A model generated the notes under the pieces. That model was given only the letters and a program-made list of their open reading frames with translations. It had not been told where the DNA came from and made no database searches. Both the position numbers and the translations under genes were made by a program. A stretch of 64,000 nucleotides of DNA from Armatimonadota bacterium (lineage in GTDB: Bacteria; Armatimonadota; Zipacnadia; Zipacnadales; UBA11051), in NCBI GenBank assembly GCA_013178155.1, contig JABLXH010000003.1, positions 1-64,000 on the forward strand, given 5' to 3'. Every line of letters starts with the position of its first letter. Position 1 is the first letter of the stretch. Positions 1-64,000 of this stretch are shown piece by piece.

Positions 1-1
1 G

Positions 2-559
2 GCCGGAACGCCTTTCATCAAGCGTGAGGGGCTCCGAGGGATCTCAACACTTGGGCATCTTTGGCCCGGTGTCATCCTGGCTGACCTCAAGACCATTGAT
101 GGCGGTGCGGAGGAGGTGGCCATGGTGCACGGCGCAGGGGTCCATGCCGCCACCGTGCTGGGGAGTTGTCCAACAGAGACCCTTGACAACTTCATCGCGG
201 CCTGCGCGACGTTTGGCGTCGACTCGCTGATTGACATGATCGGCGTGGCCGATCCCTTGACGGTCATGCGGCGCCTGCGTCAGCCGCCTGTCGGGGTTAT
301 TCTGCACCGCGGGCGCGACGAGGAATCAAGCCGCAACAAGGTCATCGAGTACAAGCACGTCAACCGCATCCGTAGCAAGTATGACGTGTCGATCTCGGCC
401 GCCGGCGGTGTAGACCTGCGCGAGGCGCGCACCGCCATTTTCAATGGAGCCAACATCGTCGTCGTGAACATCGTCGCTCCCGGCGCCCCGTGGGCCGGCA
501 TTAGCAGCACCGAGGACGTCGCAGCCATCGCCCAGCAGTTCCTCACGACGATTGAGTGA
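2..559 (+). CDS. 3-hexulose-6-phosphate synthase / 3-keto-gulonate-6-phosphate decarboxylase-like protein (5' partial)
   Basis: The reading frame is open from base 2, so the N-terminus lies outside the window. The visible part (about 185 residues) reads GTPFIKREG, then ADLKTIDGG, and later ISAAGGV. These are the substrate-loop, DxK and phosphate-binding strands of the orotidine-5'-phosphate decarboxylase superfamily, HPS/KGPDC branch. Known members aldol-condense formaldehyde with ribulose 5-phosphate or decarboxylate 3-keto-gulonate 6-phosphate in the cytoplasm. Family is clear, but the substrate cannot be decided from this fragment. It converges on the deacetylase on the opposite strand with 21 bp between stop codons and no clear terminator. 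Confidence 0.8.
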   Translation, partial: AGTPFIKREGLRGISTLGHLWPGVILADLKTIDGGAEEVAMVHGAGVHAATVLGSCPTETLDNFIAACATFGVDSLIDMIGVADPLTVMRRLRQPPVGVILHRGRDEESSRNKVIEYKHVNRIRSKYDVSISAAGGVDLREARTAIFNGANIVVVNIVAPGAPWAGISSTEDVAAIAQQFLTTIE

Positions 560-580
560 TTGGCTCCAAAGACCCCTCCC

Positions 581-1585
581 CTACCGCAGAATGTTCGCTT
601 GTGCTCTGGTCGCCTTGGCCAGGGCCCACGCCAGTCGTGCGGCTGGCCCCTGTCCTATTGGTAACCGTGGGAGTTGCATGACGTCGCTGGCAGCAGTGGC
701 AACTCCTGCCTGGGTAGTCACCGCTGCCTGCCAACCGGTATCTCGCAGAAACTGCACGATCTCCGCCGTGTAATCTCCGGGCTGCCCGTTCGGATAGGCA
801 AAGAGCATCGGTCTTTGACCGGTTATCTCGGTCAGTCGTTGCCGCCCCTGTTCGATCTCCTGGCAGGCCTCCTTATGGGGCAAGCTGGAGAGCACAGGAT
901 GCAGCATTGTGTGCCCACCAATGGTGATGAGCGGGTCTCTTGCCAGTTCCTGCAGTTCCTCTTGCGTCAGTAGACGCTCCTCTTCTCCGGCGGGCTCTTC
1001 AGCCACATCCAGCGCTTGCCGCAGTTCCGCCACCGCCTCGGCCTGGCGAATGGGGGCCCGCTTCATCAGAGACACGACCTTCGCAGCCAGCGCGGCACGG
1101 TCATCTGTCCCACTGATGGCCACGGGCTCGGGCAGAAAGCTTACTCGCAGTTCGGCCGCCTGCGTCTGAGCGAGACACCGACGCACTTCACTGGGCCACA
1201 GACGTTGCTTGCTGTCGATCAGGCCAGCGGTAACAAAGATAGTGGCTGGCGTGCCGTGAGCCTGTAGCACCGGCAGGAGATGGTAGAGGTTGTCAGCGTA
1301 ACCGTCATCGAAGGTCAGGGCGAGCAGAGGGCGACGGAGCCGAGTTTGCCTCGCCAGTGCCTCCACACACTCTTGCAAGGAGCGCACCTCAAAGACGCGG
1401 CCTAGATACTCCAGCATCTCCGCCAGCGCCTCTACACACAGACCCTTCCCTCGCGCACGGGAGACACCATGGCCGAAGAGAATGTAAGCCGCAGGATCTC
1501 CGAGACGGCGGGCCCAGTGGCGGCGCAGCGTATCCACGACCCCTACATCCACAGCCATGCCCGCCAGCCACGTGCGAATAGCCAT
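581..1585 (-). CDS. polysaccharide deacetylase (NodB-homology domain)
   Basis: A 334-residue carbohydrate esterase 4-like protein. It has the motif-1 sequence LALTFDDGYADN (catalytic and metal Asp pair), motif 2 as GGHTMLHPVLS (metal His pair), and AYPNG for motif 3. The family removes N-acetyl groups from amino-sugar polymers. I see no convincing signal peptide. Start: ATG at 1585 has GGAGTGA eight bases upstream; a GTG at 1597 would overlap that Shine-Dalgarno sequence and is less likely. It is the last gene of the operon 7223 to 581, just after the ATP-grasp gene (stop at 1602), which suggests surface-polysaccharide tailoring. Confidence 0.85.
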   Translation of the reverse strand: MAIRTWLAGMAVDVGVVDTLRRHWARRLGDPAAYILFGHGVSRARGKGLCVEALAEMLEYLGRVFEVRSLQECVEALARQTRLRRPLLALTFDDGYADNLYHLLPVLQAHGTPATIFVTAGLIDSKQRLWPSEVRRCLAQTQAAELRVSFLPEPVAISGTDDRAALAAKVVSLMKRAPIRQAEAVAELRQALDVAEEPAGEEERLLTQEELQELARDPLITIGGHTMLHPVLSSLPHKEACQEIEQGRQRLTEITGQRPMLFAYPNGQPGDYTAEIVQFLRDTGWQAAVTTQAGVATAASDVMQLPRLPIGQGPAARLAWALAKATRAQANILR

Positions 1586-1601
1586 CGGTGAGTTCACTCC
1601 G

Positions 1602-2882
1602 CTAGGTATTCGCCGGAACGTTGTTACTCCGCAGCCCCAAGAGACGCCTCACCTTTCGGCCCACGGTTTCGCTTACGTCGCGACCGATGGCAAAAAGGCC
1701 GGGAAGGGGGTCGTCTCTGGCGTAGAACGCACCCTCCAGAGGTCGTCCCAGACTCCGGCGATAGCTCAGCCACCATGGCCCCCGACCACGGTATGTGGCC
1801 GCATAGCTGCGTGGGTCAGCCAGCTCGTCGTAGTAGTAGTAACGACGCACGTTGATAGGCTCAGGCGGCTCCCCCTGGGGCCCCTGGGTCAACTCCACAT
1901 AGGACCACAGGACCAGATTGCAGCCAGCAGGCGCCCACAGAACATTGAATTGGATGATGCGTGCATTGGCCTCGATGAAGTAGTACAGACCATTGTCGGC
2001 GTGTCGCTTCCATTCCAGACCACAGATACCCTGAAACCCCGCCCCTTGGGCGAAACGAACGGTCATCTCTGCGGCTTCCGCCAGGTTAGCGTCCTCATGC
2101 CAGTCAGGCACGCTCACGGTGTGGCAGCCGAAGCCGAACCCAGGCGGTGACTGTCTCAGCTTCTGAAACACAAACACCGGGCTGACACCACTGGGGCGGA
2201 CGTAGCACACCGGCGCATAGACTTGAGTGTCATCCCCGGGGATGAACTCCTGGACCAGCAGAGACTCCTGGACTCCCTCCGCCTGCTCCAGAATCCTCCG
2301 TAGCTGATCGATGTCGTGGACCAACAGAGCCTTGGCTCTCAGATAGTCCCCCATCCTGGCTCGTTCCAGGTGGTCATCGCGCATGACACAGTGACTGGCT
2401 GGTTTGACGATCCAGGGCTTGGAAACATTGGCAGCTAACGCCTCAAGCTCCGCCGTGGATCCAACGGACATCGTCGCCGGCGCGCGAATGCCCAGTGACT
2501 GCACCAGAGCTCCAGCCTTCCCCTTGTCCGTACAGCGCTCAATGGTCTCCAGCGAGTTACGCGACCAGACATACTCTGCCTCAAGCTCGTCGCCGCGCTT
2601 GGCCAGCAACACCACGTGCTTGTCACTGGTCGGGAAGAGTGCGATGGGCTTGGGCAGGGTCTTGGCCCGTTGGTGCAGGGCCTCAACAATGGCATCGTCA
2701 CTGGTATCAGCGGCGGTTACGACGTCACGCACGTACCGTGAACGGCTTAGAGGAGAACCCGGCATCTCCAGGACCCCATAGACCGGTACTCCGGCGCGAC
2801 CCAATGTTCGTGCTACTCCCAGCGCCGTTCCCACTCGCCACGAAGCTCCTGCCATGACTACTGCGGGGGTTTCGTATCTCAC
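1602..2882 (-). CDS. ATP-grasp domain ligase, carbamoyl-phosphate-synthase-like
   Basis: A 426-residue protein with an N-terminal pre-ATP-grasp fold (AGASWRVGTALGVARTLGRAG), a central lysine strand (KPWIVKPASH), a grip strand around LLVQEFIPGDD, and the Mg-binding end YYFIEANARIIQFN. This layout matches the ATP-grasp proteins often found in exopolysaccharide loci, which join a carboxylate to an amine using ATP; the substrates are unknown. It starts with GTG behind AGGAGA. It sits between the giant hydrolase and the deacetylase on the same strand, and the three are probably co-transcribed. An amino-acid or amino-sugar ligase is the best reading. Confidence 0.75.
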   Translation of the reverse strand: MRYETPAVVMAGASWRVGTALGVARTLGRAGVPVYGVLEMPGSPLSRSRYVRDVVTAADTSDDAIVEALHQRAKTLPKPIALFPTSDKHVVLLAKRGDELEAEYVWSRNSLETIERCTDKGKAGALVQSLGIRAPATMSVGSTAELEALAANVSKPWIVKPASHCVMRDDHLERARMGDYLRAKALLVHDIDQLRRILEQAEGVQESLLVQEFIPGDDTQVYAPVCYVRPSGVSPVFVFQKLRQSPPGFGFGCHTVSVPDWHEDANLAEAAEMTVRFAQGAGFQGICGLEWKRHADNGLYYFIEANARIIQFNVLWAPAGCNLVLWSYVELTQGPQGEPPEPINVRRYYYYDELADPRSYAATYRGRGPWWLSYRRSLGRPLEGAFYARDDPLPGLFAIGRDVSETVGRKVRRLLGLRSNNVPANT

Positions 2883-2939
2883 ATGGTCTCCTGTTCCGGC
2901 CTGGCATTGTCTGTCATCCCGTTTCCAGGGGGCCGATCC

Positions 2940-5900
2940 TCACTCCACTACCAGCAGCCATCCCTTCCCCACCTCGATCGGTATGGCCTCGCTCACATCG
3001 AACGCTGCCGCCGGTTGGAAGGCGGCGATAGCGGGGGCAGTGAGCTTGGCCTTGGCCGGATCGAGACCCAGCGCCTGCCAGTCAATCTGCAGGTGCACTG
3101 CCAGAGGCCTGGTGCCACCAGCCACCTCCGCCTGCCGTGTTGACGGTACTCCTTCTGCCAGCCGCAACTGCCCGAATCGGCTGGTATCATGGAAGCTCCC
3201 CCCAACCGGTGACCAGCACGACGCCCGGGACACAGGTACCTGCTGGTCCCGACAGACATTGAATCCGATGGACCCTCCGGGCACGACATCCAACTCCGCC
3301 AAGGCAATGCTCACCTCCCCCTCCCAGAAGCCCTCATGGACCGATGTCCGGTACTCCCACTGGCCGTTCCAGTCTCGGCCGCTCAGCCCCTGGCTGTCAA
3401 AGAACACACCGGCGCTGTTGCCCACAAACTGATAGTAGGTACTCTCGCTCAGGTTGGGCTGAAGGAAGAACTCAATGGCGTCGTCGGTCCACGTCTCACC
3501 ATCACGAGCCTGAACTTCGGCCTTCGGCCGCCCTCCCGACTGCAGACAGCGGAAGCCCAGATAGAGCCGCTGCTGATCCCACGTCACAAAGACCTCCGTC
3601 TGGTCGGGAGCTGCCTCATCGCTGCCATGCAGGGTGAAGCCAGTCAGTCTGGCCGCTCCATCCCACTCACCCGGAGCAAGTGTGCCATCAATGGTGGGCG
3701 CGGTAGCCGGCGCGGCTGTAGCGGTCATTCTCTCCCGGGCCGCGGGCCAGTGAGCCAGCGCAATGAGTGACTTCCCGGGCTTGCGATAGACAGTTGCCAA
3801 CACTCCGGGATGGTCTGTCCTGACCGGGCACTTCGGGTTCCAGTATCCCAGCCATTCGGCCTCCTGAATCCCAAAATCATCCCAGAAGGCCCACATGGCG
3901 GTGCAGGAAGGATGCTGTCGCCCGCTCATGCCGTAGATCATGCCCCGATAGGCATTGCCGCCGTTCTCATAGTTGAGCATCTCGCTTGTCAGTCCGAAGG
4001 GAATGCCGGAGATCTCCACCAACCAGTAGTCGGGGGACATGTTGTAGTCATACCCTTCACCGAACCACAGGTTGCTGACATAGGGAAAATGCTCCATGTT
4101 GGCATTGGCGTTGCTGACCCGCCGATCCGGGTCCCAGGGGTTCGACCAGTTGTCGCCGCTGTGGTAGTTGATCCGACCCTGGGGGGCGTTGCGGAAGATC
4201 ACCTTGGCCACTCGCTTCATGATCTCCCGGTCATAGCCGATGCCATCCAGGTAGAGCCCGTCCACCCCGGTCTCCCGCATCAACCAGTTCAGCCCCTCGA
4301 CGTAATAGTTGTGCCAGCGCGACAGCCCCTGGGTCTCAATGGCTGCATCGGTATCGTTCAGCCACGGCAGGGGCTGCCGCCAGGCCACGCGGTAGCCGCT
4401 GACCAGGTGCTCCCGCAGCCACGGATACCCTCCACCTGCAGTCCCAAAGACTACATCACCCACTCTCATCTCAACAGAAGACGTCGTGGGGAAGATCTCA
4501 TCACCCAGACTTCGTAAAGGCCACATCTCCACGACGTGATTGCTCAACTCGCGGACCGTGTAGTAGATATTGACGCCCTTGGGTGGGACGGGCTTCTCGA
4601 CGAACGTCAGGGCCAACTGCTTACCCTGTTCCGCCGGTAGAGCCTTCCAGGTGCCACTCAGCTCTCCGCCCTGTCCGGCCTGGGACTTCTCCGGCCGCGT
4701 CTCTGCTTCACCATCCCAGGCGTCAAAAGTGTCCAGGAGCAGCGTATGCTCATCTACGTTGGGGGGCAAAGGTTGTCCGCCTCCATACGGCTGGTCGCTG
4801 ATCTTCAGGGCGTCGAGGATGAAGCCGTCTCCCTGCAAAGAGATAACGGCTCCCGCCAGCGGTGTCTCCAGTGTCCCCACAAACGGCGCCCCCGCCTTCT
4901 TCTCTCCATCCACGTAGATCGCCAGTTCCTCTCCCCATGACAGGGTCAGCACATGCCGCTGGCCTTGCCGCCAGTCAGGGCAATGACTGCCAAACAGGAT
5001 CGGGTATTGGTTCAAGTCAGGACTACCCTTGCGCACATAGGCCCGTGGGCCACGATCATCAACGTTCCAGTAGAAGCCCAGGGCGTCACCATTGGGGTAG
5101 TCCACAGAAAGCAGGCTCTGGTTGAACTGCGCCATGCCCGGACCACCGGCCTGCGGGTCGAAGTTGATGGTCACCCATAGGTGCAGACTGCCCTGGCGAG
5201 GGTTCAAGTGGCCTTCGGCCGGATAGACAAGCTTGCCGAAGTCCGCTCGCTGGGTCCGTATAGACTTGACTTCCTGCACCAGACTCCGAAACTCCGGTAC
5301 GGTCAGGAACGGATAGTTGATGTACGGGTTCGATGGCGATCCATGGTGTACATGGAGAACAGTGCCGGCCCCTCTAATGTCGCCATAGCGCCAGTTCCAG
5401 TGGTTCGCGTCAATGGGCTTGAAGGGCGTTACCAGCAACCGGAAGCGCAGTTCCAGGGTCTCCCCTGCCCGCAGAGTGCGCTCGCCGGTGTAAGCCGTGA
5501 CCAGCACGCTCTCCCCCACCTCGGCTACGTCACATCCCCCTCGTCCGCCATTGCTCCACGACTGGGGCACATCAGCTGCTGTCCAGGCGACAGGCAGCCA
5601 CACATCCTTGGGGCCGCGCAATTGCAGTTGGACCCCTGCGTCGGCATCACCCAGCCACACCATGTTGTTGACGCGGCTGTTATCCCATTTCCACTCCCAC
5701 GACGGCGGTCGGTACCCTCCGCGTTTCCCCATGCCCATCATGTACGGAGCGCAGTCCTTGCGGACGGGCAACTCCAGCCGCACGTCCTGCAGCGCCAGAT
5801 CGCGACTGGGCTTCAGGCGCATCGTGAACATCAGGCAGCCATCTGCCTCCATCCGCGAATACGTGATCATCTCCGCAGCGCTGCTGACAGCCCTGGTTAC

Positions 5901-7223
5901 CTGCTCCACCTCTGCCGGCGCCTGTTTGGTTCGCAAGGCTTCGGTCGGCTGAAACTCGACCGGACCCTCTGCAGTCTGCAGCACCAGCCTCATCGGCTCT
6001 GCAAGGATCTCTCGACTGTTACTCTGAATGCTGGCAGGAAGACCCAGGGAGCCGAAACGGACCTGCCGCAGCAGGCACTTGATGGTGTCGCCAGCCACCT
6101 GCAGGGGAGTGAAGGGGGGCACCACCTCGTCATCCAGACCCAGGGTGGAGTTGAGCCACTTCAGCCGCGCCAGTCGCCATAGATCTCCCACTCCCCCATC
6201 CTCCAGCACTTCACCCGCCACCGTCAGGGTCACCCGCACCGTCTTCGCCGGGGCTCCCTGGGGTCTCACGGTGACCGTGCCGGTATAGGTGCCCTGGGCC
6301 TCCCGCGGCACCTGAACCCCCAGCCACAGAGCCTGCACCTTTCCTGACGGCACACTGACCTGCTTCTGGATGGGGCGACCCAGCCAGTCCGTTCCCTCCA
6401 GATTGAAGCAGGTGATCGCCTCCCGTCCGATGGTTTTGCCGCCCTCGCCCCGCAGGTCACTGATGTCCAACGCCAACCCCGGCAGGCTCTGGCGAGCCGC
6501 CCAGACTCCGATCTGGAAGCAATAGTACTCCCCTGGCTGTGCCTCGCCCACAAACTGGTCACTGGGTCCTGTCTTGATCCAGCAGTAGGGCAAGTCATCC
6601 GTCATGCGGATGGCCCGTTTGCGATCCTCGGGGAACAGCAGATAGGGATCCTGGGGGTGCTCTGCCAGCAACTGCTCGGTCTCCGCTGCCGTGGCGATGA
6701 CCTCCATAGGATCCATCCGGTGAAACTCCTGGCGAGCCTCGATACGCAGCACGCTGGCCGTCGGCAGTTGCTGCCACCGCTCGTCAGGTCGCACAGCCGC
6801 CACCCATTGGGCCTCGGCGGTATCCTCCGGGGGGAAGTAAGTCCCCGCATCGTCGAAGTTACTGGTACCGGGGTTATAGGGCAGGTAGTACACGCCATAG
6901 TCTCCCGGGGCCGTTACTGGCTGAAAGACAATGTCACCGTACTCCCGCGTCACCGCGATGCGGACCACGTTGGTGACCCGCTGCCCGGTCGTCAGGTCAT
7001 AGACGCGAATGTCCTTGCTCTCAGGATTCAGGTCTCGTCGTCGCCACTCGATGTGGGCCCAGACCGCCTCCGCCGGCTCTGCAACATGCAGGACCGCACG
7101 ATGATTACCCAGGCCTTGCTCCGGCCACGATCCAATGCCGTAAGGCAGCTCCGCTGCCCAACTACTACTGAGCAGTCCTATCCCGAGCGTCATTCCGAGC
7201 CAGCATCCGATCGCTTCGTGCAT
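2940..7223 (-). CDS. giant secreted glycoside-hydrolase-like protein with LamG-like and CBM9-like domains
   Basis: A 1427-residue exported protein. Residues 1-23 form a signal peptide ending SSSWA. A long beta-rich N-terminal part is followed by a LamG/concanavalin-like segment near residues 670-790 (LHLWVTINFD, LAIYVDGEKKAG). A TIM-barrel-like catalytic segment near 960-1110 contains DGLYLDGIGYD and WNPKCPVRTD. A CBM9/DOMON-like module lies near 1200-1330 (TWDQQRLYLGF, DDAIEFFLQPN). The overall order resembles uncharacterised DUF6067-type hydrolase-like proteins, so the Asp residues of DGLYLDG are candidate catalytic residues. Start ATG has AGAGGA upstream. First gene of the operon with the ATP-grasp protein and deacetylase. 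The substrate is unknown. Confidence 0.65.
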   Translation of the reverse strand: MHEAIGCWLGMTLGIGLLSSSWAAELPYGIGSWPEQGLGNHRAVLHVAEPAEAVWAHIEWRRRDLNPESKDIRVYDLTTGQRVTNVVRIAVTREYGDIVFQPVTAPGDYGVYYLPYNPGTSNFDDAGTYFPPEDTAEAQWVAAVRPDERWQQLPTASVLRIEARQEFHRMDPMEVIATAAETEQLLAEHPQDPYLLFPEDRKRAIRMTDDLPYCWIKTGPSDQFVGEAQPGEYYCFQIGVWAARQSLPGLALDISDLRGEGGKTIGREAITCFNLEGTDWLGRPIQKQVSVPSGKVQALWLGVQVPREAQGTYTGTVTVRPQGAPAKTVRVTLTVAGEVLEDGGVGDLWRLARLKWLNSTLGLDDEVVPPFTPLQVAGDTIKCLLRQVRFGSLGLPASIQSNSREILAEPMRLVLQTAEGPVEFQPTEALRTKQAPAEVEQVTRAVSSAAEMITYSRMEADGCLMFTMRLKPSRDLALQDVRLELPVRKDCAPYMMGMGKRGGYRPPSWEWKWDNSRVNNMVWLGDADAGVQLQLRGPKDVWLPVAWTAADVPQSWSNGGRGGCDVAEVGESVLVTAYTGERTLRAGETLELRFRLLVTPFKPIDANHWNWRYGDIRGAGTVLHVHHGSPSNPYINYPFLTVPEFRSLVQEVKSIRTQRADFGKLVYPAEGHLNPRQGSLHLWVTINFDPQAGGPGMAQFNQSLLSVDYPNGDALGFYWNVDDRGPRAYVRKGSPDLNQYPILFGSHCPDWRQGQRHVLTLSWGEELAIYVDGEKKAGAPFVGTLETPLAGAVISLQGDGFILDALKISDQPYGGGQPLPPNVDEHTLLLDTFDAWDGEAETRPEKSQAGQGGELSGTWKALPAEQGKQLALTFVEKPVPPKGVNIYYTVRELSNHVVEMWPLRSLGDEIFPTTSSVEMRVGDVVFGTAGGGYPWLREHLVSGYRVAWRQPLPWLNDTDAAIETQGLSRWHNYYVEGLNWLMRETGVDGLYLDGIGYDREIMKRVAKVIFRNAPQGRINYHSGDNWSNPWDPDRRVSNANANMEHFPYVSNLWFGEGYDYNMSPDYWLVEISGIPFGLTSEMLNYENGGNAYRGMIYGMSGRQHPSCTAMWAFWDDFGIQEAEWLGYWNPKCPVRTDHPGVLATVYRKPGKSLIALAHWPAARERMTATAAPATAPTIDGTLAPGEWDGAARLTGFTLHGSDEAAPDQTEVFVTWDQQRLYLGFRCLQSGGRPKAEVQARDGETWTDDAIEFFLQPNLSESTYYQFVGNSAGVFFDSQGLSGRDWNGQWEYRTSVHEGFWEGEVSIALAELDVVPGGSIGFNVCRDQQVPVSRASCWSPVGGSFHDTSRFGQLRLAEGVPSTRQAEVAGGTRPLAVHLQIDWQALGLDPAKAKLTAPAIAAFQPAAAFDVSEAIPIEVGKGWLLVVE

Positions 7224-7340
7224 GCTCGTTCCTCTGGCGTAGAAGGGATCTGTGTGGGCGACATGATTCCTGTCAGGAGCCGTCCGCTCCTGCTACACGC
7301 AGCTTGAGTGGTGACAAGGAGCCCCAGTGTCTCGGGAAAA
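7224..7340. other. divergent intergenic region with a leader hairpin
   Basis: This stretch lies between the minus-strand hydrolase start and the plus-strand promoter at 7348. It holds a hairpin with arms 7274-7280 (CAGGAGC) and 7286-7292 (GCTCCTG), which would form in the hydrolase mRNA leader. I found no open reading frame and no convincing minus-strand promoter. Confidence 0.35.
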
Positions 7341-7347
7341 CCCTTGC

Positions 7348-7377
7348 CTTGAGCTATCCTTGAAGGTATAATACTAT
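7348..7377 (+). promoter_or_regulatory. promoter with two CTTGA direct repeats, upstream of PEP-CTERM-like gene A
   Basis: CTTGA occurs at 7348 and again at 7359, exactly 11 bp apart. TTGAGC (7349-7354) and TACTAT (7372-7377) form a -35/-10 pair with a 17-bp spacer, and the second repeat sits inside the spacer, 8 bases before the -10. The alternative TTGCCT (7344) with TATAAT (7367), also 17 bp, overlaps it. The same arrangement recurs at 42193, 43451, 50604 and 50802. Confidence 0.6.
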
Positions 7378-7393
7378 CGTCGTCAGTTGTACT

Positions 7394-7455
7394 GTGGGGG
7401 GAACCTTCACTCTAGGTGCCGCGCGACGTGCCCAAGAGGGGCTGCTCTCGGGTCG
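7394..7455 (+). promoter_or_regulatory. structured 5' leader element A (copy of leader B)
   Basis: A GTGGGGG-ACCTTCACT block at 7394-7411 and a 22-base block at 7427-7448 recur almost or exactly in the leader of the next gene (8340-8393). The 22-base block can fold as an AGAG/CTCT inner stem with a GGGCTG loop inside a CCC/GGG stem, closed by CGA/TCG. It lies about 145 bases before the gene A start. A cis-acting RNA element is inferred; the ligand or partner is unknown. Confidence 0.5.
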
Positions 7456-7598
7456 TTGCTCCTTTGCTCCATTTCCCTTCTTCGGGCCGTGCCCACTCCA
7501 CTGAGGATGCTATGGGGCGCGCGCGGAAGCTCTCACCCCCCTGCCGTCTTCATTGTGTCGTACCGGGCCTGGTTGTGCGTAAGAGGAGATGGCGCACA

Positions 7599-8321
7599 AT
7601 GAAAGCTCCCTTGCTGGCTGCGGTTCTACTGGTCCTGCCTGTGAGCGTCCTGGCCGAGGTTTGGGAGTACGCAGCTCCCATCCCCATGGACATCTGCGAC
7701 CTGGACAAGTACAGCGTGTACCAGTGGCAAATCCGTGTGGATGGACACGAAAGCCTTCTTCAAGTACTCGATGCCACCATCACCTTCCGCAACATCTGGG
7801 ACTGGCAGCCTGATAACGATGATTGTCTTTTCGTCACTCTGCTCGATGACCTGTACACCTATGGCGGCGGCTGGCAGCCCTTGGGCAGCACTACCTGGAG
7901 ACATCGAGACTACAACCGTAGTGCAGACTACTTTGCTGGCAAGTACGAGACTTACCCCAGTGACGCGGATATCCGCAAGCCATGGGGTGTCAGCGTAGGA
8001 ACGTGGAGTGATCCCAACGGGGGCGCCGATGGTCAGTATGCTGCCGACGTAACCTTCAGCCTGAAGGATCTGGGATTGCTCGACGAGCTCTTGCGGTACG
8101 CCAGCAATGACGGCAAGTTCGTCTTCGGTATTGATCCGGACTGCTACTACCACAGCCAAGGCATCTCTTTCGCCATGCAGGCCGATAAGGAAGGCTTACC
8201 GGTTCGCACGCCTGAGCTTTCCACTTGGCTCCTGCTGGCCTCCAGCCTGGTAGCAACCCTGGCACTCAGACTCTGGTGCTCCAAGGGGTTGTGTAGAAAG
8301 CGATTTTCGGGTAATATATAA
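7599..8321 (+). CDS. PEP-CTERM-like exported surface protein A (TPELST sorting signal)
   Basis: A 240-residue protein with a signal peptide (LLAAVLLVLPVSVLA) and, at the C-terminus, TPELSTW followed by a hydrophobic helix and a basic tail. This is the tripartite layout of exosortase substrates, with PELST where the usual motif is PEPST. The mature part is Asp- and Trp-rich (DNDDCLFVTLLDD) with no enzyme motif. Start: ATG 7599 has AAGAGGAG eleven bases upstream and begins a proper signal peptide; the upstream codons in this frame do not. Odd: the tail carries two cysteines (LWCSKGLCRKRFSGNI) instead of a short Arg cluster. The exosortase at 43513 is the likely processing enzyme. Confidence 0.8.
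   Translation: MKAPLLAAVLLVLPVSVLAEVWEYAAPIPMDICDLDKYSVYQWQIRVDGHESLLQVLDATITFRNIWDWQPDNDDCLFVTLLDDLYTYGGGWQPLGSTTWRHRDYNRSADYFAGKYETYPSDADIRKPWGVSVGTWSDPNGGADGQYAADVTFSLKDLGLLDELLRYASNDGKFVFGIDPDCYYHSQGISFAMQADKEGLPVRTPELSTWLLLASSLVATLALRLWCSKGLCRKRFSGNI
8289..8317 (+). promoter_or_regulatory. possible promoter for PEP-CTERM-like gene B
   Basis: TTGTGT (8289-8294), a 17-base spacer and TAATAT (8312-8317) lie across the end of gene A, just before the second structured leader. It lacks CTTGA repeats. Gene B could instead be co-transcribed with gene A. Confidence 0.35.
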
Positions 8322-8339
8322 AGGAGTAACATAGAGGCC

Positions 8340-8400
8340 GTGGGGGACCTTCACTGTCACATGTTGCAGGTCGTGCCCAAGAGGGGCTGCTCTGGGGCAC
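8340..8400 (+). promoter_or_regulatory. structured 5' leader element B (copy of leader A)
   Basis: The 22 bases at 8372-8393 are identical to 7427-7448, and 8340-8355 matches the upstream block of leader A. Here the outer stem is GTGCCC (8374-8379) with GGGCAC (8395-8400) around an AGAG/CTCT inner stem. In copy A the outer arms differ in sequence but can still pair in part, which suggests conserved structure. Confidence 0.5.
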
Positions 8401-8436
8401 CTTTCAGACCAGCGGGCAGATCCGCTCTCCTCTTGG

Positions 8437-8473
8437 GCCGTACCACCAGGGCTGTTGTTGCCCAGGGTACGGC
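8437..8473 (+). terminator. leader hairpin, possible attenuator before gene B
   Basis: GCCGTACC (8437-8444) pairs with GGTACGGC (8466-8473), with an inner GGGC/GCCC stem, followed by TTTCGTGCTT. It lies between leader element B and the gene B start, so it could stop or pause transcription within the leader. Confidence 0.45.
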
Positions 8474-8553
8474 TTTCGTGCTTCTCCCACTCCTCTATTA
8501 TCTCCAGCACGCTTGAGCGTGGCTAACCAGCGAGGGGAAGGAGGAACCGTAAG

Positions 8554-9114
8554 ATGAGAAGAGTGCTACTTGCGGCATTACCGATCTTTGTGTTGCTCGT
8601 TGCAGCCGTCAGCTCGCACGCTGCCGTACCCTATCTGAGTGCCAAGCCTGTCACCGGAGCCTGGACCCTGAACATCAGTAATGTCGGTGATGTCTGGACC
8701 TGGGATGTGACACTCAATGCCGTCACCGGCTACTACGGCGGCACGATCCAGGACGCTCAGGGTTTCACCGTGTACGATGACGACGAGTACACTGCTGCCG
8801 ACAGCGAACTGGGCTGGGATCTTGGATCACTCAACAACGGTGCGGCGGTCGAGTGGAAGCGCACTGGACAGCAAGGCTACTTGCTAACGGGCGCGGCGAA
8901 CAATAAGTGGTTCGAGGCCACCATTCCCAACCTGGATGACCCCCTGAAGGTCGTCTTCCATGTCAGAGAGGTGGACGCGACCGGCAATGTGACCACGTAC
9001 TTCGCCCGTGAGGGCAACGGCGAGAACCTCACCACACCTGAGCTATCCACCTGGATGCTCCTTGGGGTAAGCGGACTGGGCGGATTGTTCCTGCGTCGAC
9101 GTCGCAAATCGTAA
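8554..9114 (+). CDS. PEP-CTERM-like exported surface protein B (TPELST sorting signal)
   Basis: A 186-residue protein: signal peptide ending SSHAA, a beta-rich Gly/Asp/Thr domain without enzyme motifs, then TPELSTWMLLGVSG, a short hydrophobic helix and the basic end RRRRKS. This is the canonical layout of an exosortase substrate apart from PEL replacing PEP. ATG 8554 is preceded by GGAAGGAGGA. It follows gene A on the same strand with a duplicated leader, so the pair probably arose by tandem duplication of the control region, although the mature domains are not obviously alike. The function of the mature domain is unknown. Confidence 0.85.
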   Translation: MRRVLLAALPIFVLLVAAVSSHAAVPYLSAKPVTGAWTLNISNVGDVWTWDVTLNAVTGYYGGTIQDAQGFTVYDDDEYTAADSELGWDLGSLNNGAAVEWKRTGQQGYLLTGAANNKWFEATIPNLDDPLKVVFHVREVDATGNVTTYFAREGNGENLTTPELSTWMLLGVSGLGGLFLRRRRKS

Positions 9115-9140
9115 CCAGACGACAAGAGACCATAGCGTGA

Positions 9141-9172
9141 GCCGCCTCCTTGAGGCGGCTTACGTTCTTTGG
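9141..9172 (+). terminator. intrinsic terminator after gene B
   Basis: GCCGCCTC (9141-9148), loop CTT, GAGGCGGC (9152-9159), then TTACGTTCTTT. It lies 27 bases after the gene B stop. Confidence 0.75.
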
Positions 9173-9303
9173 TAGAGGACCAGACAATCTGCTGACGAAC
9201 CTGACTCTTGGGATGACGATATTGCCCGCAACAAGCCTCACCATCGTCTTCCGGGGATGCTCGCTGTTGCCGACCCGCTGGTTGCCGCATCAGAAAGAAA
9301 CCC

Positions 9304-10449
9304 ATGCACGCCTCAGGGTCACAGTCGCAGGACAACTCTCTGCAGGTTGAAGTGCTCACCTCGCCGGAGCAGGTCGAGGCGATTCGTGCCGAGTACGACC
9401 TTCTGTTCACCAGGAGCGGCTCCGTCTCACCCCATCTCACTCTGGAATGGCTACTCCCCTGGTATCAGGTCTACGGCGCTGACTACGACCTTCACTTCCT
9501 GACGGTCCGCGACGCTGCCCGCCATCTCATCGCGGCGGCACCCCTGATGATGGGGCAGGAGCGGTGGAGGTTTCTCTCACGCCGCGTCGTCCGCTTCCTG
9601 GCCACCGGACCAGGCTTGCGGGGGCAGTTCTTCGCGTGCCCTGCTGACGCAGAATACCGAGAGTCGGCCCTGGAGGCTATCGCCCAACACCTGGTCACTC
9701 TCCTCGACCGTTGCGATCTGGTGATTCTGGATCATCTTTCCCCTCTTGCGGACGGCAAGGCCTTGCTGGGGGCATTGCAGCAACAACCAACCATAGACTT
9801 GCTTCTCACCAGCGGTGAACCCGTCATCTATGGTGATCTTCCGGCCTCCTTTGAAGAGTATGTGCAGTCTGTCCACAACAAGAACCGCCGCAATTACCTG
9901 CGGCGGGGGGAACGCTTGTTGGCGGACGCGAACAGTCAACTGCACTGGGAGGAGTGTACGAGGCTGGAAGACCTGGAGACCTATCTAGAGCAACTGGCGT
10001 CACTGAGCATCGAGCGTCAGGCGACCAAGGGCCGCATCAGCACCTGGACCAAGGACCAGGCCTGGACTGCTCGTCGTCTGATCTTCTCGGCCTTCCTGCA
10101 ACGAGGCTGGCTCCGCCTGGAGAGGCTCTTGCATGAAGATCAGCCCATCGCTGCCCGGGCTGGATTTGTCTGTGGGGACACTTACTTTGCCAACCAGGCC
10201 GGCTTTGACCAGAAGTTCCACCAGCTGCGCCCCTCCCATATCCTTTACGGCCGTCGGATCCGAAACAGTATCGAGGAAGGCCTGCGCCATTTCTGCTTTG
10301 GACCTGGTTACGCAGATTACAAGCGCGAATACTTCTCCGGCATCCTGCCCGACACCAGCGTCACGATTCTCCCCAAGGGCGGCCCCGGACGCAGGAAAGA
10401 GGCAACACGGCTATTCCTGCAGAGCCTGCGCCCCGTCCACCGGCCGTAG
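9304..10449 (+). CDS. GNAT-superfamily acyltransferase, BioF2/FemAB-like (copy 1)
   Basis: A 381-residue cytoplasmic protein of the type with two GNAT folds (Acetyltransf_6). The core has NKNRRNYLRRGERL, then LYGRRIRNSIEEG and CFGPGYADYKREYF, features shared with the two paralogues at 27827 and 61106 (KSQRKRLRRYER and MDFMSGDQSHKTAYL there). Relatives often sit in exopolysaccharide/exosortase loci and are thought to transfer acyl or aminoacyl groups to sugar amines. Start ATG 9304 follows a weak AGAAAG. It stands alone between the PEP-CTERM-like pair and the beta-helix gene. Family assignment is good; the substrate is unknown. Confidence 0.75.
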   Translation: MHASGSQSQDNSLQVEVLTSPEQVEAIRAEYDLLFTRSGSVSPHLTLEWLLPWYQVYGADYDLHFLTVRDAARHLIAAAPLMMGQERWRFLSRRVVRFLATGPGLRGQFFACPADAEYRESALEAIAQHLVTLLDRCDLVILDHLSPLADGKALLGALQQQPTIDLLLTSGEPVIYGDLPASFEEYVQSVHNKNRRNYLRRGERLLADANSQLHWEECTRLEDLETYLEQLASLSIERQATKGRISTWTKDQAWTARRLIFSAFLQRGWLRLERLLHEDQPIAARAGFVCGDTYFANQAGFDQKFHQLRPSHILYGRRIRNSIEEGLRHFCFGPGYADYKREYFSGILPDTSVTILPKGGPGRRKEATRLFLQSLRPVHRP

Positions 10450-10549
10450 TTTCCTCCCCCTCCTTCCGATAGCGGTCGGCCAGGTACCCAGGCAGCGCAG
10501 TGGAGGACCACGGTCTCCGACCGAGAATCTGGTGGCGGAGGTGTCCTGC

Positions 10550-12274
10550 ATGTCTCATTGCCGGCAGTTTGCTCTCCTCGTCTCCCTCCTTGCCCTCTCC
10601 CCCCTTCTGGCCGCCATCAACGTCCGTGACTATGGGGCGAAGGGCGACGGGGTGACTGATGACACAGCGGCCATTCAGGCGGCCTTCGACGCCACCCAGG
10701 CCCAGGTTGTCTCGTTGCCCTCAAAGGTCGGCTGCTACTACCAGACAGCCCCTGAGGTCCTCTTCCCCAGCGGCCGCTACGTGCTCAGCGGCCCTCTCAA
10801 CATCACCGGCATCGCCATCCGCGGCGAGGGGTATGCCTGTCTGGAGCAGACCAACCCGGAGGCCGACATCTTTGTCTCCAGCTATGCCTGGCGCATGACC
10901 TTCACGGGGCTCACGTTCCTGTATGGCCGCCGCCACCTGGCTCTCGGAAACCCGAACCTGGACACGGGGTATCTGCTGGTTCAGGACTGTAAGTTCTATG
11001 CCAGCGGCGGGTCGGCCATCGAGGTCGCCAAGGGGGCCAACTCCACGCAGGTCCAGATCGAGAACTGCGAGTTCATCAGCTGCCGCCAGGCGTTGGTCAC
11101 CTACACCGACCAGGGCGCCATGCGGGACTGCTGGATCTCGACCGACCCGCAGATGCGTGACCTGGCGGTCATCGAGAATCGGGGGGGGCGGTTCACCCTC
11201 GAAAACATCGTCGGCGTGCCGCTGGTCAATGGCGCCAACCAGCGCTGGATAGACAACTACGGCTCGACATTGAGTTGCCTGAGGGTGCGTTTTGGCGGCG
11301 AAGGAGGGGGATTTACCCCGGTAATCAACTACGCCAAGCCCTTTCCCGATACCTTTGGCTCTTCAATCCTGCTCGAGGACTGCCTGGTCTGCGCCAATGG
11401 CAGTGAGACCCGCAACTGCGCGGTCTTCTGTGAGGAGGTCCCCAACAGCCTGGTGATTCGGGACTGCCAGTTGGCCGGTGCGGCAGCCGTGAAGGTGTCG
11501 GAACGCCTCGACCCCGCAACCTACTTCACGGGCATCAGACGCGAGGTGCTACATTACGCTCTGGAGGGCAACATCGGTCCGGCCGTCGGGGAGTTGCCGC
11601 CCTTGCTGAAACGCCCCGTCTGTCCCCCGGCACCGCTGAAACCGGGGGCACTCTCCGATCGGGATCTGAGGCAAGCGCTGGCCCGCGCCCGGGAGGCAGT
11701 TGCCCAACTCGCTGCCTCTGACACCGGCGGCATCTGCAACGGCCACATCCAGCAGACCGACCCCGCCAAGTACATCGCCATCCCCTTCAGCCCCAAGACG
11801 TGGCGCCTGGACGACTTCATGGACGCCACCGCCCAGCGCAATTCCGAGCATCTGGGCATAGCTGAAGCCAGAGGCCGGGTCATCATCATGCGCCGGACCC
11901 CGGCTGAGGGCACCTGGCCCCATTTGCGTATCAAGGGACTTACGGTGGATCTGGACAAGACACCCTGGCTAACCTGGAAGCAATTGAATACTGGCTCTGA
12001 GAGCCCCGGCAGCTATGCCATGCGAGTACTGGACCGGGAAAGCGGCACACTGCTCCTGCTCGAAGAGGATGTCTATCCGCCTTACACCGACTACCGGGCC
12101 TTCAACCTGCGAGAGCTGCTGGGGGTGCGTGGCACACGGCAACTGGAGCTGAAGTACTACTACCTGGGTCAGACCAACACGGCTCCCCAGACGCCGGACA
12201 ACCCCACCGGCTTCGCGGGAGCCAAGGCCGGAGACTACGTCTGTCTGGAGTTTCTGCGGTTTGAGGCCGAGTGA
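10550..12274 (+). CDS. secreted pectate-lyase-superfamily beta-helix protein
   Basis: A 574-residue exported protein. The start at 10550 gives a signal peptide (ALLVSLLALSPLLA) directly followed by INVRDYGAKGDGVTDDTAAI, the hallmark N-terminus of Pectate_lyase_3 right-handed beta-helices. Strand-turn repeats continue to about residue 330 (VQDCKFYASGGSAIEV, IENCEFISCRQALVTY, LLEDCLVCANG). The C-terminal 200 residues form a separate beta-rich domain. Longer starts upstream overlap the acyltransferase and lack a signal. Such proteins are polysaccharide lyases, hydrolases or structural fibres; no catalytic residues can be assigned here. Confidence 0.8.
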   Translation: MSHCRQFALLVSLLALSPLLAAINVRDYGAKGDGVTDDTAAIQAAFDATQAQVVSLPSKVGCYYQTAPEVLFPSGRYVLSGPLNITGIAIRGEGYACLEQTNPEADIFVSSYAWRMTFTGLTFLYGRRHLALGNPNLDTGYLLVQDCKFYASGGSAIEVAKGANSTQVQIENCEFISCRQALVTYTDQGAMRDCWISTDPQMRDLAVIENRGGRFTLENIVGVPLVNGANQRWIDNYGSTLSCLRVRFGGEGGGFTPVINYAKPFPDTFGSSILLEDCLVCANGSETRNCAVFCEEVPNSLVIRDCQLAGAAAVKVSERLDPATYFTGIRREVLHYALEGNIGPAVGELPPLLKRPVCPPAPLKPGALSDRDLRQALARAREAVAQLAASDTGGICNGHIQQTDPAKYIAIPFSPKTWRLDDFMDATAQRNSEHLGIAEARGRVIIMRRTPAEGTWPHLRIKGLTVDLDKTPWLTWKQLNTGSESPGSYAMRVLDRESGTLLLLEEDVYPPYTDYRAFNLRELLGVRGTRQLELKYYYLGQTNTAPQTPDNPTGFAGAKAGDYVCLEFLRFEAE

Positions 12275-12409
12275 TCGGGTGCTGACTGGCTTTGGCTCCT
12301 GCACAACCATAGCAGACGGCGTCGCCCGGTCTCTGTCCTGGCTATCTACGCACGGGCAGGCCGTTGCGTGCTACCAGACACGATGTCTTCCTCTGGTCTG
12401 CCCAGCGGC

Positions 12410-12464
12410 CTTAATCGTCTCTTAACCCCATCACCGCCGTATCTTAACAGAGAGTTCATAGTCT
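12410..12464 (+). promoter_or_regulatory. Pho-box promoter of phoB
   Basis: CTTAAT (12410), CTTAAC (12421) and CTTAAC (12443) fall on an 11-bp grid with one degenerate unit at 12432. TAGTCT (12459-12464) begins 16 bases after the start of the last repeat, the same distance as at the other three Pho promoters here. The -35 region is poor, as expected for a PhoB-activated promoter. It suggests that phoBR is self-regulated. Confidence 0.7.
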
Positions 12465-12542
12465 GCCGCCAGACGGAGGAATGAATGGGCGTGAAGGCGG
12501 AATGGAATGGCTGTTCGCGCCCTACTATAGCGGGTGTCAGGC

Positions 12543-13232
12543 ATGGCGGAACGGATACTGCTGGTTGAGGACGAACAGAGCGTCACAGACGCTGTATCCT
12601 ACTCTCTGGAACAAGAGGGCTTCGAGCTACTCACGGCTGGAGATGGCCAAACAGCCCTGAAGCGGTTTGAGGAGGGGCGTCCTGAACTGGTGATCCTGGA
12701 CCTTATGCTTCCTGGTATCAACGGCTGGGAGTTGCTCAAGGCCTTCCGCAAGCAACGCCCCGGAGTGCCGGTGATCATGCTTACCGCCCGGGCCGAGGAA
12801 GCCGACCGTGTGGCGGGGCTGGAGATGGGAGCCGACGACTACATCACCAAGCCCTTCAGCATGCGCGAGTTAGCGGCGCGGGTCCGGGCCGTACTCCGGC
12901 GGGCTTCGGACAGGACCGAAGAGATCGTCCCAGTCATTACCAAGTCGGGGGTTCGTCTGGACATTGACCGCCACGAGGTGACTGTTGACGGCAAGGCCGT
13001 CACCCTCTCCCCCAAGGAGTTCGACCTGCTGGCTTACCTCATGCGTCATGCCGGGCGCGTACGCAGCCGCGATGACATCCTGCAGGCCGTGTGGGGCTCG
13101 CCGGAGTACCTGGACGAGCGGACGGTGGATGTCCATATCCGCTGGTTACGACTGAAGATCGAGGCCGATCCCGTCAGTCCCAAGCGCCTGGTCACGGTGC
13201 GCGGTGTCGGGTACAAATTCGCGGAGCTCTGA
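12543..13232 (+). CDS. phoB: phosphate regulon response regulator PhoB
   Basis: A 229-residue OmpR/PhoB-family regulator. The receiver domain (1-120) has the acidic pair LLVEDEQ, the phosphoacceptor in VILDLMLPG, and the conserved Lys in DYITKPFS. The winged-helix DNA-binding domain (about 135-229) has SPKEFDLLAYL and RTVDVHIRWLRLK. Phosphorylated by PhoR, such proteins bind direct-repeat Pho boxes. ATG 12543 is taken as start; an in-frame GTG at 12534 adds three residues and cannot be excluded. It overlaps phoR by one base (TGATG). Its position at the head of a pst cluster with four Pho-like promoters supports the assignment. Confidence 0.92.
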   Translation: MAERILLVEDEQSVTDAVSYSLEQEGFELLTAGDGQTALKRFEEGRPELVILDLMLPGINGWELLKAFRKQRPGVPVIMLTARAEEADRVAGLEMGADDYITKPFSMRELAARVRAVLRRASDRTEEIVPVITKSGVRLDIDRHEVTVDGKAVTLSPKEFDLLAYLMRHAGRVRSRDDILQAVWGSPEYLDERTVDVHIRWLRLKIEADPVSPKRLVTVRGVGYKFAEL

Positions 13233-15004
13233 TGCGACTGGCCCTGCGCTGGAGGATTACCCTCGCTTTCTCGGCTATCCTGGCTGTGGTCTTCCTGGGC
13301 CTGGATGCCTATCTGCACGCCGCCATCTTGCGGGCCGGCGAGGAGGCGATGGCCCAGAGCCTTCTGGCCGAAGTCCGCTTGGCCGCTCGCATTCTACCCC
13401 CTCCCCCCTGGAGCAGCGGTCCGGATCTACAGGAACTCGTCAATGATCTGGACCAACGCAGCAATGCCCGCATTACCCTGATCGACAGCGAGGGCGTGGT
13501 GTTGGCGGATAGCCGTGAACAGCCGGAAGTCATGGAGAACCACGCCGACAGACCGGAGCGACTGCAGGCTTTGGGGCAGGGCTGGGGCAGGGCGAAACGC
13601 CACAGTGACACTCTACATATTGACATGCTCTACGTGGCGCTGGCCCTGCCTGACACGGGCCAACCACCGGTCGTGCTCCGTGTAGCCAAACCCCTCACCG
13701 CGGTCCATGCAGCCTCCCGCTCCCTGCGCCAAGCAGTGCTCATCACCCTGGCCTTCGCCCTGGTCCTGACGTGGGTTGCCAGCTATTTGCTGGCCGGCGC
13801 CCTGACGGCCCCGGTGATGGCGCTGGTGCGAGTGGCCCAGCGAGTAGACCGGGGGGATACCGACGCCCGAGCCGAGGACATTCATGACCCGGAGTTGGGC
13901 GAGCTGGCCAAGGTCTTCAATGCCGCTTTGGACCGCCTGGCGACACTGGTGAACTACTCCCAGCGCGAGAGCCGCTACTATGCCACGATTCTGGAGCAGA
14001 TGACCGACGCCGTCGTGATCGTGGACCAGCACGGGAAGGTCCAGTTTGTGAATCCGGCCTTCTCCCGCCTGTTTGGCGTGCAGGAGAAAGAGGCTGAAGG
14101 GCGCTCTCCTGAACAGGTAACTCTCAACTACGATCTGAGCTCTCTGTTGCTGCGAGCCGTGGAGCAGAAGGCGGTGCAGCGGGACGAGGTGCGGCTGATA
14201 CAGCCGGAGGGCCGCATCCTGGCGGCGGTGGTCAGTCCGCTGGTAAGTGAGGCTGGTACGGCCATTGGTGCTATCGGCCTCTTGCGCGATGTCAGCGACC
14301 TGCGTCGCCTGGATGAGGTGCGCCGGGAGTTCGTGGCCAATGCCAGCCACGAGCTGCGTACTCCAGCCGCCGGCATCAAGGCTCTCGCCGAGGCCCTGCA
14401 GGTGGGGGCCTTCCACGATCAGGAGAAGGGCCCGCGGTTCGTCGAACAGATCGTTGAGGCGGCAGACCGGCTGACCAGTATCCTGGATGACATGCTGACC
14501 CTCACCCGCGTGGAGCGGGGCCAGGAACTCTTCAATACCACCTGGCTGTCCGCGCCAGAGGCTCTGCGCGAGGCAGTCAACCAGGTACTTCCGGCCGCTC
14601 AGGCCAAGAATGTGCAAGTGGGGGTTGAGGCGGTGGAGGGCGCGCGTGTCTACGCTGACCCCGGCGGCTTGCAGACGATTCTGATCAACCTGCTGGACAA
14701 CGCGGTGAAGTATACCCCTGAGGGCGGCAGCGTCTCAGTCACCGGACGCGGTGTTCCCGGCGGTTATGAGATATCGGTGGCTGATACGGGCATCGGCATT
14801 CCCCCGGAGCACCAGGCGCGCATCTTTGAGCGTTTCTACCGGGTGGACAAGGCCCGGGACCGCGCCACCGGCGGGACGGGTCTGGGTCTATCCATCGTCA
14901 AACACACCGCCGAAGCCCACGGCGGCAAGGTCAGCGTCCGCAGCACTCCCGGAGCAGGTTCCACCTTCACCGTCTTCCTGCCCAATCCTCCGACAGCGGC
15001 CTGA
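13232..15004 (+). CDS. phoR: phosphate regulon sensor histidine kinase PhoR
   Basis: A 590-residue membrane kinase. Two transmembrane segments (about 8-28 and 165-190) flank a periplasmic loop of about 130 residues. A HAMP-like region, a PAS domain (MTDAVVIVDQHGKVQFVNPA), the dimerisation/H-box FVANASHELRTP and a HATPase domain with LLDNAVKYTPEG, DTGIGIPPE and GTGLGLSIVKH follow. The long periplasmic loop is unlike E. coli PhoR but common in Gram-positive and other phyla. It starts inside the phoB stop codon, so the two are translationally coupled. It phosphorylates PhoB when Pst transport falls, a signal relayed through PhoU. Confidence 0.9.
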   Translation: MRLALRWRITLAFSAILAVVFLGLDAYLHAAILRAGEEAMAQSLLAEVRLAARILPPPPWSSGPDLQELVNDLDQRSNARITLIDSEGVVLADSREQPEVMENHADRPERLQALGQGWGRAKRHSDTLHIDMLYVALALPDTGQPPVVLRVAKPLTAVHAASRSLRQAVLITLAFALVLTWVASYLLAGALTAPVMALVRVAQRVDRGDTDARAEDIHDPELGELAKVFNAALDRLATLVNYSQRESRYYATILEQMTDAVVIVDQHGKVQFVNPAFSRLFGVQEKEAEGRSPEQVTLNYDLSSLLLRAVEQKAVQRDEVRLIQPEGRILAAVVSPLVSEAGTAIGAIGLLRDVSDLRRLDEVRREFVANASHELRTPAAGIKALAEALQVGAFHDQEKGPRFVEQIVEAADRLTSILDDMLTLTRVERGQELFNTTWLSAPEALREAVNQVLPAAQAKNVQVGVEAVEGARVYADPGGLQTILINLLDNAVKYTPEGGSVSVTGRGVPGGYEISVADTGIGIPPEHQARIFERFYRVDKARDRATGGTGLGLSIVKHTAEAHGGKVSVRSTPGAGSTFTVFLPNPPTAA

Positions 15005-15040
15005 GACCTGCTACTCCCCACCCAAGACCTCAGCCCGTCT

Positions 15041-15095
15041 CCTAACCAGACCCTAGAGTGCTCTCAATGGCGTCTTAACGGGTCTCGCCTAACAT
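15041..15095 (+). promoter_or_regulatory. Pho-box promoter of the pseudopilin gene
   Basis: CCTAAC (15041), CCTAGA (15052), CTCAAT (15063) and CTTAAC (15074) are spaced exactly 11 bp. TAACAT (15090-15095) is 16 bases after the last repeat start. It lies 34 bases before the pseudopilin start and points to phosphate control of that gene. Confidence 0.6.
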
Positions 15096-15128
15096 GCCCC
15101 CGACACTAGGCAAAGGAGAGACCCAACC

Positions 15129-16022
15129 ATGGAACGTCGCAAAGGCTTTACGCTCATTGAGCTGCTGGTGGTGATCGCGATCATCGCCATTCTCGCAGCG
15201 ATCCTCTTCCCGGTCTTCGCCAAGGCGCGAGCCAAGGCGCGGCAGACCAGCTGTCTGAGCAACCAGAAGCAGATCGGTCTGGCGCTCATGCAGTACATCG
15301 CCGACTATGACGAGACATTTCCTCCGGCCTACTTCTACCTGAATGGGGCCAACAGCAGGGGCGGCTACTCGCAGTGGAGTGGCATGATCATGCCTTACTG
15401 CCGGAGCCAGCAACTGTTTGTGTGTCCCGAGCACGCGGTCAAGGGCTGGGCCCCCACCTGTTTCACCACTCCGCCGGTGAACCCGCCTGCTGGCCAATCG
15501 CCCTTGTACCCGGTCATGGACAACCAGGCGTATCGTCTCAGTTACACCTGCAATGAGCTCATCATGCCGCGCAAGAAGTACGCGGCAGTGAACCAGCAGG
15601 TGGTCAGCCAGGGTATGCTTGAGGCCCCGGCAGAGGAGATCGTTTTGGCGGAGTACACCAATCACATGTACATGCTGAAGGGTTCCTCCCCGACCGGCGG
15701 CGTTGCCATCAAGTCCCATCGTCCGACCAACGCTGTGACACTCAGCGGAGCGGAGTTTGATGGCGAGTCCTATATCACAGGAACGCCCGTAACCAGGCTG
15801 ACGATGCAGGAGGCGCTGAACGCCTTTGCCGCTGCCGAAGCGGCGCAGGATGCCACGGGCCTGCACCACATCGTCTACACCCAGCCTGATATGCACAATG
15901 GGGGCGCGAACTATGTCTTCGCGGACGGGCATGCGAAGTGGATGACCCTCGGGCAGACCCTGCAGCCTTTCCAGTGGGGGAAGCGAGCCTACTCCTGCCC
16001 AGGGATGCCGCCAGTGTGGTAG
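15129..16022 (+). CDS. DUF1559-type pseudopilin-like protein in the Pho cluster
   Basis: A 297-residue protein. [20 protein letters not shown] is a class III (type IV pilin/type II secretion) signal: prepilin peptidase cleaves between Gly and Phe and methylates Phe, and the Glu at mature position 5 is present. The body ends with the H-x-DG signature of DUF1559 proteins ([18 protein letters not shown]). ATG 15129 has AAGGAGAG upstream. Such proteins are abundant in Armatimonadota and Planctomycetes and are mostly uncharacterised. Its own Pho-type promoter and place between phoR and the porin are unusual. A strong terminator follows, so it is a separate transcription unit. Confidence 0.85.
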
Positions 16023-16062
16023 CCTTCAGATAACAGGATGGGGGCGGGGGGGAGTTTCCATA

Positions 16063-16090
16063 GCCGGGGCTGCGGGAGAGCAGCCCCGGC
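16063..16090 (+). terminator. intrinsic terminator after the pseudopilin gene
   Basis: An 11-bp perfect stem: 16063-16073 (GCCGGGGCTGC) with 16080-16090, loop GGGAGA, followed by TCGTGCTTTG. Confidence 0.75.
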
Positions 16091-16106
16091 TCGTGCTTTG
16101 CCTGCG

Positions 16107-16161
16107 CTTAGCGCAGTCTTAACCAAGCCAACATTTCCCCTTAATCAGACAACAGTAGCTT
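16107..16161 (+). promoter_or_regulatory. Pho-box promoter of the phosphate porin gene
   Basis: CTTAGC (16107), CTTAAC (16118), CAACAT (16129, weak) and CTTAAT (16140) lie on an 11-bp grid, with TAGCTT (16156-16161) 16 bases after the last repeat start. A further CTTAAC at 16159 is off the grid. Confidence 0.65.
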
Positions 16162-16243
16162 AACCTCCGTGGGCAGGCGCAGCCCATGCGGCCCGTTGCC
16201 GGGTCGTACCACGAAACACGCAGACTCGCGGAGGTGACGGCAG

Positions 16244-17230
16244 TTGCGGACAACACAGATCCTGATGCTGGTGGTGCTGGTGGCGATCGGGCTGGGGTTG
16301 GCAGGCCTGGTACAGGCGGAATGGAAGTTCAGCGGCTATACCCAGATGCGCTACAACTTCTGGGACAGCGACCTGGACAAGGGTGATGCCTTCGATGCCC
16401 GAAGGGCGCGGATCAAGGTCGAAGGGCCAGTCTCGGAGGAGACCACTTTCAAGATTCAGATTGACCTGGCGAAGCTCGACGACACTGGCGGCGGTGAAGT
16501 GGAACTCAAGGATCTCCTCCTGACCCGTACCCTCAACGAACAGTGGAAGGGCTCTTTGGGCTTCACCTCAGTGCCGTTCGGCTATGAGGTACCCACCTCC
16601 AGCTCCAAGCGACTGCCGCTGGAGCGCAGTCAGGCGGCCAACAAGCTTTTCCCCGGAGAGAGAGATACTGGTCTGTACTTCCACTACACGCCCGAAAACA
16701 AGAAGGCGCCGGGCATCATCTTCGGTTTCTCCAATGGCATGGCCAAGTGGTATGAGGCCGACAAGTCGGGTAACGAGGACACCGACTCTTGGGCGCTCAT
16801 GGCACGGCTGCAGTGGCATCTGCCGAACGAGGGCTGCGCCGGCCTCAGCTACCGCCTGGCCGATCGAACCCGCGAGGTGGGCGGTCTGGAGGAAGACTAC
16901 GACGACGACCTGCTGGGACTCCACGTTCGCTACAACTTCCCCCGCAACTGGGCGTTGCAGGCAGAGTACTACGATGGCAGTGACATGGATGTGGATGTCA
17001 GCGGATGGTATGGGCAGGCCGAGTATGCCTTCAGCGGTCGCCCGGCCACGGCCTTCTATCGCTACGATGTCTATGACTTCGGCGGCAGCGATGACTTCAC
17101 GCGCCACACCGCCGGGTTCGCCTGGGACCTGGACAAGAACGAGCGAGTGACGGTCCAGATCGAGGATTACGACGACGGCAAGGGGGACAGCTTCACCAAC
17201 GGCGCGGTGCAGTACCAGATCAAGTACTAG
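16244..17230 (+). CDS. phosphate-selective porin O/P-like outer-membrane protein
   Basis: A 328-residue predicted 16-strand-type beta-barrel. The signal peptide ends GLVQA and is followed by EWKFSGYTQMRYNFWD, typical of OprO/OprP-like porins. Alternating strands rich in Tyr and Trp with acidic loops run to the end, which closes with AVQYQIKY (terminal aromatic). It starts with TTG at 16244 behind the strong Shine-Dalgarno GGAGGTGA; no ATG fits both the ribosome site and the signal peptide. It implies an outer membrane. Phosphate or polyphosphate uptake is inferred from the family, the Pho promoter and pstS just downstream. Confidence 0.8.
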   Translation: MRTTQILMLVVLVAIGLGLAGLVQAEWKFSGYTQMRYNFWDSDLDKGDAFDARRARIKVEGPVSEETTFKIQIDLAKLDDTGGGEVELKDLLLTRTLNEQWKGSLGFTSVPFGYEVPTSSSKRLPLERSQAANKLFPGERDTGLYFHYTPENKKAPGIIFGFSNGMAKWYEADKSGNEDTDSWALMARLQWHLPNEGCAGLSYRLADRTREVGGLEEDYDDDLLGLHVRYNFPRNWALQAEYYDGSDMDVDVSGWYGQAEYAFSGRPATAFYRYDVYDFGGSDDFTRHTAGFAWDLDKNERVTVQIEDYDDGKGDSFTNGAVQYQIKY

Positions 17231-17238
17231 GTCGGCCC

Positions 17239-17293
17239 CTTAACATGCCCTTAATGGGGCCATAACAATGGGTTAAATGCTCACTGCTAACCT
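17239..17293 (+). promoter_or_regulatory. Pho-box promoter of pstS
   Basis: The clearest of the four: CTTAAC (17239), CTTAAT (17250), CATAAC (17261) and GTTAAA (17272), each 11 bp apart, then TAACCT (17288-17293) 16 bases after the last repeat start. There is no good -35, consistent with PhoB-dependent activation. Confidence 0.75.
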
Positions 17294-17355
17294 GCAGTCA
17301 GTGATCACAGATGAAGGAACAAAAGGGTTCGCTTCTCAAGGAGGCGTTTCAGACA

Positions 17356-18309
17356 ATGAAGCAGGGTCGCATCCTTACTCTGGCCATCGGCCTGGCCATG
17401 CTGACCGCGCTGATGGTGCTGTCCGGCTGTCCGGGCCAGAAGGCCGCTGATACCACCGCGCCGACCGACATGGCAGTCAAGCCGCCGGCCGAGGCAGGAG
17501 GACCCCCGGCGACAGGGGCAAAGGAGACCATTCGGCAGATTGGTTCTACCACTGTACTGCCACTGGCGGAGAAGTGGCGCGAGGCCTTCAATAAGCTGCA
17601 TCCCGAAGTTGACATTGCGGTCTCCGGTGGCGGCTCGGGTACAGGGATCAAGGGGCTCATCTCCAAGAGCTGCGAGATCGCCAACTCCTCCCGCGAGATC
17701 AAGGACAAAGAGATCGAGGAGGCCAAGGCCGCTGGCGTGAGCCCGGTGGAGCATTTGGTCGCCTATGACGGCATCGCGGTTATCGTCAACAAGGAGAACC
17801 CGCTGACCAAGATCAGCGTGGAACAGCTGTCAGACATCTACACCGGCAAGACAACCAAGTGGGATGCTGTGGGCGCCAAAGGCCTGGGGGACATCCAGGT
17901 CATCAACCGCGAGTCTTCCTCTGGCACCTATGACTCCTTCAAGGAGATGGTGGTGCAACTCCATGGCAAGGAGAAGGACCGCGACTTCATGGCCGGAACG
18001 CTCAACCAGACGTCAACCGAGAGCGTCCTTAGCCTGGTGTCCGAGACCAAAGGGGCGATTGGCTACGTGGGCCTAGGCTACGTGGACGACCGAGTCAAGG
18101 TGCTCGATGTCATCCCGATCGGCGGCAAGGAACCAGTGAAGGCCAGTGCCGAGACGGTCCTGAGCGGCAAGTACCCCATCTCGCGCAAGCTGTACTGCTA
18201 CACCAATGGCGAGCCGACGGGCAACCTCAAGACCTACATGGACTGGATCAAGGGTCCTGAGGGACAAGCGATTGTCAGCGAAGTGGGCTACATCCCGCTG
18301 GCGAAGTAG
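17356..18309 (+). CDS. pstS: phosphate ABC transporter substrate-binding lipoprotein PstS
   Basis: A 317-residue periplasmic binding protein. The start at 17356 has AAGGAGG (17338-17344) and gives a lipoprotein signal with lipobox LSGC. The mature part opens with a Pro/Ala-rich linker, then IRQIGSTTVLPLAEKW, SGGGSGTGIKGL and NRESSSGTYDSF, the phosphate-coordinating loops of PstS. An earlier start at 17311 would place 15 charged residues before the signal and is rejected. It delivers phosphate to PstCA. A stem-loop follows before pstC, so pstS may be made in excess over the permease. Confidence 0.93.
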   Translation: MKQGRILTLAIGLAMLTALMVLSGCPGQKAADTTAPTDMAVKPPAEAGGPPATGAKETIRQIGSTTVLPLAEKWREAFNKLHPEVDIAVSGGGSGTGIKGLISKSCEIANSSREIKDKEIEEAKAAGVSPVEHLVAYDGIAVIVNKENPLTKISVEQLSDIYTGKTTKWDAVGAKGLGDIQVINRESSSGTYDSFKEMVVQLHGKEKDRDFMAGTLNQTSTESVLSLVSETKGAIGYVGLGYVDDRVKVLDVIPIGGKEPVKASAETVLSGKYPISRKLYCYTNGEPTGNLKTYMDWIKGPEGQAIVSEVGYIPLAK

Positions 18310-18324
18310 CGTGGTTGTGATACG

Positions 18325-18359
18325 GAGAGCGTGGGGCCAGCGGCAAGCTCCACGCTCTC
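18325..18359 (+). terminator. stem-loop between pstS and pstC
   Basis: A perfect 10-bp stem, GAGAGCGTGG (18325-18334) with 18350-18359, then TGTGTGTCT. The weak T tail suggests partial termination or mRNA 3'-end protection rather than a full stop. Confidence 0.55.
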
Positions 18360-18410
18360 TGTGTGTCTGGTGATGGTTCTTGTTAAGGTCGGGAGCGATC
18401 CACTACCACC

Positions 18411-19310
18411 ATGCGCAGCACGAAGCCAAGACGCTGGGGCGAGCGACTTATTGAGGGCGCGATCAAGTCAACAGGCATCGCGACCATCGTGTTTGTGCTG
18501 CTCATCTTCGTGTTCCTGCTCAAGGACTCCCTCCCATTATTCGGGCACGCCAAACAGACCGCTTCCCTCCTGGGTACGCGCTGGCTTCCTACCTCGGAGC
18601 CCGAGCAGTTTGGTCTGATCCCCCTCCTGCTGGGTTCGCTGTATGTAACTCTGGGGGCCATGGTCATCAGCGTACCACTGGGCGTGGCGTGCGCGATCTT
18701 CATCGCCGAGCTGGCACCACAGTGGCTGCGGGAACTGCTCAAGCCATTGGTGGAGTTGCTGGCGGCCGTCCCGTCGGTTGTCTTCGGGGCGCTCGGGGTG
18801 CTGCTCCTGGGGCCGTGGTTTGCCAAGACACTCCATCTGCCGGTGGGCCAGTTCGCCGCTCTGGGGTCGCTGCTGCTGGCCTTCATGGCGATCCCCACCA
18901 TCGTGTCGGTCTCTGAGGACGCGCTCCATGCGGTGCCCAGGGCTCTGCGGGCGGGCTCCTTGGCTCTCGGGGCCACCCACTGGCAATCCATCACTCGCGT
19001 CGTGCTGCCGACGGCTCGTTCGGGGCTCATTGCAGCAGGACTGCTGGGCCTGGGCCGGGCCATTGGTGAGACCATGACGGTGCTGATGGTCACCGGGAAC
19101 GCTGCGGTGATCCCGCAGGGCCTGAAGGGCTTCATCCTGCCCGTGCGGACCATGACGGCCACTATCGCAGCGGAGATGGGCGAGACGGCCCACAACAGCA
19201 CCCACTACTTCGCCCTCTTCTTCATTGGCCTGCTGCTGTTTCTCATCACGTTGGTAGTTAACGTAGTCGCGGAGGTAGTTGTGCACCGGATGGGGAGGGA
19301 GGCCAAGTGA
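18411..19310 (+). CDS. pstC: phosphate ABC transporter permease PstC
   Basis: A 299-residue inner-membrane permease with six predicted helices. It begins near IATIVFVLLIFVFLL. The ABC-facing EAA-type loop reads [20 protein letters not shown], followed by GLGRAIGETMTVLMVTGN, a PstC hallmark. It pairs with PstA to form the phosphate channel. It overlaps pstA by four bases (GTGA), so the two are translationally coupled. Confidence 0.93.
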   Translation: MRSTKPRRWGERLIEGAIKSTGIATIVFVLLIFVFLLKDSLPLFGHAKQTASLLGTRWLPTSEPEQFGLIPLLLGSLYVTLGAMVISVPLGVACAIFIAELAPQWLRELLKPLVELLAAVPSVVFGALGVLLLGPWFAKTLHLPVGQFAALGSLLLAFMAIPTIVSVSEDALHAVPRALRAGSLALGATHWQSITRVVLPTARSGLIAAGLLGLGRAIGETMTVLMVTGNAAVIPQGLKGFILPVRTMTATIAAEMGETAHNSTHYFALFFIGLLLFLITLVVNVVAEVVVHRMGREAK

Positions 19311-20155
19311 CACGCCCCCATCTGGTTCATCCGCGGCATGTGCAGAACATGATGTACATCGTCTTGTCGCTGATGGCCGCAGTCGTCGTGTTGCCCGTGT
19401 TGGGCCTCCTAGCCTATATGATGATCAAGGGACTGGCCGGTCTCAACCCGGACCTGTTCCTGAAGGGCTCTCAGGCTCTGCTGCCGGCGATGGTCGGCAC
19501 TCTGTACCTGGTGCTGCTAACAGCCGCTATCGCCGCGCCTATCGGTATCGCGGCGGCCGTCTACCTGAGCGAATATGCTCACAGGGGCATTCTTGTCCGG
19601 CTGATCCGGCTGGCAATCATCAATCTAGCCGGCGTGCCCTCGGTGGTGCATGGTCTGTTTGGACTGGCGCTGTTTGTGATGATGCTGAAGTTCGGACGGT
19701 GTCTGTTGTCCGGCGCGGCGACGATGGCCCTGCTGGTGTTGCCGCTGATCATCAGCGCCTCCGAGGAGGCCCTGCGGCAGGTGCCCCAGCGGCTGCGCGA
19801 CGGCTCGCTGGCTCTGGGAGCCACGCGGTGGCAGACCATTCGCCGCGTCGTGTTGCCCAATGCCTTGCCGGGCATCATGACCGGCCTGATCCTTTCCATC
19901 AGCCGAGCGGCTGGCGAGACGGCGCCCATCCTGTTTACAGCTGCCTTCCTTTCCCTTACCAATCCCTACCCCGAGTCCCTCTTTGATGAGATTCTGGCCT
20001 TGCCCTACCAGCTCTTCGTGATGACCTCGGAGATGCCTTCGGTGCCAGCGGAAACCAAGTGGGCCACGGCCTTCGTGCTGGTAGTCCTGGTGCTTGGGCT
20101 GAACATTGGGGCGATTCTGTGGCGTACTCATCTGCGGCGCGCCAAGCGGTGGTGA
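19307..20155 (+). CDS. pstA: phosphate ABC transporter permease PstA
   Basis: A 282-residue permease with six predicted helices. The EAA-type loop is [20 protein letters not shown] and is followed by [16 protein letters not shown], the conserved PstA membrane motif. It starts with GTG overlapping the pstC stop and ends inside the ATG of pstB (TGATG). It works with PstC in the inner membrane. Confidence 0.93.
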
Positions 20156-21063
20156 TGTCCATGAGCGCTTTGCCATCTGCTGTCGGGCGGACCCTGACCC
20201 AGACGGGTGAGGATGGGTCTCAGTCGGCCGGGCAATCTGTGGCTGAGGAAGCTTTCCTGCCAACCTGCGAGGAGGTGCCCTGTGCGCCGAACATTCTGCG
20301 GCCGGAGGGCGAGATCAAGCTCGAGGCCCGCAGTCTGAACATGTACTACGGTTCGTTTCAGGCGCTTCGGAACGTGAGCATGGCCATCCCGGAGCGCCGG
20401 ATTACCGCGCTCATTGGTCCCTCGGGCTGTGGCAAATCGTCGTTTCTGCGCTGTTTCAACCGCATGAATGACATGATTGACGGATTCCGCCTGGAGGGAG
20501 ACGTGCTGCTGGAAGGGAACGACATCTACCGGCGGGATCTGGACCTCGCCTACCTGCGCAAGCGGGTGGGGATGGTGTTTCAGGCGCCCAATCCCTTCCC
20601 GATGTCTATCTACGATAACATTGCCTATGGGCCTCGCCTGCATGGGCGTCCCGATCGGTCGGAGCTGGACCAGATCGTCGAGCAGAGCTTACGACAGGCG
20701 GCGCTGTGGGATGAAGTCAAGGATAAGCTGCGGCAATCGGCTCTCGGACTGTCCGGGGGACAACAGCAGCGACTGTGCATTGCCCGGGTACTGGCGGTGC
20801 AGCCCGAAGTACTACTGATGGACGAGCCAGCCAGTGCGCTGGACCCCACCGCCACCTTTCACATCGAAGAACTGATGCTGCAGCTGATGGAGCACTACAC
20901 CATCGTCATCGTTACCCACAACATGTACCAGGCCTCGCGCGTTTCGCAGTACACGGGTTTTTTCCTGATGGGTGAGTTGGTGGAGTTCGGGCACACGGAG
21001 CAGATCTTTGAGACGCCCCGCGACAAGCGAACCGATGATTACATCCGGGGGCGGTTTGGGTAA
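20155..21063 (+). CDS. pstB: phosphate ABC transporter ATPase PstB
   Basis: A 302-residue ATPase: Walker [10 protein letters not shown], the PstB-type CFNRMNDMI that follows it, Q-loop [14 protein letters not shown], signature LSGGQQQR and Walker [14 protein letters not shown], with switch His in VTHNM. The N-terminus carries an extra stretch of about 45 residues before [14 protein letters not shown]. The start ATG overlaps the pstA stop by one base. It powers phosphate import and takes part in signalling to PhoR through PhoU. Confidence 0.93.
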
Positions 21064-21129
21064 CCTCACCCGTGAGCTTACGCAGCAAACTCAGGAGTGA
21101 GGGGTCGTCAACTCATCACGGAGCCACCC

Positions 21130-21882
21130 ATGCTACGCACACGTCAGGCCTTCGATGAACAACTGGAGCAGCTTCAGCAGCGCCTGTTACAGTTTGGTAC
21201 CTTCGTGGAGGCCATGGTGGACAAGGCCATCCGGGCCCTGACCTATCAGGACCTGAACCTGGCCCGCGAGGTCATTGCCGAAGATGATACGGCCGATCAC
21301 ATGGACGTAGAGATCGAGCAGATGTGCATGCATCTGATCGCGCAGCAGCAGCCCATGGGGAGTGACCTGCGGGTTATCGGCTCCACCATGAAAGTCATTG
21401 CTGACGTGGAGCGCATCGCTGACTACGCCGTAGACATCGCTCGAATTGCCATCGCCCTGGCGGATACCGAGTACTTCAAGCCCCTGGTGGACATTCCGCG
21501 GATGGCCGAACTGGTGCGCCACATGCTGCGCCGAGGCCTGGAGGCGCTGATCAAGCGGGATATGGACATGACCCGTGAGATCATTGAGATGGACGACGAG
21601 GTGGACGCCCTGTGGCGCAAGCTGCGGGCCCAGCTTGAGGACATCATGCAGGAACGGCCGCTAGTGGTGCCTCAGGCCGTCTACCTGTTGCTCGTCGCGC
21701 GGTACCTGGAGCGCATTGGCGACCATGTTGAGAACATTGCTGAGCGCGTGGCCTACGTGGAGACTGGCCAACTGACCAATCTGGCGCCGACCCACCGCAC
21801 CGACTATCAGCCAGAGTCGTTCAACGGGGCGCCCGGGAGGGCAATCCAGCACGATGAAGGCAAGCCCTCTGGGGGATGGTAG
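21130..21882 (+). CDS. phoU: phosphate signalling protein PhoU
   Basis: A 250-residue all-helical protein with the two PhoU repeats; each has the metal-binding type motif (AEDDTADHMDVEIEQMC and EMDDEVDALWRKLRAQLE). The repeat 1 core is IGSTMKVIADVERIADYAVDIA and the repeat 2 core LVARYLERIGDHVENIAERV. It links PstB to PhoR and shuts the regulon down when phosphate is ample. Start ATG 21130 is preceded by GGAG at a 7-base distance; a GTG at 21097 is less likely. It closes the pst cluster. Confidence 0.93.
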   Translation: MLRTRQAFDEQLEQLQQRLLQFGTFVEAMVDKAIRALTYQDLNLAREVIAEDDTADHMDVEIEQMCMHLIAQQQPMGSDLRVIGSTMKVIADVERIADYAVDIARIAIALADTEYFKPLVDIPRMAELVRHMLRRGLEALIKRDMDMTREIIEMDDEVDALWRKLRAQLEDIMQERPLVVPQAVYLLLVARYLERIGDHVENIAERVAYVETGQLTNLAPTHRTDYQPESFNGAPGRAIQHDEGKPSGGW

Positions 21883-22211
21883 CGGCAGTTCATAACGCCG
21901 CAGCGGGGGGTACAGTCATTCTGGCTTTGACCATGTTCTGTGGACTACGCTGCTGTTCCACCGCCGGTAGTGTCGCTAGCACCCACTGATTGCGCCCATC
22001 GCAAACCACGGCTGATCATCGGGCGCGCTGAAGCCCCTCGCCATCATCATTGACACGGATAGAGCGGGAGCCCAGGAGGCTGTGGTCGGCTACCTTTCGC
22101 CAGCCCGGCTGGAAGCCGGGCCTACCGGAGGGGCCATTGAGGACCAAGAGGCAGTTCATGGTTGGCAGAGGCTTCACTGACAGAGCGGGGCAGATCCTTC
22201 GGCGCGAGTGG
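21883..22211. other. intergenic region between phoU and the toxin-antitoxin pair
   Basis: There is no credible reading frame in this 330-base gap. It contains a hairpin, GCCCGGCT (22103-22110), loop GGA, AGCCGGGC (22114-22121), of the kind seen in short interspersed palindromes. A second copy was not noticed in this window. Confidence 0.4.
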
Positions 22212-22265
22212 TTGACGACATACGGCAGCACGCGCATAATACGCATATCGCGTATTATGCGCGTG
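22212..22265 (+). promoter_or_regulatory. promoter and palindromic operator of the toxin-antitoxin operon
   Basis: A perfect inverted repeat with 16-bp arms: CACGCGCATAATACGC (22229-22244), 5-bp spacer ATATC, and its complement at 22250-22265. TTGACG (22212-22217), a 17-bp spacer and CATAAT (22235-22240) place the -10 inside the left arm. This is the classic layout for autorepression by the antitoxin or toxin-antitoxin complex. Confidence 0.8.
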
Positions 22266-22276
22266 GAGGTTGGGAA

Positions 22277-22534
22277 ATGGACACGCTTACCACTACTGAG
22301 TTGAAGAACCGTATTGGCGAGACGCTTGATGATGTGCAGTTCCGCGGCAAACGGGTGATCCTGGCCCGAAAGGGCCGCCCCGCGGCGGCGCTCATTTCCA
22401 TGGAGGACCTGCGGCTGCTGGAGGAACTGGAAGATCGGCTCGATGCCGACGAAATCGAGCGCCTTCTGGCTGACCCCCACGAGGAATGGACGCCTCTAGC
22501 TGATGTTCTGGCCGAGTCGGAGCGCTTGCCGTGA
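22277..22534 (+). CDS. antitoxin, Phd/YefM-like
   Basis: An 85-residue protein. The N-terminus TTTELKNRIGETLDDVQFRGKRVILARKGRPAAALISMEDLRLLEEL is the Phd/YefM DNA-binding fold, with an acidic C-terminus that would wrap the toxin. ATG 22277 has GGAGGT eight bases upstream, directly after the operator. It binds its own operator and neutralises the toxin encoded next, with which it overlaps by four bases. Confidence 0.85.
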   Translation: MDTLTTTELKNRIGETLDDVQFRGKRVILARKGRPAAALISMEDLRLLEELEDRLDADEIERLLADPHEEWTPLADVLAESERLP

Positions 22535-22809
22535 CCTACCAGGTAGAGCTCTCGAGGCGAGCCAAGAAGGCCTTCCTGGCTTTACCGAAGCGCGATCGCA
22601 AGCTGATCGGCCGACGCCTGATGGCACTGAGCCATGACCCCAGGCCACCCGGGACAAAGGCGCTCGTGCAGGGGCTGAAGGGGCACTACCGTCTGCGTGT
22701 TGGTGATTACCGCATCATCTACACGGTGCAGGATGAGGTCTTGCGCGTGTGTGTGATCCGTATCGGACCGAGCCATTCGGTCTATGACGATTTGGCAACA
22801 GGCCCTTGA
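22531..22809 (+). CDS. toxin, RelE/ParE superfamily
   Basis: A 92-residue protein: VELSRRAKKAFLALPKRDRKLI, then LKGHYRLRVGDYRIIYTV, the compact RelE-type fold with basic active-site residues (Arg in RLRVGDYR). It starts with GTG overlapping the antitoxin TGA. RelE toxins cut mRNA on the ribosome, while ParE toxins attack gyrase. A RelE-type mRNA interferase is more likely given this partner type. Confidence 0.85.
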   Translation: MTYQVELSRRAKKAFLALPKRDRKLIGRRLMALSHDPRPPGTKALVQGLKGHYRLRVGDYRIIYTVQDEVLRVCVIRIGPSHSVYDDLATGP

Positions 22810-22820
22810 GGTGCTCCCTA

Positions 22821-23936
22821 TCAGTGCCCGTTGTCACGGGGTGTGACCAGCACATCCCGGTATCCTGGCAGCTCGTACAGGCGGGCCACCACTTGACCGG
22901 CGACCGCGAGTAACTCCCCCTGGGCCCCTTCCTGGGCGCTGAGCGCGATGGAAACATCGGCGTTGCCCAGTGTCTCACGAAGCTGTGCGGAGAGTTGGGC
23001 CGGGATGTTGAGGTCAGCGATGATCCGCCGCAGCTCGTGAGTGTCAGGCGGCTGACTGGCATCACTGGCCAGCGCGCGGATTTCCACCTCCAGCGGCGGT
23101 ACCTTGCAGGCAAGAACCGACTCCATGACCTTGGCCACGGCGCGCTCCGCCGGTGTGGGTTCAGGCACAGGAGGCACTTCGGGTTCGAGCGCCTCCGGCA
23201 CCTCTACCAGCCAGGGGCTGTCCGCGGGCCTCTCCTCAAAGGAAGCATCGGCGACAGGTTCTGGCTGAGAGAGTGGGGTAGGCGGAGGAGCGGGGATATC
23301 GGGTGACAGGGGTGAAGCGACGACTGGACTGGCTGGGGGCGCGGCGGGCGATGGCTTCGATGCTGGCCTCACCCACCCGAACAGGCGGGCGAGTAGTCCA
23401 AGGCGCCGGGGCGGGGGCCCGGCGTGCTGCTCTTGAGGCATGGGTTGTGGTTCCCCCCCACGATCTACAAGACGTTCGACGCTCACTGCAGGAGCGGCGG
23501 GTGTGAAGTCCACGACAGGGCTACTGTGAAGGCGTAGCTCCCCCACAGGCTCCAGTTCATCCTCGTAAGGCTCAAGCGTCTCGTCCGGTCGCTCGAAGTC
23601 TGTGGTAGTCGGCAGCGGACCCGGCTCGTCCATGACCACCTGCAGCCAGACGCGGCCGAAGCGAATACGGTGCCCGTGGCGGATGACGGTCGGGGCCTCG
23701 AGACGACTGGTTTCGAGGAAGGTGCCGTTGGTGCTACCCAGGTCCTGCAGGATCCAGACGCCATCATGCAGGACCAGGCGGGCATGGTTCCGGGAAACCC
23801 TGGGGTCCCAGTAGAGGCAGATGTCGTTGTAGGAAGCGCGGCCGATGGATAGCACTTCGCGCGACAAGGCGAATTGCTGTTTCTCGCCTCCAGCGATTAC
23901 AACCAGTTTGCCCTGAGAGGGTTCGTGGGCGATCAT
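22821..23936 (-). CDS. FHA-domain protein with a C-terminal domain shared with the neighbouring phosphatase
   Basis: A 371-residue cytoplasmic protein. The FHA domain (about 8-95) has all phosphothreonine-binding motifs: SIGRA, VSRNHARL and DLGSTNGTF. A Pro/Ala/Glu-rich linker follows (about 100-270). The last 85 residues start at LEVEIRALASD and contain LRETLG, LSAQEGAQGELL and YRDVLVT; they align with the end of the phosphatase at 24067, with about 26 identities over 82 positions by my hand alignment and one gap. I do not recognise this domain. Start ATG 23936 has AGAGG upstream; ATG 23972 would add 12 charged residues. Same strand as the phosphatase, 130 bp downstream, so probably one operon. 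Confidence 0.8.
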   Translation of the reverse strand: MIAHEPSQGKLVVIAGGEKQQFALSREVLSIGRASYNDICLYWDPRVSRNHARLVLHDGVWILQDLGSTNGTFLETSRLEAPTVIRHGHRIRFGRVWLQVVMDEPGPLPTTTDFERPDETLEPYEDELEPVGELRLHSSPVVDFTPAAPAVSVERLVDRGGEPQPMPQEQHAGPPPRRLGLLARLFGWVRPASKPSPAAPPASPVVASPLSPDIPAPPPTPLSQPEPVADASFEERPADSPWLVEVPEALEPEVPPVPEPTPAERAVAKVMESVLACKVPPLEVEIRALASDASQPPDTHELRRIIADLNIPAQLSAQLRETLGNADVSIALSAQEGAQGELLAVAGQVVARLYELPGYRDVLVTPRDNGH

Positions 23937-24066
23937 AGGGCCTCTTTTGTCGCGCCGTTCACTGCGGCGCACGGGACTAAGATAGCTGCGATGTGAACTG
24001 CGATGTAAATCTCAGACCCGAACCGACCTTGCCCCCGGCAAGCTCCCGCCGAAGAGCACGCGTGTC

Positions 24067-25008
24067 CTATTCCGATGACAGCAAAACTTCGTCGTAGACC
24101 TTGGCGCTAACCAGCAGGTTGACGATCATGCCAGTGGTGACCAGCAACGTTCCCTGTTCGCCGGCGGCACACGAGAGTGTCACCCAGGCCTCACCGGTAC
24201 GACCGAGAGTTTCAGTCAGGGTGACGGTAATGCCATTGTCAGTATCGAGGCTCTGGAGAGCACTCTTGAGATTCTCAATCTTGGGGCTGTCGCCATTGCT
24301 GGTGGCCAGGGATCGGATGTCCACCCCGGTTCCATCCGGATGCCAGCGCAGATAACCAGTACGCGCAATGTGGGTCATACGGGTCACCTTCTCTTCCCCC
24401 GACGGGAGATACACGGGCTGGGCCCCGGTCTCCACGGCCTGGGGCTCCTCTTCTTCCACAGCGGGCAGTTCCAATGCTTCCTCTGCCGTGACCACATCAT
24501 GCAAAGCGGCTTCGACGGCTTCCCGGGCAGCCTTCTGCTTGGCCCACTGATAGACCGCGTTTTCCTGCTCCAAGCTCTCGACGGAGCCAGGGCGGCGGGC
24601 ACGTACGTAAGCGATGGCCTCGCGAGCGGTCAGGCCCCTGTCCACCAGGTAGCAGGCGATGACGGTGCCCGTGCGCCCGATGCCGCCCACACAGTGGACT
24701 GCCACCTTGCCCCCTGCCTCGATTTCCGCCCGTGTGTAGTCAATGAAGGTCTGGATCTGTTCCGGACTGGGACGTCGAAGGTACATGACCGGCAGGTGGA
24801 GATACTTCAGGCCCGCCTTGTTGACGTCATCCGGGTTGAGGGGAGTGGTGGTGACCGAGACCAGCAGCGTGATGCCCATCCGGCGCAAACGGCTCAGTTC
24901 CCGCGGCGAAGGCAGGGCCATAGCCGCGATCTGGTCCGGAACTATCCAGGTCAGTTTGGGCCGACTAAAGAGGTTCTGCAGAACCCCTCGGGTCTGGGCT
25001 GCCAGCAT
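24067..25008 (-). CDS. dual-specificity-type protein phosphatase with the FHA-shared C-terminal domain
   Basis: A 313-residue protein. Residues 15-165 form a cysteine phosphatase domain with the P-loop HCVGGIGRTG (Cys106, Arg112). The loop that normally supplies the general-acid Asp reads HLPVMYLRRPS, apparently with Tyr76 in that place. An acidic linker (AVEEEEPQAVE) leads to a C-terminal domain from GVDIRSLATSN to DEVLLSSE that is homologous to the end of the FHA protein. It probably dephosphorylates Ser/Thr/Tyr residues recognised by the FHA partner; no kinase lies nearby. The promoter is at 25149-25176. Confidence 0.8.
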   Translation of the reverse strand: MLAAQTRGVLQNLFSRPKLTWIVPDQIAAMALPSPRELSRLRRMGITLLVSVTTTPLNPDDVNKAGLKYLHLPVMYLRRPSPEQIQTFIDYTRAEIEAGGKVAVHCVGGIGRTGTVIACYLVDRGLTAREAIAYVRARRPGSVESLEQENAVYQWAKQKAAREAVEAALHDVVTAEEALELPAVEEEEPQAVETGAQPVYLPSGEEKVTRMTHIARTGYLRWHPDGTGVDIRSLATSNGDSPKIENLKSALQSLDTDNGITVTLTETLGRTGEAWVTLSCAAGEQGTLLVTTGMIVNLLVSAKVYDEVLLSSE

Positions 25009-25133
25009 ATCTCACACGACCCGTGTCTTTGCAGGAGTCTGAAGACATGGCGGGCAATAGCCCTCCTGTCCGCTCAGCCCCTGAACACACCGAATGGTAC
25101 CGACACCTCCCAGGCCAGGCGCGGTTTCGCGAA

Positions 25134-25176
25134 GGTATATGCCCATCTATTATACCGCCTCCACGGTCCCTGCCAA
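25134..25176 (-). promoter_or_regulatory. promoter of the phosphatase-FHA operon
   Basis: On the minus strand TTGGCA (25176-25171), a 16-bp spacer and TATAAT (25154-25149). An inverted repeat GGTATA (25134-25139)/TATACC (25151-25156) overlaps the -10 and could be an operator. Confidence 0.6.
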
Positions 25177-25261
25177 TACATAGCTTGTGGGCGGGGGCTG
25201 AGAATCCGGGACGGGCTAAGGCGAAACGCATAACAAAAGGTGAAATCTCGGAGTCTTGCGC

Positions 25262-26578
25262 ATGCAGAGATGGTCATGGGGAATGGTTATCATGACTTTG
25301 GCCTTCAGTCCGCTTGCTGCCGCGGAGACCGAGTGTCTGCCTTCGGGCTTCCCCATCCGCCAGGCCCCGTTGTTGCTCTGCCGTGCCCAGGAGCTTGCTC
25401 AAAATGATCTGTCGGCCGAAGACCTCGCCTGGTTGACCCGCTTCCGCTTACTTGTGACCAACGGTTACGACTACCCGTCCCCAGCGGTTGCCCGGGCCTT
25501 ACGGACCAACGGCTGTCGCCTGTTCCGCTATTTCTGGGCTAATGGCTTCACCACCAACGAGGCCCAGTCTACCAGTCTGCCCGACGGCCCGTGGCGCCAG
25601 CAACTACTGCGCGATCATCCGGAATGGCTGCTGGCTGCCGAGCCTCTCGAGGGGCCACCCGGCACGCCACCATCCTACTACTATGACTTCATTAGTTCTG
25701 AACTTATGATTTTCCTGTCTCAACAGATCGCCCAGACCCGTACCGCCGGGGGTTACGCCGGGACCTTCTTTGACTACGCCGGGGTGTATGCTCTGCCGCA
25801 AAGAGCTGCCGGCCTGTGGCGCGAGAAGCATCCTGACCTGTCCTATGACCAGGCCTTGGCGCGACTCCTGGAGGTCCTGAGGGCAGTAGATCGAGGCACA
25901 CTGATCTTTACCAACCAGGCAGTCCTGGGAGATCCGAGGCTGCTGACTGCCGTGGATTACGACATGGTCGAGAGCTATGGCACCAGCTTCGCCTGGGGAC
26001 CGACCGTTAAGCTGGCGGGCGAGGACTTTCCGTTGACCTATCGCCGGCCATGGGATGGGCCGGGAGGCATCAAGGCGATGATGACCCCGGTCATGGAGCG
26101 ATTGCGGACTGGGCCGCCCCGGGGTGAGCTGCTCTGCCTCGACTACATGCGTCCCGCGCTAACACGAAGGGACGGCCAATGGCGACCGACGGTGGACTTG
26201 GAGGCGGTCTACTACTCCTATTGCATGGCGGCACTCTGGGGCCTGAACAGCTACTGCAGCGGCTGGTATGGGCAGGAGTACCGGGGTCCGCTATATTTCG
26301 CGGACCTGGGACGGCCACTGGGCGACGGGCCGGTGGAGCTGGAGCAGGTGATGTTGCGGGAGTACGAACGGGGGCTGGTGGTGCTGCTGCGGAGGGCGGA
26401 GGCGGCGGAGGTCCGCTACCGGCTGCAGGCGAACTGCGGAGGCCAGTTGTGGGACCTGCGGACCGGCAGGACCCTGGCCGTGCGCGAGGGCATGGTGACG
26501 CTGCGCCTCCGGCCGACACGGGTGCCGCTGAGCGATGAGATGCAGCCGATAGGACGTGTCTACCTCAAGAGCAACTGA
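25262..26578 (+). CDS. exported glycoside-hydrolase-like TIM-barrel protein
   Basis: A 438-residue protein with a signal peptide (MVIMTLAFSPLAAAE). Motifs such as LVTNGYDYPSP, GGYAGTFFDYAGVY and VDYDMVESYGTSFAWG match the layout of putative hydrolase-like TIM barrels (GHL/GH114-like), with candidate acids Asp in FFDYAG and Glu in MVESYG. ATG 25262 is chosen because GGAG lies 8 bases upstream; the in-frame TTG at 25256 is too close. It is followed after 15 bp by a sugar aminotransferase, suggesting a role in polysaccharide metabolism. No substrate can be named. Confidence 0.6.
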   Translation: MQRWSWGMVIMTLAFSPLAAAETECLPSGFPIRQAPLLLCRAQELAQNDLSAEDLAWLTRFRLLVTNGYDYPSPAVARALRTNGCRLFRYFWANGFTTNEAQSTSLPDGPWRQQLLRDHPEWLLAAEPLEGPPGTPPSYYYDFISSELMIFLSQQIAQTRTAGGYAGTFFDYAGVYALPQRAAGLWREKHPDLSYDQALARLLEVLRAVDRGTLIFTNQAVLGDPRLLTAVDYDMVESYGTSFAWGPTVKLAGEDFPLTYRRPWDGPGGIKAMMTPVMERLRTGPPRGELLCLDYMRPALTRRDGQWRPTVDLEAVYYSYCMAALWGLNSYCSGWYGQEYRGPLYFADLGRPLGDGPVELEQVMLREYERGLVVLLRRAEAAEVRYRLQANCGGQLWDLRTGRTLAVREGMVTLRLRPTRVPLSDEMQPIGRVYLKSN

Positions 26579-26593
26579 CGAAAGGTGATGCCG

Positions 26594-27772
26594 ATGCGCG
26601 TTGGAGTTCACTCAGGCCACCAGGGGAGCCAGTGGCACTACTTCGATGACGAGGACCTCCAGGCTGTAAAGGCTGTGCTCGATGCCGGGGCACTGGGCAC
26701 CATATCGCCCTCTCCCCCACTCCAGGCGTTGGAAAAGGACTTCTGCGATACCTTCGGCTCGCCCTACGCCATGGGTGTCGTCAATGCCATGGCCGGGCTC
26801 CATTCGGCGGTCGCGGCGGCCGGAGCCGGCGCTGGCGATGAGGTGGTTGTGGACTCCCTGGTGGGCTTCGGTGGTATCGCCGCCACCTTCAACAACGCCA
26901 TTCCGGTCTTTGCCGATGTGCGCCGCGATACGCACACCATGGACCCAGAGTCGCTAAGGTCTCGCCTCTCGGAGCGGACCAAGGCGGTCATCGTCACCCA
27001 GCTCTGGGGTCTGATCGCCGACATGGACGAGATCATGGCCATCGCCAAACAGCACAACCTGATGGTTATCGAGGACTGCGCCCATGCCATCTTCGCTCAG
27101 TACAACGGCAAGTATGCCGGCGCCATCGGCGACATCGGCGTCTTCTCCTTTCAGGAGAGCAAGCAACTGGGCACCGGCGAGGGTGGCATGATCCTGTACA
27201 AGGACCCCGAGGTCGGCAAGCGCCTGGAACAGATGATCACCTTCGGCACCATGCCCGAGCGCATCGCGCTGAACTACCGCATCACGGCGGTCATGGCGGC
27301 CATCGCGGGTGTGCAGTTCAAGCGCACCCCCGGCTATGTGGACATTTGCATCCGGTCGGCGGAGCACTATAACGCAGCAGTGGCGGACACGGACCTCATC
27401 GAGGCCCAGGTTACGCCGCCGGGCAGGGTCCACACTTACCACTTGTGGGCGGCGACCTACGAGGGTGACGCGAAGGGCCTGCCCATGGATGATTTCATCA
27501 AGGTCTGCGAGGAGAAGGGCTTCTCCTGCATGTGGCGCTACATCCAGAAGGCCCCCTATCTGTATGATGTCTTCCAGCAGCCGGTCGCCTTCGGCCGTGG
27601 CTGCCCCATGCAGTGCCCGCTGCGGCTGCGCGATGTGTCCTACACACCGGGCCTGTGCCCCAACGCCGAGGACATCATGTCCAAGCTGCTGCTGGTCTGG
27701 ACCGGCGGTGACCCGGATGCCCACAAGGTGGCAGCCGACAATCTACGGGCGGCTATCGAGGCGGTAAGCTGA
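26594..27772 (+). CDS. DegT/DnrJ/EryC1/StrS-family PLP-dependent sugar aminotransferase (copy 1)
   Basis: A 392-residue fold-type I aminotransferase. It has NAMAGLHSAVAAAGAG (cofactor phosphate loop), VIEDCAHAIFAQYNGKYAG (Asp holding the pyridine nitrogen) and FQESKQLGTGEGGMI with the Schiff-base Lys. The family aminates keto-sugar nucleotides for surface glycans. AAAGGTG precedes ATG 26594; GTG 26585 and ATG 26588 are in frame but too near. It is directly followed by an acyltransferase, giving an aminotransferase plus acyltransferase pair that recurs at 59884-62242. Confidence 0.85.
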   Translation: MRVGVHSGHQGSQWHYFDDEDLQAVKAVLDAGALGTISPSPPLQALEKDFCDTFGSPYAMGVVNAMAGLHSAVAAAGAGAGDEVVVDSLVGFGGIAATFNNAIPVFADVRRDTHTMDPESLRSRLSERTKAVIVTQLWGLIADMDEIMAIAKQHNLMVIEDCAHAIFAQYNGKYAGAIGDIGVFSFQESKQLGTGEGGMILYKDPEVGKRLEQMITFGTMPERIALNYRITAVMAAIAGVQFKRTPGYVDICIRSAEHYNAAVADTDLIEAQVTPPGRVHTYHLWAATYEGDAKGLPMDDFIKVCEEKGFSCMWRYIQKAPYLYDVFQQPVAFGRGCPMQCPLRLRDVSYTPGLCPNAEDIMSKLLLVWTGGDPDAHKVAADNLRAAIEAVS

Positions 27773-27826
27773 TATACCGATCTACTGAAGCGCCTGAACA
27801 GCCTCGTGCGGTTGGAGAGCCATACC

Positions 27827-28996
27827 GTGCCTGAACACAACCCCCAGCACGAGACGACCTACCAGACCAGGGTGCTGACGGACCCGAGTGCGTTTACCGC
27901 CTTGCAGGAAGAATGGGAGGACCTGAGGCGGCGCAGCCCTCACGCCACGGTCTACACTTCCTGGGCGTGGTTGCATGGCTGGTGGCAGGTCTATGGAGCT
28001 GACAAGGAACTCCGCCTGATCACCGTGTGGCAGGCTGAGACCGGCCAACTCGTCGGCCTGGCCCCCTTTATGCGCGGCAAGCGGATCCGGGGACGGAAAC
28101 GACTGCAGCGCGAGAGCCTCGGTCTCATCGGCACGGGCGAGGGGCCGCAAGCCGAAGGTCTCGACTTGCTTGCTGACGCAGCCTGCCTGCCGCAGACGGT
28201 GGCCGCGATTTGGCAGACCTGCACAGACCTGCGCTCAGAGTGGCAGCAACTGCAGTTCGACGATCTGCGCCACGGCCAGACGGGGTTTGACCTGCTGGCA
28301 GAACAGGCCTTGCAGGAACCCTATCTGGTTCTCTTTGAAACACAGAGACGCAGCCTCATCGGGCAGCTTCCTGACAGCTTTGAGAGCTATGTAGCGCAGT
28401 TGCCGAGCAAGGAATGGCGCAAGCTAGTACGTCGCTACATGAAACGAATGGGGGCAGAGGGACGGTTCACACCGTTCTCCTGTACCACCGGGCTGGACCG
28501 CGACACCCTTGAGCACTGGCTTGACTTCCTGGCTCGTCACAGCATCGAGGTACAGCGGCGTAAGGGGCAGACGAGCGCGTGGGCCGATCCGCGTTTCCGG
28601 ACCTGCATGGTTTCCATCATCACCCTGTTGGCGGAGCGGAACCAGGTGTGGCTCCATGCCCTGCGGGCCGGCGAGCGCGATGTGGCCGTCCGCATCGGCT
28701 TTGTCACCGGAGACACCTATGAGGCGTACCAGAGTGCTTACGACGTGGAGTTCGCCGAGGACAGTCCCGGTCATTGCCTGCGATTGCTGAGCATCAAGGA
28801 GGCCATCGAGGCTGGCCTTGTCGCCTTCAATATGGGCTCCGCGGACTATGCTTACAAGAGCCGGTATTTCCCGGATACCCAGCCGGTGGGTACACTGACA
28901 ATCGTTCCTGCCGACGCCGAGGGCAGGAGCCGGCTGGGGGGCGAGCTGCTCCAGCGGGGCTTGCGTCAGCGCGTCAAGGGCTGGTTGAGACGCTAG
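27827..28996 (+). CDS. GNAT-superfamily acyltransferase, BioF2/FemAB-like (copy 2)
   Basis: A 389-residue paralogue of the proteins at 9304 and 61106. It has the N-terminal SWAWLHGWWQVYGADKELRL (compare LEWLLPWYQVYGADYDLHF in copy 1), SKEWRKLVRRYMKR, and NMGSADYAYKSRYF near the end. GTG 27827 with GGAGAG upstream is preferred; GTG 27806 lacks a ribosome site. It follows the aminotransferase by 54 bp, so N-acylation of the amino sugar is the likely job. A strong bidirectional terminator closes the unit. Confidence 0.75.
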   Translation: MPEHNPQHETTYQTRVLTDPSAFTALQEEWEDLRRRSPHATVYTSWAWLHGWWQVYGADKELRLITVWQAETGQLVGLAPFMRGKRIRGRKRLQRESLGLIGTGEGPQAEGLDLLADAACLPQTVAAIWQTCTDLRSEWQQLQFDDLRHGQTGFDLLAEQALQEPYLVLFETQRRSLIGQLPDSFESYVAQLPSKEWRKLVRRYMKRMGAEGRFTPFSCTTGLDRDTLEHWLDFLARHSIEVQRRKGQTSAWADPRFRTCMVSIITLLAERNQVWLHALRAGERDVAVRIGFVTGDTYEAYQSAYDVEFAEDSPGHCLRLLSIKEAIEAGLVAFNMGSADYAYKSRYFPDTQPVGTLTIVPADAEGRSRLGGELLQRGLRQRVKGWLRR

Positions 28997-29019
28997 ACAG
29001 GCGTCGGCAGAACAGCAAA

Positions 29020-29052
29020 GGCGGTGGACCGTCTCTTGCGCGGTCCACCGCC
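29020..29052. terminator. bidirectional terminator between convergent genes
   Basis: A perfect 12-bp stem: GGCGGTGGACCG (29020-29031) with 29041-29052, loop of nine. The plus side continues TGAATGTTT. It separates the plus-strand acyltransferase from the minus-strand beta-helix giant. Confidence 0.75.
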
Positions 29053-29074
29053 TGAATGTTTCCTGGCGTTGCCG

Positions 29075-32000
29075 TCAGCGTGCTAATGGCGCCAGATGCT
29101 GCACTTGCGCGCCATCGCGACTGACTGCGCGGACACAGACCAGATACTGACCGGCTGGCACCTTCGTGCCGGTGACCCCGCGCCCCGACCACAGCAGGCT
29201 GTGTACCCCGGCGCCCAGGGAGCGCTGAGGCAGCACCGCGACAGTCCGTCCGGCCAGGTTCTTGATCTCTACGCCTACCTGAGCAGCAGCGGACAGGTTG
29301 ACCGTGATCTGGGCTCCGGCACTGGTGCTAGCAGCGGCCGCGGTCAGTGTAAGCGGGCTGGCACTTCCCGTGGTGAAGCTCCACCAGAAGTTCTCCCCCA
29401 GCTCCACCCCGGCTGTACTCCGTGCGTGCTGCCCGATGGTGACCTTGTAGCAGGTGTTGGCCTGCAGAGGTGCGGTGGGCCGGAAGATGAGCTGCGTACG
29501 CCTCCAGGCAAAGCTTCCGGCTACGGCGGGCTCGATGCTGAAACAGCTCTCCACGGAACGGCGGTGCATGGGCAGACTGAAGGTGACCGTTATGCGCGAG
29601 GTGGTATCTACGCCCGTGCCCTCTGGTGCCTTTGCCACCACGCGTGGTGTGGGGCCGGCTGCGGTGCGGAAGGACCAGGCCACCTCCTGCCTCAGCCTGA
29701 GTCCTGCAGCGCTGCGAGCACCCCGCTGCAAGGTGATGGTATAGCGCGTGTTGGCGCGCAGGGGCTTGTCCGGAATGAACACCAGCGAGTTGCGATCCCA
29801 GCCGAAGCGCCCCGCGACTTGCGGTGAGATACTGAAGTTGCTCTGCACGGAAACCCGGTGCATCGGCTGATCGAAATCAACGCTGATGCGCGATTCCAGT
29901 GGCACTGTCGTGCCCCGAGGCTCCCAGGCGGCTGCACGGGGTGGGACCGGGTCAACCGTTCGGAAACGAAGCACCACGGCCTGCCTCAACGGCACTCCCA
30001 CCACGGTCCGGGCTGCCTTGCCGATCGTGACCACATAGTCGGTGCTATAGGGCAGGGGAGCGCTGGGTGTGAAGATGAACTCATTGCCGATCCAGCCCTG
30101 CTTCCCCGGCACCGCCGGCTCGATGCTGAAGTTCTTCTGCACTGATGTTCGGTGCATGGGCTGGTCAAAGGCAATTCGGATCTTCGTACAGCAGGGGACA
30201 GTCGTACCCCTGGGAGCACTGGCGGTCACCATGGGGGCCGGTCCCGGAGCCGTATGGAAGGTCCACGCAAACGGCTTCCCCAACTCCACACCCTGATCGC
30301 TGCGGGCATGACTGCCCACGGTGACGGTATAGTCGGTGTCGCTCGCAAGGGGTTCGGCTGGCTTGAAGATCAGCTTGTTTTCAGCCCAGCCAAAACTGCC
30401 AACGACACTCGGTTCGATGCTAAAGCACCTTTCCACTGAGGCCCGGTGCATGGCTTGATCGAAGGCGATGGTAATTGGCCCCTTGATGTCTGCTGTATCT
30501 CCCTCCGGATCACATGCCACGACTCTCGGGACCGGAGGAGCCGCCGTGTCGAAGGACCAGCTATAGGACTGGCTCAGGGCGGTCCCGGTGGCGCCGCGGG
30601 CGCTGTTGCTGATGGTCACGGTATAGGTGGTGCTGTAAGACAGCGGCGCCGTGGGGGTGAATGTTAGCTCGTTACCGGACCAACTGAACGTGCCCTCGAC
30701 GCTGGGGCTTATGGTGAAGGCGCTTTCCACCGATGCCTGGTCCATGGCGCTGTCAAAGGTGATGCGGACCGTCTTATCAACGGGCACAGCCTTGCCTTGC
30801 GGCCTGGCATCGCCGATCAGGGGCGCCGAGCTGGTCGTGAAGCTGAAAGACTCATCCCAGCCGGAGACCCCTCCCGCCTGCCTCACTACACCGGCACACA
30901 GGCGTACGTTGCAGACAGTCCCAGGGGGCAAGGGAGAGCTGGGGCGGAAACGCAGCTTAAGTCCGGGTGTCGGCCAGTCGAACTTGCCGACTACCGGCTG
31001 GCCTCCGACTGGCGTCAGACTGAAGGCATCACAGGCACTGGACGCCTCTACGGCCTCCGTAAAGGTAACCTCGACGGCCGTGCTGCGCGGTACATCTGTG
31101 GCATAGCTGGCAGGAGTATGTGACCGGATGAGACCACGGTAAGACAGGCTCGAGAGATCGGTAAAGCCCGGGGGGGAGTCAGGGCACTTGTAGCCCCAGG
31201 AGGTCGTCCCTGTTGCCGTGGGTACATAGGTATCGGTGAGCTCGGGATCCACTAACAGGACGCCGTTGCCAATCGCCGGGCATTGGCCAGCCAAGACCTC
31301 ACCCCACGTGAAGACGATCTTTGAGTACGACACATGCTTGCCGGTGATGGCCCAGGTGTCGGCGTTGGCTCCTGGAATCCAGAATGCACTGTCTGTTACC
31401 ACCACGGACTGCGTATCCGAGTTGGCGTTGTGCATGGGCCCGACGATGATGGACCGACTGATGGTCTGACCGCTGTACGCCTGCGGGCGGACGGCGTACG
31501 TGGCATTGTCCACAAAGGTGCAGCGATCGGCGGACTGGTTATTGTTGGCCATGCTGGCCCCGGCATCCCCATTGCCATAGGCCAGGCAGTTGATAAGCTT
31601 GGTTCCAACTCCCCAGAGTTTGTAACCCACGTACGCATTGCCGTAGGCCACACAGTTCTCGATGGTCGCTACCGGCTTGATGTCGAACCCGGCATCCCCG
31701 TGACCCCAGGCCACGCAGTTGCGAACCTTGATGTTCTGGTCCGTGATATAGGTGTTGTCAGGCCCCTCCCGAATGCCCTCGATGATGATGCCATCCACGT
31801 TGTCGTTGCTGTCGGAGTAGTTGTGGGCAAAGGTACAGTTCTCAACGAGCACGTTGCTGACCCGATTGGCGGTGTCACCAATGGTCGGCCCTACTACGCA
31901 CTCGGCAAACAGGCAGTTGCGGAGGGTCAGGTAGTCCCCTCCCACCAGGTCCATGGGCCGCCCGCACCGCCGTCCTGTGACCGCCATGCTCTCCTGAGTG

Positions 32001-32446
32001 CTCTTGAACTCACAGTTCTCTATGATCAGATGGTGTTTGGGGCCGTACTTGTCTGCCCAGCGGATGCCCGAACCACCCGAAAACCAGATGCCGGAGACCC
32101 TTGTATAGGGTCGTACGCACAACAGCACGTACTGGCTGCCGTACCATACCTGCACCGTGCCGGGCTCCTCAGCCCGGATGGTGACCCAGTCGTTGTACTC
32201 GGGCCGCTCGGGCATGACTGCCCCTGGCGCCTCACCGTAGCGCCCCGGGCGCACCACCAGTTCATCTCCATCCTGCGTGAGCTGGCTTACCGCATACTTC
32301 CAGGTCCGGAAGGGCGCCTCCCGGGTTCCTGGATTGGTGTCACTGCCGTCAGTTGCCAACCAGTAGGTCGCAGCCTGCGCTGCCTGCAGCCACAGGATGA
32401 GGCAGAACCACAGACTCAGGCGCGCGAGACTCCTCAGCGTGGACAT
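29075..32446 (-). CDS. giant secreted beta-helix protein with six Ig-like (Big_5) repeats and a FlgD-like C-terminal domain
   Basis: A 1123-residue exported protein (signal ending QAAQAA). Residues 25-400 are right-handed beta-helix repeats (YWLATDGSDTNPGTREAPF, VENCTFAHNYSD, VRNCVAWGHGDAG). Six tandem Big_5/SbsA-type Ig-like domains of about 97 residues follow, each with a core like ITFDQAMHRASVE...F. The last 95 residues (LTLTAAAAS to LAPLAR) form a FlgD-like domain with IKNLAGRTVAVLP and KVPAGQYLV, closely similar to the end of the protein at 39432. ATG 32446 has GGAGGA eight bases upstream. Probably a surface or matrix polysaccharide-binding protein; the enzyme activity is unknown. Confidence 0.8.
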   Translation of the reverse strand: MSTLRSLARLSLWFCLILWLQAAQAATYWLATDGSDTNPGTREAPFRTWKYAVSQLTQDGDELVVRPGRYGEAPGAVMPERPEYNDWVTIRAEEPGTVQVWYGSQYVLLCVRPYTRVSGIWFSGGSGIRWADKYGPKHHLIIENCEFKSTQESMAVTGRRCGRPMDLVGGDYLTLRNCLFAECVVGPTIGDTANRVSNVLVENCTFAHNYSDSNDNVDGIIIEGIREGPDNTYITDQNIKVRNCVAWGHGDAGFDIKPVATIENCVAYGNAYVGYKLWGVGTKLINCLAYGNGDAGASMANNNQSADRCTFVDNATYAVRPQAYSGQTISRSIIVGPMHNANSDTQSVVVTDSAFWIPGANADTWAITGKHVSYSKIVFTWGEVLAGQCPAIGNGVLLVDPELTDTYVPTATGTTSWGYKCPDSPPGFTDLSSLSYRGLIRSHTPASYATDVPRSTAVEVTFTEAVEASSACDAFSLTPVGGQPVVGKFDWPTPGLKLRFRPSSPLPPGTVCNVRLCAGVVRQAGGVSGWDESFSFTTSSAPLIGDARPQGKAVPVDKTVRITFDSAMDQASVESAFTISPSVEGTFSWSGNELTFTPTAPLSYSTTYTVTISNSARGATGTALSQSYSWSFDTAAPPVPRVVACDPEGDTADIKGPITIAFDQAMHRASVERCFSIEPSVVGSFGWAENKLIFKPAEPLASDTDYTVTVGSHARSDQGVELGKPFAWTFHTAPGPAPMVTASAPRGTTVPCCTKIRIAFDQPMHRTSVQKNFSIEPAVPGKQGWIGNEFIFTPSAPLPYSTDYVVTIGKAARTVVGVPLRQAVVLRFRTVDPVPPRAAAWEPRGTTVPLESRISVDFDQPMHRVSVQSNFSISPQVAGRFGWDRNSLVFIPDKPLRANTRYTITLQRGARSAAGLRLRQEVAWSFRTAAGPTPRVVAKAPEGTGVDTTSRITVTFSLPMHRRSVESCFSIEPAVAGSFAWRRTQLIFRPTAPLQANTCYKVTIGQHARSTAGVELGENFWWSFTTGSASPLTLTAAAASTSAGAQITVNLSAAAQVGVEIKNLAGRTVAVLPQRSLGAGVHSLLWSGRGVTGTKVPAGQYLVCVRAVSRDGAQVQHLAPLAR

Positions 32447-32717
32447 CACAGGGGTCCTCCTTCGACATCATCCCGAAGCGGGGTGGGAGCACGGCTACGG
32501 TGTGAGGCTATTGTTGCGGTCTCGTGGAAGGGACCGGATATCGCTCCCCCAAGCGCCACACTTCTGCCATGGAAATCCTATTTGCTGCACTTCTGCCCGC
32601 TTTCAATCACCAATCAAGAGCCACGCAAAGGAGGACGCTATCGCCGCGTCTGGCAGGAGAAAGGGTGACCGGCGGCCAACCGCAGTCAGCCGGAACTCTC
32701 GGGACGGAGATCCTGTC

Positions 32718-34433
32718 ATGTCAGACCTCAATCTCTTCGATGCACACTGCTACTTGGGGCGCTTCACGCGGTACCAGGAGGGGTACTTCTGCGAGAAGGC
32801 CGACCTTCTGGCGGAGATGGATCACTTCGGCATCGCCGAGGCGCTGGTCGTGGATACGCTGTCACGGGAGTTGGACCCGCGGGCAGGCAACCCGCGGATA
32901 CTCGAGGTCTGTGCCGGGGAAGGGCGGTTGCACCCGGCGTGGGCGCTCGCGCCGCCGTTCCAGAGCCTCCCCTATCCCCTGGACGAGCTGCCGGCGCGGA
33001 TGGCCGAAGCCGGAGTGCGGGCAGTGTGGCTGTTCCCCGGGCACCTGCACTTCACGTTAGCCGACTGGAACTTGCGCCCGATCTTGGAGGTGTTGGAGCA
33101 GGAGCGAGTGCCGCTGTTTGTGGACCCCTCTCCCCTGCTTATCGGCGGGACTCGCGACTTGACGAACTGGGATGCCATGGTACAGCTCTGCCGTGACCAC
33201 CCCGGCCTGCCTGTGGTGACCACCGAGGCGCGAATGTACTGGCCGACGCGGCAGTCGCTGTCAGCCCTGGCAGCGGCACCAAACTTGCACATCGAGCTAA
33301 GTCCGTTCTGGCTCTATCAGGGCATTGAGTTCGTGTGCCGGGAGTTTGGAGCCGAGCGCCTGCTCTTCGGTACCCGCCTGCCCGTCCGCGAGGCCGGGGG
33401 AACCATTGCACAGCTTCAGTATGCCGAGGTTTCAGAGGCAGAGAAGCGGGCCATCGCGGGGGACAACCTGCGGCGGTTGCTGGCGGAGGCGCTGCCGGGG
33501 AGGGAGGAGTCGGGTCGCGCTCTGGTGAGCGCTCCTACCGGAAGCGGCGGTGATGGTACGAGCGGTGACCAGACCGCGACGGCCTGCGTGCCAGGGACTG
33601 ACGTGCCCACACGGGGAAGCGCTATGGGGCGTTTCTACCAGGCCATCCGTGAGGCTGAGGAGCCCTTCTCGGGTGAGGTGCTGATTGATATCCATAGCCA
33701 CATCGGCTATGGCGCTCCGTACTTCATCCCGGATTCCGACCCGGCAACCATCGTGCGGCAACTAAGGCGGCATGGCTTTTCGAAGCTGGTGACCTTCGCC
33801 TTCAGCGGCCTCAACGCCGACTGGACCTGGGGCAATGACTTCGCCTATCAGGCCATGCGTGAGTTCCCGGACCTGCTCCTGCCTCTGGCGGCGGTGCACC
33901 TGTGGCACCCGGAAGAGATGCAGAGAGAGATGGCGCGCTGCTGTGACACCATGGGCTTCTGGGGCGTGAAGCTACACCCCTGGTGGAACGGCTACCCGGA
34001 GACGGGGCCGAACGTCCGGCTGTGCTGTGAGTTCTGCCATGAGCGCGGGCTCATCCTGACCAACCACTACTGGGGGCCACCGTCGCTGCTGGAGGAGTAC
34101 GCCCGCGAGTTCCCCAATGCCAGGCTCATCACTGGACACCTAGTGACGGATGACGAATACTGCGCGGTCGTCAACCGTAATCCGAACGTGTATGTCTGCA
34201 CCTGCCTGCCCATCAACCGCCCGGACCTGATGACGGCGCTGAGCAAGCTGGACCCGGACAAGGTCCTGTTTGGCTCCGATATACCGGACTTGCCGCTCCC
34301 GACCGGCTTCGGCTCGATCCTGTATGCTCGCATCTCCGATGACCTGAAGCGCAAAATCATGGGGCTTAACGCCCAACGGTTGCTGGACCAGGTGGCGCCG
34401 AACGTGCAACCAGCGATGGGCGCCACAACATGA
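32718..34433 (+). CDS. tandem amidohydrolase-2 fusion, N-terminal half degenerate
   Basis: A 571-residue protein made of two TIM-barrel metal-dependent hydrolase domains. The C-terminal half (about 315-560) keeps the metal ligands: DIHSHIGYG (HxH), GVKLHPWW, ITGHLV and LFGSDIPD (Asp). In the N-terminal half (about 1-260) the matching places read DAHCYLGRF (second His lost) and LLFGTRLPV (Asp lost), so it is probably inactive. The linker is Gly/Ser/Thr-rich. ATG 32718 follows GGAG. Members include decarboxylases and lactonases; the substrate is unknown. It lies alone, divergent from the beta-helix giant. Confidence 0.75.
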   Translation: MSDLNLFDAHCYLGRFTRYQEGYFCEKADLLAEMDHFGIAEALVVDTLSRELDPRAGNPRILEVCAGEGRLHPAWALAPPFQSLPYPLDELPARMAEAGVRAVWLFPGHLHFTLADWNLRPILEVLEQERVPLFVDPSPLLIGGTRDLTNWDAMVQLCRDHPGLPVVTTEARMYWPTRQSLSALAAAPNLHIELSPFWLYQGIEFVCREFGAERLLFGTRLPVREAGGTIAQLQYAEVSEAEKRAIAGDNLRRLLAEALPGREESGRALVSAPTGSGGDGTSGDQTATACVPGTDVPTRGSAMGRFYQAIREAEEPFSGEVLIDIHSHIGYGAPYFIPDSDPATIVRQLRRHGFSKLVTFAFSGLNADWTWGNDFAYQAMREFPDLLLPLAAVHLWHPEEMQREMARCCDTMGFWGVKLHPWWNGYPETGPNVRLCCEFCHERGLILTNHYWGPPSLLEEYAREFPNARLITGHLVTDDEYCAVVNRNPNVYVCTCLPINRPDLMTALSKLDPDKVLFGSDIPDLPLPTGFGSILYARISDDLKRKIMGLNAQRLLDQVAPNVQPAMGATT

Positions 34434-34563
34434 ATGGTAACTATGACCCGCAAACTCAAACCTTCCTTGAGATTCCCTGTCTCAAGCCCTTCTTGCGTTC
34501 AGACCCTCATGCGGTCGGGTACAATGCCGCCAATGGCATGGTTGTAGCCTCGGAGGTAAGCTC

Positions 34564-35454
34564 ATGCGTAGCCACATCCCATTTGTCTGGGCTTTGTCTC
34601 TAACGATCGCCCTAGGGGTCCCTATGGTCGCTTTGAGTGGCTGTGGTGGTGGAGGTGATGGCGAGAGGACCGGGACGCTATCGGTGGCGATCACGGATGC
34701 GCCGGGAGAGTTCGCCGAGGTCCATTTGAGCATCCTGGAGGTCCGTGTTGTGCCGACGGGCGACGCTGGTGAGCCTACCGGGCCGGGCTTGCCCCTGATC
34801 GCCCGCTTCGATCCGCCACGGGAAGTTGATCTTCTTGAACTGGCCTATGCCCAGGAGTTGCTGGGGACAGCCGTCGTTCCGGCCGGTGAGTACACCCAGG
34901 TGCGCCTGGTCCTCGCCCCCAATGTCAACGGTGAGCCGCCGGCCAACTATGTGACACTCCTCTCGGATCCGGGCACGCAGATCCCCCTGGACACGCCCAG
35001 CGCTCAGCAGTCAGGACTGAAGCTGCTTGGCAAGTACGTCGTGACCGCCGGGGAAACGGCAGCGATCGTGTTGGACTTTGATCCTGCTCGGGCGATCGTC
35101 GAGGCCGGAAACAGCGGCAAGTACCTCCTCAAACCCACCGGCGTGCGGATCACGCAAGTAGACGATATTCTCTCGACCTACGGCGCTCTGCTGTTGACCG
35201 TTGAGCCTGCTGAGGCATGGCCGAGCGCGTTGGTATCGGTGGTGCCTGAAGGTGGTACGGTCCCGCTGGCGGTTGGCACCGTAGACCCGACTGACGGCCA
35301 CTTCCGCGCCCTACTCCCGCCTGGAAGCTACGCGGTGCGGGTGACTGCCGACGGCTACCCGGATTATGACTCGGCACTGCTGGAGACACCTGTCTACTTC
35401 GATGTGGTTGTGGGAGCAGACACTGATGCCGGGGTGATAGACGTTGGCTTGTAG
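34564..35454 (+). CDS. DUF4382-like lipoprotein
   Basis: A 296-residue predicted lipoprotein. The signal ends with lipobox ALSGC, then a Gly-rich run (GGGGDGE). TGTLSVAITDAPGEFAEVHLSI is the DUF4382 signature, followed by VVPAGEYTQVRLVL. The last 90 residues form a carboxypeptidase-regulatory-like beta-sandwich (LPPGSYAVRVTADGYPDY). ATG 34564 has CGGAGGTAAG upstream. It probably sits on the periplasmic or outer face of a membrane; no function is known. Confidence 0.7.
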   Translation: MRSHIPFVWALSLTIALGVPMVALSGCGGGGDGERTGTLSVAITDAPGEFAEVHLSILEVRVVPTGDAGEPTGPGLPLIARFDPPREVDLLELAYAQELLGTAVVPAGEYTQVRLVLAPNVNGEPPANYVTLLSDPGTQIPLDTPSAQQSGLKLLGKYVVTAGETAAIVLDFDPARAIVEAGNSGKYLLKPTGVRITQVDDILSTYGALLLTVEPAEAWPSALVSVVPEGGTVPLAVGTVDPTDGHFRALLPPGSYAVRVTADGYPDYDSALLETPVYFDVVVGADTDAGVIDVGL

Positions 35455-35494
35455 TGCCCGCGATCTGGTAGTCCCCTGACTTGGGTTCCGCGTG

Positions 35495-35526
35495 CAGGCC
35501 GTCCCTTGTGGGCGGCCTGTTCGTTT
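35495..35526 (+). terminator. intrinsic terminator after the lipoprotein gene
   Basis: CAGGCCG (35495-35501) with CGGCCTG (35513-35519), an inner CCC/GGG stem and a bulged T, then TTCGTTT. Confidence 0.6.
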
Positions 35527-35589
35527 GCCGACGCAGGTATGGTATCATGCTGCAGTTACCGATTCCGACACCTCCCGGGGATGACAGAC

Positions 35590-36849
35590 ATGAGGATCGT
35601 CCTGGCGCACAAGTACTTCTACCGCGGCGGCGGCACCGCGACCTACATCTTCGCGCTACTGGAGGAGTTGCAGAAGCGCGGACACGAGTGCATCCCCTTT
35701 ACGGTCGCCTACGAACAGACCGTGCCGCGCGAGTACTGGGGTTACTATGTGTCTCCGCCGGCTGGTGAGCGTACCACACACCTCAAGGACATGAAGCTCT
35801 CCCCCCTGGAGTCCATCAAGCTCCTGGGACGAGCAACCTGGTCCACCGAGGCCTACCGTCAGGCCACCCGCCTCGTCAGTGATCTCAAGCCCGACATTGC
35901 CTATGTGCTGAATATCTACAGTTACATGTCACCCAGCCCCATCCGCGCCTTCCGCCGCCAGGGCTTGCCGATCCTCATGCGGGTGGCTGACTTCAACCTG
36001 GTCTGCCCCGGGCTGACGGCCGTCCGCCAGGGCGAGGCTTGCCTGGACTGCGCCGACGGGCATTACACCCGAGGCATCAAGTACCGCTGTCACAAGGGCT
36101 CGCTCAAGGGGACTGCGGCCCGCGCCATGACCATGTGGGCCCATCGGTGGCTACGGATCTATGACGACGTGGACACCTTTGTAACCCCTTCGCTGATTCT
36201 GCGCGACACGCTCATCCGCGCTGGCTATCCGGCCGAGAAGGTGCATCACCTGCCCAGCTTCTACCCCGCTCCTCCTGCCATGCCCACCAGTGCCGGTGAG
36301 GAGTATGTGCTCTACTTTGGCCGGGTGGCTCCCGAGAAGGGGCTGGATGTCCTGGTCCGAGCGCTGGCCCTGATGGACAGCGACGTGCCCGTCGTGGTGG
36401 CGGGGGGGGATGTGGACGGGGAGACACAGCGCCTGCAGGACCTGGCGAACTCCCTGGGGGTAAAGAGCATCGAGTTTGTCGGCATGAAGCAACGGGCGGA
36501 ACTGGACGAGCTCATCCGCGGCTGTCTGTTCTCGGTGGTGCCCTCCAAGGTCCATGACAACTGTCCGATGAGCGTCCTGGAGAGCTTCTCCCACGCCAAG
36601 CCCGTCATCGGGGCGGCCATCGGGGGCATCCCGGAACAGATCACGGAAGACTGCGGCCTGCTCTTTGAACCCGGCAACCCCGAGGCCATGGCGGCCCAGA
36701 TGCAGCGTCTGCTCAGTGACGCCGACCTGCGTCACCGTATGGGCCGCGGGGCTTACGAGCGGCTACGCACGGTCTACAGCGTGGAACGCCACATGGAAGC
36801 CCTGCTGGGGCACTTCGAGGCCCTCTGCGCCCGCCGCAGCTCCGCCTAG
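35590..36849 (+). CDS. glycosyltransferase family 4 protein
   Basis: A 419-residue GT-B enzyme. The N-terminal domain has KYFYRGGGTATYIFALLEEL. A Cys-rich insert, CPGLTAVRQGEACLDC followed by YRC, is common in one GT4 branch. The C-terminal domain has YFGRVAPEKGLDVLV and the donor-site ExxxxxE region VPSKVHDNCPMSVLESF. ATG 35590 with GGGG nine bases upstream is preferred over ATG 35581. It stands alone between two terminators. The sugar donor is unknown. Confidence 0.8.
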   Translation: MRIVLAHKYFYRGGGTATYIFALLEELQKRGHECIPFTVAYEQTVPREYWGYYVSPPAGERTTHLKDMKLSPLESIKLLGRATWSTEAYRQATRLVSDLKPDIAYVLNIYSYMSPSPIRAFRRQGLPILMRVADFNLVCPGLTAVRQGEACLDCADGHYTRGIKYRCHKGSLKGTAARAMTMWAHRWLRIYDDVDTFVTPSLILRDTLIRAGYPAEKVHHLPSFYPAPPAMPTSAGEEYVLYFGRVAPEKGLDVLVRALALMDSDVPVVVAGGDVDGETQRLQDLANSLGVKSIEFVGMKQRAELDELIRGCLFSVVPSKVHDNCPMSVLESFSHAKPVIGAAIGGIPEQITEDCGLLFEPGNPEAMAAQMQRLLSDADLRHRMGRGAYERLRTVYSVERHMEALLGHFEALCARRSSA

Positions 36850-37016
36850 CCGCACAGAGACCAGCCTGACGCCAACGCCTGCCTGAGAGAATATCCGCCA
36901 TCCGGTGGTTGAATATCAACCGCTCAATGGAGGATTTTCACCGATAGCCTGGTCCGGATTGGGCTTCCGGGGAGCTGCTGCGAACTGCGGCGACAGTCCT
37001 GAGAGGGAGAGAACAA

Positions 37017-37050
37017 GGCTGGCAGGGAGCTTGGTCGCTCCCTGCCAGCC
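37017..37050 (-). terminator. terminator downstream of the GHMP kinase gene
   Basis: A perfect 14-bp stem, 37017-37030 with 37037-37050, loop TTGGTC. Read on the minus strand it is followed by TTGTTCTCTCCCTC, so it ends the kinase operon; it may also stop plus-strand transcripts from the glycosyltransferase gene. Confidence 0.8.
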
Positions 37051-37092
37051 AGGCGAAGTCCGTGGTGGTCAGGCCTTGGAGAGGGCCGACAG

Positions 37093-38046
37093 TCAGGCGC
37101 GAGAGAGAGTGAGGCCGTCGAAGTCGAAGGTGATATCCATGCCGGTCAGGCCGACGCCCTGGAGCTTCTCCTTGATCCTTTCCTTGCTCTTGGAGCTCTT
37201 GGCGATGAAGAAGACACAGCCCCCACCACCGGCGCCAGAAGGTTTTCCGCCCATGATGTCTGGCGCGGTCAGGTCGAAGAGCTCCTCGATCTGCTCGTTG
37301 CTGGTCGAGGCATCCAGGTGCTTCATGTGGTGCCGTTGGGCGGTGACCAGGCGGGAGAAGGCTTCCAGGTCCCAGTCCTCCAGCGCTTGCTTGGCCTCAT
37401 AGGCGGAGTTGCGCAGGTCAAACAGGGCCCGCAGGGTCTCCTCTTTCCCGGCCCGGAAATTGCCCCACACGTTGCGGTGGATGTTGGAGGACAGCCTGGC
37501 CTTGCCCGTGTAACAGAGCACGATCAGCGACTGGAGCTCCTCGATGTGCGCTGAGGAGAGGGCAACCGGCTGGCGCGATACGCCTTCGGCGGTGAACTCA
37601 AACAGGTTTATACCCCCGACGGCGGAGGCGTACTGGTCCTGCTTACCGCCGATGATTCCCAGAGTCTTCTCGATGCCGTAGGCCAGTTCGGCGATGCGCA
37701 TCTTGTCCTCGACGGAAGTGACGTCCTCGCGACGGGCCAAGGCCAGCCAGACGACATTGAGCGTGGCGGAGGTGCCCAGGCCACTGCCGGCCGGGATACG
37801 GCTCTCGTAGCTGACCCCCAGGGCGGGACCACTGGACACGATAACTTTGCCACTGGGGCCACTGACTGCCTTCGCGGGCTCCATGAACGAGGCCTGGTCA
37901 GTCTCGTGGGCTTCCAGCTTCCCCGTAACGTAGAGGGTGATGGCCGCGTTCAGGGTCGCCCCCCCGAAGGCGTCAGCGAAGTAAGAGACGTCGGTCCAGG
38001 CCCCGGCGAAGTCTATGCGCACCGGGGCGCGGCTGGAAATGATCAT
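37093..38046 (-). CDS. GHMP-family sugar kinase, HddA-like
   Basis: A 317-residue kinase. N-terminal APVRIDFAGAWTDVSYFADAFGG is typical of heptose-7-phosphate/L-fucose-type GHMP kinases. Motif 2 is PAGSGLGTSATLNV and motif 3 is GKPSGAGGGGCVFF. It phosphorylates a sugar or sugar phosphate at C1, feeding nucleotide-sugar synthesis. It overlaps the upstream GT2 gene by four bases (ATGA), so the two are coupled. D-glycero-D-manno-heptose 7-phosphate is one candidate substrate; this is not decidable here. Confidence 0.8.
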   Translation of the reverse strand: MIISSRAPVRIDFAGAWTDVSYFADAFGGATLNAAITLYVTGKLEAHETDQASFMEPAKAVSGPSGKVIVSSGPALGVSYESRIPAGSGLGTSATLNVVWLALARREDVTSVEDKMRIAELAYGIEKTLGIIGGKQDQYASAVGGINLFEFTAEGVSRQPVALSSAHIEELQSLIVLCYTGKARLSSNIHRNVWGNFRAGKEETLRALFDLRNSAYEAKQALEDWDLEAFSRLVTAQRHHMKHLDASTSNEQIEELFDLTAPDIMGGKPSGAGGGGCVFFIAKSSKSKERIKEKLQGVGLTGMDITFDFDGLTLSRA

Positions 38047-38819
38047 ACGGGCGCTCCTCCTTGGTCAGGCAGTGGGGCGGTGATGAGGTACTTATCAACC
38101 AGAGCCTTACGGCAGAACAGCCGTCGCCAGGCAAGCTGGAATAGCAACACTATGGCCTCGAGGATCACTTTCCTGGAGATCTTCGACTTGCCGGCTCTCC
38201 GCTCCTCAAAAACGATCGGTGTTTCGGCAATGCGGGCACCGGCCAGGGCACAAAGCAGCAGCGACTCCTCGAGGAAGCTATAGCCATCGGACTCAAACTG
38301 GTCGAGGCGGATCCGCTGCAACAGGGAGGTGCGGTAAGCACGAAAACCCCCGGTGCAGTCATGGACCCGCAGGCCGAGCAACAGACGCGCCATGGCGTTA
38401 GACCCGCGGCTGAGGACCTGGCGGTGCCAGGGCCAGTTACGCGTGCCGCCGCCGGGGACGTAGCGGGAACCGATGGCCAGGTCAGCCCCCTCGTTGATAC
38501 ATTGCACCAGGGCTGGAAGCACGGCGGGATTGTGGGAGAAGTCGGCATCCATCGTCAGCACGACGTCTGCCCCATGCTCCATGGCTTGTTTCATGCCGGC
38601 GCGGTGCGCCGAGGCGTAGCCCAGTTTTCCGGTGCGATGGAGGACATGGATCCAGGGGTCTCGCTGGCTGAGAGCATCGAGAAGCTCGCCGGTGCCATCA
38701 GGAGAGTTGTCGTCCACGACAATGACATGACCCTCAGGAAGGTGCTTGTGGATCTCTGCCAGCAGGGCTTCGATGTTCTCGCGTTCGTTGTAGGTGGCGA
38801 CAGAGATCCAGGGAGTCAT
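38043..38819 (-). CDS. glycosyltransferase family 2, polyprenol-phosphate mannose synthase-like
   Basis: A 258-residue GT-A enzyme: SVATYNERENIEALLAEI, VVDDNSPDGTGELLD, the metal-binding DADFSHNP and ALAGARIAETPIVFEERRAGKSK. These match dolichol/polyprenol-phosphate mannose synthases, which charge a lipid carrier with a sugar on the inner face of the membrane. No C-terminal transmembrane segment is visible. GT-C enzymes such as the one at 44452 use such donors. It is first in its two-gene operon, with a likely promoter at 38883-38911. Confidence 0.85.
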   Translation of the reverse strand: MTPWISVATYNERENIEALLAEIHKHLPEGHVIVVDDNSPDGTGELLDALSQRDPWIHVLHRTGKLGYASAHRAGMKQAMEHGADVVLTMDADFSHNPAVLPALVQCINEGADLAIGSRYVPGGGTRNWPWHRQVLSRGSNAMARLLLGLRVHDCTGGFRAYRTSLLQRIRLDQFESDGYSFLEESLLLCALAGARIAETPIVFEERRAGKSKISRKVILEAIVLLFQLAWRRLFCRKALVDKYLITAPLPDQGGAPV

Positions 38820-38882
38820 GCCCAGCCCCTCAGTTGCTAAGTGTCATGTCTTCGCAGAGTCGGTATCACTGTAGACACCGTC

Positions 38883-38911
38883 AGTCTAATGGACTGAACT
38901 ACAAGACGCAA
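38883..38911 (-). promoter_or_regulatory. likely promoter of the GT2-kinase operon
   Basis: On the minus strand TTGCGT (38911-38906), a 17-bp spacer and TAGACT (38888-38883), 64 bases before the start codon. Confidence 0.4.
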
Positions 38912-39037
38912 GATTGTCTCATGGTTGGCGGGACCGCAGGACGCTCCAAGCGCGCAAGCGTAGACAGGCCTGAGAGACAAGGGAGGAATAGCGGCGGGGT
39001 ACAGTTTGCCACTGGCCCACTGTCAGGCAGAACCGAT

Positions 39038-39065
39038 GAGACCGCCAACTCACTGTGGCGGTCTC
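39038..39065 (-). terminator. hairpin after the small membrane-protein gene
   Basis: A perfect 10-bp stem: GAGACCGCCA (39038-39047) and TGGCGGTCTC (39056-39065). The T tail on the minus side is weak (ATCGGTTCT). Confidence 0.5.
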
Positions 39066-39091
39066 GACGGTTGGAGGGAGGCGAGTAGCGG

Positions 39092-39271
39092 CTATCCGGT
39101 GCGTGGCAACGCCTGGCCCACAGGGGCAGTCTGCGGGACAGGTCGCATTGTGACTTGCATCGTGGCTGGCTCGACCCACACCTCGACCGTCTGGTCGGCC
39201 TGTGCTGCTTTGCGACAAACTGCGAATATGACGAAGTACCCCACCGCGAGGACGATGCCCAGGGTAACCAT
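39092..39271 (-). CDS. small single-pass membrane protein
   Basis: A 59-residue protein. MVTLGIVLAVGYFVIFAVCR is one transmembrane helix, followed by a short soluble tail. ATG 39271 has AAAGGAA eight bases upstream, better than the upstream in-frame start at 39340. No family is recognised. It lies alone in a 610-bp gap, downstream of the C39-peptidase-like gene on the same strand but separated from it by a terminator. Confidence 0.45.
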   Translation of the reverse strand: MVTLGIVLAVGYFVIFAVCRKAAQADQTVEVWVEPATMQVTMRPVPQTAPVGQALPRTG

Positions 39272-39377
39272 GGCTATTTCCTTTGTGCCTGCCAGGCCTG
39301 CAGGTGACAGAAGCAGTATAGCCGCGTTGCCTAAGGCCAAGCTCGGCGCTTGCTCAAGGACAACTCAACAAGAAGGC

Positions 39378-39406
39378 GGGGAGTGCGCCCGCAGGTGACA
39401 CTCCCC
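39378..39406 (-). terminator. intrinsic terminator of the C39-peptidase-like gene
   Basis: GGGGAGTG (39378-39385) with CACTCCCC (39399-39406). On the minus strand the stem is followed by GCCTTCTTGTTG. Confidence 0.6.
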
Positions 39407-39431
39407 ATAGTCTGCTGAGCGTCCAAGGGGG

Positions 39432-42077
39432 CTACTTCCGCAAGGGTACCAGACAGGTGACGCAGCCACCATCCCTGCTGCGGGCCTGGACCCGCAGGAG
39501 ATACTGGCCTTGCGGCACCCGTGTTCCTGTTGTTGAGCGTCCGTTCCACCACAAGGTGCTGATGCCGCCGTTCAGGGCCTGAGCGGGCACCGCCGCCACC
39601 ACGCGGCCCGCCAGGTTCAGCACTGTGGCCCCAACCTCTGCCGCCGTGCTCAAGCTGACGGTGATGGCCAAGGTCCCGCTGCGCGTGGGGACTGCCGCAG
39701 CACCCAGGGCCAGAGCCGCTTCTCCCTCCGGCTGGATCTGGACGGCTGCACTGACAGTCCACGGTCCACTCACCGTTCCGTCGTTGGCCCGTGCCTGCAC
39801 CCGCCACCACTCCCCGACTGCGGTGGCGCTTGCTGCCAGGATTCGCCCCAGGGGCCCCGCTTGCCAGGTTACCCCGCCGTCGGTGCTCTTGTACCAGGCA
39901 TAGCGGTAGGTCAGCGAGTCGCCGTCCACATCGGTGGCCCCGCTGGCAGCGGCCTTCAGATCCTGATCGCCACGCGGCTGCGAGGGGCTGATCGTTACGG
40001 CAGCCGGCGCTGTGGGGGGAGTGTTGCCGATGATAACGATCGCGCCTTCTGTCCAGGGGCCCGCCACAGTGCCATCGTAGGCACGGCCACGCACCTTCCA
40101 GTGCTCCCCCTTGCTGGTGTTACTGCTGGGAAGTACGGTCCCCGCCCAATCCCAGCCACTCCAGGTGTTACCACCATCGGTGCTTCGCGCCCAGGTATAG
40201 CGGTAGGTCAGCGAATCATCCTCTTCGTCAGTGCTGCCGGAAGCGCTCGCCACCAGGTCGTTGGCGGTTCTGGGCTTCAGCGGCCGGATGCCTACCGTCA
40301 GAGGTGCCGTCGGCGGAGCGTTACCTACACTCACCGTCTCGCTCTCCAGCCAGTCACCTGAGGCCTCCCCGTCGGAAGCACGGGCTCGCGCCTTCCAGGA
40401 TTGCCCCCGGGCGACATTGCTTCCGGCCAGCTCCATGCCCTCGTAGTTCCACGCGCTCCAGGTCGCCCCGCCGTCGCTGCTGCTACACCACTGGTACTCA
40501 TAGGTCAGGCTGTCATTGTCCGCGTCCGTGCTGCCAGAAGCCGTAGCCGTCAAGGCCTGTCCGGTTACCGGGCTGCCGGGGGTGACGATGACTGTGCCGG
40601 GAGCCCCAGGCGCACTGTTGAGGATAGTGACGGCACTGCTCTCCTGCCAGGGGCCACTATCGGTGCCGTCTGAGGCGCGAGCGCGTGCCTTCCATTGCTC
40701 TTCCTTGGCGGTGGCACTGGCCGCCAGGGCCTCCCCATCGTTCCCCCACTCTGACCACGTACTACCACCATCGGTGCTCTTGGCCCACTGGTACTGGTAC
40801 GTGAGACCGTCGCCATCGGCATCGGTGCTGCCCGAGGCCGAGACGAGCAAGTCATCGGTGGTGATAGGGGCTCCAGGAGTAACAGTCACGGTGCTGGGCG
40901 CAGTGGGTGGGGTATTGGCGATGGTGACCACCGGGCTCTCCACCCAGTCACTGTAGCCCCCCTTGCCATCGGTTGCGCGAGCCTGCGCCTTCCAGCGCTC
41001 GTCCCGCGCCGTGTAGCCATCGTCGAGGGTGTTCCCTTCCCATCCCCACGCGCTCCAGGTGCTGCCGCCATCGGTGCTCCGCGCCCATTGGTACTCATAG
41101 GCTACCGTGTCACCGTCAGGGTCATTGCTGCCGGAGGCCGAGGCTGCCAGGTCAGTGCTTGTGTCCGGGTTCGTCGGGCTGATCACGACCGAGGTGGGCG
41201 CGGTCGGCGGGTTGTTTGGGGCGCTGCGGGGTGTGATGATCAGACAGGTGCCGCCGTAGACCTGGAAGTCATAGCCACTCTCGTCCTCTCCATCCCAGGC
41301 CCAAGACCGCACTCCCCACCCACTCCAGGTAGTCCAGCAGATGTAGTGCCGTTTGCCGTCCGTATTGTCATAGCCGATAGCCGTTACCGAGTGTCCCCCG
41401 GCCGACGAAGTCAGCCCCAGATGTACGGGGCGTCCCGCGTCAATCTCGGCGCAGAAGTCCTCATACGTCCAGCCGTAATCCGTGTAGTTGGTCTCGTAAG
41501 TTGCGGTGTAACTCTCGTTGGTGGTAGTAGTCGGGTCGTCCCAGGCGGCGAAGGCAACAAACCCGGGACCGATGTTGGAGCGTGACGTGCTACCGTTGCG
41601 CGTGAAGAAGAAGTCGGCGATACAGTCAGCGGTGTGGTTCTCATAGGAACCGTAGGTAAGACCTAGCAGCGCTCCGGCATCAATGTGAGCCTGGCTGGCC
41701 ACCATCCGCTTCGTGCCGCTGGTCCCGCTGCCATACCACGTGGCCGCGCTGCCCTCAAACAGGTCCTCGCAACCGGTCTGGGCGTCCCACCAGCCAATGA
41801 TCATGCCGCCGGCGGTAGGCGAACAGCCATACCACCAGATATACTCCGGGACTCCAGGGATCGTCTTGCTGAGCCCTTCGATGTTGAGGGCACGAATGGA
41901 CTGTCGAGGCGGCGGGTTTCTGGGGAACAACGGGCGATCCACGAGACCGCCCTGCTGCGCCCAGGCGGGGCCGGTAAGCAACAGAAGCATCGCCCCCACT
42001 AAGGCCCGGAGAAACGTGTCTGAGCGGTTCCTGGGGCCCGCAGGAGCAGGTGTTGCATGAGGACGAGAACCACGCAT
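39432..42077 (-). CDS. secreted C39-type cysteine peptidase-like protein with five repeats and a FlgD-like C-terminal domain
   Basis: An 881-residue exported protein. After the signal (LLLLTGPAWAQQ), residues 75-290 form a papain-fold Peptidase_C39_2-like domain with Cys85 in WWYGCSPTAGG and His229 in AGGHSVTAIGYDN. Five tandem repeats of about 98 residues follow, each reading PPTAP...ASASGSTDxDGDxLTY.YQW..STDGG.TWS and ending in a W(K)..ARA.DG strand. The last 95 residues are a FlgD-like domain (VLNLAGRVVAAVP, RVPQGQYLLRV) close to that of the 29075 protein. ATG 42077 follows GGAGG. A surface or matrix peptidase is inferred. Its promoter carries the CTTGA-type repeat. Confidence 0.8.
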   Translation of the reverse strand: MRGSRPHATPAPAGPRNRSDTFLRALVGAMLLLLTGPAWAQQGGLVDRPLFPRNPPPRQSIRALNIEGLSKTIPGVPEYIWWYGCSPTAGGMIIGWWDAQTGCEDLFEGSAATWYGSGTSGTKRMVASQAHIDAGALLGLTYGSYENHTADCIADFFFTRNGSTSRSNIGPGFVAFAAWDDPTTTTNESYTATYETNYTDYGWTYEDFCAEIDAGRPVHLGLTSSAGGHSVTAIGYDNTDGKRHYICWTTWSGWGVRSWAWDGEDESGYDFQVYGGTCLIITPRSAPNNPPTAPTSVVISPTNPDTSTDLAASASGSNDPDGDTVAYEYQWARSTDGGSTWSAWGWEGNTLDDGYTARDERWKAQARATDGKGGYSDWVESPVVTIANTPPTAPSTVTVTPGAPITTDDLLVSASGSTDADGDGLTYQYQWAKSTDGGSTWSEWGNDGEALAASATAKEEQWKARARASDGTDSGPWQESSAVTILNSAPGAPGTVIVTPGSPVTGQALTATASGSTDADNDSLTYEYQWCSSSDGGATWSAWNYEGMELAGSNVARGQSWKARARASDGEASGDWLESETVSVGNAPPTAPLTVGIRPLKPRTANDLVASASGSTDEEDDSLTYRYTWARSTDGGNTWSGWDWAGTVLPSSNTSKGEHWKVRGRAYDGTVAGPWTEGAIVIIGNTPPTAPAAVTISPSQPRGDQDLKAAASGATDVDGDSLTYRYAWYKSTDGGVTWQAGPLGRILAASATAVGEWWRVQARANDGTVSGPWTVSAAVQIQPEGEAALALGAAAVPTRSGTLAITVSLSTAAEVGATVLNLAGRVVAAVPAQALNGGISTLWWNGRSTTGTRVPQGQYLLRVQARSRDGGCVTCLVPLRK

Positions 42078-42115
42078 CGCGCGCCCTCCGATGACAGTCC
42101 TCACTTGCGGCTATC

Positions 42116-42151
42116 GTGACGGCGAAAAGCCGTCACCGATGTCGGTGTCAC
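42116..42151 (-). promoter_or_regulatory. mutually exclusive hairpins in the leader of the C39-peptidase-like gene
   Basis: One stem pairs 42116-42123 with 42129-42136 (GTGACGGC/GCCGTCAC). A second pairs 42133-42138 (CACCGA) with 42141-42146 (TCGGTG). They share bases 42133-42136, so only one can form at a time. They lie in the leader about 40 bases before the start codon. Confidence 0.35.
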
Positions 42152-42192
42152 TGCAGCGAATCAATACTATCTTACAGCACCTGTCTCGTTGC

Positions 42193-42223
42193 CGGATACC
42201 CCCCACCTCAAGTTGGTCGCAAG
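42193..42223 (-). promoter_or_regulatory. CTTGA-repeat promoter of the C39-peptidase-like gene
   Basis: On the minus strand CTTGC (42223-42219) and CTTGA (42212-42208) are 11 bp apart. TTGCGA as -35, an 18-bp spacer and TATCCG (42198-42193) as -10 follow. The arrangement matches the promoters at 43451 and 50802, with one base longer spacing. Confidence 0.5.
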
Positions 42224-42271
42224 AACGGCAACCTCTCCGCGTCGTGATCCCCGACAGGCATCAGAGAAAAA

Positions 42272-42304
42272 CAATCAAGCCCCTGGCCGGCAGGGGCTTG
42301 ATTG
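42272..42304 (-). terminator. strong intrinsic terminator of PEP-CTERM-like gene C
   Basis: A perfect 14-bp stem, 42272-42285 with 42291-42304, loop of five, followed on the minus strand by TTTTTCTCT. Confidence 0.85.
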
Positions 42305-42354
42305 ATCATCTCAACGGAGCTGTTGCAACAGCTTCGGCAATGCGCCTATGTGTT

Positions 42355-43200
42355 CTATGAGCGGCGGCGGCGGCGCAGCAGCGGGACCGCAGCCAAGCTC
42401 AGACCCAGGAGCATCACGGTGGATAGCTCAGGGGTGGTGGGCCTGCCTTCCTTCTTCCAGCGGAAGATCAGGATCATGTCGTTGTAGTCGGGCTCCGCAT
42501 AGGGCTCGGAGCCACTCCGCCACTTCAGGGACTCCTTGTCGCTCCAAGCCAGGTCATACTCGTAGTTGACCGTGGACATGGGCTTGTCTTCCCAGGCAAG
42601 GATCCAGGCGTTAGCTTCCTTGGGGTGGTTGAACACCCGAAGGTGCTTGGTGTTAGAGTCGGCGGTGTTCCGATCGGCCTCGGAGTACCAGGTCTGCGGA
42701 TTCACCAGCGAACCGTTATCCAGATAGAACCCGATCGCCTGCCCTTCGTAAGCGGTGAAGTCGACGCTGAAGATGGGCGAGTCAACCGCCGGGTCCCATG
42801 CCGCACTCCCGTCGAAGATCTCGTGCTTGGTGATGGGATCATCCGGCAGGACCGGGTTGTACCACCCGAACTTGTTGCGCGTCTCCCATGCCGAGTACTC
42901 GATCTCCAGGATGCTCTTGCCGGAGATGATGCTCAGTGGCGCAGGAGAGGGAACAACCCAGGTCTGGTTATCTGCGATAACCTGATAGTCATCCCACAGG
43001 TCCTCGGCGCTCAGGCCAGCATAGTCGGAGCCCCACGGTGGATGGACCGGGGTCACATCATTCTTGAGTTTCGCCTGGTCCGTCCACCATTCCCAGATGC
43101 TGTACTCACGCGCAGCAGCGGGTGGAACCAGGAGTCCCAGCAGCACCACGCCAAGCGCGAGCACTGAGAGATAGTGTACGGTCCGGAACTTGCTCAACAT
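42355..43200 (-). CDS. PEP-CTERM-like exported surface protein C with DUF4114-like domain
   Basis: A 281-residue protein: signal peptide ending VPPAAA, a beta-rich body, the segment EPDYNDMILIFRWK that resembles DUF4114 calcium-binding-like domains, then TPELSTVMLLGLSL, a hydrophobic helix and RRRRRS. It is therefore an exosortase substrate with PEL in place of PEP. ATG 43200 is preceded by AAAGGGGG; an ATG at 43230 adds ten residues. It lies just downstream of the exosortase operon but has its own promoter (43451-43501) and a 250-base leader. Calcium-stabilised surface protein is inferred. Confidence 0.85.
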   Translation of the reverse strand: MLSKFRTVHYLSVLALGVVLLGLLVPPAAAREYSIWEWWTDQAKLKNDVTPVHPPWGSDYAGLSAEDLWDDYQVIADNQTWVVPSPAPLSIISGKSILEIEYSAWETRNKFGWYNPVLPDDPITKHEIFDGSAAWDPAVDSPIFSVDFTAYEGQAIGFYLDNGSLVNPQTWYSEADRNTADSNTKHLRVFNHPKEANAWILAWEDKPMSTVNYEYDLAWSDKESLKWRSGSEPYAEPDYNDMILIFRWKKEGRPTTPELSTVMLLGLSLAAVPLLRRRRRS

Positions 43201-43450
43201 CCAAACCCCCTTTACTGAAACGTGCGTCACTTACGGCACGTCCGTGTGACTGGTTCGCTGGTGAAGCGAAATGGCACCCAAGTCTCCCCTCCTTTTCCGA
43301 CCAGGGCGCCCGTTGTGGTGACAGCTACAGTGCGGGCCCGCGGACAACCCACTATGCCCTGGTGTCCGAGCGTAGAAACAAACGCCCCACGGTTCTCCAA
43401 CCACGCAAGAAAGAGCTTCTACCCCAACTCGTAACACATGATCGCACAAC
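43201..43450 (-). promoter_or_regulatory. long leader of PEP-CTERM-like gene C
   Basis: About 250 bases between the promoter and the start codon with no reading frame. A short hairpin TTCGCT/AGCGAA (near 43254-43270) lies about 55 bases before the start. The element shared by leaders A and B is absent. Confidence 0.35.
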
Positions 43451-43501
43451 TGTATAGCCCTTGTCAAGCCCAAATCAAGCAAAACTCAAGGCTTGAGCAA
43501 G
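43451..43501 (-). promoter_or_regulatory. CTTGA-repeat promoter of PEP-CTERM-like gene C (four units)
   Basis: On the minus strand CTTGC (43501-43497), CTTGA (43490-43486), CTTGA (43479-43475) and CTTGA (43468-43464) are each exactly 11 bp apart. TTGATT within the third unit and TATACA (43456-43451), with a 16-bp spacer, form the -35/-10 pair. The last repeat lies 7 bases before the -10. Confidence 0.7.
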
Positions 43502-43512
43502 TCATGAGACCA

Positions 43513-44436
43513 TTATGGCGGCTCCAGACCAGTGCCAGAGTGGGCCTCCGGGAGGGATTCTGAACCGTCCCGGACCGCACCCGGGCCCGCTGGCTTCCAG
43601 CTCTGCAGTGCGTTCCCCAGGCCCCAGACCAGGGCAAAGGCTGCCAGGTAGACCACCACATCCGACCCCCCGTGGACAAACTGCCCCAGCGCCAGCTCGG
43701 GCCCGACGAGCTCCCCCACGACTACCACGGAAAGCAGGCGGATCACGTTGGCGGCGATGACAATCACCGGCGTGAGCGCATAGATGACCAGCTTCTGCCA
43801 CGTGGCCAGACGCATCAGTTCCGCCACCACCCCCCCGGCCAGGAACAGCGCGACGAGGGAGTTCATGCCGCTGCAGGCCTCGGCCACCACGAACTGGAAG
43901 CTGGGCAAGGCGACGTTGACACCCTCGCGCAGCACGGGAATCCCAAAGAGCCGAGTGGCAGCCACGGTGAGAATCGTGGAGATCACCTGCATCGGCATGG
44001 CGACCATCCCGAGGATGTGGCGGGGAAAGGGGATGGCAAACAGGAACAGGGCCAGGCTGAAGCCCAGGACCCGCAGATAGGCCGATCCGAGACCCGTGGC
44101 CACCAACCCCATGAGCACCACCGGGAAAGACAACCCGACGATGAACCGCGCCCCCGTCACATACCCCAGGAAGCAAACCACCAGACCGGCCCCGAGGAGC
44201 CATAGCCCCCGGGCCGAAGGGCTCGGCGTGAGCACGGCCAGCTCACGGCGGTGAAACCAGATCAGCCCCGCGACGGCAAGAGGCACCAGCGGGCAATGGC
44301 TGTAGGCCGCCTCGTTGGCCCAGCGATACCAAAAGGCCGGCCAGACGTGCCTATAGAGGGCAACCAGAAGCACCGCACAGAGCACAGCCCAGAGGATCAG
44401 GACAGTCCGGTTAGTCTGATTGGACGGTGACTCCAC
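43513..44436 (-). CDS. exosortase (membrane transpeptidase for PEP-CTERM-type proteins)
   Basis: A 307-residue integral membrane protein with about eight helices. The catalytic residues are present: Cys188 in VVAEACSGMNS, Arg233 in AANVIRLLSVV and His255 in QFVHGGSD. Exosortases cut C-terminal PEP-type signals and probably attach the protein to a surface glycolipid or polymer. It starts with GTG 44436 behind AAGGAG, 15 bp after the GT-C gene stop. EpsI lies two genes upstream. The only sorting signals found in the window are of TPELST type, so these are its likely substrates. The exosortase subclass is not assigned. Confidence 0.92.
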   Translation of the reverse strand: MESPSNQTNRTVLILWAVLCAVLLVALYRHVWPAFWYRWANEAAYSHCPLVPLAVAGLIWFHRRELAVLTPSPSARGLWLLGAGLVVCFLGYVTGARFIVGLSFPVVLMGLVATGLGSAYLRVLGFSLALFLFAIPFPRHILGMVAMPMQVISTILTVAATRLFGIPVLREGVNVALPSFQFVVAEACSGMNSLVALFLAGGVVAELMRLATWQKLVIYALTPVIVIAANVIRLLSVVVVGELVGPELALGQFVHGGSDVVVYLAAFALVWGLGNALQSWKPAGPGAVRDGSESLPEAHSGTGLEPP

Positions 44437-44451
44437 GCCAACTCCTTGTGA

Positions 44452-46293
44452 TTACTCACCTGCGGACGGTGTAGCGGCTGGACGCGGTCCGCGCCGACGC
44501 GCCTCGGCCTGGCGTGCCAACAGGTTCTCGAAGCGCTTGCGAGTATCGGGCTTCAGCTCCTTGGCGCCCTTCGGCGTCATGGTGAGCAGTTCGTTGTCCG
44601 GGAAGAACAGCGCAGGGCCGAGCTTCCTGGTCTCTTCTGGCTCGGTCAAGGCCTTGCGCCAGGGATCATCCGCTCCACGTCCCCCGCTCAGCAGGTCCCG
44701 CGTCAGATAGACGAGATGGGGCGCCCGACTCAGGCGCGTGATGGAATCCATGTCCTGCGGCTGCTTCGGCAGCAGAATGGCGCGATGTGGGCCGTACCAG
44801 GCCACCACCCACGGATTGTCCGTAAGAAAGACCGTCTTCTCCTCCAGGTCCAGGTACTTGGAGATCTCCTGCACCCGGACCACCGGCGCTCCCGGGCGCA
44901 CCGGCCGCCCGAGCACAGCGCTTGCCAGGTAGGGCACGGCCACGACCAACACTACGCCACTGGCTGCCAGCAGCCGCAGGCCGCGGCTTACTTTCAGGCC
45001 GCGCAGCCAGTGGACCACGGCCGCAACAGAGATGCCGGTGGCGAGGGGCCGCACGATACTGAACGGGGCGTCCGAAGCCGTAGTGAAGGCAGTTGTGAGT
45101 ATCTGGATGCCCAGGGTCCACAGGAGGATGGAGTACAGCAGTCGGCGCTCCGGAGTCTTGGGCAGCCAGATGATGGCCCCCACGAGGAAGGCAAACAGAT
45201 AGATGTTGGTGATGTCGGGCACAGCACGATAGAGCTCGACAAGCCCGCGAGCCACCTTGCGGACGGTGTCACCGGGATGGGCCAGCAGGTAAGCAACCGG
45301 ACTGCCGGGAGCATCGGAGAAGGTGCCCAGCACGCTGATCCCCGGATAGTCGGCGGTGTTCATGACCAGTTGGGCCATCTGCAGTCGCGACCAGGGGTGT
45401 CCGGTGGCCACCAGGTTCCTTCCCCACCACACCACGCCCAACAATAGCGAGATCCCGACAACCATCAGGAAGGCTGGTTTGCGGCGTGCTCCAAGGCCAG
45501 CGGTGGCCACAGCAGCCAGCGGCAACCACAGTAGCGGAGAGAAGCGACCAGCCAGGTAAGCGAGCCCACCCATGACGCCGACAGCGCCCAGCCACAGCCA
45601 AGGCATCCGCGTGGCGTCGGCTGGGCCACTGGCGCCCTGGGGCTCTCCAGTCGAAGGCGACGACGTGGTGGTCTTCAGGCAGTGGAGGGCCGCCAGGACG
45701 GCCAGCGAGAATAGCAGCGCCGTGAGCAGGATGCCGTCGGCGGTAAGGGCCATGCCAATGATGTGCACGCCACCGAAGTAGGCCAGGACCGACCAGAGCG
45801 CCACCCCGCGATCAAAGGCCAGCGCCATGATGCGATACAGCACCCAGGCCAGCGCAAACATGCACAGGGCGTTGAACATCACCACGGCATCATCGCTGAT
45901 ACCACGAGTCTGGAAGAAGAGCCCCAGCGCCACGGGATACAGCGGTGCCCGTCCGATGTCATAGCCCTTGCTATCCGGATGGCTGCCCGCCAGGGCATAG
46001 GGGAAGGTGATACGTGTGAAGAGTGTCCGGTGCATCCGGAAGTTGCGGGCGATCTGAGCCGCCTCGATGGCTTCCGTGGACACCAGGTTCGTGAAACGAG
46101 CGGTCTTGAAGCGGAAGAAGAGGCCGACACCGATGCTCAGGAGCACGACACCAAGCAGGATGGCCTTGCCGATCTGGTTGGCGGTCTGGCGTGGGTCGCG
46201 GTCATAGGGCTGCCCGGAAACGGACCGTGTTCGGCTGGGGACGGCAACGCGCCTGACCGGTGCTGGTTGTTGACCCCTCTCATCACTACTCAT
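44452..46293 (-). CDS. GT-C family membrane glycosyltransferase (ArnT/PMT-like)
   Basis: A 613-residue protein. A charged cytoplasmic N-terminus (about 40 residues) is followed by a first helix and the lumenal loop typical of GT-C enzymes (VSTEAIEAAQIARNF, with SHPDSKGYDIGRAPLYP). About ten further helices (for example AYFGGVHIIGMALTADG, GWLAYL-like stretches) and a soluble C-terminal part of about 170 residues follow. Such enzymes use polyprenol-phosphate sugars on the outer face of the inner membrane. It sits between epsI and the exosortase genes, so it may add sugar to the polymer or anchor used in sorting. Confidence 0.75.
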   Translation of the reverse strand: MSSDERGQQPAPVRRVAVPSRTRSVSGQPYDRDPRQTANQIGKAILLGVVLLSIGVGLFFRFKTARFTNLVSTEAIEAAQIARNFRMHRTLFTRITFPYALAGSHPDSKGYDIGRAPLYPVALGLFFQTRGISDDAVVMFNALCMFALAWVLYRIMALAFDRGVALWSVLAYFGGVHIIGMALTADGILLTALLFSLAVLAALHCLKTTTSSPSTGEPQGASGPADATRMPWLWLGAVGVMGGLAYLAGRFSPLLWLPLAAVATAGLGARRKPAFLMVVGISLLLGVVWWGRNLVATGHPWSRLQMAQLVMNTADYPGISVLGTFSDAPGSPVAYLLAHPGDTVRKVARGLVELYRAVPDITNIYLFAFLVGAIIWLPKTPERRLLYSILLWTLGIQILTTAFTTASDAPFSIVRPLATGISVAAVVHWLRGLKVSRGLRLLAASGVVLVVAVPYLASAVLGRPVRPGAPVVRVQEISKYLDLEEKTVFLTDNPWVVAWYGPHRAILLPKQPQDMDSITRLSRAPHLVYLTRDLLSGGRGADDPWRKALTEPEETRKLGPALFFPDNELLTMTPKGAKELKPDTRKRFENLLARQAEARRRGPRPAATPSAGE

Positions 46294-46320
46294 GGGCTGT
46301 TGATTCCTCTCCCCCGCAGA

Positions 46321-47022
46321 CTAGGGCGAAGCTGACTTCTGCTTGGCATACTTCTCCAGGGCGGCGTAGAAGGCGGGGAGCAAGCGTTGGGCGAGGTCAG
46401 CCACCGCCTGCTCTGCCGCCGGGTCATCTTGCTCCGTATGCGCATAGAGAAACACTTGGCCCCAGACAGGATCGCCATGCAACCGTGCCAGCCAACCGGC
46501 CGCAACCGCCTGCTTGAGATCAATCGCCTGCTGGCCCGGGCTGACAAACCAGTTCAGAGTGTACCGGCGGGCGGGACCATACTTGATGACCTGTCTGCTG
46601 AGCTGAGCGGTGAAGGGCACCCCCTCCAGGGGAGTCTCCCAGATGGACTTATGCTCAGGCGTCCAGCCCGAGGCGAGATAGGCAGTGGCGAAATCACGCA
46701 TCGAGCCGATACGGCTGCTAGTGACCTTCAGGATGACCTTGACCTCCCGCCTCGAAGCCTGGGCGTAGGTGCGATACTGCATCAGGGTATCGCCTTCGGC
46801 GGAAAGAGGGTTTTTCCCTGGAGTCTCATCGTTACTCTGGTCCCAGGTCCAGGGGCCGAGGCGGGCGGGGATGTCTTGCAGCGGGAAGTCGCCGACATAG
46901 ACATTGCGCGCGGCGCGCCCGCTGGCAAGCACAGCGATCAGGAGCAGCGCCAGGCTGCTGATATACACGATATGGGGTCGGCTCACTCTGAGGTCATTGC
47001 TCCCCGGGCTAGCGCGCGCCAT
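46321..47022 (-). CDS. EpsI-family exosortase-associated protein (DUF3485)
   Basis: A 233-residue protein with one N-terminal membrane helix (YISSLALLLIAVLASG) and a DUF3485 domain: FPLQDIPARLGPWTW, then REVKVILKV, FATAYLASGWT and YTLNWFVS. EpsI either stands alone or is fused to exosortases in PEP-CTERM/EPS loci; its biochemical role is unknown. It overlaps the end of the sugar transferase gene by 14 bases and precedes the GT-C gene by 27, so the operon is tightly coupled. Confidence 0.88.
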   Translation of the reverse strand: MARASPGSNDLRVSRPHIVYISSLALLLIAVLASGRAARNVYVGDFPLQDIPARLGPWTWDQSNDETPGKNPLSAEGDTLMQYRTYAQASRREVKVILKVTSSRIGSMRDFATAYLASGWTPEHKSIWETPLEGVPFTAQLSRQVIKYGPARRYTLNWFVSPGQQAIDLKQAVAAGWLARLHGDPVWGQVFLYAHTEQDDPAAEQAVADLAQRLLPAFYAALEKYAKQKSASP

Positions 47023-47701
47023 CGCGCCGGATGACGGCGCGAAGTGTGGCGAGCAGAATGGAGCAGTCCAGCGCCAGACACCTTCGCTCCAGATACTCCA
47101 TATCCTTCCTGAGCATGAAGTCGCAGTCGGTGTCCTTACGGCCGCTGACCTGCCAGAGACCAGTCAGGCCAGGACGGGCAACCAGGCGGCTCAGACCGCG
47201 GGGATCGGGGATGTGGCAGGAGATGGGGCGGGGGCCCACCAGACTCATCTCGCCACGCAAGACGTTGATAAACTGCGGGGTCTCATCCAGGCTCAGGCTG
47301 CGCAGAATGGCTCCGACGCGAGTGACCCGGGGGTCACGATCAATGCGGATCAGGGAGTTGTCGCTTTGCTTGTTGAGGGCCAGGACCTCATTCAGGCGTG
47401 CCTCGGCGTCCTGGTACATGGTGCGAAACTTGAGGATTCGGAAGGGCACACCAAACTGGCCGGGGCGGTACTGACGAAACAGGATCGGCCCCCGGGAGTC
47501 CAGCTTGATGGCCACGGCGATAATGACCCACAGCGGCAGACACAGCACAATGCCAACCAGCGCTCCGACTACGTCCAGACAGCGCTTGGCGGCCAAGTAG
47601 AACGCCAGGTTTCGTCCCCGCGGGAGGGTCAAACCACCGACAGTCGCCCCGCCGATAAGAGCGGGGTCATGCAGGTCATCCGTTATGGTTACGTGTGTCA
47701 T
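47009..47701 (-). CDS. undecaprenyl-phosphate sugar-1-phosphate transferase (bacterial sugar transferase family)
   Basis: A 230-residue initiating transferase. One membrane segment (CLDVVGALVGIVLCLPLWVI) is followed by the catalytic domain: GPILFRQYRPG, ILKFRTM, SLDETPQFINVLRGEMSLVG, PRP and RPGLTGLWQVSGR. It transfers a sugar phosphate to undecaprenyl phosphate and so starts the repeat unit. It is short, lacking the four-helix N-terminus of WcaJ-type enzymes. ATG 47701 behind GGGGAGG is taken; it overlaps the upstream GT4 gene by 26 bases. Confidence 0.9.
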   Translation of the reverse strand: MTHVTITDDLHDPALIGGATVGGLTLPRGRNLAFYLAAKRCLDVVGALVGIVLCLPLWVIIAVAIKLDSRGPILFRQYRPGQFGVPFRILKFRTMYQDAEARLNEVLALNKQSDNSLIRIDRDPRVTRVGAILRSLSLDETPQFINVLRGEMSLVGPRPISCHIPDPRGLSRLVARPGLTGLWQVSGRKDTDCDFMLRKDMEYLERRCLALDCSILLATLRAVIRRDGAR

Positions 47702-48845
47702 CGCTCTTGCCTCCCCCTGCTGTAGACCTTCGGCTTGTGGCGACCTGGTCGCCTGTAGCGAGGGTCTGGTAGAGCGTTTCGAACCGATCCGCTGTGAGAT
47801 CCCAGTTGCGCTCGGCTCGGATATAAGCACGAACTCGGTCAAACTCCGCCTGTATGATCTCTGGCTGCCGCAGGAGGGCGGCCAGTTCAGTCCGTAAGGC
47901 GTTTACATCTCGTGACTTGAAGGTGCCCCCACACGGTCCCAGCGCCTCGCGATTGGCCGGGATATCGCTGGCCAGGACATACCGACCATAGCTCATGGCC
48001 TCCAGGACAGCGATGGGCAGCCCTTCCATTTCCGACGGCTGCACATACACGTATGCGTTGGAATACAGCTCCGCCAGCAGGCGGCCGGTGACATACCCGG
48101 CGAAGATGATGCGGTCGCTGGCCTGGGCTCGCAGCCTCTGGACGTAGGAGTCCTCATAGGGACAGTCGCCGGCAATGACCAACTTGAGGTCCGTGTCCAG
48201 GTCGGCAAAGGCCTCCACCAAGTAGTGGACCCCCTTCTCCTTGACCAGACGAGCGGCGCAAAAGATATAGCGCCCGGCCTCCACTCCCAGTGTCGTCAGC
48301 TCCTGGGCGGCGACGGGCTCGGCCAGATGGACGCCGGTCGGTATGAACACCGGGGTGACGCCCACCAGTTGCTGGTACTGGTCCCGCACGACCTCTGAAA
48401 CGGCGGTAAGGCCATCGGCGCTACGGGCCCCGACGCGCGCGGCGAGATACATCGTGCGGGAAGCCCAGCGGCCCCATTTTCCGCCCTGCCAGTCGAGACC
48501 GTGAACCGTCACGACCACCCTGGCCTGTCGCTTGCGGCGCAAAAGGGGCGCCAAGGATCCCGGGGCGGATCCGTGTATGTGCAGAATGTCAAAGTCCTCT
48601 TTGAGCGCGTGCAGCGCTGCGGTGAAGGAGTGGGTCGCGGCGTCCAGATGCTTCCCTCGCAGGCCTCGAGTGACGACCCTGCGCATACCCCGGTACGGCC
48701 CACTGCCATCCTGAAGGAAGTGCGGGCGGCAATAGACCGTGACCTCATGCCCCCGGTCTGCCAGCCGCGCGCCAAGCTCCTCCACATAGTGCGCTATGCC
48801 CCCGATCGCCGGCACGGCTTTCGCACCCAGCATAGCGATCTTCAT
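47676..48845 (-). CDS. glycosyltransferase family 4 protein (exopolysaccharide operon)
   Basis: A 389-residue GT-B enzyme: KAVPAIGGIAHYVEELGARL, then IHGSAPGSLAPLL, the donor-domain strand FCAARLVKEKGVHYLVEAF and the ExxxxxxxE segment PSEMEGLPIAVLEAMSYGR. It follows the GHMP kinase gene by 53 bp and overlaps the sugar transferase gene, within the exosortase operon. It adds a sugar to the polyprenol-linked repeat unit; donor unknown. Confidence 0.85.
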   Translation of the reverse strand: MKIAMLGAKAVPAIGGIAHYVEELGARLADRGHEVTVYCRPHFLQDGSGPYRGMRRVVTRGLRGKHLDAATHSFTAALHALKEDFDILHIHGSAPGSLAPLLRRKRQARVVVTVHGLDWQGGKWGRWASRTMYLAARVGARSADGLTAVSEVVRDQYQQLVGVTPVFIPTGVHLAEPVAAQELTTLGVEAGRYIFCAARLVKEKGVHYLVEAFADLDTDLKLVIAGDCPYEDSYVQRLRAQASDRIIFAGYVTGRLLAELYSNAYVYVQPSEMEGLPIAVLEAMSYGRYVLASDIPANREALGPCGGTFKSRDVNALRTELAALLRQPEIIQAEFDRVRAYIRAERNWDLTADRFETLYQTLATGDQVATSRRSTAGGGKSDDTRNHNG

Positions 48846-48898
48846 CTGTCAAGCTGCCTTCGACGACGTTCTCCACCCCAGGCCAAGGGGAGGGTGGA

Positions 48899-49993
48899 CT
48901 ATAGACAACTGGCCACCAGCGCGAAGCGATGTGTACGATGATATTCTGCTTCCCCCCCTGCTCGCTGGTTGGCCGCTGTCTGCACCGGATGGATCTTCTG
49001 GAAGTGATAGCCTTTGGCGGTGAAGGCCTCTTGCGCTTGCCGGAACTGCTCGTCACTGCTGTACAGGCCGACAATCGCCCCACCTGAACCGGAGAATTTG
49101 GCGGGCAGGCCGAAGCTGCGGGCCGTCTCAACCATGTCAATGTTGCGCGCGCCGATCCACTCGTCGCCATAGATACGTCGGCGCGTGTTGAAGTTGGCGT
49201 CCATGAGCTGGCCCAGCGTCTCGTAGTCACGGGCGAGCAGAGCCGTCCGTGCCTCATCCGTGTAACGGGCGAACTCTTTCATGCCCGCGAGGACTTCGGG
49301 ATCCCCGGCATCGAAGCGATAACGGACATTGCTGTGGATCTTACCGGAGTCCGAAGGGCAGTCACTGTAGGCCAGGTACAGAGGCGGCAGCAGGCTGATG
49401 TCCATGGGCTCGTAGTATCCGTGGCCGTACTTGGCGATGATCTCGGGAGCGAAGTCCATGTAGACCAGACCGCCGTAGCACTGAACCACACGATCCTGCA
49501 ATCCGGCCTGAATATGGAGTTCCTTTGTCTCGACCTCGAGCACCAGGTTCGGCTGGATGGGCTTGGGCAAAACCTTCTCGTCTACTTCATAGAACTCCAT
49601 CAGTGCCTGGAGGGCGGCCGTGATAATGGCGCTGGAGCCGGCCAACCCCACCTGTCTCGGGATGTTGATGTCATACTCCATAGTGAAGTTGCGGTCCGGG
49701 AGCTGCAGACCGGCTTCCTGGCAGTACTGGTGGAACCGCTTGCAGGTGGCGAAAAGCAGCCGCAGCCCACCATAGTAGCCATCCAGCGAGGCAGTGTAGG
49801 TGAGGTCGGCGAGGTTGCGAAAACAGAAGGGATCAAACTTTGGGTGAGGGATGATCTCTAGTTGCGGGCTCTCCCACAGCGTTACCGAGGCCGCGAAATC
49901 ACCAATAAGACACGCAATGGTCTTCCCCCCGAAGCCATCTGATGGGTTTCCCATCAGTCCTACCCTGGCCCCTACAGTGCGTCGGATTACCAT
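48899..49993 (-). CDS. GHMP-family sugar kinase, glucuronokinase-like
   Basis: A 364-residue kinase. It begins RRTVGARVGLMGNPSDGFGG. Motif 2 is IPRQVGLAGSSAIITAALQAL and motif 3 is PAKFSGSGGAIVGLY. The N-terminal GNPSDGFGG and the long insert resemble plant glucuronokinases more than galactokinases, but the substrate is a guess. It is the first gene of the exosortase/EPS operon, about 600-800 bases downstream of two CTTGA-repeat promoters. It would supply a sugar 1-phosphate for nucleotide-sugar formation. Confidence 0.8.
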   Translation of the reverse strand: MVIRRTVGARVGLMGNPSDGFGGKTIACLIGDFAASVTLWESPQLEIIPHPKFDPFCFRNLADLTYTASLDGYYGGLRLLFATCKRFHQYCQEAGLQLPDRNFTMEYDINIPRQVGLAGSSAIITAALQALMEFYEVDEKVLPKPIQPNLVLEVETKELHIQAGLQDRVVQCYGGLVYMDFAPEIIAKYGHGYYEPMDISLLPPLYLAYSDCPSDSGKIHSNVRYRFDAGDPEVLAGMKEFARYTDEARTALLARDYETLGQLMDANFNTRRRIYGDEWIGARNIDMVETARSFGLPAKFSGSGGAIVGLYSSDEQFRQAQEAFTAKGYHFQKIHPVQTAANQRAGGEAEYHRTHRFALVASCL

Positions 49994-50600
49994 TGTGCTC
50001 AGACCCCCCTCACAGCCCCACGCCCTGGCCGTTTACGCGCCGGCCAGATCATCGCGAGTCTGTGAGTTGTAGCGACGAGAAACTGTGACAAAGGTAAGCG
50101 TCATCTTTCCCCCGAAGCCCCTTGACAGGTTCGCGCAAAGAGCGCTACTATCTGAAGTGACAGTGAGGGCCGACCCACGGTTCCCCAACTGCGTTGTGAC
50201 CAGGGAGCAGCCCCTCCCTGGTCACTTTGTTTATGCCGACCAGCGTTCCGCGCTGTAGTAATCCCCAACTGCCTGACCCATCTCAGCCCGATGAGTCCTC
50301 GCGGAACGCTTCATCCCCAGCCGAAGCGCCTGATGACCGCATGTGCGTAAGCCCCAGGTCAGCGACTCCGGCGTTACGTACAACATAAGTGACCTTCCCC
50401 GAGGCGACGGAAGCAGGAGGCGTGGTCTGAGCGAGTAGTTCGCTTGCTGCTATCTTAGCTGTCCTATAGGGAGGTTAGTCCCTACCGGACGGCAGACCGC
50501 CTGCCGTCGCTTACGTGATGGCAGAGCAGGGTAGCGAACTGCGTTTCTGCTGTGACGTGGTATTGCCCCCGAGGTTGCTAGGAGCCCCCTGTCCCCGAGA
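49994..50600 (-). promoter_or_regulatory. long non-coding structured leader of the exosortase/EPS operon
   Basis: About 600 bases without a credible gene. It holds several stems: 50242-50252 with 50300-50310 (11 bp), TAGGGA/TCCCTA at 50467-50484, GACGGCAG/CTGCCGTC at 50488-50508, and the stem 50195-50224. Transcripts from 50604 and 50802 would run through it on the minus strand. A long structured leader before an EPS operon recalls processive antitermination elements such as EAR, but no known motif was recognised. Confidence 0.4.
50157..50231 (+). ncRNA. candidate small antisense RNA in the EPS operon leader
   Basis: On the plus strand TTGACA (50121-50126), an 18-bp spacer and TACTAT (50145-50150) would start a transcript near 50157. 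A perfect 12-bp stem (50195-50206 with 50213-50224) followed by TTTGTTT (50225-50231) would end it. The product of about 75 nt contains no reading frame and is antisense to the EPS leader. Confidence 0.55.
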
Positions 50601-50603
50601 AAA

Positions 50604-50633
50604 AGGCTAACAACATCTCAAGTATTTGTCAAG
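50604..50633 (-). promoter_or_regulatory. EPS operon promoter P2 with two CTTGA repeats
   Basis: On the minus strand CTTGA at 50633-50629 and 50622-50618, 11 bp apart. TTGACA (50632-50627), a 17-bp spacer and TAGCCT (50609-50604); the last repeat lies 8 bases before the -10. Confidence 0.6.
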
Positions 50634-50801
50634 CTTCGCGCGGGCGATGCGACCAGCGACTGGCTGCTACTCCCACGGCTCGGCCGAAAAGCACCGCAGA
50701 AAACAAAAGCCTGGCAAGCCGGCGCCAACTGAGTCGAGACCGTGTCTCTACGAGTTGGGCACCACTAACCAGGCCAGTAGTTGCGGTGTTTTGACGGTTT
50801 C

Positions 50802-50853
50802 AGGATACCCACGACTCAAGTGCAAGTCAAGAGAAACTAAAGTGAAAATCAAG
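50802..50853 (-). promoter_or_regulatory. EPS operon promoter P1 with four CTTGA-type repeats
   Basis: On the minus strand CTTGA (50853-50849), CTTTA (50842-50838), CTTGA (50831-50827) and CTTGA (50820-50816), each 11 bp apart. TTGACT (50830-50825), a 17-bp spacer and TATCCT (50807-50802). Repeat number and phasing match the promoter at 43451-43501. Confidence 0.65.
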
Positions 50854-50965
50854 GCAAAAGTGTGAGTTGTCGACTCTGTAAGGGGGTCGGGGACGAGGCG
50901 ATCTCAGCGGAAGATACCAGTCGTGGTAGTACCGACGTTCAAGCCCAATGGCTATATGACAATGT

Positions 50966-51832
50966 CTAGCCTCCGGCTGTCTCCTGACGGAGGCGCTTGA
51001 TGGCTTCCTCTACAGCGGGGTTCTGGAAGCCGTAGCTGTCGCGCAGGATCGCTGCCACCTGGTCCAGCGACCAGCCCTCTCGCTTTACCCCCCGAGCATA
51101 GGCGAGGATGCTCGCTTGTTGCTCACGTTTGCTCTGGCCGCGCTGAACCTCTGCCCCATCCTTGTCGCTCTGACGTATCTTGATCACCGTATAGAGATAC
51201 GCGATGGGATTGCGAACTTCAGTCTCCTCTACGCGCCGCTCGACGATCTGAATGGCCTCCTTGATGACGTCAGTATCGTAGTTGCGCAGGAAGCTTGCGA
51301 TGCTTTTCACCTGGCCCTTGGGGACGGCAAAGATCTGGGCTATCTGTCCCGCCAGCCGAATGTGAGTTGACGAGGGCGAGTCGTCTTTGTCTATATCAAG
51401 ATGTGAGACAAGACTCTCGTCACTAGAAGAACTAGGGAACTGCCCGTCTGGCACTTCTGCAGTTGCCAACCTGGCACTTCTTGAAGTGCCAATTTGGCAC
51501 TTCTCGTCAGCATCAGGGGTTAAGCGGGGCAGAATGTAGCGATTCGGCATGCCACGGCCCGGCCGCTCAACGATAATCAGGCCATGCTCAGCCAGTTCCT
51601 TCAGGTAGCGAATGAGGCTCCTCTTCCCCATTCCGAAATCGCGTGCGACTTGTTCCTGGCCGGGGAACTTGCCGTCCTTCCAGGCGCACGCCAGCAGGGC
51701 AGCGTAGGCAAGCTTCGCGCCAGGCGAGAGCTCCTGAAGTCGAAGCACGATGTTAGGTACCTGCGTAAAGCCATAGCGCAGGGTACCGTCTTCGACAATG
51801 ATAATACCGCCCTCGTCGTTATACCGGGCCAC
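50966..51832 (-). CDS. HTH_36-type replication-initiator-like protein
   Basis: A 288-residue protein. After YGFTQVPNIVLRLQELSPGAKLAYAALLAC, a winged-helix region (GQEQVARDFGMGKRSLIRYLKELAEHGLI) matches helix-turn-helix proteins of plasmids, integrative elements and phages (HTH_36 type). A Ser/Asp-rich middle is followed by a DnaD/primosome-like helical part (AIQIVERRVEETEVRNPIAYLYTVI). It starts with GTG 51832 behind GAGGAGGAT. The stretch coding for residues about 110-128 contains the 23-bp DNA repeats listed next. The neighbouring MerR-like, ParA and small partner genes suggest a plasmid-type maintenance block; direct evidence for replication is lacking. Confidence 0.6.
   Translation of the reverse strand: MARYNDEGGIIIVEDGTLRYGFTQVPNIVLRLQELSPGAKLAYAALLACAWKDGKFPGQEQVARDFGMGKRSLIRYLKELAEHGLIIVERPGRGMPNRYILPRLTPDADEKCQIGTSRSARLATAEVPDGQFPSSSSDESLVSHLDIDKDDSPSSTHIRLAGQIAQIFAVPKGQVKSIASFLRNYDTDVIKEAIQIVERRVEETEVRNPIAYLYTVIKIRQSDKDGAEVQRGQSKREQQASILAYARGVKREGWSLDQVAAILRDSYGFQNPAVEEAIKRLRQETAGG
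51449..51504. repeat. three 23-bp-spaced iterons inside the replication-like gene
   Basis: TGGCACTTCT occurs at 51449, 51472 and 51495, exactly 23 bp apart. An inverted GAAGTGCCA lies at 51483-51491 and a degenerate copy near 51461, so the last pair forms a palindrome AAGTGCCA-N3-TGGCACTT. Because 23 is not a multiple of three, each copy is read in a different frame; selection is therefore on the DNA, not the peptide. Confidence 0.75.
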
Positions 51833-51904
51833 CGGCCCGATCCTCCTCTACCACTGGCGCGCAAGCCCTTGACAAGGACGGGTCTTATTGCCTACAATCC
51901 AACC

Positions 51905-52060
51905 CAGACAACAAGGTCGGAGGCAAAAAAGACCCCCTCTGGTCACTTGCTTGCGACCTCTCAGAAGCGGCGAAGCTACCAAGCACTTCCCGGGCTGCTA
52001 GCTATCGCCAACAGGATTGGCCCATCCGGTGCGGCAACACCTGATGGGCCTCAGTCTTTT
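51905..52060 (+). ncRNA. candidate non-coding RNA beside the replication-like gene
   Basis: On the plus strand TTGACA (51869-51874), an 18-bp spacer and TACAAT (51893-51898) form a promoter. A nested stem (GGCCCATC 52019-52026 with GATGGGCC 52043-52050, inner GGTG/CACC) followed by TCAGTCTTTTCT ends the unit. The transcript of about 155 nt has no start codon with a ribosome site. It runs divergently from the replication-like gene and toward the end of the MerR-like gene. Confidence 0.55.
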
Positions 52061-52061
52061 C

Positions 52062-52514
52062 TCAGGCCACGATCACCTGCTCCTTGGGGTAAGCAACCTG
52101 CTGTGCCAGCTCGCGCCAGTGAGCAACCGGCAGAATGACTTTCTGGCCTGGCTCCTCAAACAGCCTGGTTGCATCCGTGGGCGAGCCGTACACCGAGACC
52201 AGGTCGCCATCCACGACAATCAGGTAGATATCCTCCAGTGAGGCCCCATCGCGACGAAGCTGTGCCAGCAGCGAACCGATGTACTCCATGGAGTGCCCCG
52301 TGCGCCGGAGGGTAGCCGCGACGCAGGCCTCGAGCACATCACGCAGGCTCAGCAGCACCTGCTTGCGTTCACCACGCGGCGGCGCGACGCTGGCTTGCAC
52401 ATGCCCGCTTTTCAGCCAGCGCATCAGGGTCCGGTACGGCACACCGGTTAGCTCAGCCACCGTCTCAGGGGTCCACGTTTGCATGATAGAAAGTATCTTC
52501 TCCGTAAGTGCCAT
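52062..52514 (-). CDS. MerR/excisionase-like helix-turn-helix protein
   Basis: A 150-residue protein. Residues 12-45 (WTPETVAELTGVPYRTLMRWLKSGHVQ) form a MerR/Xis-type winged HTH, followed by a helical part with SLRDVLEACVAATLRR and a small C-terminal domain (LIVVDGDLVSVYG) of the DUF433-like type. ATG 52514 follows AAGAGGAG. It may control the replication-like gene or its own promoter; no partner is obvious. Its stop lies at the edge of the candidate RNA's terminator. Confidence 0.65.
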   Translation of the reverse strand: MALTEKILSIMQTWTPETVAELTGVPYRTLMRWLKSGHVQASVAPPRGERKQVLLSLRDVLEACVAATLRRTGHSMEYIGSLLAQLRRDGASLEDIYLIVVDGDLVSVYGSPTDATRLFEEPGQKVILPVAHWRELAQQVAYPKEQVIVA

Positions 52515-52530
52515 AGACTCCTCTTGCTGA

Positions 52531-53222
52531 CAGTATACAATCCAAACCCCAAGACAGGCTCAAGAGATTGTAGGACACGGCAAGACACAGCCCTCCGACC
52601 GACGCCCCTTGGGGCACCTTCCATCTTGAAGATCGCCGGCGTGTACCGGGCCCCTCTCCCCTATCGCGATTCAGCTCGCTCAGCTCCGGACCCCAACTCA
52701 GCTCAGCTCATCGGTTCGCCAAAAAGCCCCCGACCCCAAAGACGAAGCACACCCAAAGCAACCGATCCGGTGCCGAACCCATGGTCGGCGGTGCAGCCCG
52801 AGGAGAACTTTCTATGGGTTGTCTGTTGCCATAGCTGGCACCCCCGAAACTGGCCCTGCGCCCTCTGCCTGCAAATCACACCGATGCACCTGAGCGCCGA
52901 GAGTGCAAAGACTCGGGGCCACACTCCCCTACCCCACTGGCCCACCACCTATTCGTGCGACGAATGCTCCTCAGCACCGCCCGGATGCAACCCACGGGGA
53001 TGGCCCCCTGCCTGGATTGCAGTGTCGATGACAGACCGGGATCGGGAGGCTCTGCCCGCGCGAAGGGATCGGGACCGAAGACGCCTCCCTGCATGGGAGG
53101 TGCCCAGCCGCCGCGGGCCTGCCCATGGTGAACCCAGGGCAATGCGGAACGCTGTCGGGGCCGAGAAGAGGTCGGGCCCCTACGCATCGGCCAACCCGCG
53201 CCCCCCGGTCTGGTGTGAGTAG
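52531..53222. other. cytosine-rich stretch without a confident gene
   Basis: A 690-base region whose plus strand is unusually C-rich. One long plus-strand frame (52479-53222) contains scattered Cys residues (CCHSWHPRNWPCALC, CDECSSAPPGC) but overlaps the MerR-like start, has no ribosome site and shows no domain. The upstream end carries a likely -10 (TATACT on the minus strand, 52537-52532) for the MerR-like gene. I make no gene call here. Confidence 0.4.
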
Positions 53223-53543
53223 TGATCAAGCGGGCGCATAAAGCATGTTCGCAGCTAGTGACTTATGTAGTTACAAAGGAACGGAGTTGCAATGTGAAAC
53301 ATTTATATGTCTGCCTTAGTAAAGTAGTATATGAGTTATTAACTCATGGACCTTTGTGCTAATGCACTGTTGCACTTTTTCAGCTAACCGGGGCGTGGGC
53401 CAGGCGGCCGACAGCGGTCATTGCCGGGTGGGCAGTTCGACGCAGGATTGACAGGAAGCGAAGGAATTGATACGGTAGCTAAGAACTTCATTACTCGCGT
53501 AGTCAGTTACTCCATTAGTTTATGACAACGGTGTGTTCAATCC
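53223..53543. other. AT-rich region upstream of parA, possible partition site or origin
   Basis: A markedly AT-richer 320-base stretch in an otherwise GC-rich window. It holds palindromes ATGAGTT-ATT-AACTCAT (53331-53347) and AATGT-GAA-ACATT (53291-53303), a TGCAC repeat, and recurring AGTTAC words near 53270 and 53500. Such composition fits an operator/centromere for ParA or a replication origin, but no known parS or DnaA box was identified. Confidence 0.35.
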
Positions 53544-54335
53544 ATGGCCAGAGTCATCGCCATTGCGAACCAGAAGGGCGGCGTGGGGAAGACGACCACT
53601 GCCGTCAACTTGGGCGCGGCACTTAGCGAGGCGGGAAAGTCGGTCCTGCTGGTGGACATGGATCCGCAGGCGAGCCTGACGGTGCATGTGGGTCTTGACG
53701 ACGGGGACGAGCGGCGGTCGGTGGCCGATGTGCTGGAGGAGGGGGTGAGCGCCGAGACCGCTTTGGTGCGGAAGCAGTTGGGGCTGTTTGATGTGGTTCC
53801 CTCAAGCATTGACCTGGCGGGGCTGGAACTGAGTCTTAGCGGCGTGGTAGGGCGGGAGAGCGTGCTGCGGGGGGCACTGGGACGCTGGGTAGAGCGGTAC
53901 GACTACGTGCTGATTGACTGCCCACCATCCCTGGGGCTGCTGACGGTAAACTGCCTGGTGGCGGCGCGGGAAGTGTTCATCCCTTTGCAGACGGAGTGGT
54001 TCGCGCTGCGTGGGCTGGCGCAGTTGCTGCAGTCCATTGAGGTGGTCAGGAAGCGAGTGAACCGGCGTCTGCGGATCAGCGGGGTGATTGCGTGCATGTA
54101 CCAGGGGCGGCGGCGGCTGTGTGACGAGGTGCTGGAGGCGATCCGGGCACGTTTTCCGGAGCAGTTGTTCAGCACCGTGATCCGAGACAACATTCGGCTG
54201 GCAGAGGCGCCCAGCTATGGGCTGCCGGTGACGCTGTATGAGACAGGAGCGCGGGGCAGTGAGGACTACCGATCGTTGGCGCGGGAAGTGATAGCGCAGG
54301 AGGCCGCGACGGAGGTTCAGGATGGCAAAGCGTAA
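53544..54335 (+). CDS. ParA-family partition ATPase
   Basis: A 263-residue ATPase. The deviant Walker A is NQKGGVGKTTTAVNLGAAL, A' is VLLVDMDPQASLT and Walker B is VLIDCPPSLGLLTVN. It lacks the N-terminal HTH of large plasmid ParAs, so it belongs to the Soj-like short type. ATP-bound ParA coats the nucleoid and is moved by its partner. It overlaps the next gene by 14 bases, which points to a two-gene partition operon rather than a chromosomal soj-spo0J pair: the partner is not a full ParB. Confidence 0.85.
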   Translation: MARVIAIANQKGGVGKTTTAVNLGAALSEAGKSVLLVDMDPQASLTVHVGLDDGDERRSVADVLEEGVSAETALVRKQLGLFDVVPSSIDLAGLELSLSGVVGRESVLRGALGRWVERYDYVLIDCPPSLGLLTVNCLVAAREVFIPLQTEWFALRGLAQLLQSIEVVRKRVNRRLRISGVIACMYQGRRRLCDEVLEAIRARFPEQLFSTVIRDNIRLAEAPSYGLPVTLYETGARGSEDYRSLAREVIAQEAATEVQDGKA

Positions 54336-54702
54336 GGCGATGGGCCGTGACCCGCTGGGTTGGATTGGCGAAAGCGACGACGTGGCGGTGGCATCCGAGG
54401 AGCAGGCGCCGGTGGCGATTGTGGAGCCGAAGGTGGGGGAGAGAGGAATTGAGGAGGGGCCTAAGTTCCTGAGTTATGAAGTAATGACGGCGCGCCTTCG
54501 CAGTGACCAGGTGGACATGCTGAGCGCACTCGAACGCCAGATCATGCGCGGGCGGCGGCACAAGGGCGAGCGGATCACAAAGAACTCACTGCTGCGTGCA
54601 GCCGTCGACGTGTTGGCAACGCTGCAGTTCGACGTTCGAGGGATCGGGAGTGAGGAGGAGTTGCGCGAACGTGTTTTGGCCGCCCGGAGGGCGGAGCGTT
54701 GA
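54322..54702 (+). CDS. small ParA partner, probable DNA-binding protein
   Basis: A 126-residue protein. A basic start (MAKRKAMGRDPLGWIGES) leads to an acidic, flexible middle and a C-terminal part (SYEVMTARLRSDQVDMLSALERQIM, GERITKNSLLRAAVDVLATL) that looks like a ribbon-helix-helix domain. The conserved basic N-terminal peptide is of the kind that stimulates ParA ATPases. It overlaps parA by 14 bases. It could bind a centromere in the AT-rich region upstream, or position a cargo other than DNA. No family was recognised with certainty. Confidence 0.6.
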   Translation: MAKRKAMGRDPLGWIGESDDVAVASEEQAPVAIVEPKVGERGIEEGPKFLSYEVMTARLRSDQVDMLSALERQIMRGRRHKGERITKNSLLRAAVDVLATLQFDVRGIGSEEELRERVLAARRAER

Positions 54703-54806
54703 GGGGGCTGGTGACTGTGCGGTGGGGCGGCAAGTTACGATGCCCTCACGGGGGGAAATACTGCGTATGAGTGGCACCACGCCCGGGTTGATCTCCGGAT
54801 GACGCT

Positions 54807-56396
54807 ATGACAGTGAACACAGAGGATAAGGGCGAGGCGCGCGTGCCAGTGGAAGCGAACACCTCGGTTGGGGAGCGGGCGGTCAAGGACACGACGAAGC
54901 AGTTCGCGGCGCAGTTGGTCGTGGGCGCGGTTGCGGTCGGCTTCTCGGCGTGGCTGAACCGACTGCTTCCGGCTAAAGAACTGGCGCTGTGGCCCGTCTG
55001 CACCAGCATCGGCGGTCTTGTGGCGACCTTTGCTTCCTTCGGTCTGGGCGACACCTTTGTGCGGCTGGTGCCCAGCCTGATTGCGCGGGGCGAGCGAGAG
55101 GAGGCCAGTGCCGTCCTGCGCACGGGCCTACTGACCAATGTATTGGCTTGTGCTGTGCTGTCGGTCGCGGTCTACACGCTGGCCACGCCGATGGCGCGTT
55201 ACCTGCTGCACGATGTGGCTCAGGCGCCCCTCGTGCAGAGCATGGCGATGGCAGCCTTCCTGCAGGCGGTGGCTGAGCGGCTGAGTTGGGCCCAGTCGGC
55301 GGTTCAGCAGTTCGGCAAGAAGGCCATCACTGTTGTGGTTACCGGTGTCACTCGCGTCCCGCTGGCGGTGGCCCTGTACCTGGCCATGGACGGCCCTCGC
55401 GGCGTGATTCTGGCCCTGACGATCGTGCCCCTGCTGTCCTGCGTGCTATCGTTGTGGTGGCTTTGGCCGCACCTGCGCGTGACACGCCGGCTGTATTCCT
55501 GGCGCTCATTGCTGAGCTTCTCGCTTCCCTATTACGGCGTGTCGCTGATTGGGCTGCTGCGGGGCCGCGTGAACAACCTGGTGATAGCTCTCCTGGTCAA
55601 GCCGGAGGTGTTGGCTACCTACTTCGTGGCGGAAAGTGTCTCCGGGTACGTGGACGCGCTGAACGGCTTTGCCATCAAGGCGATCACGCCAAAGATTGCC
55701 GAGAAAAACGCTCTGGAGCCCGCGGCCGCCCGGCAGGTCTTTGCCAAGTGTCTGCGTTACGCGTTTATATTCCTGTTGCCTTTGCATGTGATGGTAGCCG
55801 TGGCAGCGACACCGCTACTGCGGCTGTACGGAGGAGCCAAATACGCCGATGCGGGAGCGGTGCTGGTGGTGATGTGCGCGGGCCTGTTCATCGGAGTGCT
55901 CTACCAGGTGCACCGCGCGCACATTCATGTCCTGGCGAAACCTGCCCACCTCTTCTGGCTGGGAGTTACTGGAGGTGCCGGCAACGTTATCTCGATGCTT
56001 CTGCTGGTACCGCCCCTGGGGGCCCTGGGTGCGGCCTTGAGTGACGGTACGGTCGCCCTGATGCAGCTTGTCATCTCGGGGGCCATCCTGCGCCGCACAC
56101 TGCGCCTGATCTACAACTATCGAGCCTGGCTGTCAGGGATCTTTGCCAGCGCGGTGGCTGGGCTGCTGCTGTGGTCTGCCGGTCCACTCTGGCAGGAGCA
56201 CGCCTGGCGGGTGCTGCCGCTGCTGGTGGTGGTCAGCCTCTGTTATGTGCTGGCCCTGACCCGGCAGCTAACCACCTCGGATGTGGTCGTGATGACCAGC
56301 GCTCTGCCTGCGCGATTGCGAAACAGTCGGGGCGGTGAGGCCGTGGTCGCCAGCCTCACGTGGCTGCTGGTGAGCAACGGAAAGAGGGAGACATGA
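54807..56396 (+). CDS. polysaccharide flippase, Wzx/MATE-like
   Basis: A 529-residue protein with about 14 predicted helices. It has the polysaccharide-biosynthesis-protein signature FAAQLVVGAVAVGFSAWLNRLL near the N-terminus and the conserved mid-helix SLPYYGVSLIGLLRGRVNNLVI. It moves lipid-linked repeat units across the inner membrane. It is the first gene of the downstream EPS operon and overlaps the next gene by four bases (ATGA). The short gap after the ParA partner gene shows no clear promoter, so the start of this operon is uncertain. Confidence 0.85.
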   Translation: MTVNTEDKGEARVPVEANTSVGERAVKDTTKQFAAQLVVGAVAVGFSAWLNRLLPAKELALWPVCTSIGGLVATFASFGLGDTFVRLVPSLIARGEREEASAVLRTGLLTNVLACAVLSVAVYTLATPMARYLLHDVAQAPLVQSMAMAAFLQAVAERLSWAQSAVQQFGKKAITVVVTGVTRVPLAVALYLAMDGPRGVILALTIVPLLSCVLSLWWLWPHLRVTRRLYSWRSLLSFSLPYYGVSLIGLLRGRVNNLVIALLVKPEVLATYFVAESVSGYVDALNGFAIKAITPKIAEKNALEPAAARQVFAKCLRYAFIFLLPLHVMVAVAATPLLRLYGGAKYADAGAVLVVMCAGLFIGVLYQVHRAHIHVLAKPAHLFWLGVTGGAGNVISMLLLVPPLGALGAALSDGTVALMQLVISGAILRRTLRLIYNYRAWLSGIFASAVAGLLLWSAGPLWQEHAWRVLPLLVVVSLCYVLALTRQLTTSDVVVMTSALPARLRNSRGGEAVVASLTWLLVSNGKRET

Positions 56397-57952
56397 AGTC
56401 ATTGGTGGAGGACCAGAGCCCGCCATCTGTGTCTCCCCGGGCTGGCACGGGCTTGGTCGCCAGATTGCCGCGACCGGTCCTCATCGGGGTGGGCGCGGGC
56501 CTGCTTGTCACTCTCGTGACCGCAGTCGCGGTGGTCTGGTACGACGCGACCGTCGCTGTCGCGGCGCCCTTTGTGGTGGCTGCGCTGTACTTGACGATCC
56601 GCTGGCCGCTGGGGGCCTACATCGTCTGCCTGTGCATGGTCTCGATTGTCCCGGTCGAGAACAGCTTTCTGAGGTTCTGGGTGCCCTACTGGACACAGGC
56701 CATGATCCCGCTGCTGGTTATTGGCGCCTTGCTGCCACGACTGAGAGCCCGGGACGAGCAACGGCTGGACCTGAGACTGGCTGATGTCCTGGTGCTGGCG
56801 TTCATCATGCTGGGCTATCTGGCCATCTTCCGGGAGCAGGGGAGAGGGGGCAATTTCAAGTGGTACACCAACGAAGTCGCCTTCCCCATACTCCTGTACT
56901 TCGTGGCCCGCTGGCTACCGATCGGACGCAAGGAGCTCCGCCTCCAGTTACGCTGGCAGTTGCTCTTCGCTGGCTTACTGGCAGCCGAGATGGTGCTGAC
57001 ACCCCTCATCGGCAGAGACCTATTCTATGGCTATAAGTTCGTGGGACTTGGGCATGTACCGGTGGGCGTGTCGGGGATTGTCTCGGACACGGTGGCCTAC
57101 ATCTCCCTGTGGCTACCGTTGTTCCTGTATGCCGCGGCTACCAACCTGCCGGGAATCAGGCAGCGCCATCGCCGTTTCTGGCAGATAGTGGCCGTCTTGA
57201 GTCTGCTGGCAACGCTGGCCACCACGGAGCGCACCGGCGCTCTCTCGATACCCATCGTCGGCCTGATCTGTCTGACCCACCGCCGTCTGCGCCGTTATGT
57301 GCTGTGGGGCCTTTTCCTGCTGCCTCCGGTCCTGTTTGCGTGGTTGGTGTCGCCCATCGGCGGCAAAGTCCAAGGGCGCCTGTCGAGGTTACGGAACGAG
57401 GGCGAAGGTTTTGAGCGCCGGATCTACCGCCAGAAAGCCTGGAACGTCATCAAGTCACCGGACTGGAACTGGCTCCATGGCACTGGTTTCGGGGGTCTTA
57501 CACCGCGCTCGCGGAATGCGGTTTCAGAGACGGAGTGGGTCTATGACTACAACTGGCAGGATTTCCGCCCCGTAGACAACTTCGCCTCGCGGCCCATACA
57601 CTGCTCGCCGCTGTCCGTGCTGGGGGAGTACGGACTTGGAGGCATGGCCCTGCTCATAGGCGTCGTCGTGTGCATCATACGTGCGTTTCTGCAAGCGTAC
57701 CGCCTGGCCCGCGATCAGGGACTGGCCTTTGACTCCACTCTTTGTACGGCCATGGGCGCGGCGCTGGCTGCGGTACTGGCCAATGCCATGTACCACAACA
57801 CCGATCAAGTCATTCAGGTGATCATGGTCCTGTGGTCGGCCGCGGGGCTCATTATCGGGCATCCGGAGGCCTTTGTGGTGGGGCGCGACGAGATGTCGGA
57901 GAGTGTGGTATCAGCCCAGCCCGCGCAGTTGGGCCGTGTCGTGAGACCCTGA
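56393..57952 (+). CDS. O-antigen ligase/polymerase-like membrane protein
   Basis: A 519-residue protein with about 11 helices. A long periplasmic loop (about 330-420) contains ERRIYRQKAWNVIKSPDWNWLHGTGFGG and RPIHCSPLSVLGEYG; the last matches the H-containing Wzy_C/O-antigen ligase motif (HN/HC..L..L.E.G). ATG 56393 with AAAGAGGGAG upstream overlaps the flippase stop. It polymerises or transfers the exported glycan. WaaL versus Wzy cannot be decided by sequence alone. Confidence 0.75.
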   Translation: MKSLVEDQSPPSVSPRAGTGLVARLPRPVLIGVGAGLLVTLVTAVAVVWYDATVAVAAPFVVAALYLTIRWPLGAYIVCLCMVSIVPVENSFLRFWVPYWTQAMIPLLVIGALLPRLRARDEQRLDLRLADVLVLAFIMLGYLAIFREQGRGGNFKWYTNEVAFPILLYFVARWLPIGRKELRLQLRWQLLFAGLLAAEMVLTPLIGRDLFYGYKFVGLGHVPVGVSGIVSDTVAYISLWLPLFLYAAATNLPGIRQRHRRFWQIVAVLSLLATLATTERTGALSIPIVGLICLTHRRLRRYVLWGLFLLPPVLFAWLVSPIGGKVQGRLSRLRNEGEGFERRIYRQKAWNVIKSPDWNWLHGTGFGGLTPRSRNAVSETEWVYDYNWQDFRPVDNFASRPIHCSPLSVLGEYGLGGMALLIGVVVCIIRAFLQAYRLARDQGLAFDSTLCTAMGAALAAVLANAMYHNTDQVIQVIMVLWSAAGLIIGHPEAFVVGRDEMSESVVSAQPAQLGRVVRP

Positions 57953-57975
57953 CTTCTTGGGGGGACGTTTCTGCA

Positions 57976-58602
57976 ATGGCAGGCCATCGACTCCACGAAC
58001 GCATCTGGCGCCGGTTGCAGACCGAGGGACTGGGTCGGACAGTCCGTCGTGCCCTGCGGGCGGCACAAAGGCGTGTGATCCGCCATGTTGTGGTGCCCTA
58101 TTACGGCATTGACTTGACCAAGCCGGTCCCACAAGTCAGGGCACGCGTGCCGGTCGAGTTTCGCTGGGCCACCAGCGAGGAAGTTAAGGCCATGGTGGCG
58201 CTGATGCCGGCCAACGAACAGGCCAACGAACGCCGCGAAGGCCGCCCAGGCGACCGCCATTGGGTGGGGGTCGTGGACGGCGCAATCGTTTTCATCGTCT
58301 GCGTTAGCCCTGGGCGCGAAGTTCCGCCCAGTCTCCAGTCGTGGGTCGGAGAGCCACAGGCAGCGGTGTACCTGCGTGGCGTTTACACACTCCCGGAGCA
58401 CCGGGGTGGAGGCCTGATGGCGGCGGCGCTCGCCAGCGTCTTCACTGCTCTGGCTGCGGAGGGGACGAAGTACGCGTGGGCACGCGCCCGCTATGACAAC
58501 ATCCCCTCGCTGCGGTCCCAGATCAAGGCAGGCATGAACATCATTGGCGCCGAGAGTTACTGGCAGGTACTGGGATTGCGCTGTGGCACGGAATGGACCT
58601 AG
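57976..58602 (+). CDS. GNAT N-acetyltransferase
   Basis: A 208-residue protein. A basic N-terminal part (about 65 residues) precedes a GNAT domain with YLRGVYTLPEHRGGGLMAAALASVF (acetyl-CoA binding R/Q-x-x-G-x-G/A variant) and ARYDNIPSLRSQIKAGMNII. It differs from the BioF2-like paralogues. ATG 57976 follows a GGGGGG ribosome site. It lies in the EPS operon, so acetylation of a sugar or lipid intermediate is likely. Confidence 0.7.
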   Translation: MAGHRLHERIWRRLQTEGLGRTVRRALRAAQRRVIRHVVVPYYGIDLTKPVPQVRARVPVEFRWATSEEVKAMVALMPANEQANERREGRPGDRHWVGVVDGAIVFIVCVSPGREVPPSLQSWVGEPQAAVYLRGVYTLPEHRGGGLMAAALASVFTALAAEGTKYAWARARYDNIPSLRSQIKAGMNIIGAESYWQVLGLRCGTEWT

Positions 58603-58643
58603 TAGCGGCCGGTATCGCTCCCCTGACAGAGAAGAGGGCCCCC

Positions 58644-59858
58644 ATGGGCACACAGCAGGACCCGTTGGCAGCACAGAGTCCCGAGAGGGCCGCAAGCCCT
58701 GAGGCGCGCGGGCGAGTGGCCGTGGTTGCGCCAACGCCGAGTGTGCTGAAGCTTCTGATCCCGGACATCGAGATCCCCGGCGTCGCCTTTGGCAAGGGAG
58801 GTGGGGGAGCAGAGCTGCAGGCGACCCGCATCGGTCAGGCGCTGGCCGAGCGCGGTTGGGACGTGACGTTCATCATCAAGAACTGGGGACAGAGCGAACA
58901 ACAGGTCAGCGACCGCATCCGCATCATTAACGCGCACGATGGCCTGGGACGCGGGGGCGGGCCGTGGGGGATGGTGAGCCATGTGCTACCCAGGTATTGG
59001 AGCGCCCTGCGCCGCGCTGCTGCCGACCTCTATTTCCACCGCGGCCTCAGCAGCTTTGCGGGCTGGTCAGCCCTGTTCTGCCGGAACCACAGGCGCAAAC
59101 TGATCATCTCCCTCGCTAGCAACATGGACGTCAACCGGCCCGGAGAGGGGCCGGTCCATGAGTTCAAGGGTTTCGAGCGGCGGCTGGCCGAGTACGCCAA
59201 GCAACATGCGGCGCTCACGGTGGCCCAGACCCGCCACCAGCAGGAGCTCTACGAGGCCCAGTACAAACCTCCTTGCATCCGGATCCCCAACATGGTGGAG
59301 ATCGGTCCCGACCCTGGTCCCTTCGCCCCGGAGCCGCTGATCCTCTGGGCAGGATCCATGCGCCCGGGCAAACGGCCCGAGATGGCGCTTGAGGTCGCGG
59401 CTCGTCTGCCCGAGGTGCGCTTCGCTCTGGCGGGCGGGCCTGTCAGAGGCGGAGACGCATACTTTGAAGGCCTCTGCCAGCAGGCTGCCAGACTGCCCAA
59501 TGTGGAGATGCTGGGCTGGGTGCCCCAGGAGCACATGCGCGAGCAGTACGAACGCGCGTGGGGTTTGCTGATGACCGCGCCGCCGGATCGCGAGGGCTTC
59601 CCCAACGTGCTGCTGCAGGCCTGGGAGCGCGGGCGTCCCACGGTCTCGTCCTTTGAGCCTGACCAGATCATGGAGGAACAGGGCATCGGCTTCCGTGCTC
59701 AGACCGTGGAGGAGATGACCGAGGCGCTGCGCCTTCTGTGCCACGATCCCGCTATGGCCCAACGCATGGGGCAGGCCGCCCGCGAGTACGCCATCGCCCA
59801 TCATTCTCCACAGGCGATTGCCGCGGCCTGGGATCAGGCCCTGGTGGCACTGCTATGA
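58644..59858 (+). CDS. glycosyltransferase family 4 protein (EPS operon, copy 1)
   Basis: A 404-residue GT-B protein: FGKGGGGAELQATRIGQALAE, DLYFHRGLSSFAGWSALF, the donor-domain start LILWAGSMRPGKRPEMAL and DREGFPNVLLQAWERGRPTV with the ExxxxxxxE type site. ATG 58644 follows AGAAGAGGG. It is a paralogue of 62289 (shared motifs GGAELQ.K/T..A.RLA.RGW, AEADIYFQ/LYFHRG, EGFPNTFL/VLL.AWGRGRP). The pair may add successive sugars. Confidence 0.8.
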   Translation: MGTQQDPLAAQSPERAASPEARGRVAVVAPTPSVLKLLIPDIEIPGVAFGKGGGGAELQATRIGQALAERGWDVTFIIKNWGQSEQQVSDRIRIINAHDGLGRGGGPWGMVSHVLPRYWSALRRAAADLYFHRGLSSFAGWSALFCRNHRRKLIISLASNMDVNRPGEGPVHEFKGFERRLAEYAKQHAALTVAQTRHQQELYEAQYKPPCIRIPNMVEIGPDPGPFAPEPLILWAGSMRPGKRPEMALEVAARLPEVRFALAGGPVRGGDAYFEGLCQQAARLPNVEMLGWVPQEHMREQYERAWGLLMTAPPDREGFPNVLLQAWERGRPTVSSFEPDQIMEEQGIGFRAQTVEEMTEALRLLCHDPAMAQRMGQAAREYAIAHHSPQAIAAAWDQALVALL

Positions 59859-59883
59859 GGCCACTACCGGCGAGACCAGCAGC

Positions 59884-61068
59884 ATGAGAGGCATTGCCCG
59901 CAAGAATCTCGACTATGGCTGGGGCGACCTGTGGGCAGCCAGTCGGCCATGGGCTCAGCTTGCTCCCGAAGCGGTACCACCTTGGGCCGGACAGCTTCCC
60001 GCCCGTCCCTGGCTGCTGGTGAACAGCGGGCGTGCCGCCATGCTGCTGGCCCTCCAGGCGCTGGCCTTGCCTCCCGGCTCCAGGGTAGGGGTACCGCTCT
60101 ATTGCTGTCCCACAGTCTTTGAAGCGATCACGCTGGCAGGCTGTCAGCCCGAGTTCATTGACATCGATCTGGCCTCGTATGGGGTATCGCCCACGACCGT
60201 GAAGACCAAGGCCAAGGATCTCGCGGCTCTGATTGTGGTGCACATGTTTGGCTACCCGGTGGACCTGAGAACAATGGGGGAGATAACAGGAGATAGGCCG
60301 CTGATTGAGGACTGTGCCCATGCCTATGGCAGCCGTTACCAGGGGCGGCCGGTCGGGAGCGAGGGCACGGCGGCCATCTACTCCTTCGGCCCGGCCAAGT
60401 GGCCTGCTTGCGGAGGAGGCGGAGCATTGCTGGGAGAGGTCGTGCCGGTCGCCGAGAGACTGCTGGGGCAGCGGCTGGTGCCACAAAGCTGGGGACGCCG
60501 CCTGGCCCAGGGATTGCGCCGCTGGCGACGCAGCGTCCGTAATCGCCTGCCCTCGGAAGTGCGCCGACGCCTGCAGCAAGAGCAGCAGCGGGGGGAGCCG
60601 CCAACCGCCTGGCACGTGCCGGGGCAACACCCGGAGCGCAGTGTGCCCCGGGCCATGGAGATGGGGGAGAGGCTGGTCCTGGAGCGCAAGGCGCGGCTCT
60701 TCCCGGAGCAGTTGCAGCGTCAGCAACGCTATGCACGGTTGGCAAGCGAAATCCTGGCAGATGCAGATGTCGCCTTGCCAGGTTATACCGAAGAGGCCGA
60801 ACCCAACTTCTACGTGTTGCCGCTGCGATTTGCTTCCTCGGAGAAACTGCTGCAAGTGTACGACGCCCTGGCGGCCGAAGGCGTGGAGACCCATCGCTAT
60901 CAGCGAGGCATATCGCGGATAGCGGCCCGGTACTACGGCTACCGCGGCGACTGTCCCAACAGCGAAGAGGCTGAAGAGACGGTGCTTTGGGTCCCGCTAC
61001 ACTACGGCCTGCGCGAAACCGATGTGGAACGCATTGCTCAGACCGTCCGGAAAGCCCTGAGATCCTAG
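59884..61068 (+). CDS. DegT/DnrJ/EryC1/StrS-like aminotransferase (copy 2)
   Basis: A 394-residue fold-type I protein: LLVNSGRAAMLLALQAL, VGVPLYCCPTVFEAI, PLIEDCAHAYGSRYQGRPVG (Asp for the pyridine nitrogen) and YSFGPAKWPACGGGGAL with the predicted PLP Lys. ATG 59884 has only a weak ribosome site. It is more divergent than copy 1 at 26594, with an insertion of about 80 basic residues (RRLAQGLRRWRRSVRNRL) in the small domain. An acyltransferase follows after 37 bp, repeating the arrangement at 26594-28996. Confidence 0.75.
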   Translation: MRGIARKNLDYGWGDLWAASRPWAQLAPEAVPPWAGQLPARPWLLVNSGRAAMLLALQALALPPGSRVGVPLYCCPTVFEAITLAGCQPEFIDIDLASYGVSPTTVKTKAKDLAALIVVHMFGYPVDLRTMGEITGDRPLIEDCAHAYGSRYQGRPVGSEGTAAIYSFGPAKWPACGGGGALLGEVVPVAERLLGQRLVPQSWGRRLAQGLRRWRRSVRNRLPSEVRRRLQQEQQRGEPPTAWHVPGQHPERSVPRAMEMGERLVLERKARLFPEQLQRQQRYARLASEILADADVALPGYTEEAEPNFYVLPLRFASSEKLLQVYDALAAEGVETHRYQRGISRIAARYYGYRGDCPNSEEAEETVLWVPLHYGLRETDVERIAQTVRKALRS

Positions 61069-61105
61069 CCCGCACCCGGATCCATTCCTGGTCCTGAGGA
61101 GCAGC

Positions 61106-62242
61106 ATGCTGGAGTGCCGCACAGTGACGACGGCCGAGGAGATCCGCGCTCTGGAAGAGCCATGGCGGGCGCTGGCGCTCCGCAGCCCCTCCGCCAGCGT
61201 CTTCCTGACGTGGGAGTGGATCAATGCCTGGTGTGAAGTGTACGCGGATCGCTGCCGGCTGCACTGCCTGACGGCCTGGGACGAGCGGGGAGAGCTGTGT
61301 GGCATCGCTCCCCTGGCCTTCGGCGGCGGACCGCCGCTACCCGCCGGATGCCTGGGCTTCATCTCCAGTGGCACGCGCTCGTGGGGTGTGTACATGGATT
61401 TCCTCGTGGCGCCGGAGCGGCCCGAGGAAGTCCTGCGAGCCCTGTTGAGCCATTGGGCCGCCGAACCGAAGGGGCGCAAGACGCTGTGGCTGGTGCGCAT
61501 GGAGGCGGACAGCCCCCTGCTGGCCCTGCTGCCCCAAGTTGTGGCGCCTCTGGGGCTCAACCTGACCATCTGCCCGGATCGGCCCTGTGTGCGGGGACCG
61601 TTGCCAGCCAGCGTTGACGAGTTCGTTGCCGCCATGCCCTCCAAGAGCCAGCGCAAGCGCCTGCGGCGCTACGAGCGCAAGCTGGAGGAGGAAGGGCTGG
61701 AGCTGAAGATCCGCAGCTTCTCTCGCGAGCCGGACATCGCGCCCTTGCTGGAGGCCCTGGCGGCGCATAAGGGGGCACGGGCCGAACACTTTGCAGTCGG
61801 CAGCAACTTCGCCGACCCGGCCTTCGCCCGATGTCTCGGTGACTTCATCCGTCGTCTGCAGGCTCAGGACTGGTTTGTCGGTCTCATGGGCGAGATCAAT
61901 GGCCTCCCGGTGGCCACGCGGATCGGGGCCGTCTACCGGGGCAAGCTCTACTCGTACCTCGCCAGCTTCGATGAGCGCTACGCGGAACACGGATTGGCGC
62001 ACCTGCTACTGCTGCCCTTCGTTGGCGAGGGCATTGCCCGGGGCGCCACCCAGATGGACTTCATGTCGGGGGATCAGAGTCACAAGACCGCCTACCTGGC
62101 TGGTCGGGGCCAGACGGTGACAGTCATCGTCTGCGACAGCAGTCTCTTGGGCCAGTGGCCCCTGTTGAAGCTGCTGAGCAGTCGCGCTCTGCGTCATACA
62201 GCCAAACGACTGCTCAAGCGGGAAAGAGCATCCAGCGAATGA
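61106..62242 (+). CDS. GNAT-superfamily acyltransferase, BioF2/FemAB-like (copy 3)
   Basis: A 378-residue paralogue of 9304 and 27827. SVFLTWEWINAWCEVYADRCRL at the N-terminus parallels SWAWLHGWWQVYGADKELRL in copy 2. KSQRKRLRRYERKLEEEG and QMDFMSGDQSHKTAYL (FemAB/BioF2 signature region) follow. ATG 61106 has CTGAGGAG upstream. It lies next to an aminotransferase and between two GT4 genes, supporting N-acylation of an amino sugar in the repeat unit. Confidence 0.8.
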   Translation: MLECRTVTTAEEIRALEEPWRALALRSPSASVFLTWEWINAWCEVYADRCRLHCLTAWDERGELCGIAPLAFGGGPPLPAGCLGFISSGTRSWGVYMDFLVAPERPEEVLRALLSHWAAEPKGRKTLWLVRMEADSPLLALLPQVVAPLGLNLTICPDRPCVRGPLPASVDEFVAAMPSKSQRKRLRRYERKLEEEGLELKIRSFSREPDIAPLLEALAAHKGARAEHFAVGSNFADPAFARCLGDFIRRLQAQDWFVGLMGEINGLPVATRIGAVYRGKLYSYLASFDERYAEHGLAHLLLLPFVGEGIARGATQMDFMSGDQSHKTAYLAGRGQTVTVIVCDSSLLGQWPLLKLLSSRALRHTAKRLLKRERASSE

Positions 62243-62288
62243 GGGCAACAGCCTGCTTGACCTTCCATTCCTGCGAAGGGGCACAGCG

Positions 62289-63437
62289 ATGACAGACCGG
62301 TCCTCGCGCCCCGCCGTCTGCTTCGTCGGCACCGGGCCGGTCGTCCCGAAGGTGCTGGCAGCGGAGGCGCCCGATCAGATCGGTGGAGCCGAACTGCAAC
62401 TCAAAGAGATTGCCTTTCGGCTGGCTGACCGCGGCTGGCCCATTAGTTTCGTGGTGGGTGACTACGGCCAGGAGGCCACGTGCCTGCACCCGGACATCCG
62501 CATCATCAAGGCCCACGCGCCCCATGACGACAAATCCGGGTTGCAGTTCCTGACTCGTGACCTGCCACGGTTCTGGCGGGCGCTGGGAGCCGCAGAAGCC
62601 GACATCTACTTCCAGTACGGTGTCGGTGGCCTGACAGGGCCCCTGGCATGGTTTGCCCGCCGTCGGCGACGCCGGTTCGTCTTCTGGATGGCCAGCGATT
62701 CTGACCCCCAGTGCCGCGTGCCGGGAGCCTCGCGCCTGCCCCGGTCACAGCGGTGGCTGGCCTATCAGGGGATGCGACAGGCCGATGTTCTGCTGGCGCA
62801 GACGACGGGTCAGCAGGCGCTGGCTCAACAGCACCTCGGAAGAGACAGTGAGATCCTGCCCAATATCTGGCCCGGACCGTATGAGCTCTCGCCGCCTGAT
62901 CGCGCCCGGGAGAGCGTGCTTTGGGTAGGCAGCATCCGTTCGGTCAAGCGCCCGCTGCTGCTGCCGGAGATCGCCCGGGCCCTGCCTGACATTCCGTTCA
63001 TGATGGTTGGTGGCAAGTCGCGGGGCGACGAGGCGCTCTATGACCAACTGGTGGCTGCAGTCGCAGAAACGCCCAACCTGGACTTCCGCGGCTTCGTGCC
63101 CCCCAACGAGGTGGACCGGTACTACGCCAAGGCGGCGCTGCTGGTCTGTACCTCTGCGGTGGAGGGGTTCCCAAACACCTTCTTGCATGCCTGGGGACGA
63201 GGCCGGCCTGTGGTCACCACTTACGACCCCGGTAAGCTAGTGGAGCGGGAACGTCTGGGCCAAGCGGCAGAGTCCCTGGCCGAGGTGACGGCTGCCGTAC
63301 GGAGGCTGTGGAGAGATCCGGCGCTCTGCCTGGATATCGGAGCGCGCGCTGTTCAGTACGTCCAGACACATCACCATCCCGAAATCATCATCAGTCAGCT
63401 TGAGACGCTCTTCAGCCGGCTGAGCACCACTTCCTGA
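62289..63437 (+). CDS. glycosyltransferase family 4 protein (EPS operon, copy 2)
   Basis: A 382-residue GT-B protein: QIGGAELQLKEIAFRLADRGWPI, DIYFQYGVGGLTGPLAWFARR, VLWVGSIRSVKRPLLLPEIA and AVEGFPNTFLHAWGRGRPVV. It is a paralogue of 58644. Its start ATG 62289 is 46 bases after the acyltransferase stop with GAAGGGG upstream. Adds a sugar to the EPS repeat unit; donor unknown. Confidence 0.8.
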   Translation: MTDRSSRPAVCFVGTGPVVPKVLAAEAPDQIGGAELQLKEIAFRLADRGWPISFVVGDYGQEATCLHPDIRIIKAHAPHDDKSGLQFLTRDLPRFWRALGAAEADIYFQYGVGGLTGPLAWFARRRRRRFVFWMASDSDPQCRVPGASRLPRSQRWLAYQGMRQADVLLAQTTGQQALAQQHLGRDSEILPNIWPGPYELSPPDRARESVLWVGSIRSVKRPLLLPEIARALPDIPFMMVGGKSRGDEALYDQLVAAVAETPNLDFRGFVPPNEVDRYYAKAALLVCTSAVEGFPNTFLHAWGRGRPVVTTYDPGKLVERERLGQAAESLAEVTAAVRRLWRDPALCLDIGARAVQYVQTHHHPEIIISQLETLFSRLSTTS

Positions 63438-63498
63438 GCTTCCCGTGAGAGGATAGCGGCGGTTGCTCAGGAGGCTTAGCGAAAGTGAGAGAAGGCCC

Positions 63499-64000
63499 AT
63501 GAAGAAACAGGGGCTAGTTTCCATCATCATGGCGGCGGGCAAGGGCCAGCGCATGCGCAATCCTGGCGTCAACAAGGTCTGTCTGGACATCGGTGGCGTC
63601 CCGGCCATTGTGCGGGCCCTTGACACCTATGAGACTGCCGGTATCGGCCATCATGTGATCGTGGTCGGAGAGTTGGCCGACCAGGTCATGAAGGCAGTGG
63701 GGGAGAGGTTTCCCAACTGCAGTTATGCTTACCAGCCTGTGCCTCTGGGCACCGGTAATGCCGCCAAGGTGGGGGCACGCGTCCTGCAGGACATCGGCTA
63801 CGACGGCGCTGTGCTGGTGACCGCCGGTGACAAGTACACCGAGCCAGGCGTTATCGAACGCCTCATCCGCACCTTCACTGAAGGAAACTATGACCTGGTG
63901 CTGGTAGCCGGGAGCAAGGACGACTTTCCGACCTCCGGCCGTATCGTGATGGACAGTGAGGGAGCGCCCACCAGTATCGTCGAGGTCAGTGAGATCCGGC
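63499..64000 (+). CDS. sugar nucleotidyltransferase (3' partial)
   Basis: The first 167 residues are visible: SIIMAAGKGQRMRNPGVNKVCLDIGG is the NTP-transferase signature (G-x-G-x-R-M...K), followed by GTGNAAKVGARVL and VTAGDKYTEPGVIERLI. The gene runs off the window. It resembles GlmU N-terminal and UDP-sugar pyrophosphorylase domains, which join a sugar 1-phosphate to a nucleotide. Together with the GHMP kinases at 37093 and 48899 it could complete a salvage-type nucleotide-sugar route. GAGAGAAGG precedes ATG 63499. Confidence 0.8.
   Translation, partial: MKKQGLVSIIMAAGKGQRMRNPGVNKVCLDIGGVPAIVRALDTYETAGIGHHVIVVGELADQVMKAVGERFPNCSYAYQPVPLGTGNAAKVGARVLQDIGYDGAVLVTAGDKYTEPGVIERLIRTFTEGNYDLVLVAGSKDDFPTSGRIVMDSEGAPTSIVEVSEIR

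Follow-up and report, generated by a model that had tools for sequence, protein, structure and literature searches.

Promoters of the exosortase operon and of surface-protein genes in the window (the whole 64-kb stretch of DNA analysed here) carry CTTGA direct repeats in 11-bp register, with two to four units per array, which we interpret as operators of an OmpR/PhoB-family response regulator. The probable cognate is the response regulator of the Tad-pilus operon, whose reach would have been extended here to exosortase promoters; judged from sequence, we give this reading a probability of about 0.6. The window belongs to the 5.53-Mb draft genome of an uncultured bacterium and lies on a 136-kb contig (C135) that represents 2.5% of it, and the relatives used for comparison are Zipacnadia of the phylum Armatimonadota.

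The five arrays named in a preliminary description of this DNA are all present, and in every case the array orientation agrees with the downstream gene. The usual geometry is CTTGA-N6-CTTGA-N8-TANNNT, where the penultimate unit forms the -35, and by inspection the promoters show sigma-70-type -10 and -35 spacing. The following boxes were found in the window.

50802..50853, minus strand: array A, distal promoter of the exosortase operon; four units (CTTGA 50853-50849, CTTTA 50842-50838, CTTGA 50831-50827, CTTGA 50820-50816), N8 after the last unit, -10 TATCCT 50807-50802
50604..50633, minus strand: proximal promoter of the exosortase operon; box pair CTTGACAAATACTTGA, N8, -10 TAGCCT 50609-50604
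43451..43501, minus strand: array B, just past the exosortase gene, promoter of the PELST-CTERM gene 42355-43200; four units (CTTGC, then three times CTTGA), N7, -10 TATACA 43456-43451
42193..42223, minus strand: weaker pair CTTGC-N6-CTTGA, N9, TATCCG; upstream of the large surface protein 39432-42104
7348..7377, plus strand: promoter of two PELST-CTERM genes; box pair CTTGAGCTATCCTTGA, N8, TACTAT 7372-7377, overlapping TATAAT 7367-7372
52532..52564, minus strand: possible further box CTTGA-N6-CTTGG, N11, TATACT, before the MerR-type gene 52062-52514; uncertain, with a different spacing

Five exact CTTGA-N6-CTTGA pairs occur in the window, at 7348(+), 43464(-), 43475(-), 50618(-) and 50816(-), while about 0.15 would be expected from its 139 CTTGA words on both strands, close to the earlier estimate of about 0.1. 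Exact pairs are present in four of the five promoters: array B contains two of them, and the pair at 42208 departs from the word by one mismatch. The proposed distance of 7-9 bp between the last unit and the -10 applies to 43464 (N7), 50816 (N8), 50618 (N8) and 42208 (N9). At 7348 it fails for TATAAT, which lies 3 bp downstream, but holds for the overlapping TACTAT at 8 bp. A riboswitch search of the long leaders gave no Rfam match.

Both promoters at 50604-50633 and 50802-50853 serve the exosortase operon, and the genes behind the window boxes are as follows (operon 1 from Pfam and gene calls).

43513..49993, minus strand: operon 1, predicted to be box-controlled, six genes
48899-49993, minus strand: GHMP kinase (PF00288)
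47676-48845, minus strand: glycosyltransferase (PF00534)
47009-47701, minus strand: sugar transferase (PF02397)
46321-46986, minus strand: EpsI-type DUF3485 protein (PF11984)
44452-46293, minus strand: PMT_2-type protein (PF13231, below cut-off)
43513-44436, minus strand: exosortase EpsH (PF09721)
42355..43200, minus strand: PELST-CTERM surface protein, C-terminus PTTPELSTVMLLGLSLAAVPLLRRRRRS
39432..42104, minus strand: large surface protein with C39-like peptidase, Ig-like repeats and FlgD_ig; start uncertain (41999 or 42104)
7599..8321, plus strand: PELST-CTERM-like surface protein, RTPELSTWLLLASSLVATLALRLW...
8554..9114, plus strand: PELST-CTERM surface protein, encoded second after the 7348 promoter

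A paralogue of the large surface protein on the same contig (126209-130330) has a one-mismatch pair upstream (130552-130567), and three further arrays lie on C135 beyond the window.

76842-76879: before the PEP-CTERM gene 77028-77756
77940: before the PEP-CTERM gene 78179-79192
86394: before a second exosortase operon; core TTGACA-N17-TATACT

At up to one mismatch, the window holds 15 pairs (versus 3.0 +/- 1.7 in dinucleotide shuffles). A word-agnostic scan of the contig for pentamers that recur after 11 bp and are followed 6-9 bp later by TANNNT returned CTTGA six times and the other listed words once each. Across the whole genome, 10 of the 16 exact CTTGA-N6-CTTGA pairs are located on C135 (binomial p about 6e-13) and the remaining six are no more than chance would give. 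Every one of the six pairs followed by a -10 after 6-9 bp maps to C135 (0 in the reversed-pattern control), and three-unit arrays with up to two mismatches were detected 19 times in the window genome, 12 of them on C135 (versus 1 in the control). No clear N8 promoter accompanies the exact pairs on C78, C154, C157, C168 and C199; another pair (C50, 15376) lies upstream of a Flp pilin gene. The refuting case named in the preliminary description, a motif no commoner at surface genes than elsewhere in the genome, is thus clearly contradicted, the ten exact pairs and the six with a -10 being those before the C135 exosortase operons and PEP/PELST-CTERM genes. The suggested coordination of exosortase, polysaccharide and client proteins fits these genes but not the PEP-CTERM genes on other contigs of the window genome, which have no box, so that the predicted regulon is the C135 locus rather than all PEP-CTERM genes.

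Conservation was analysed with a profile (R1) trained on 20 sites from relatives and none from the window genome. R1 gave eight matches in the window genome, six of them, including the best four, on C135. Array B was the best (E=0.040), the proximal pair at 50604..50633 scored E=0.044, and array A was recovered by R1 as well as by own-genome searches. Across the 41 genomes of the order, 12 matches (two of them training sites) share the strand of an Flp pilin gene and lie no more than 400 bp upstream of it, where about 0.02 were expected, and further matches precede TadE/TadG-like and pseudopilin-like genes. At E<=0.1, R1 found 45 matches in the order, including 19 training sites, versus 6 in 41 outgroup genomes. 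N8 is the preferred -10 spacing in the order, with 19/29 sites (N7 3, N9 7, N6 0; p about 5e-6 versus uniform); the outgroup counts for N8/N7/N9/N6 were 13/9/7/7. In seven genomes (G016, G013, G010, G029, G035, G011 and G036), the box heads a Tad-pilus operon with a histidine kinase and a response regulator at its end, the gene order in relatives being box-flp-cpaA...tadB-tadC-histidine kinase-response regulator. The recognition helix of the response regulator in these seven reads (T/P)HLVE(V/T)H(I/V).NLR. R1 matches to some of the boxes that head Tad operons are weak (E 0.1-3).

That the arrays reflect chance or promoter-like composition, with a TTGA-rich -35 duplicated accidentally or copies spread by promoter duplication, is very improbable. 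The penultimate CTTGA is itself the -35 hexamer, and array B and the array at 76842 have the segment CTTGAGTTTTGCTTGA in common, which would fit such an origin, but the genome-wide controls, the word-agnostic count and the conservation before Tad genes, where the spacer sequences differ, contradict it.

Exact three-unit arrays are almost absent from 100 relatives, and G039, the sole order-level match, offers no clear target. No arrays were found near the exosortase loci of relatives except in G016, where they are predicted to drive Flp pilin. In family f5, a regulator of the same group as the Tad-operon response regulator adjoins the exosortase locus, yet a CTTGA box is absent; a search for alternative 11-bp words at f5 exosortases found none common to different genomes.

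The OmpR/PhoB-type regulator proposed in the preliminary description is supported by the comparative data, in which Tad/Flp pilin operons preceded by this box have genes for a histidine kinase and an OmpR-type response regulator at their end; for the cognate that the description left to be found we propose this Tad-operon response regulator. Five of the nine members of its group have a box within 20 kb, versus one of the 35 OmpR-type regulators outside the group (Fisher p 6e-4), and the tree support for the group is moderate (80/88). In the window genome, the orthologue is encoded on contig C202 (19835-20533, minus strand) and comprises a receiver (PF00072, 6.5e-32) and a Trans_reg_C winged helix (PF00486, 1.4e-25). 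It follows directly after tadC, with no adjoining kinase, and flp to cpaC are found on C203, where the Tad pilin promoter has, in place of the canonical pair, only CTTGAG words that stand apart, at a distance of N11 from the -10. A different winged-helix regulator, either one of the nine other OmpR-type proteins (for example the conserved one at C157:74879) or an unrecognised regulator specific to the exosortase locus, is a rather unlikely reader of the arrays. The window genome does have ten OmpR-type genes, relatives possess exosortase-adjacent OmpR-type regulators, and the C157 protein is matched by a single close relative in every sampled genome, with a weak box lying 2.6 kb away; that box, however, shows no clear -10 at N8, and the 1/35 against 5/9 linkage speaks for the Tad group. 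The flanks of all ten OmpR-type genes are free of CTTGA arrays.

Among candidates set aside, the PhoB-like regulator at 12543-13232, the one OmpR-type gene found on C135, sits in a region with a pho box. The HTH_36 (50966-51832) and MerR (52062-52514) genes have proximity to array A as their sole support as local regulators, and the kinase-receiver operon of G016 encodes a receiver without a DNA-binding domain.

The architecture resembles several known systems. Pho boxes are likewise 11-bp direct repeats in the promoter region but use the word CTTAAC/CATAAC and serve another target. The phosphate-transport region of the window contains a true pho box at 17239, which reads CTTAACATGCCCTTAAT..., with CTTAAC in place of CTTGA; this bears out the claim that the sequence differs from that of Pho. 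CtrA is a response regulator of OmpR type. Its box, TTAA-N7-TTAA, controls Caulobacter pilA from the -35 and occurs at other promoters too (PMC11264516). As at CtrA promoters (PMC11264516), the boxes described here are direct repeats spaced by a helical turn and overlying the -35, with several sites per promoter, and they would likewise control a Tad pilin gene. They differ in the word, TTGA-N7-TTGA, in contiguous runs of as many as four units, in a proposed regulator encoded within the Tad operon, and in predicted targets that include exosortase and PEP-CTERM genes. In Pectobacterium, a member of another phylum, the OmpR-type regulator and kinase ECA0785-ECA0786 adjoin the flp/tad cluster and control it positively; in the parts of that report available to us, an operator or a link to exosortase is not described (PMC3767616). 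PprA-PprB of Pseudomonas aeruginosa, encoded inside the flp-rcp-tad locus, also drives CupE fimbriae and the BapA adhesin (PMC3510237), and thus resembles our candidate in locus position and in having further surface structures as targets, but these differ and include no exosortase. PrsK-PrsR places exosortase client genes under two-component control as well, but through RpoN promoters and a Fis-type regulator (PMC1569441, PMC9850573), whereas the box promoters here look sigma-70-like, with repeats over the -35. SARP operators are 11-bp direct repeats on one helix face, usually over the -35 (PMC5930380); their words are other ones. With the same architecture, a SARP-type activator or another family could read the arrays, and both the window genome (C79) and its relatives encode long proteins, of about 875 aa, that carry a divergent Trans_reg_C domain. 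This is nevertheless improbable, as no SARP candidate among these long proteins is linked to a box, while the Tad response regulator sits inside a box-headed operon.

PhoB and CtrA act by class II activation. For the Tad-operon response regulator, we infer that monomers bind in head-to-tail arrangement, each occupying one helical turn, across the -35 region of sigma-70-type promoters; the last unit would thereby end some 8 bp upstream of the -10, and RNA polymerase would be recruited by the regulator in class II fashion. The same class of regulator might instead block RNA polymerase at the -35 and spacer until a signal releases it, since the sites overlap both elements and some promoters are near consensus, such as that at 86394. 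We consider such repression slightly less probable still than a SARP-type reader: the preference for N8, together with the in-phase placement of two to four units along the helix, is what activation of the PhoB/CtrA/SARP type typically shows, and several -10s are poor.

In the window genome, the Tad regulon appears to have come to include the two exosortase/polysaccharide operons together with their PEP/PELST-CTERM clients, which would couple production of the pilus to that of the sorted surface matrix. Since the same signal precedes adhesive-pilus genes in relatives, the entire surface coat is probably switched on by a single two-component system linked to the pilus. Whether the Tad two-component system has been rewired in one Armatimonadota lineage, so that an arrayed operator controls two exosortase/polysaccharide systems and their clients, is in our judgement evenly balanced. 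Exosortase/PEP-CTERM regulation is known in few bacteria, chiefly through the PrsK-PrsR/sigma-54 route. With a defined operator, a predicted cognate and a set of target promoters, it can be addressed directly by experiment in a phylum about whose gene regulation little is known. If true, an operon-encoded Tad regulator would have recruited a different surface-anchoring system by the spread of its box, and a master switch independent of sigma-54 would join adhesive pili and a sorted surface matrix.

All five CTTGA repeat sites named in the preliminary description were recovered in place. The window contains five exact CTTGA-N6-CTTGA pairs (boxes) versus ~0.15 expected from its 139 CTTGA words, and 15 pairs with at most one mismatch versus 3.0 ± 1.7 in shuffled sequences. 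When we counted any pentamer recurring at 11 bp and followed after 6–9 bp by TANNNT, the whole contig (C135) gave 6 for CTTGA and 1 for other words. The geometry is CTTGA-N6-CTTGA-N(7-9)-TANNNT: the -35 TTGA lies within the penultimate CTTGA unit, the spacer is ~17 bp, and up to two more units stand upstream. A pho box of three to four units (CTTAACATGCCCTTAATGGGGCCATAACAATGGGTTAAA) in the phosphate-transport region of the window (17239-17280) contrasts clearly with the CTTGA arrays.

On C135, boxes and arrays (three or more CTTGA-type units at 11-bp period) were located as follows.

50802-50853, minus strand: array before exosortase operon 1 (49993-43513, minus strand; GHMP kinase, glycosyltransferase, sugar transferase, DUF3485, PMT_2-type protein, exosortase EpsH)
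43451-43501, minus strand: array before PELST-CTERM gene 42355-43200
7348: promoter for two PELST-CTERM genes
76842-76879: four-unit array before PEP-CTERM gene 77028-77756, beyond the window
77940: pair before PEP-CTERM gene 78179-79192, beyond the window
86394, minus strand: pair before the second exosortase operon (85917-79894; polysaccharide synthesis, PMT_2, EpsH, DUF3485, PEP-CTERM gene), beyond the window
130552: weaker pair before a gene paralogous to that of the large surface protein (39432-42104); the 39432-42104 gene likewise has a weaker pair upstream

The proposed coordination of exosortase, polysaccharide and client proteins thus gained support, since boxes precede both exosortase operons and PEP/PELST-CTERM genes. 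The second exosortase system (79894-86409; L017/L018), just past the window end, is divergent (EpsH 29% identical). Antisense to the exosortase operon's leader, a promoter-like TTGACA-N18-TACTAT precedes a strong hairpin that runs into a T-rich stretch (GTGACCAGGGAG...CTCCCTGGTCAC TTTGTTT; 50122-50235, plus strand), a possible small RNA for which no Rfam match was found. Lying between two surface-polysaccharide blocks, the region 50966-54702 (HTH_36 protein, MerR-type protein, ParA-like ATPase) resembles a mobile or plasmid-type module.

C135 (135,635 bases, the window being 1-64000) makes up 2.5% of the 5.53 Mb draft genome, and the probability of this crowding of boxes onto it is below 1e-9. 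It carries 10 of the 16 exact pairs genome-wide; the other six, taken together, match chance expectation, because the reversed pattern gives 5. Three-unit arrays with at most two mismatches number 19 (12 on C135) versus 1 in the control, and all six pairs with a -10 lie on C135 (control, 0). In the loci examined, no box precedes PEP-CTERM genes of other contigs. Imperfect arrays were seen ahead of paralogous AAA-type ATPase genes (C13:12106, C18:9944; L074, L075) and, with three units, of stand-alone receivers (C2:138230, C167:3205). In a second spacing class, a good -10 (CATAAT, TATAGT, TATACT) follows the CTTGA-type unit after 11 bp instead of 8 bp:

C50:15376
C203, flp promoter (L311, ~4785-4815)
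C2:138230
window 52532-52564

Among the exosortases closest to those of the window, the named genomes are Candidatus Zipacnadia (described in PMC10290634), candidate division WS1 and Armatimonadetes MAGs, a group that includes the window genome. Across 41 genomes of the order, we found 29 boxes with a -10, mostly in the window genome and families f6 and f2, versus 12 for the reversed control; 19 of the 29 have N8 spacing. In outgroups, counts were near the reversed control and spacings nearly even. A box profile (R1), trained on 20 sites of relatives with none from the window genome and run on all 41 genomes, matched 45 times at E<=0.1 in the order (19 being training sites) versus 6 in an equal set of 41 outgroup genomes, counts that depend on training sites chosen by pattern. 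Least affected by that choice are transfer to the window genome, where the best four matches all lie on C135, and the association with Flp. For the latter, 12 matches at eleven loci sit no more than 400 bp ahead of an Flp pilin gene and on its strand (~0.02 expected by chance; only 2 of the 12 are training sites). Further matches precede TadE- and TadG-like and pseudopilin-like genes. In the window genome, one exact pair outside C135 (C50:15376) lies upstream of an Flp pilin gene. The Tad pilin promoter of this genome has just CTTGAG words, spaced 33 bp from each other and with N11 before TATAGT. Boxes were also seen ahead of a HAMP-type histidine kinase in two relatives (G016, G020; L151:1187-2959, L157:2775-4547), followed in G016 by a stand-alone receiver, and ahead of another ATPase-like gene (G016:C11, G020:C275; L233, L232).

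In seven genomes a box heads a Tad operon (flp, cpaA, cpaB, cpaC, cpaE, cpaF, tadB, tadC, histidine kinase, response regulator). That this operon ends in an OmpR-type regulator supports the regulator class proposed earlier. Its recognition helix is THLVEVHIANLR or PHLVETHISNLR, unlike that of the PhoB-like protein (RTVDVHIRWLR). In a tree of 41 OmpR-type regulators, the Tad-operon regulators grouped (80/88) with f5 exosortase-adjacent regulators and one regulator of the window genome:

C202:19835-20533, minus strand: Response_reg + Trans_reg_C protein after tadC, at the contig end

No kinase adjoins the latter; flp to cpaC lie on C203, and the nearest solved proteins by sequence are MtrA, RegX3 and RpaA. 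In the sampled genomes, a box lies within 20 kb of 5 of 9 Tad-group regulators versus 1 of 35 others (p 6e-4). Judged from sequence, the Tad-operon response regulator is probably the cognate of the boxes (roughly 60%). No box is present at the exosortase loci of f5 relatives, even though a Tad-group regulator adjoins them. Four f5 genomes (L103, L104, L105, L107) have two OmpR-type regulators beside exo1-type exosortases, the winged helix of one regulator being strongly altered, and CTTGA boxes are absent from these loci.

Most likely, the response regulator would bind the boxes head-to-tail over the -35 and recruit polymerase, a mode established for PhoB-family activators. The proposed binding resembles that of CtrA, which acts at -35 sites including pilA (PMC11264516). 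Tad-linked two-component systems have precedents in PprAB, which governs other surface structures too (PMC3510237), and in Pectobacterium (PMC3767616). In contrast, known regulation of PEP-CTERM genes uses sigma-54 with PrsK-PrsR (PMC9850573, PMC1569441). Given its matches at Flp and Tad genes, the box is most readily interpreted as an old Tad/Flp element of the order that has spread to the promoters of exosortase and PEP-CTERM genes in the lineage of the window.
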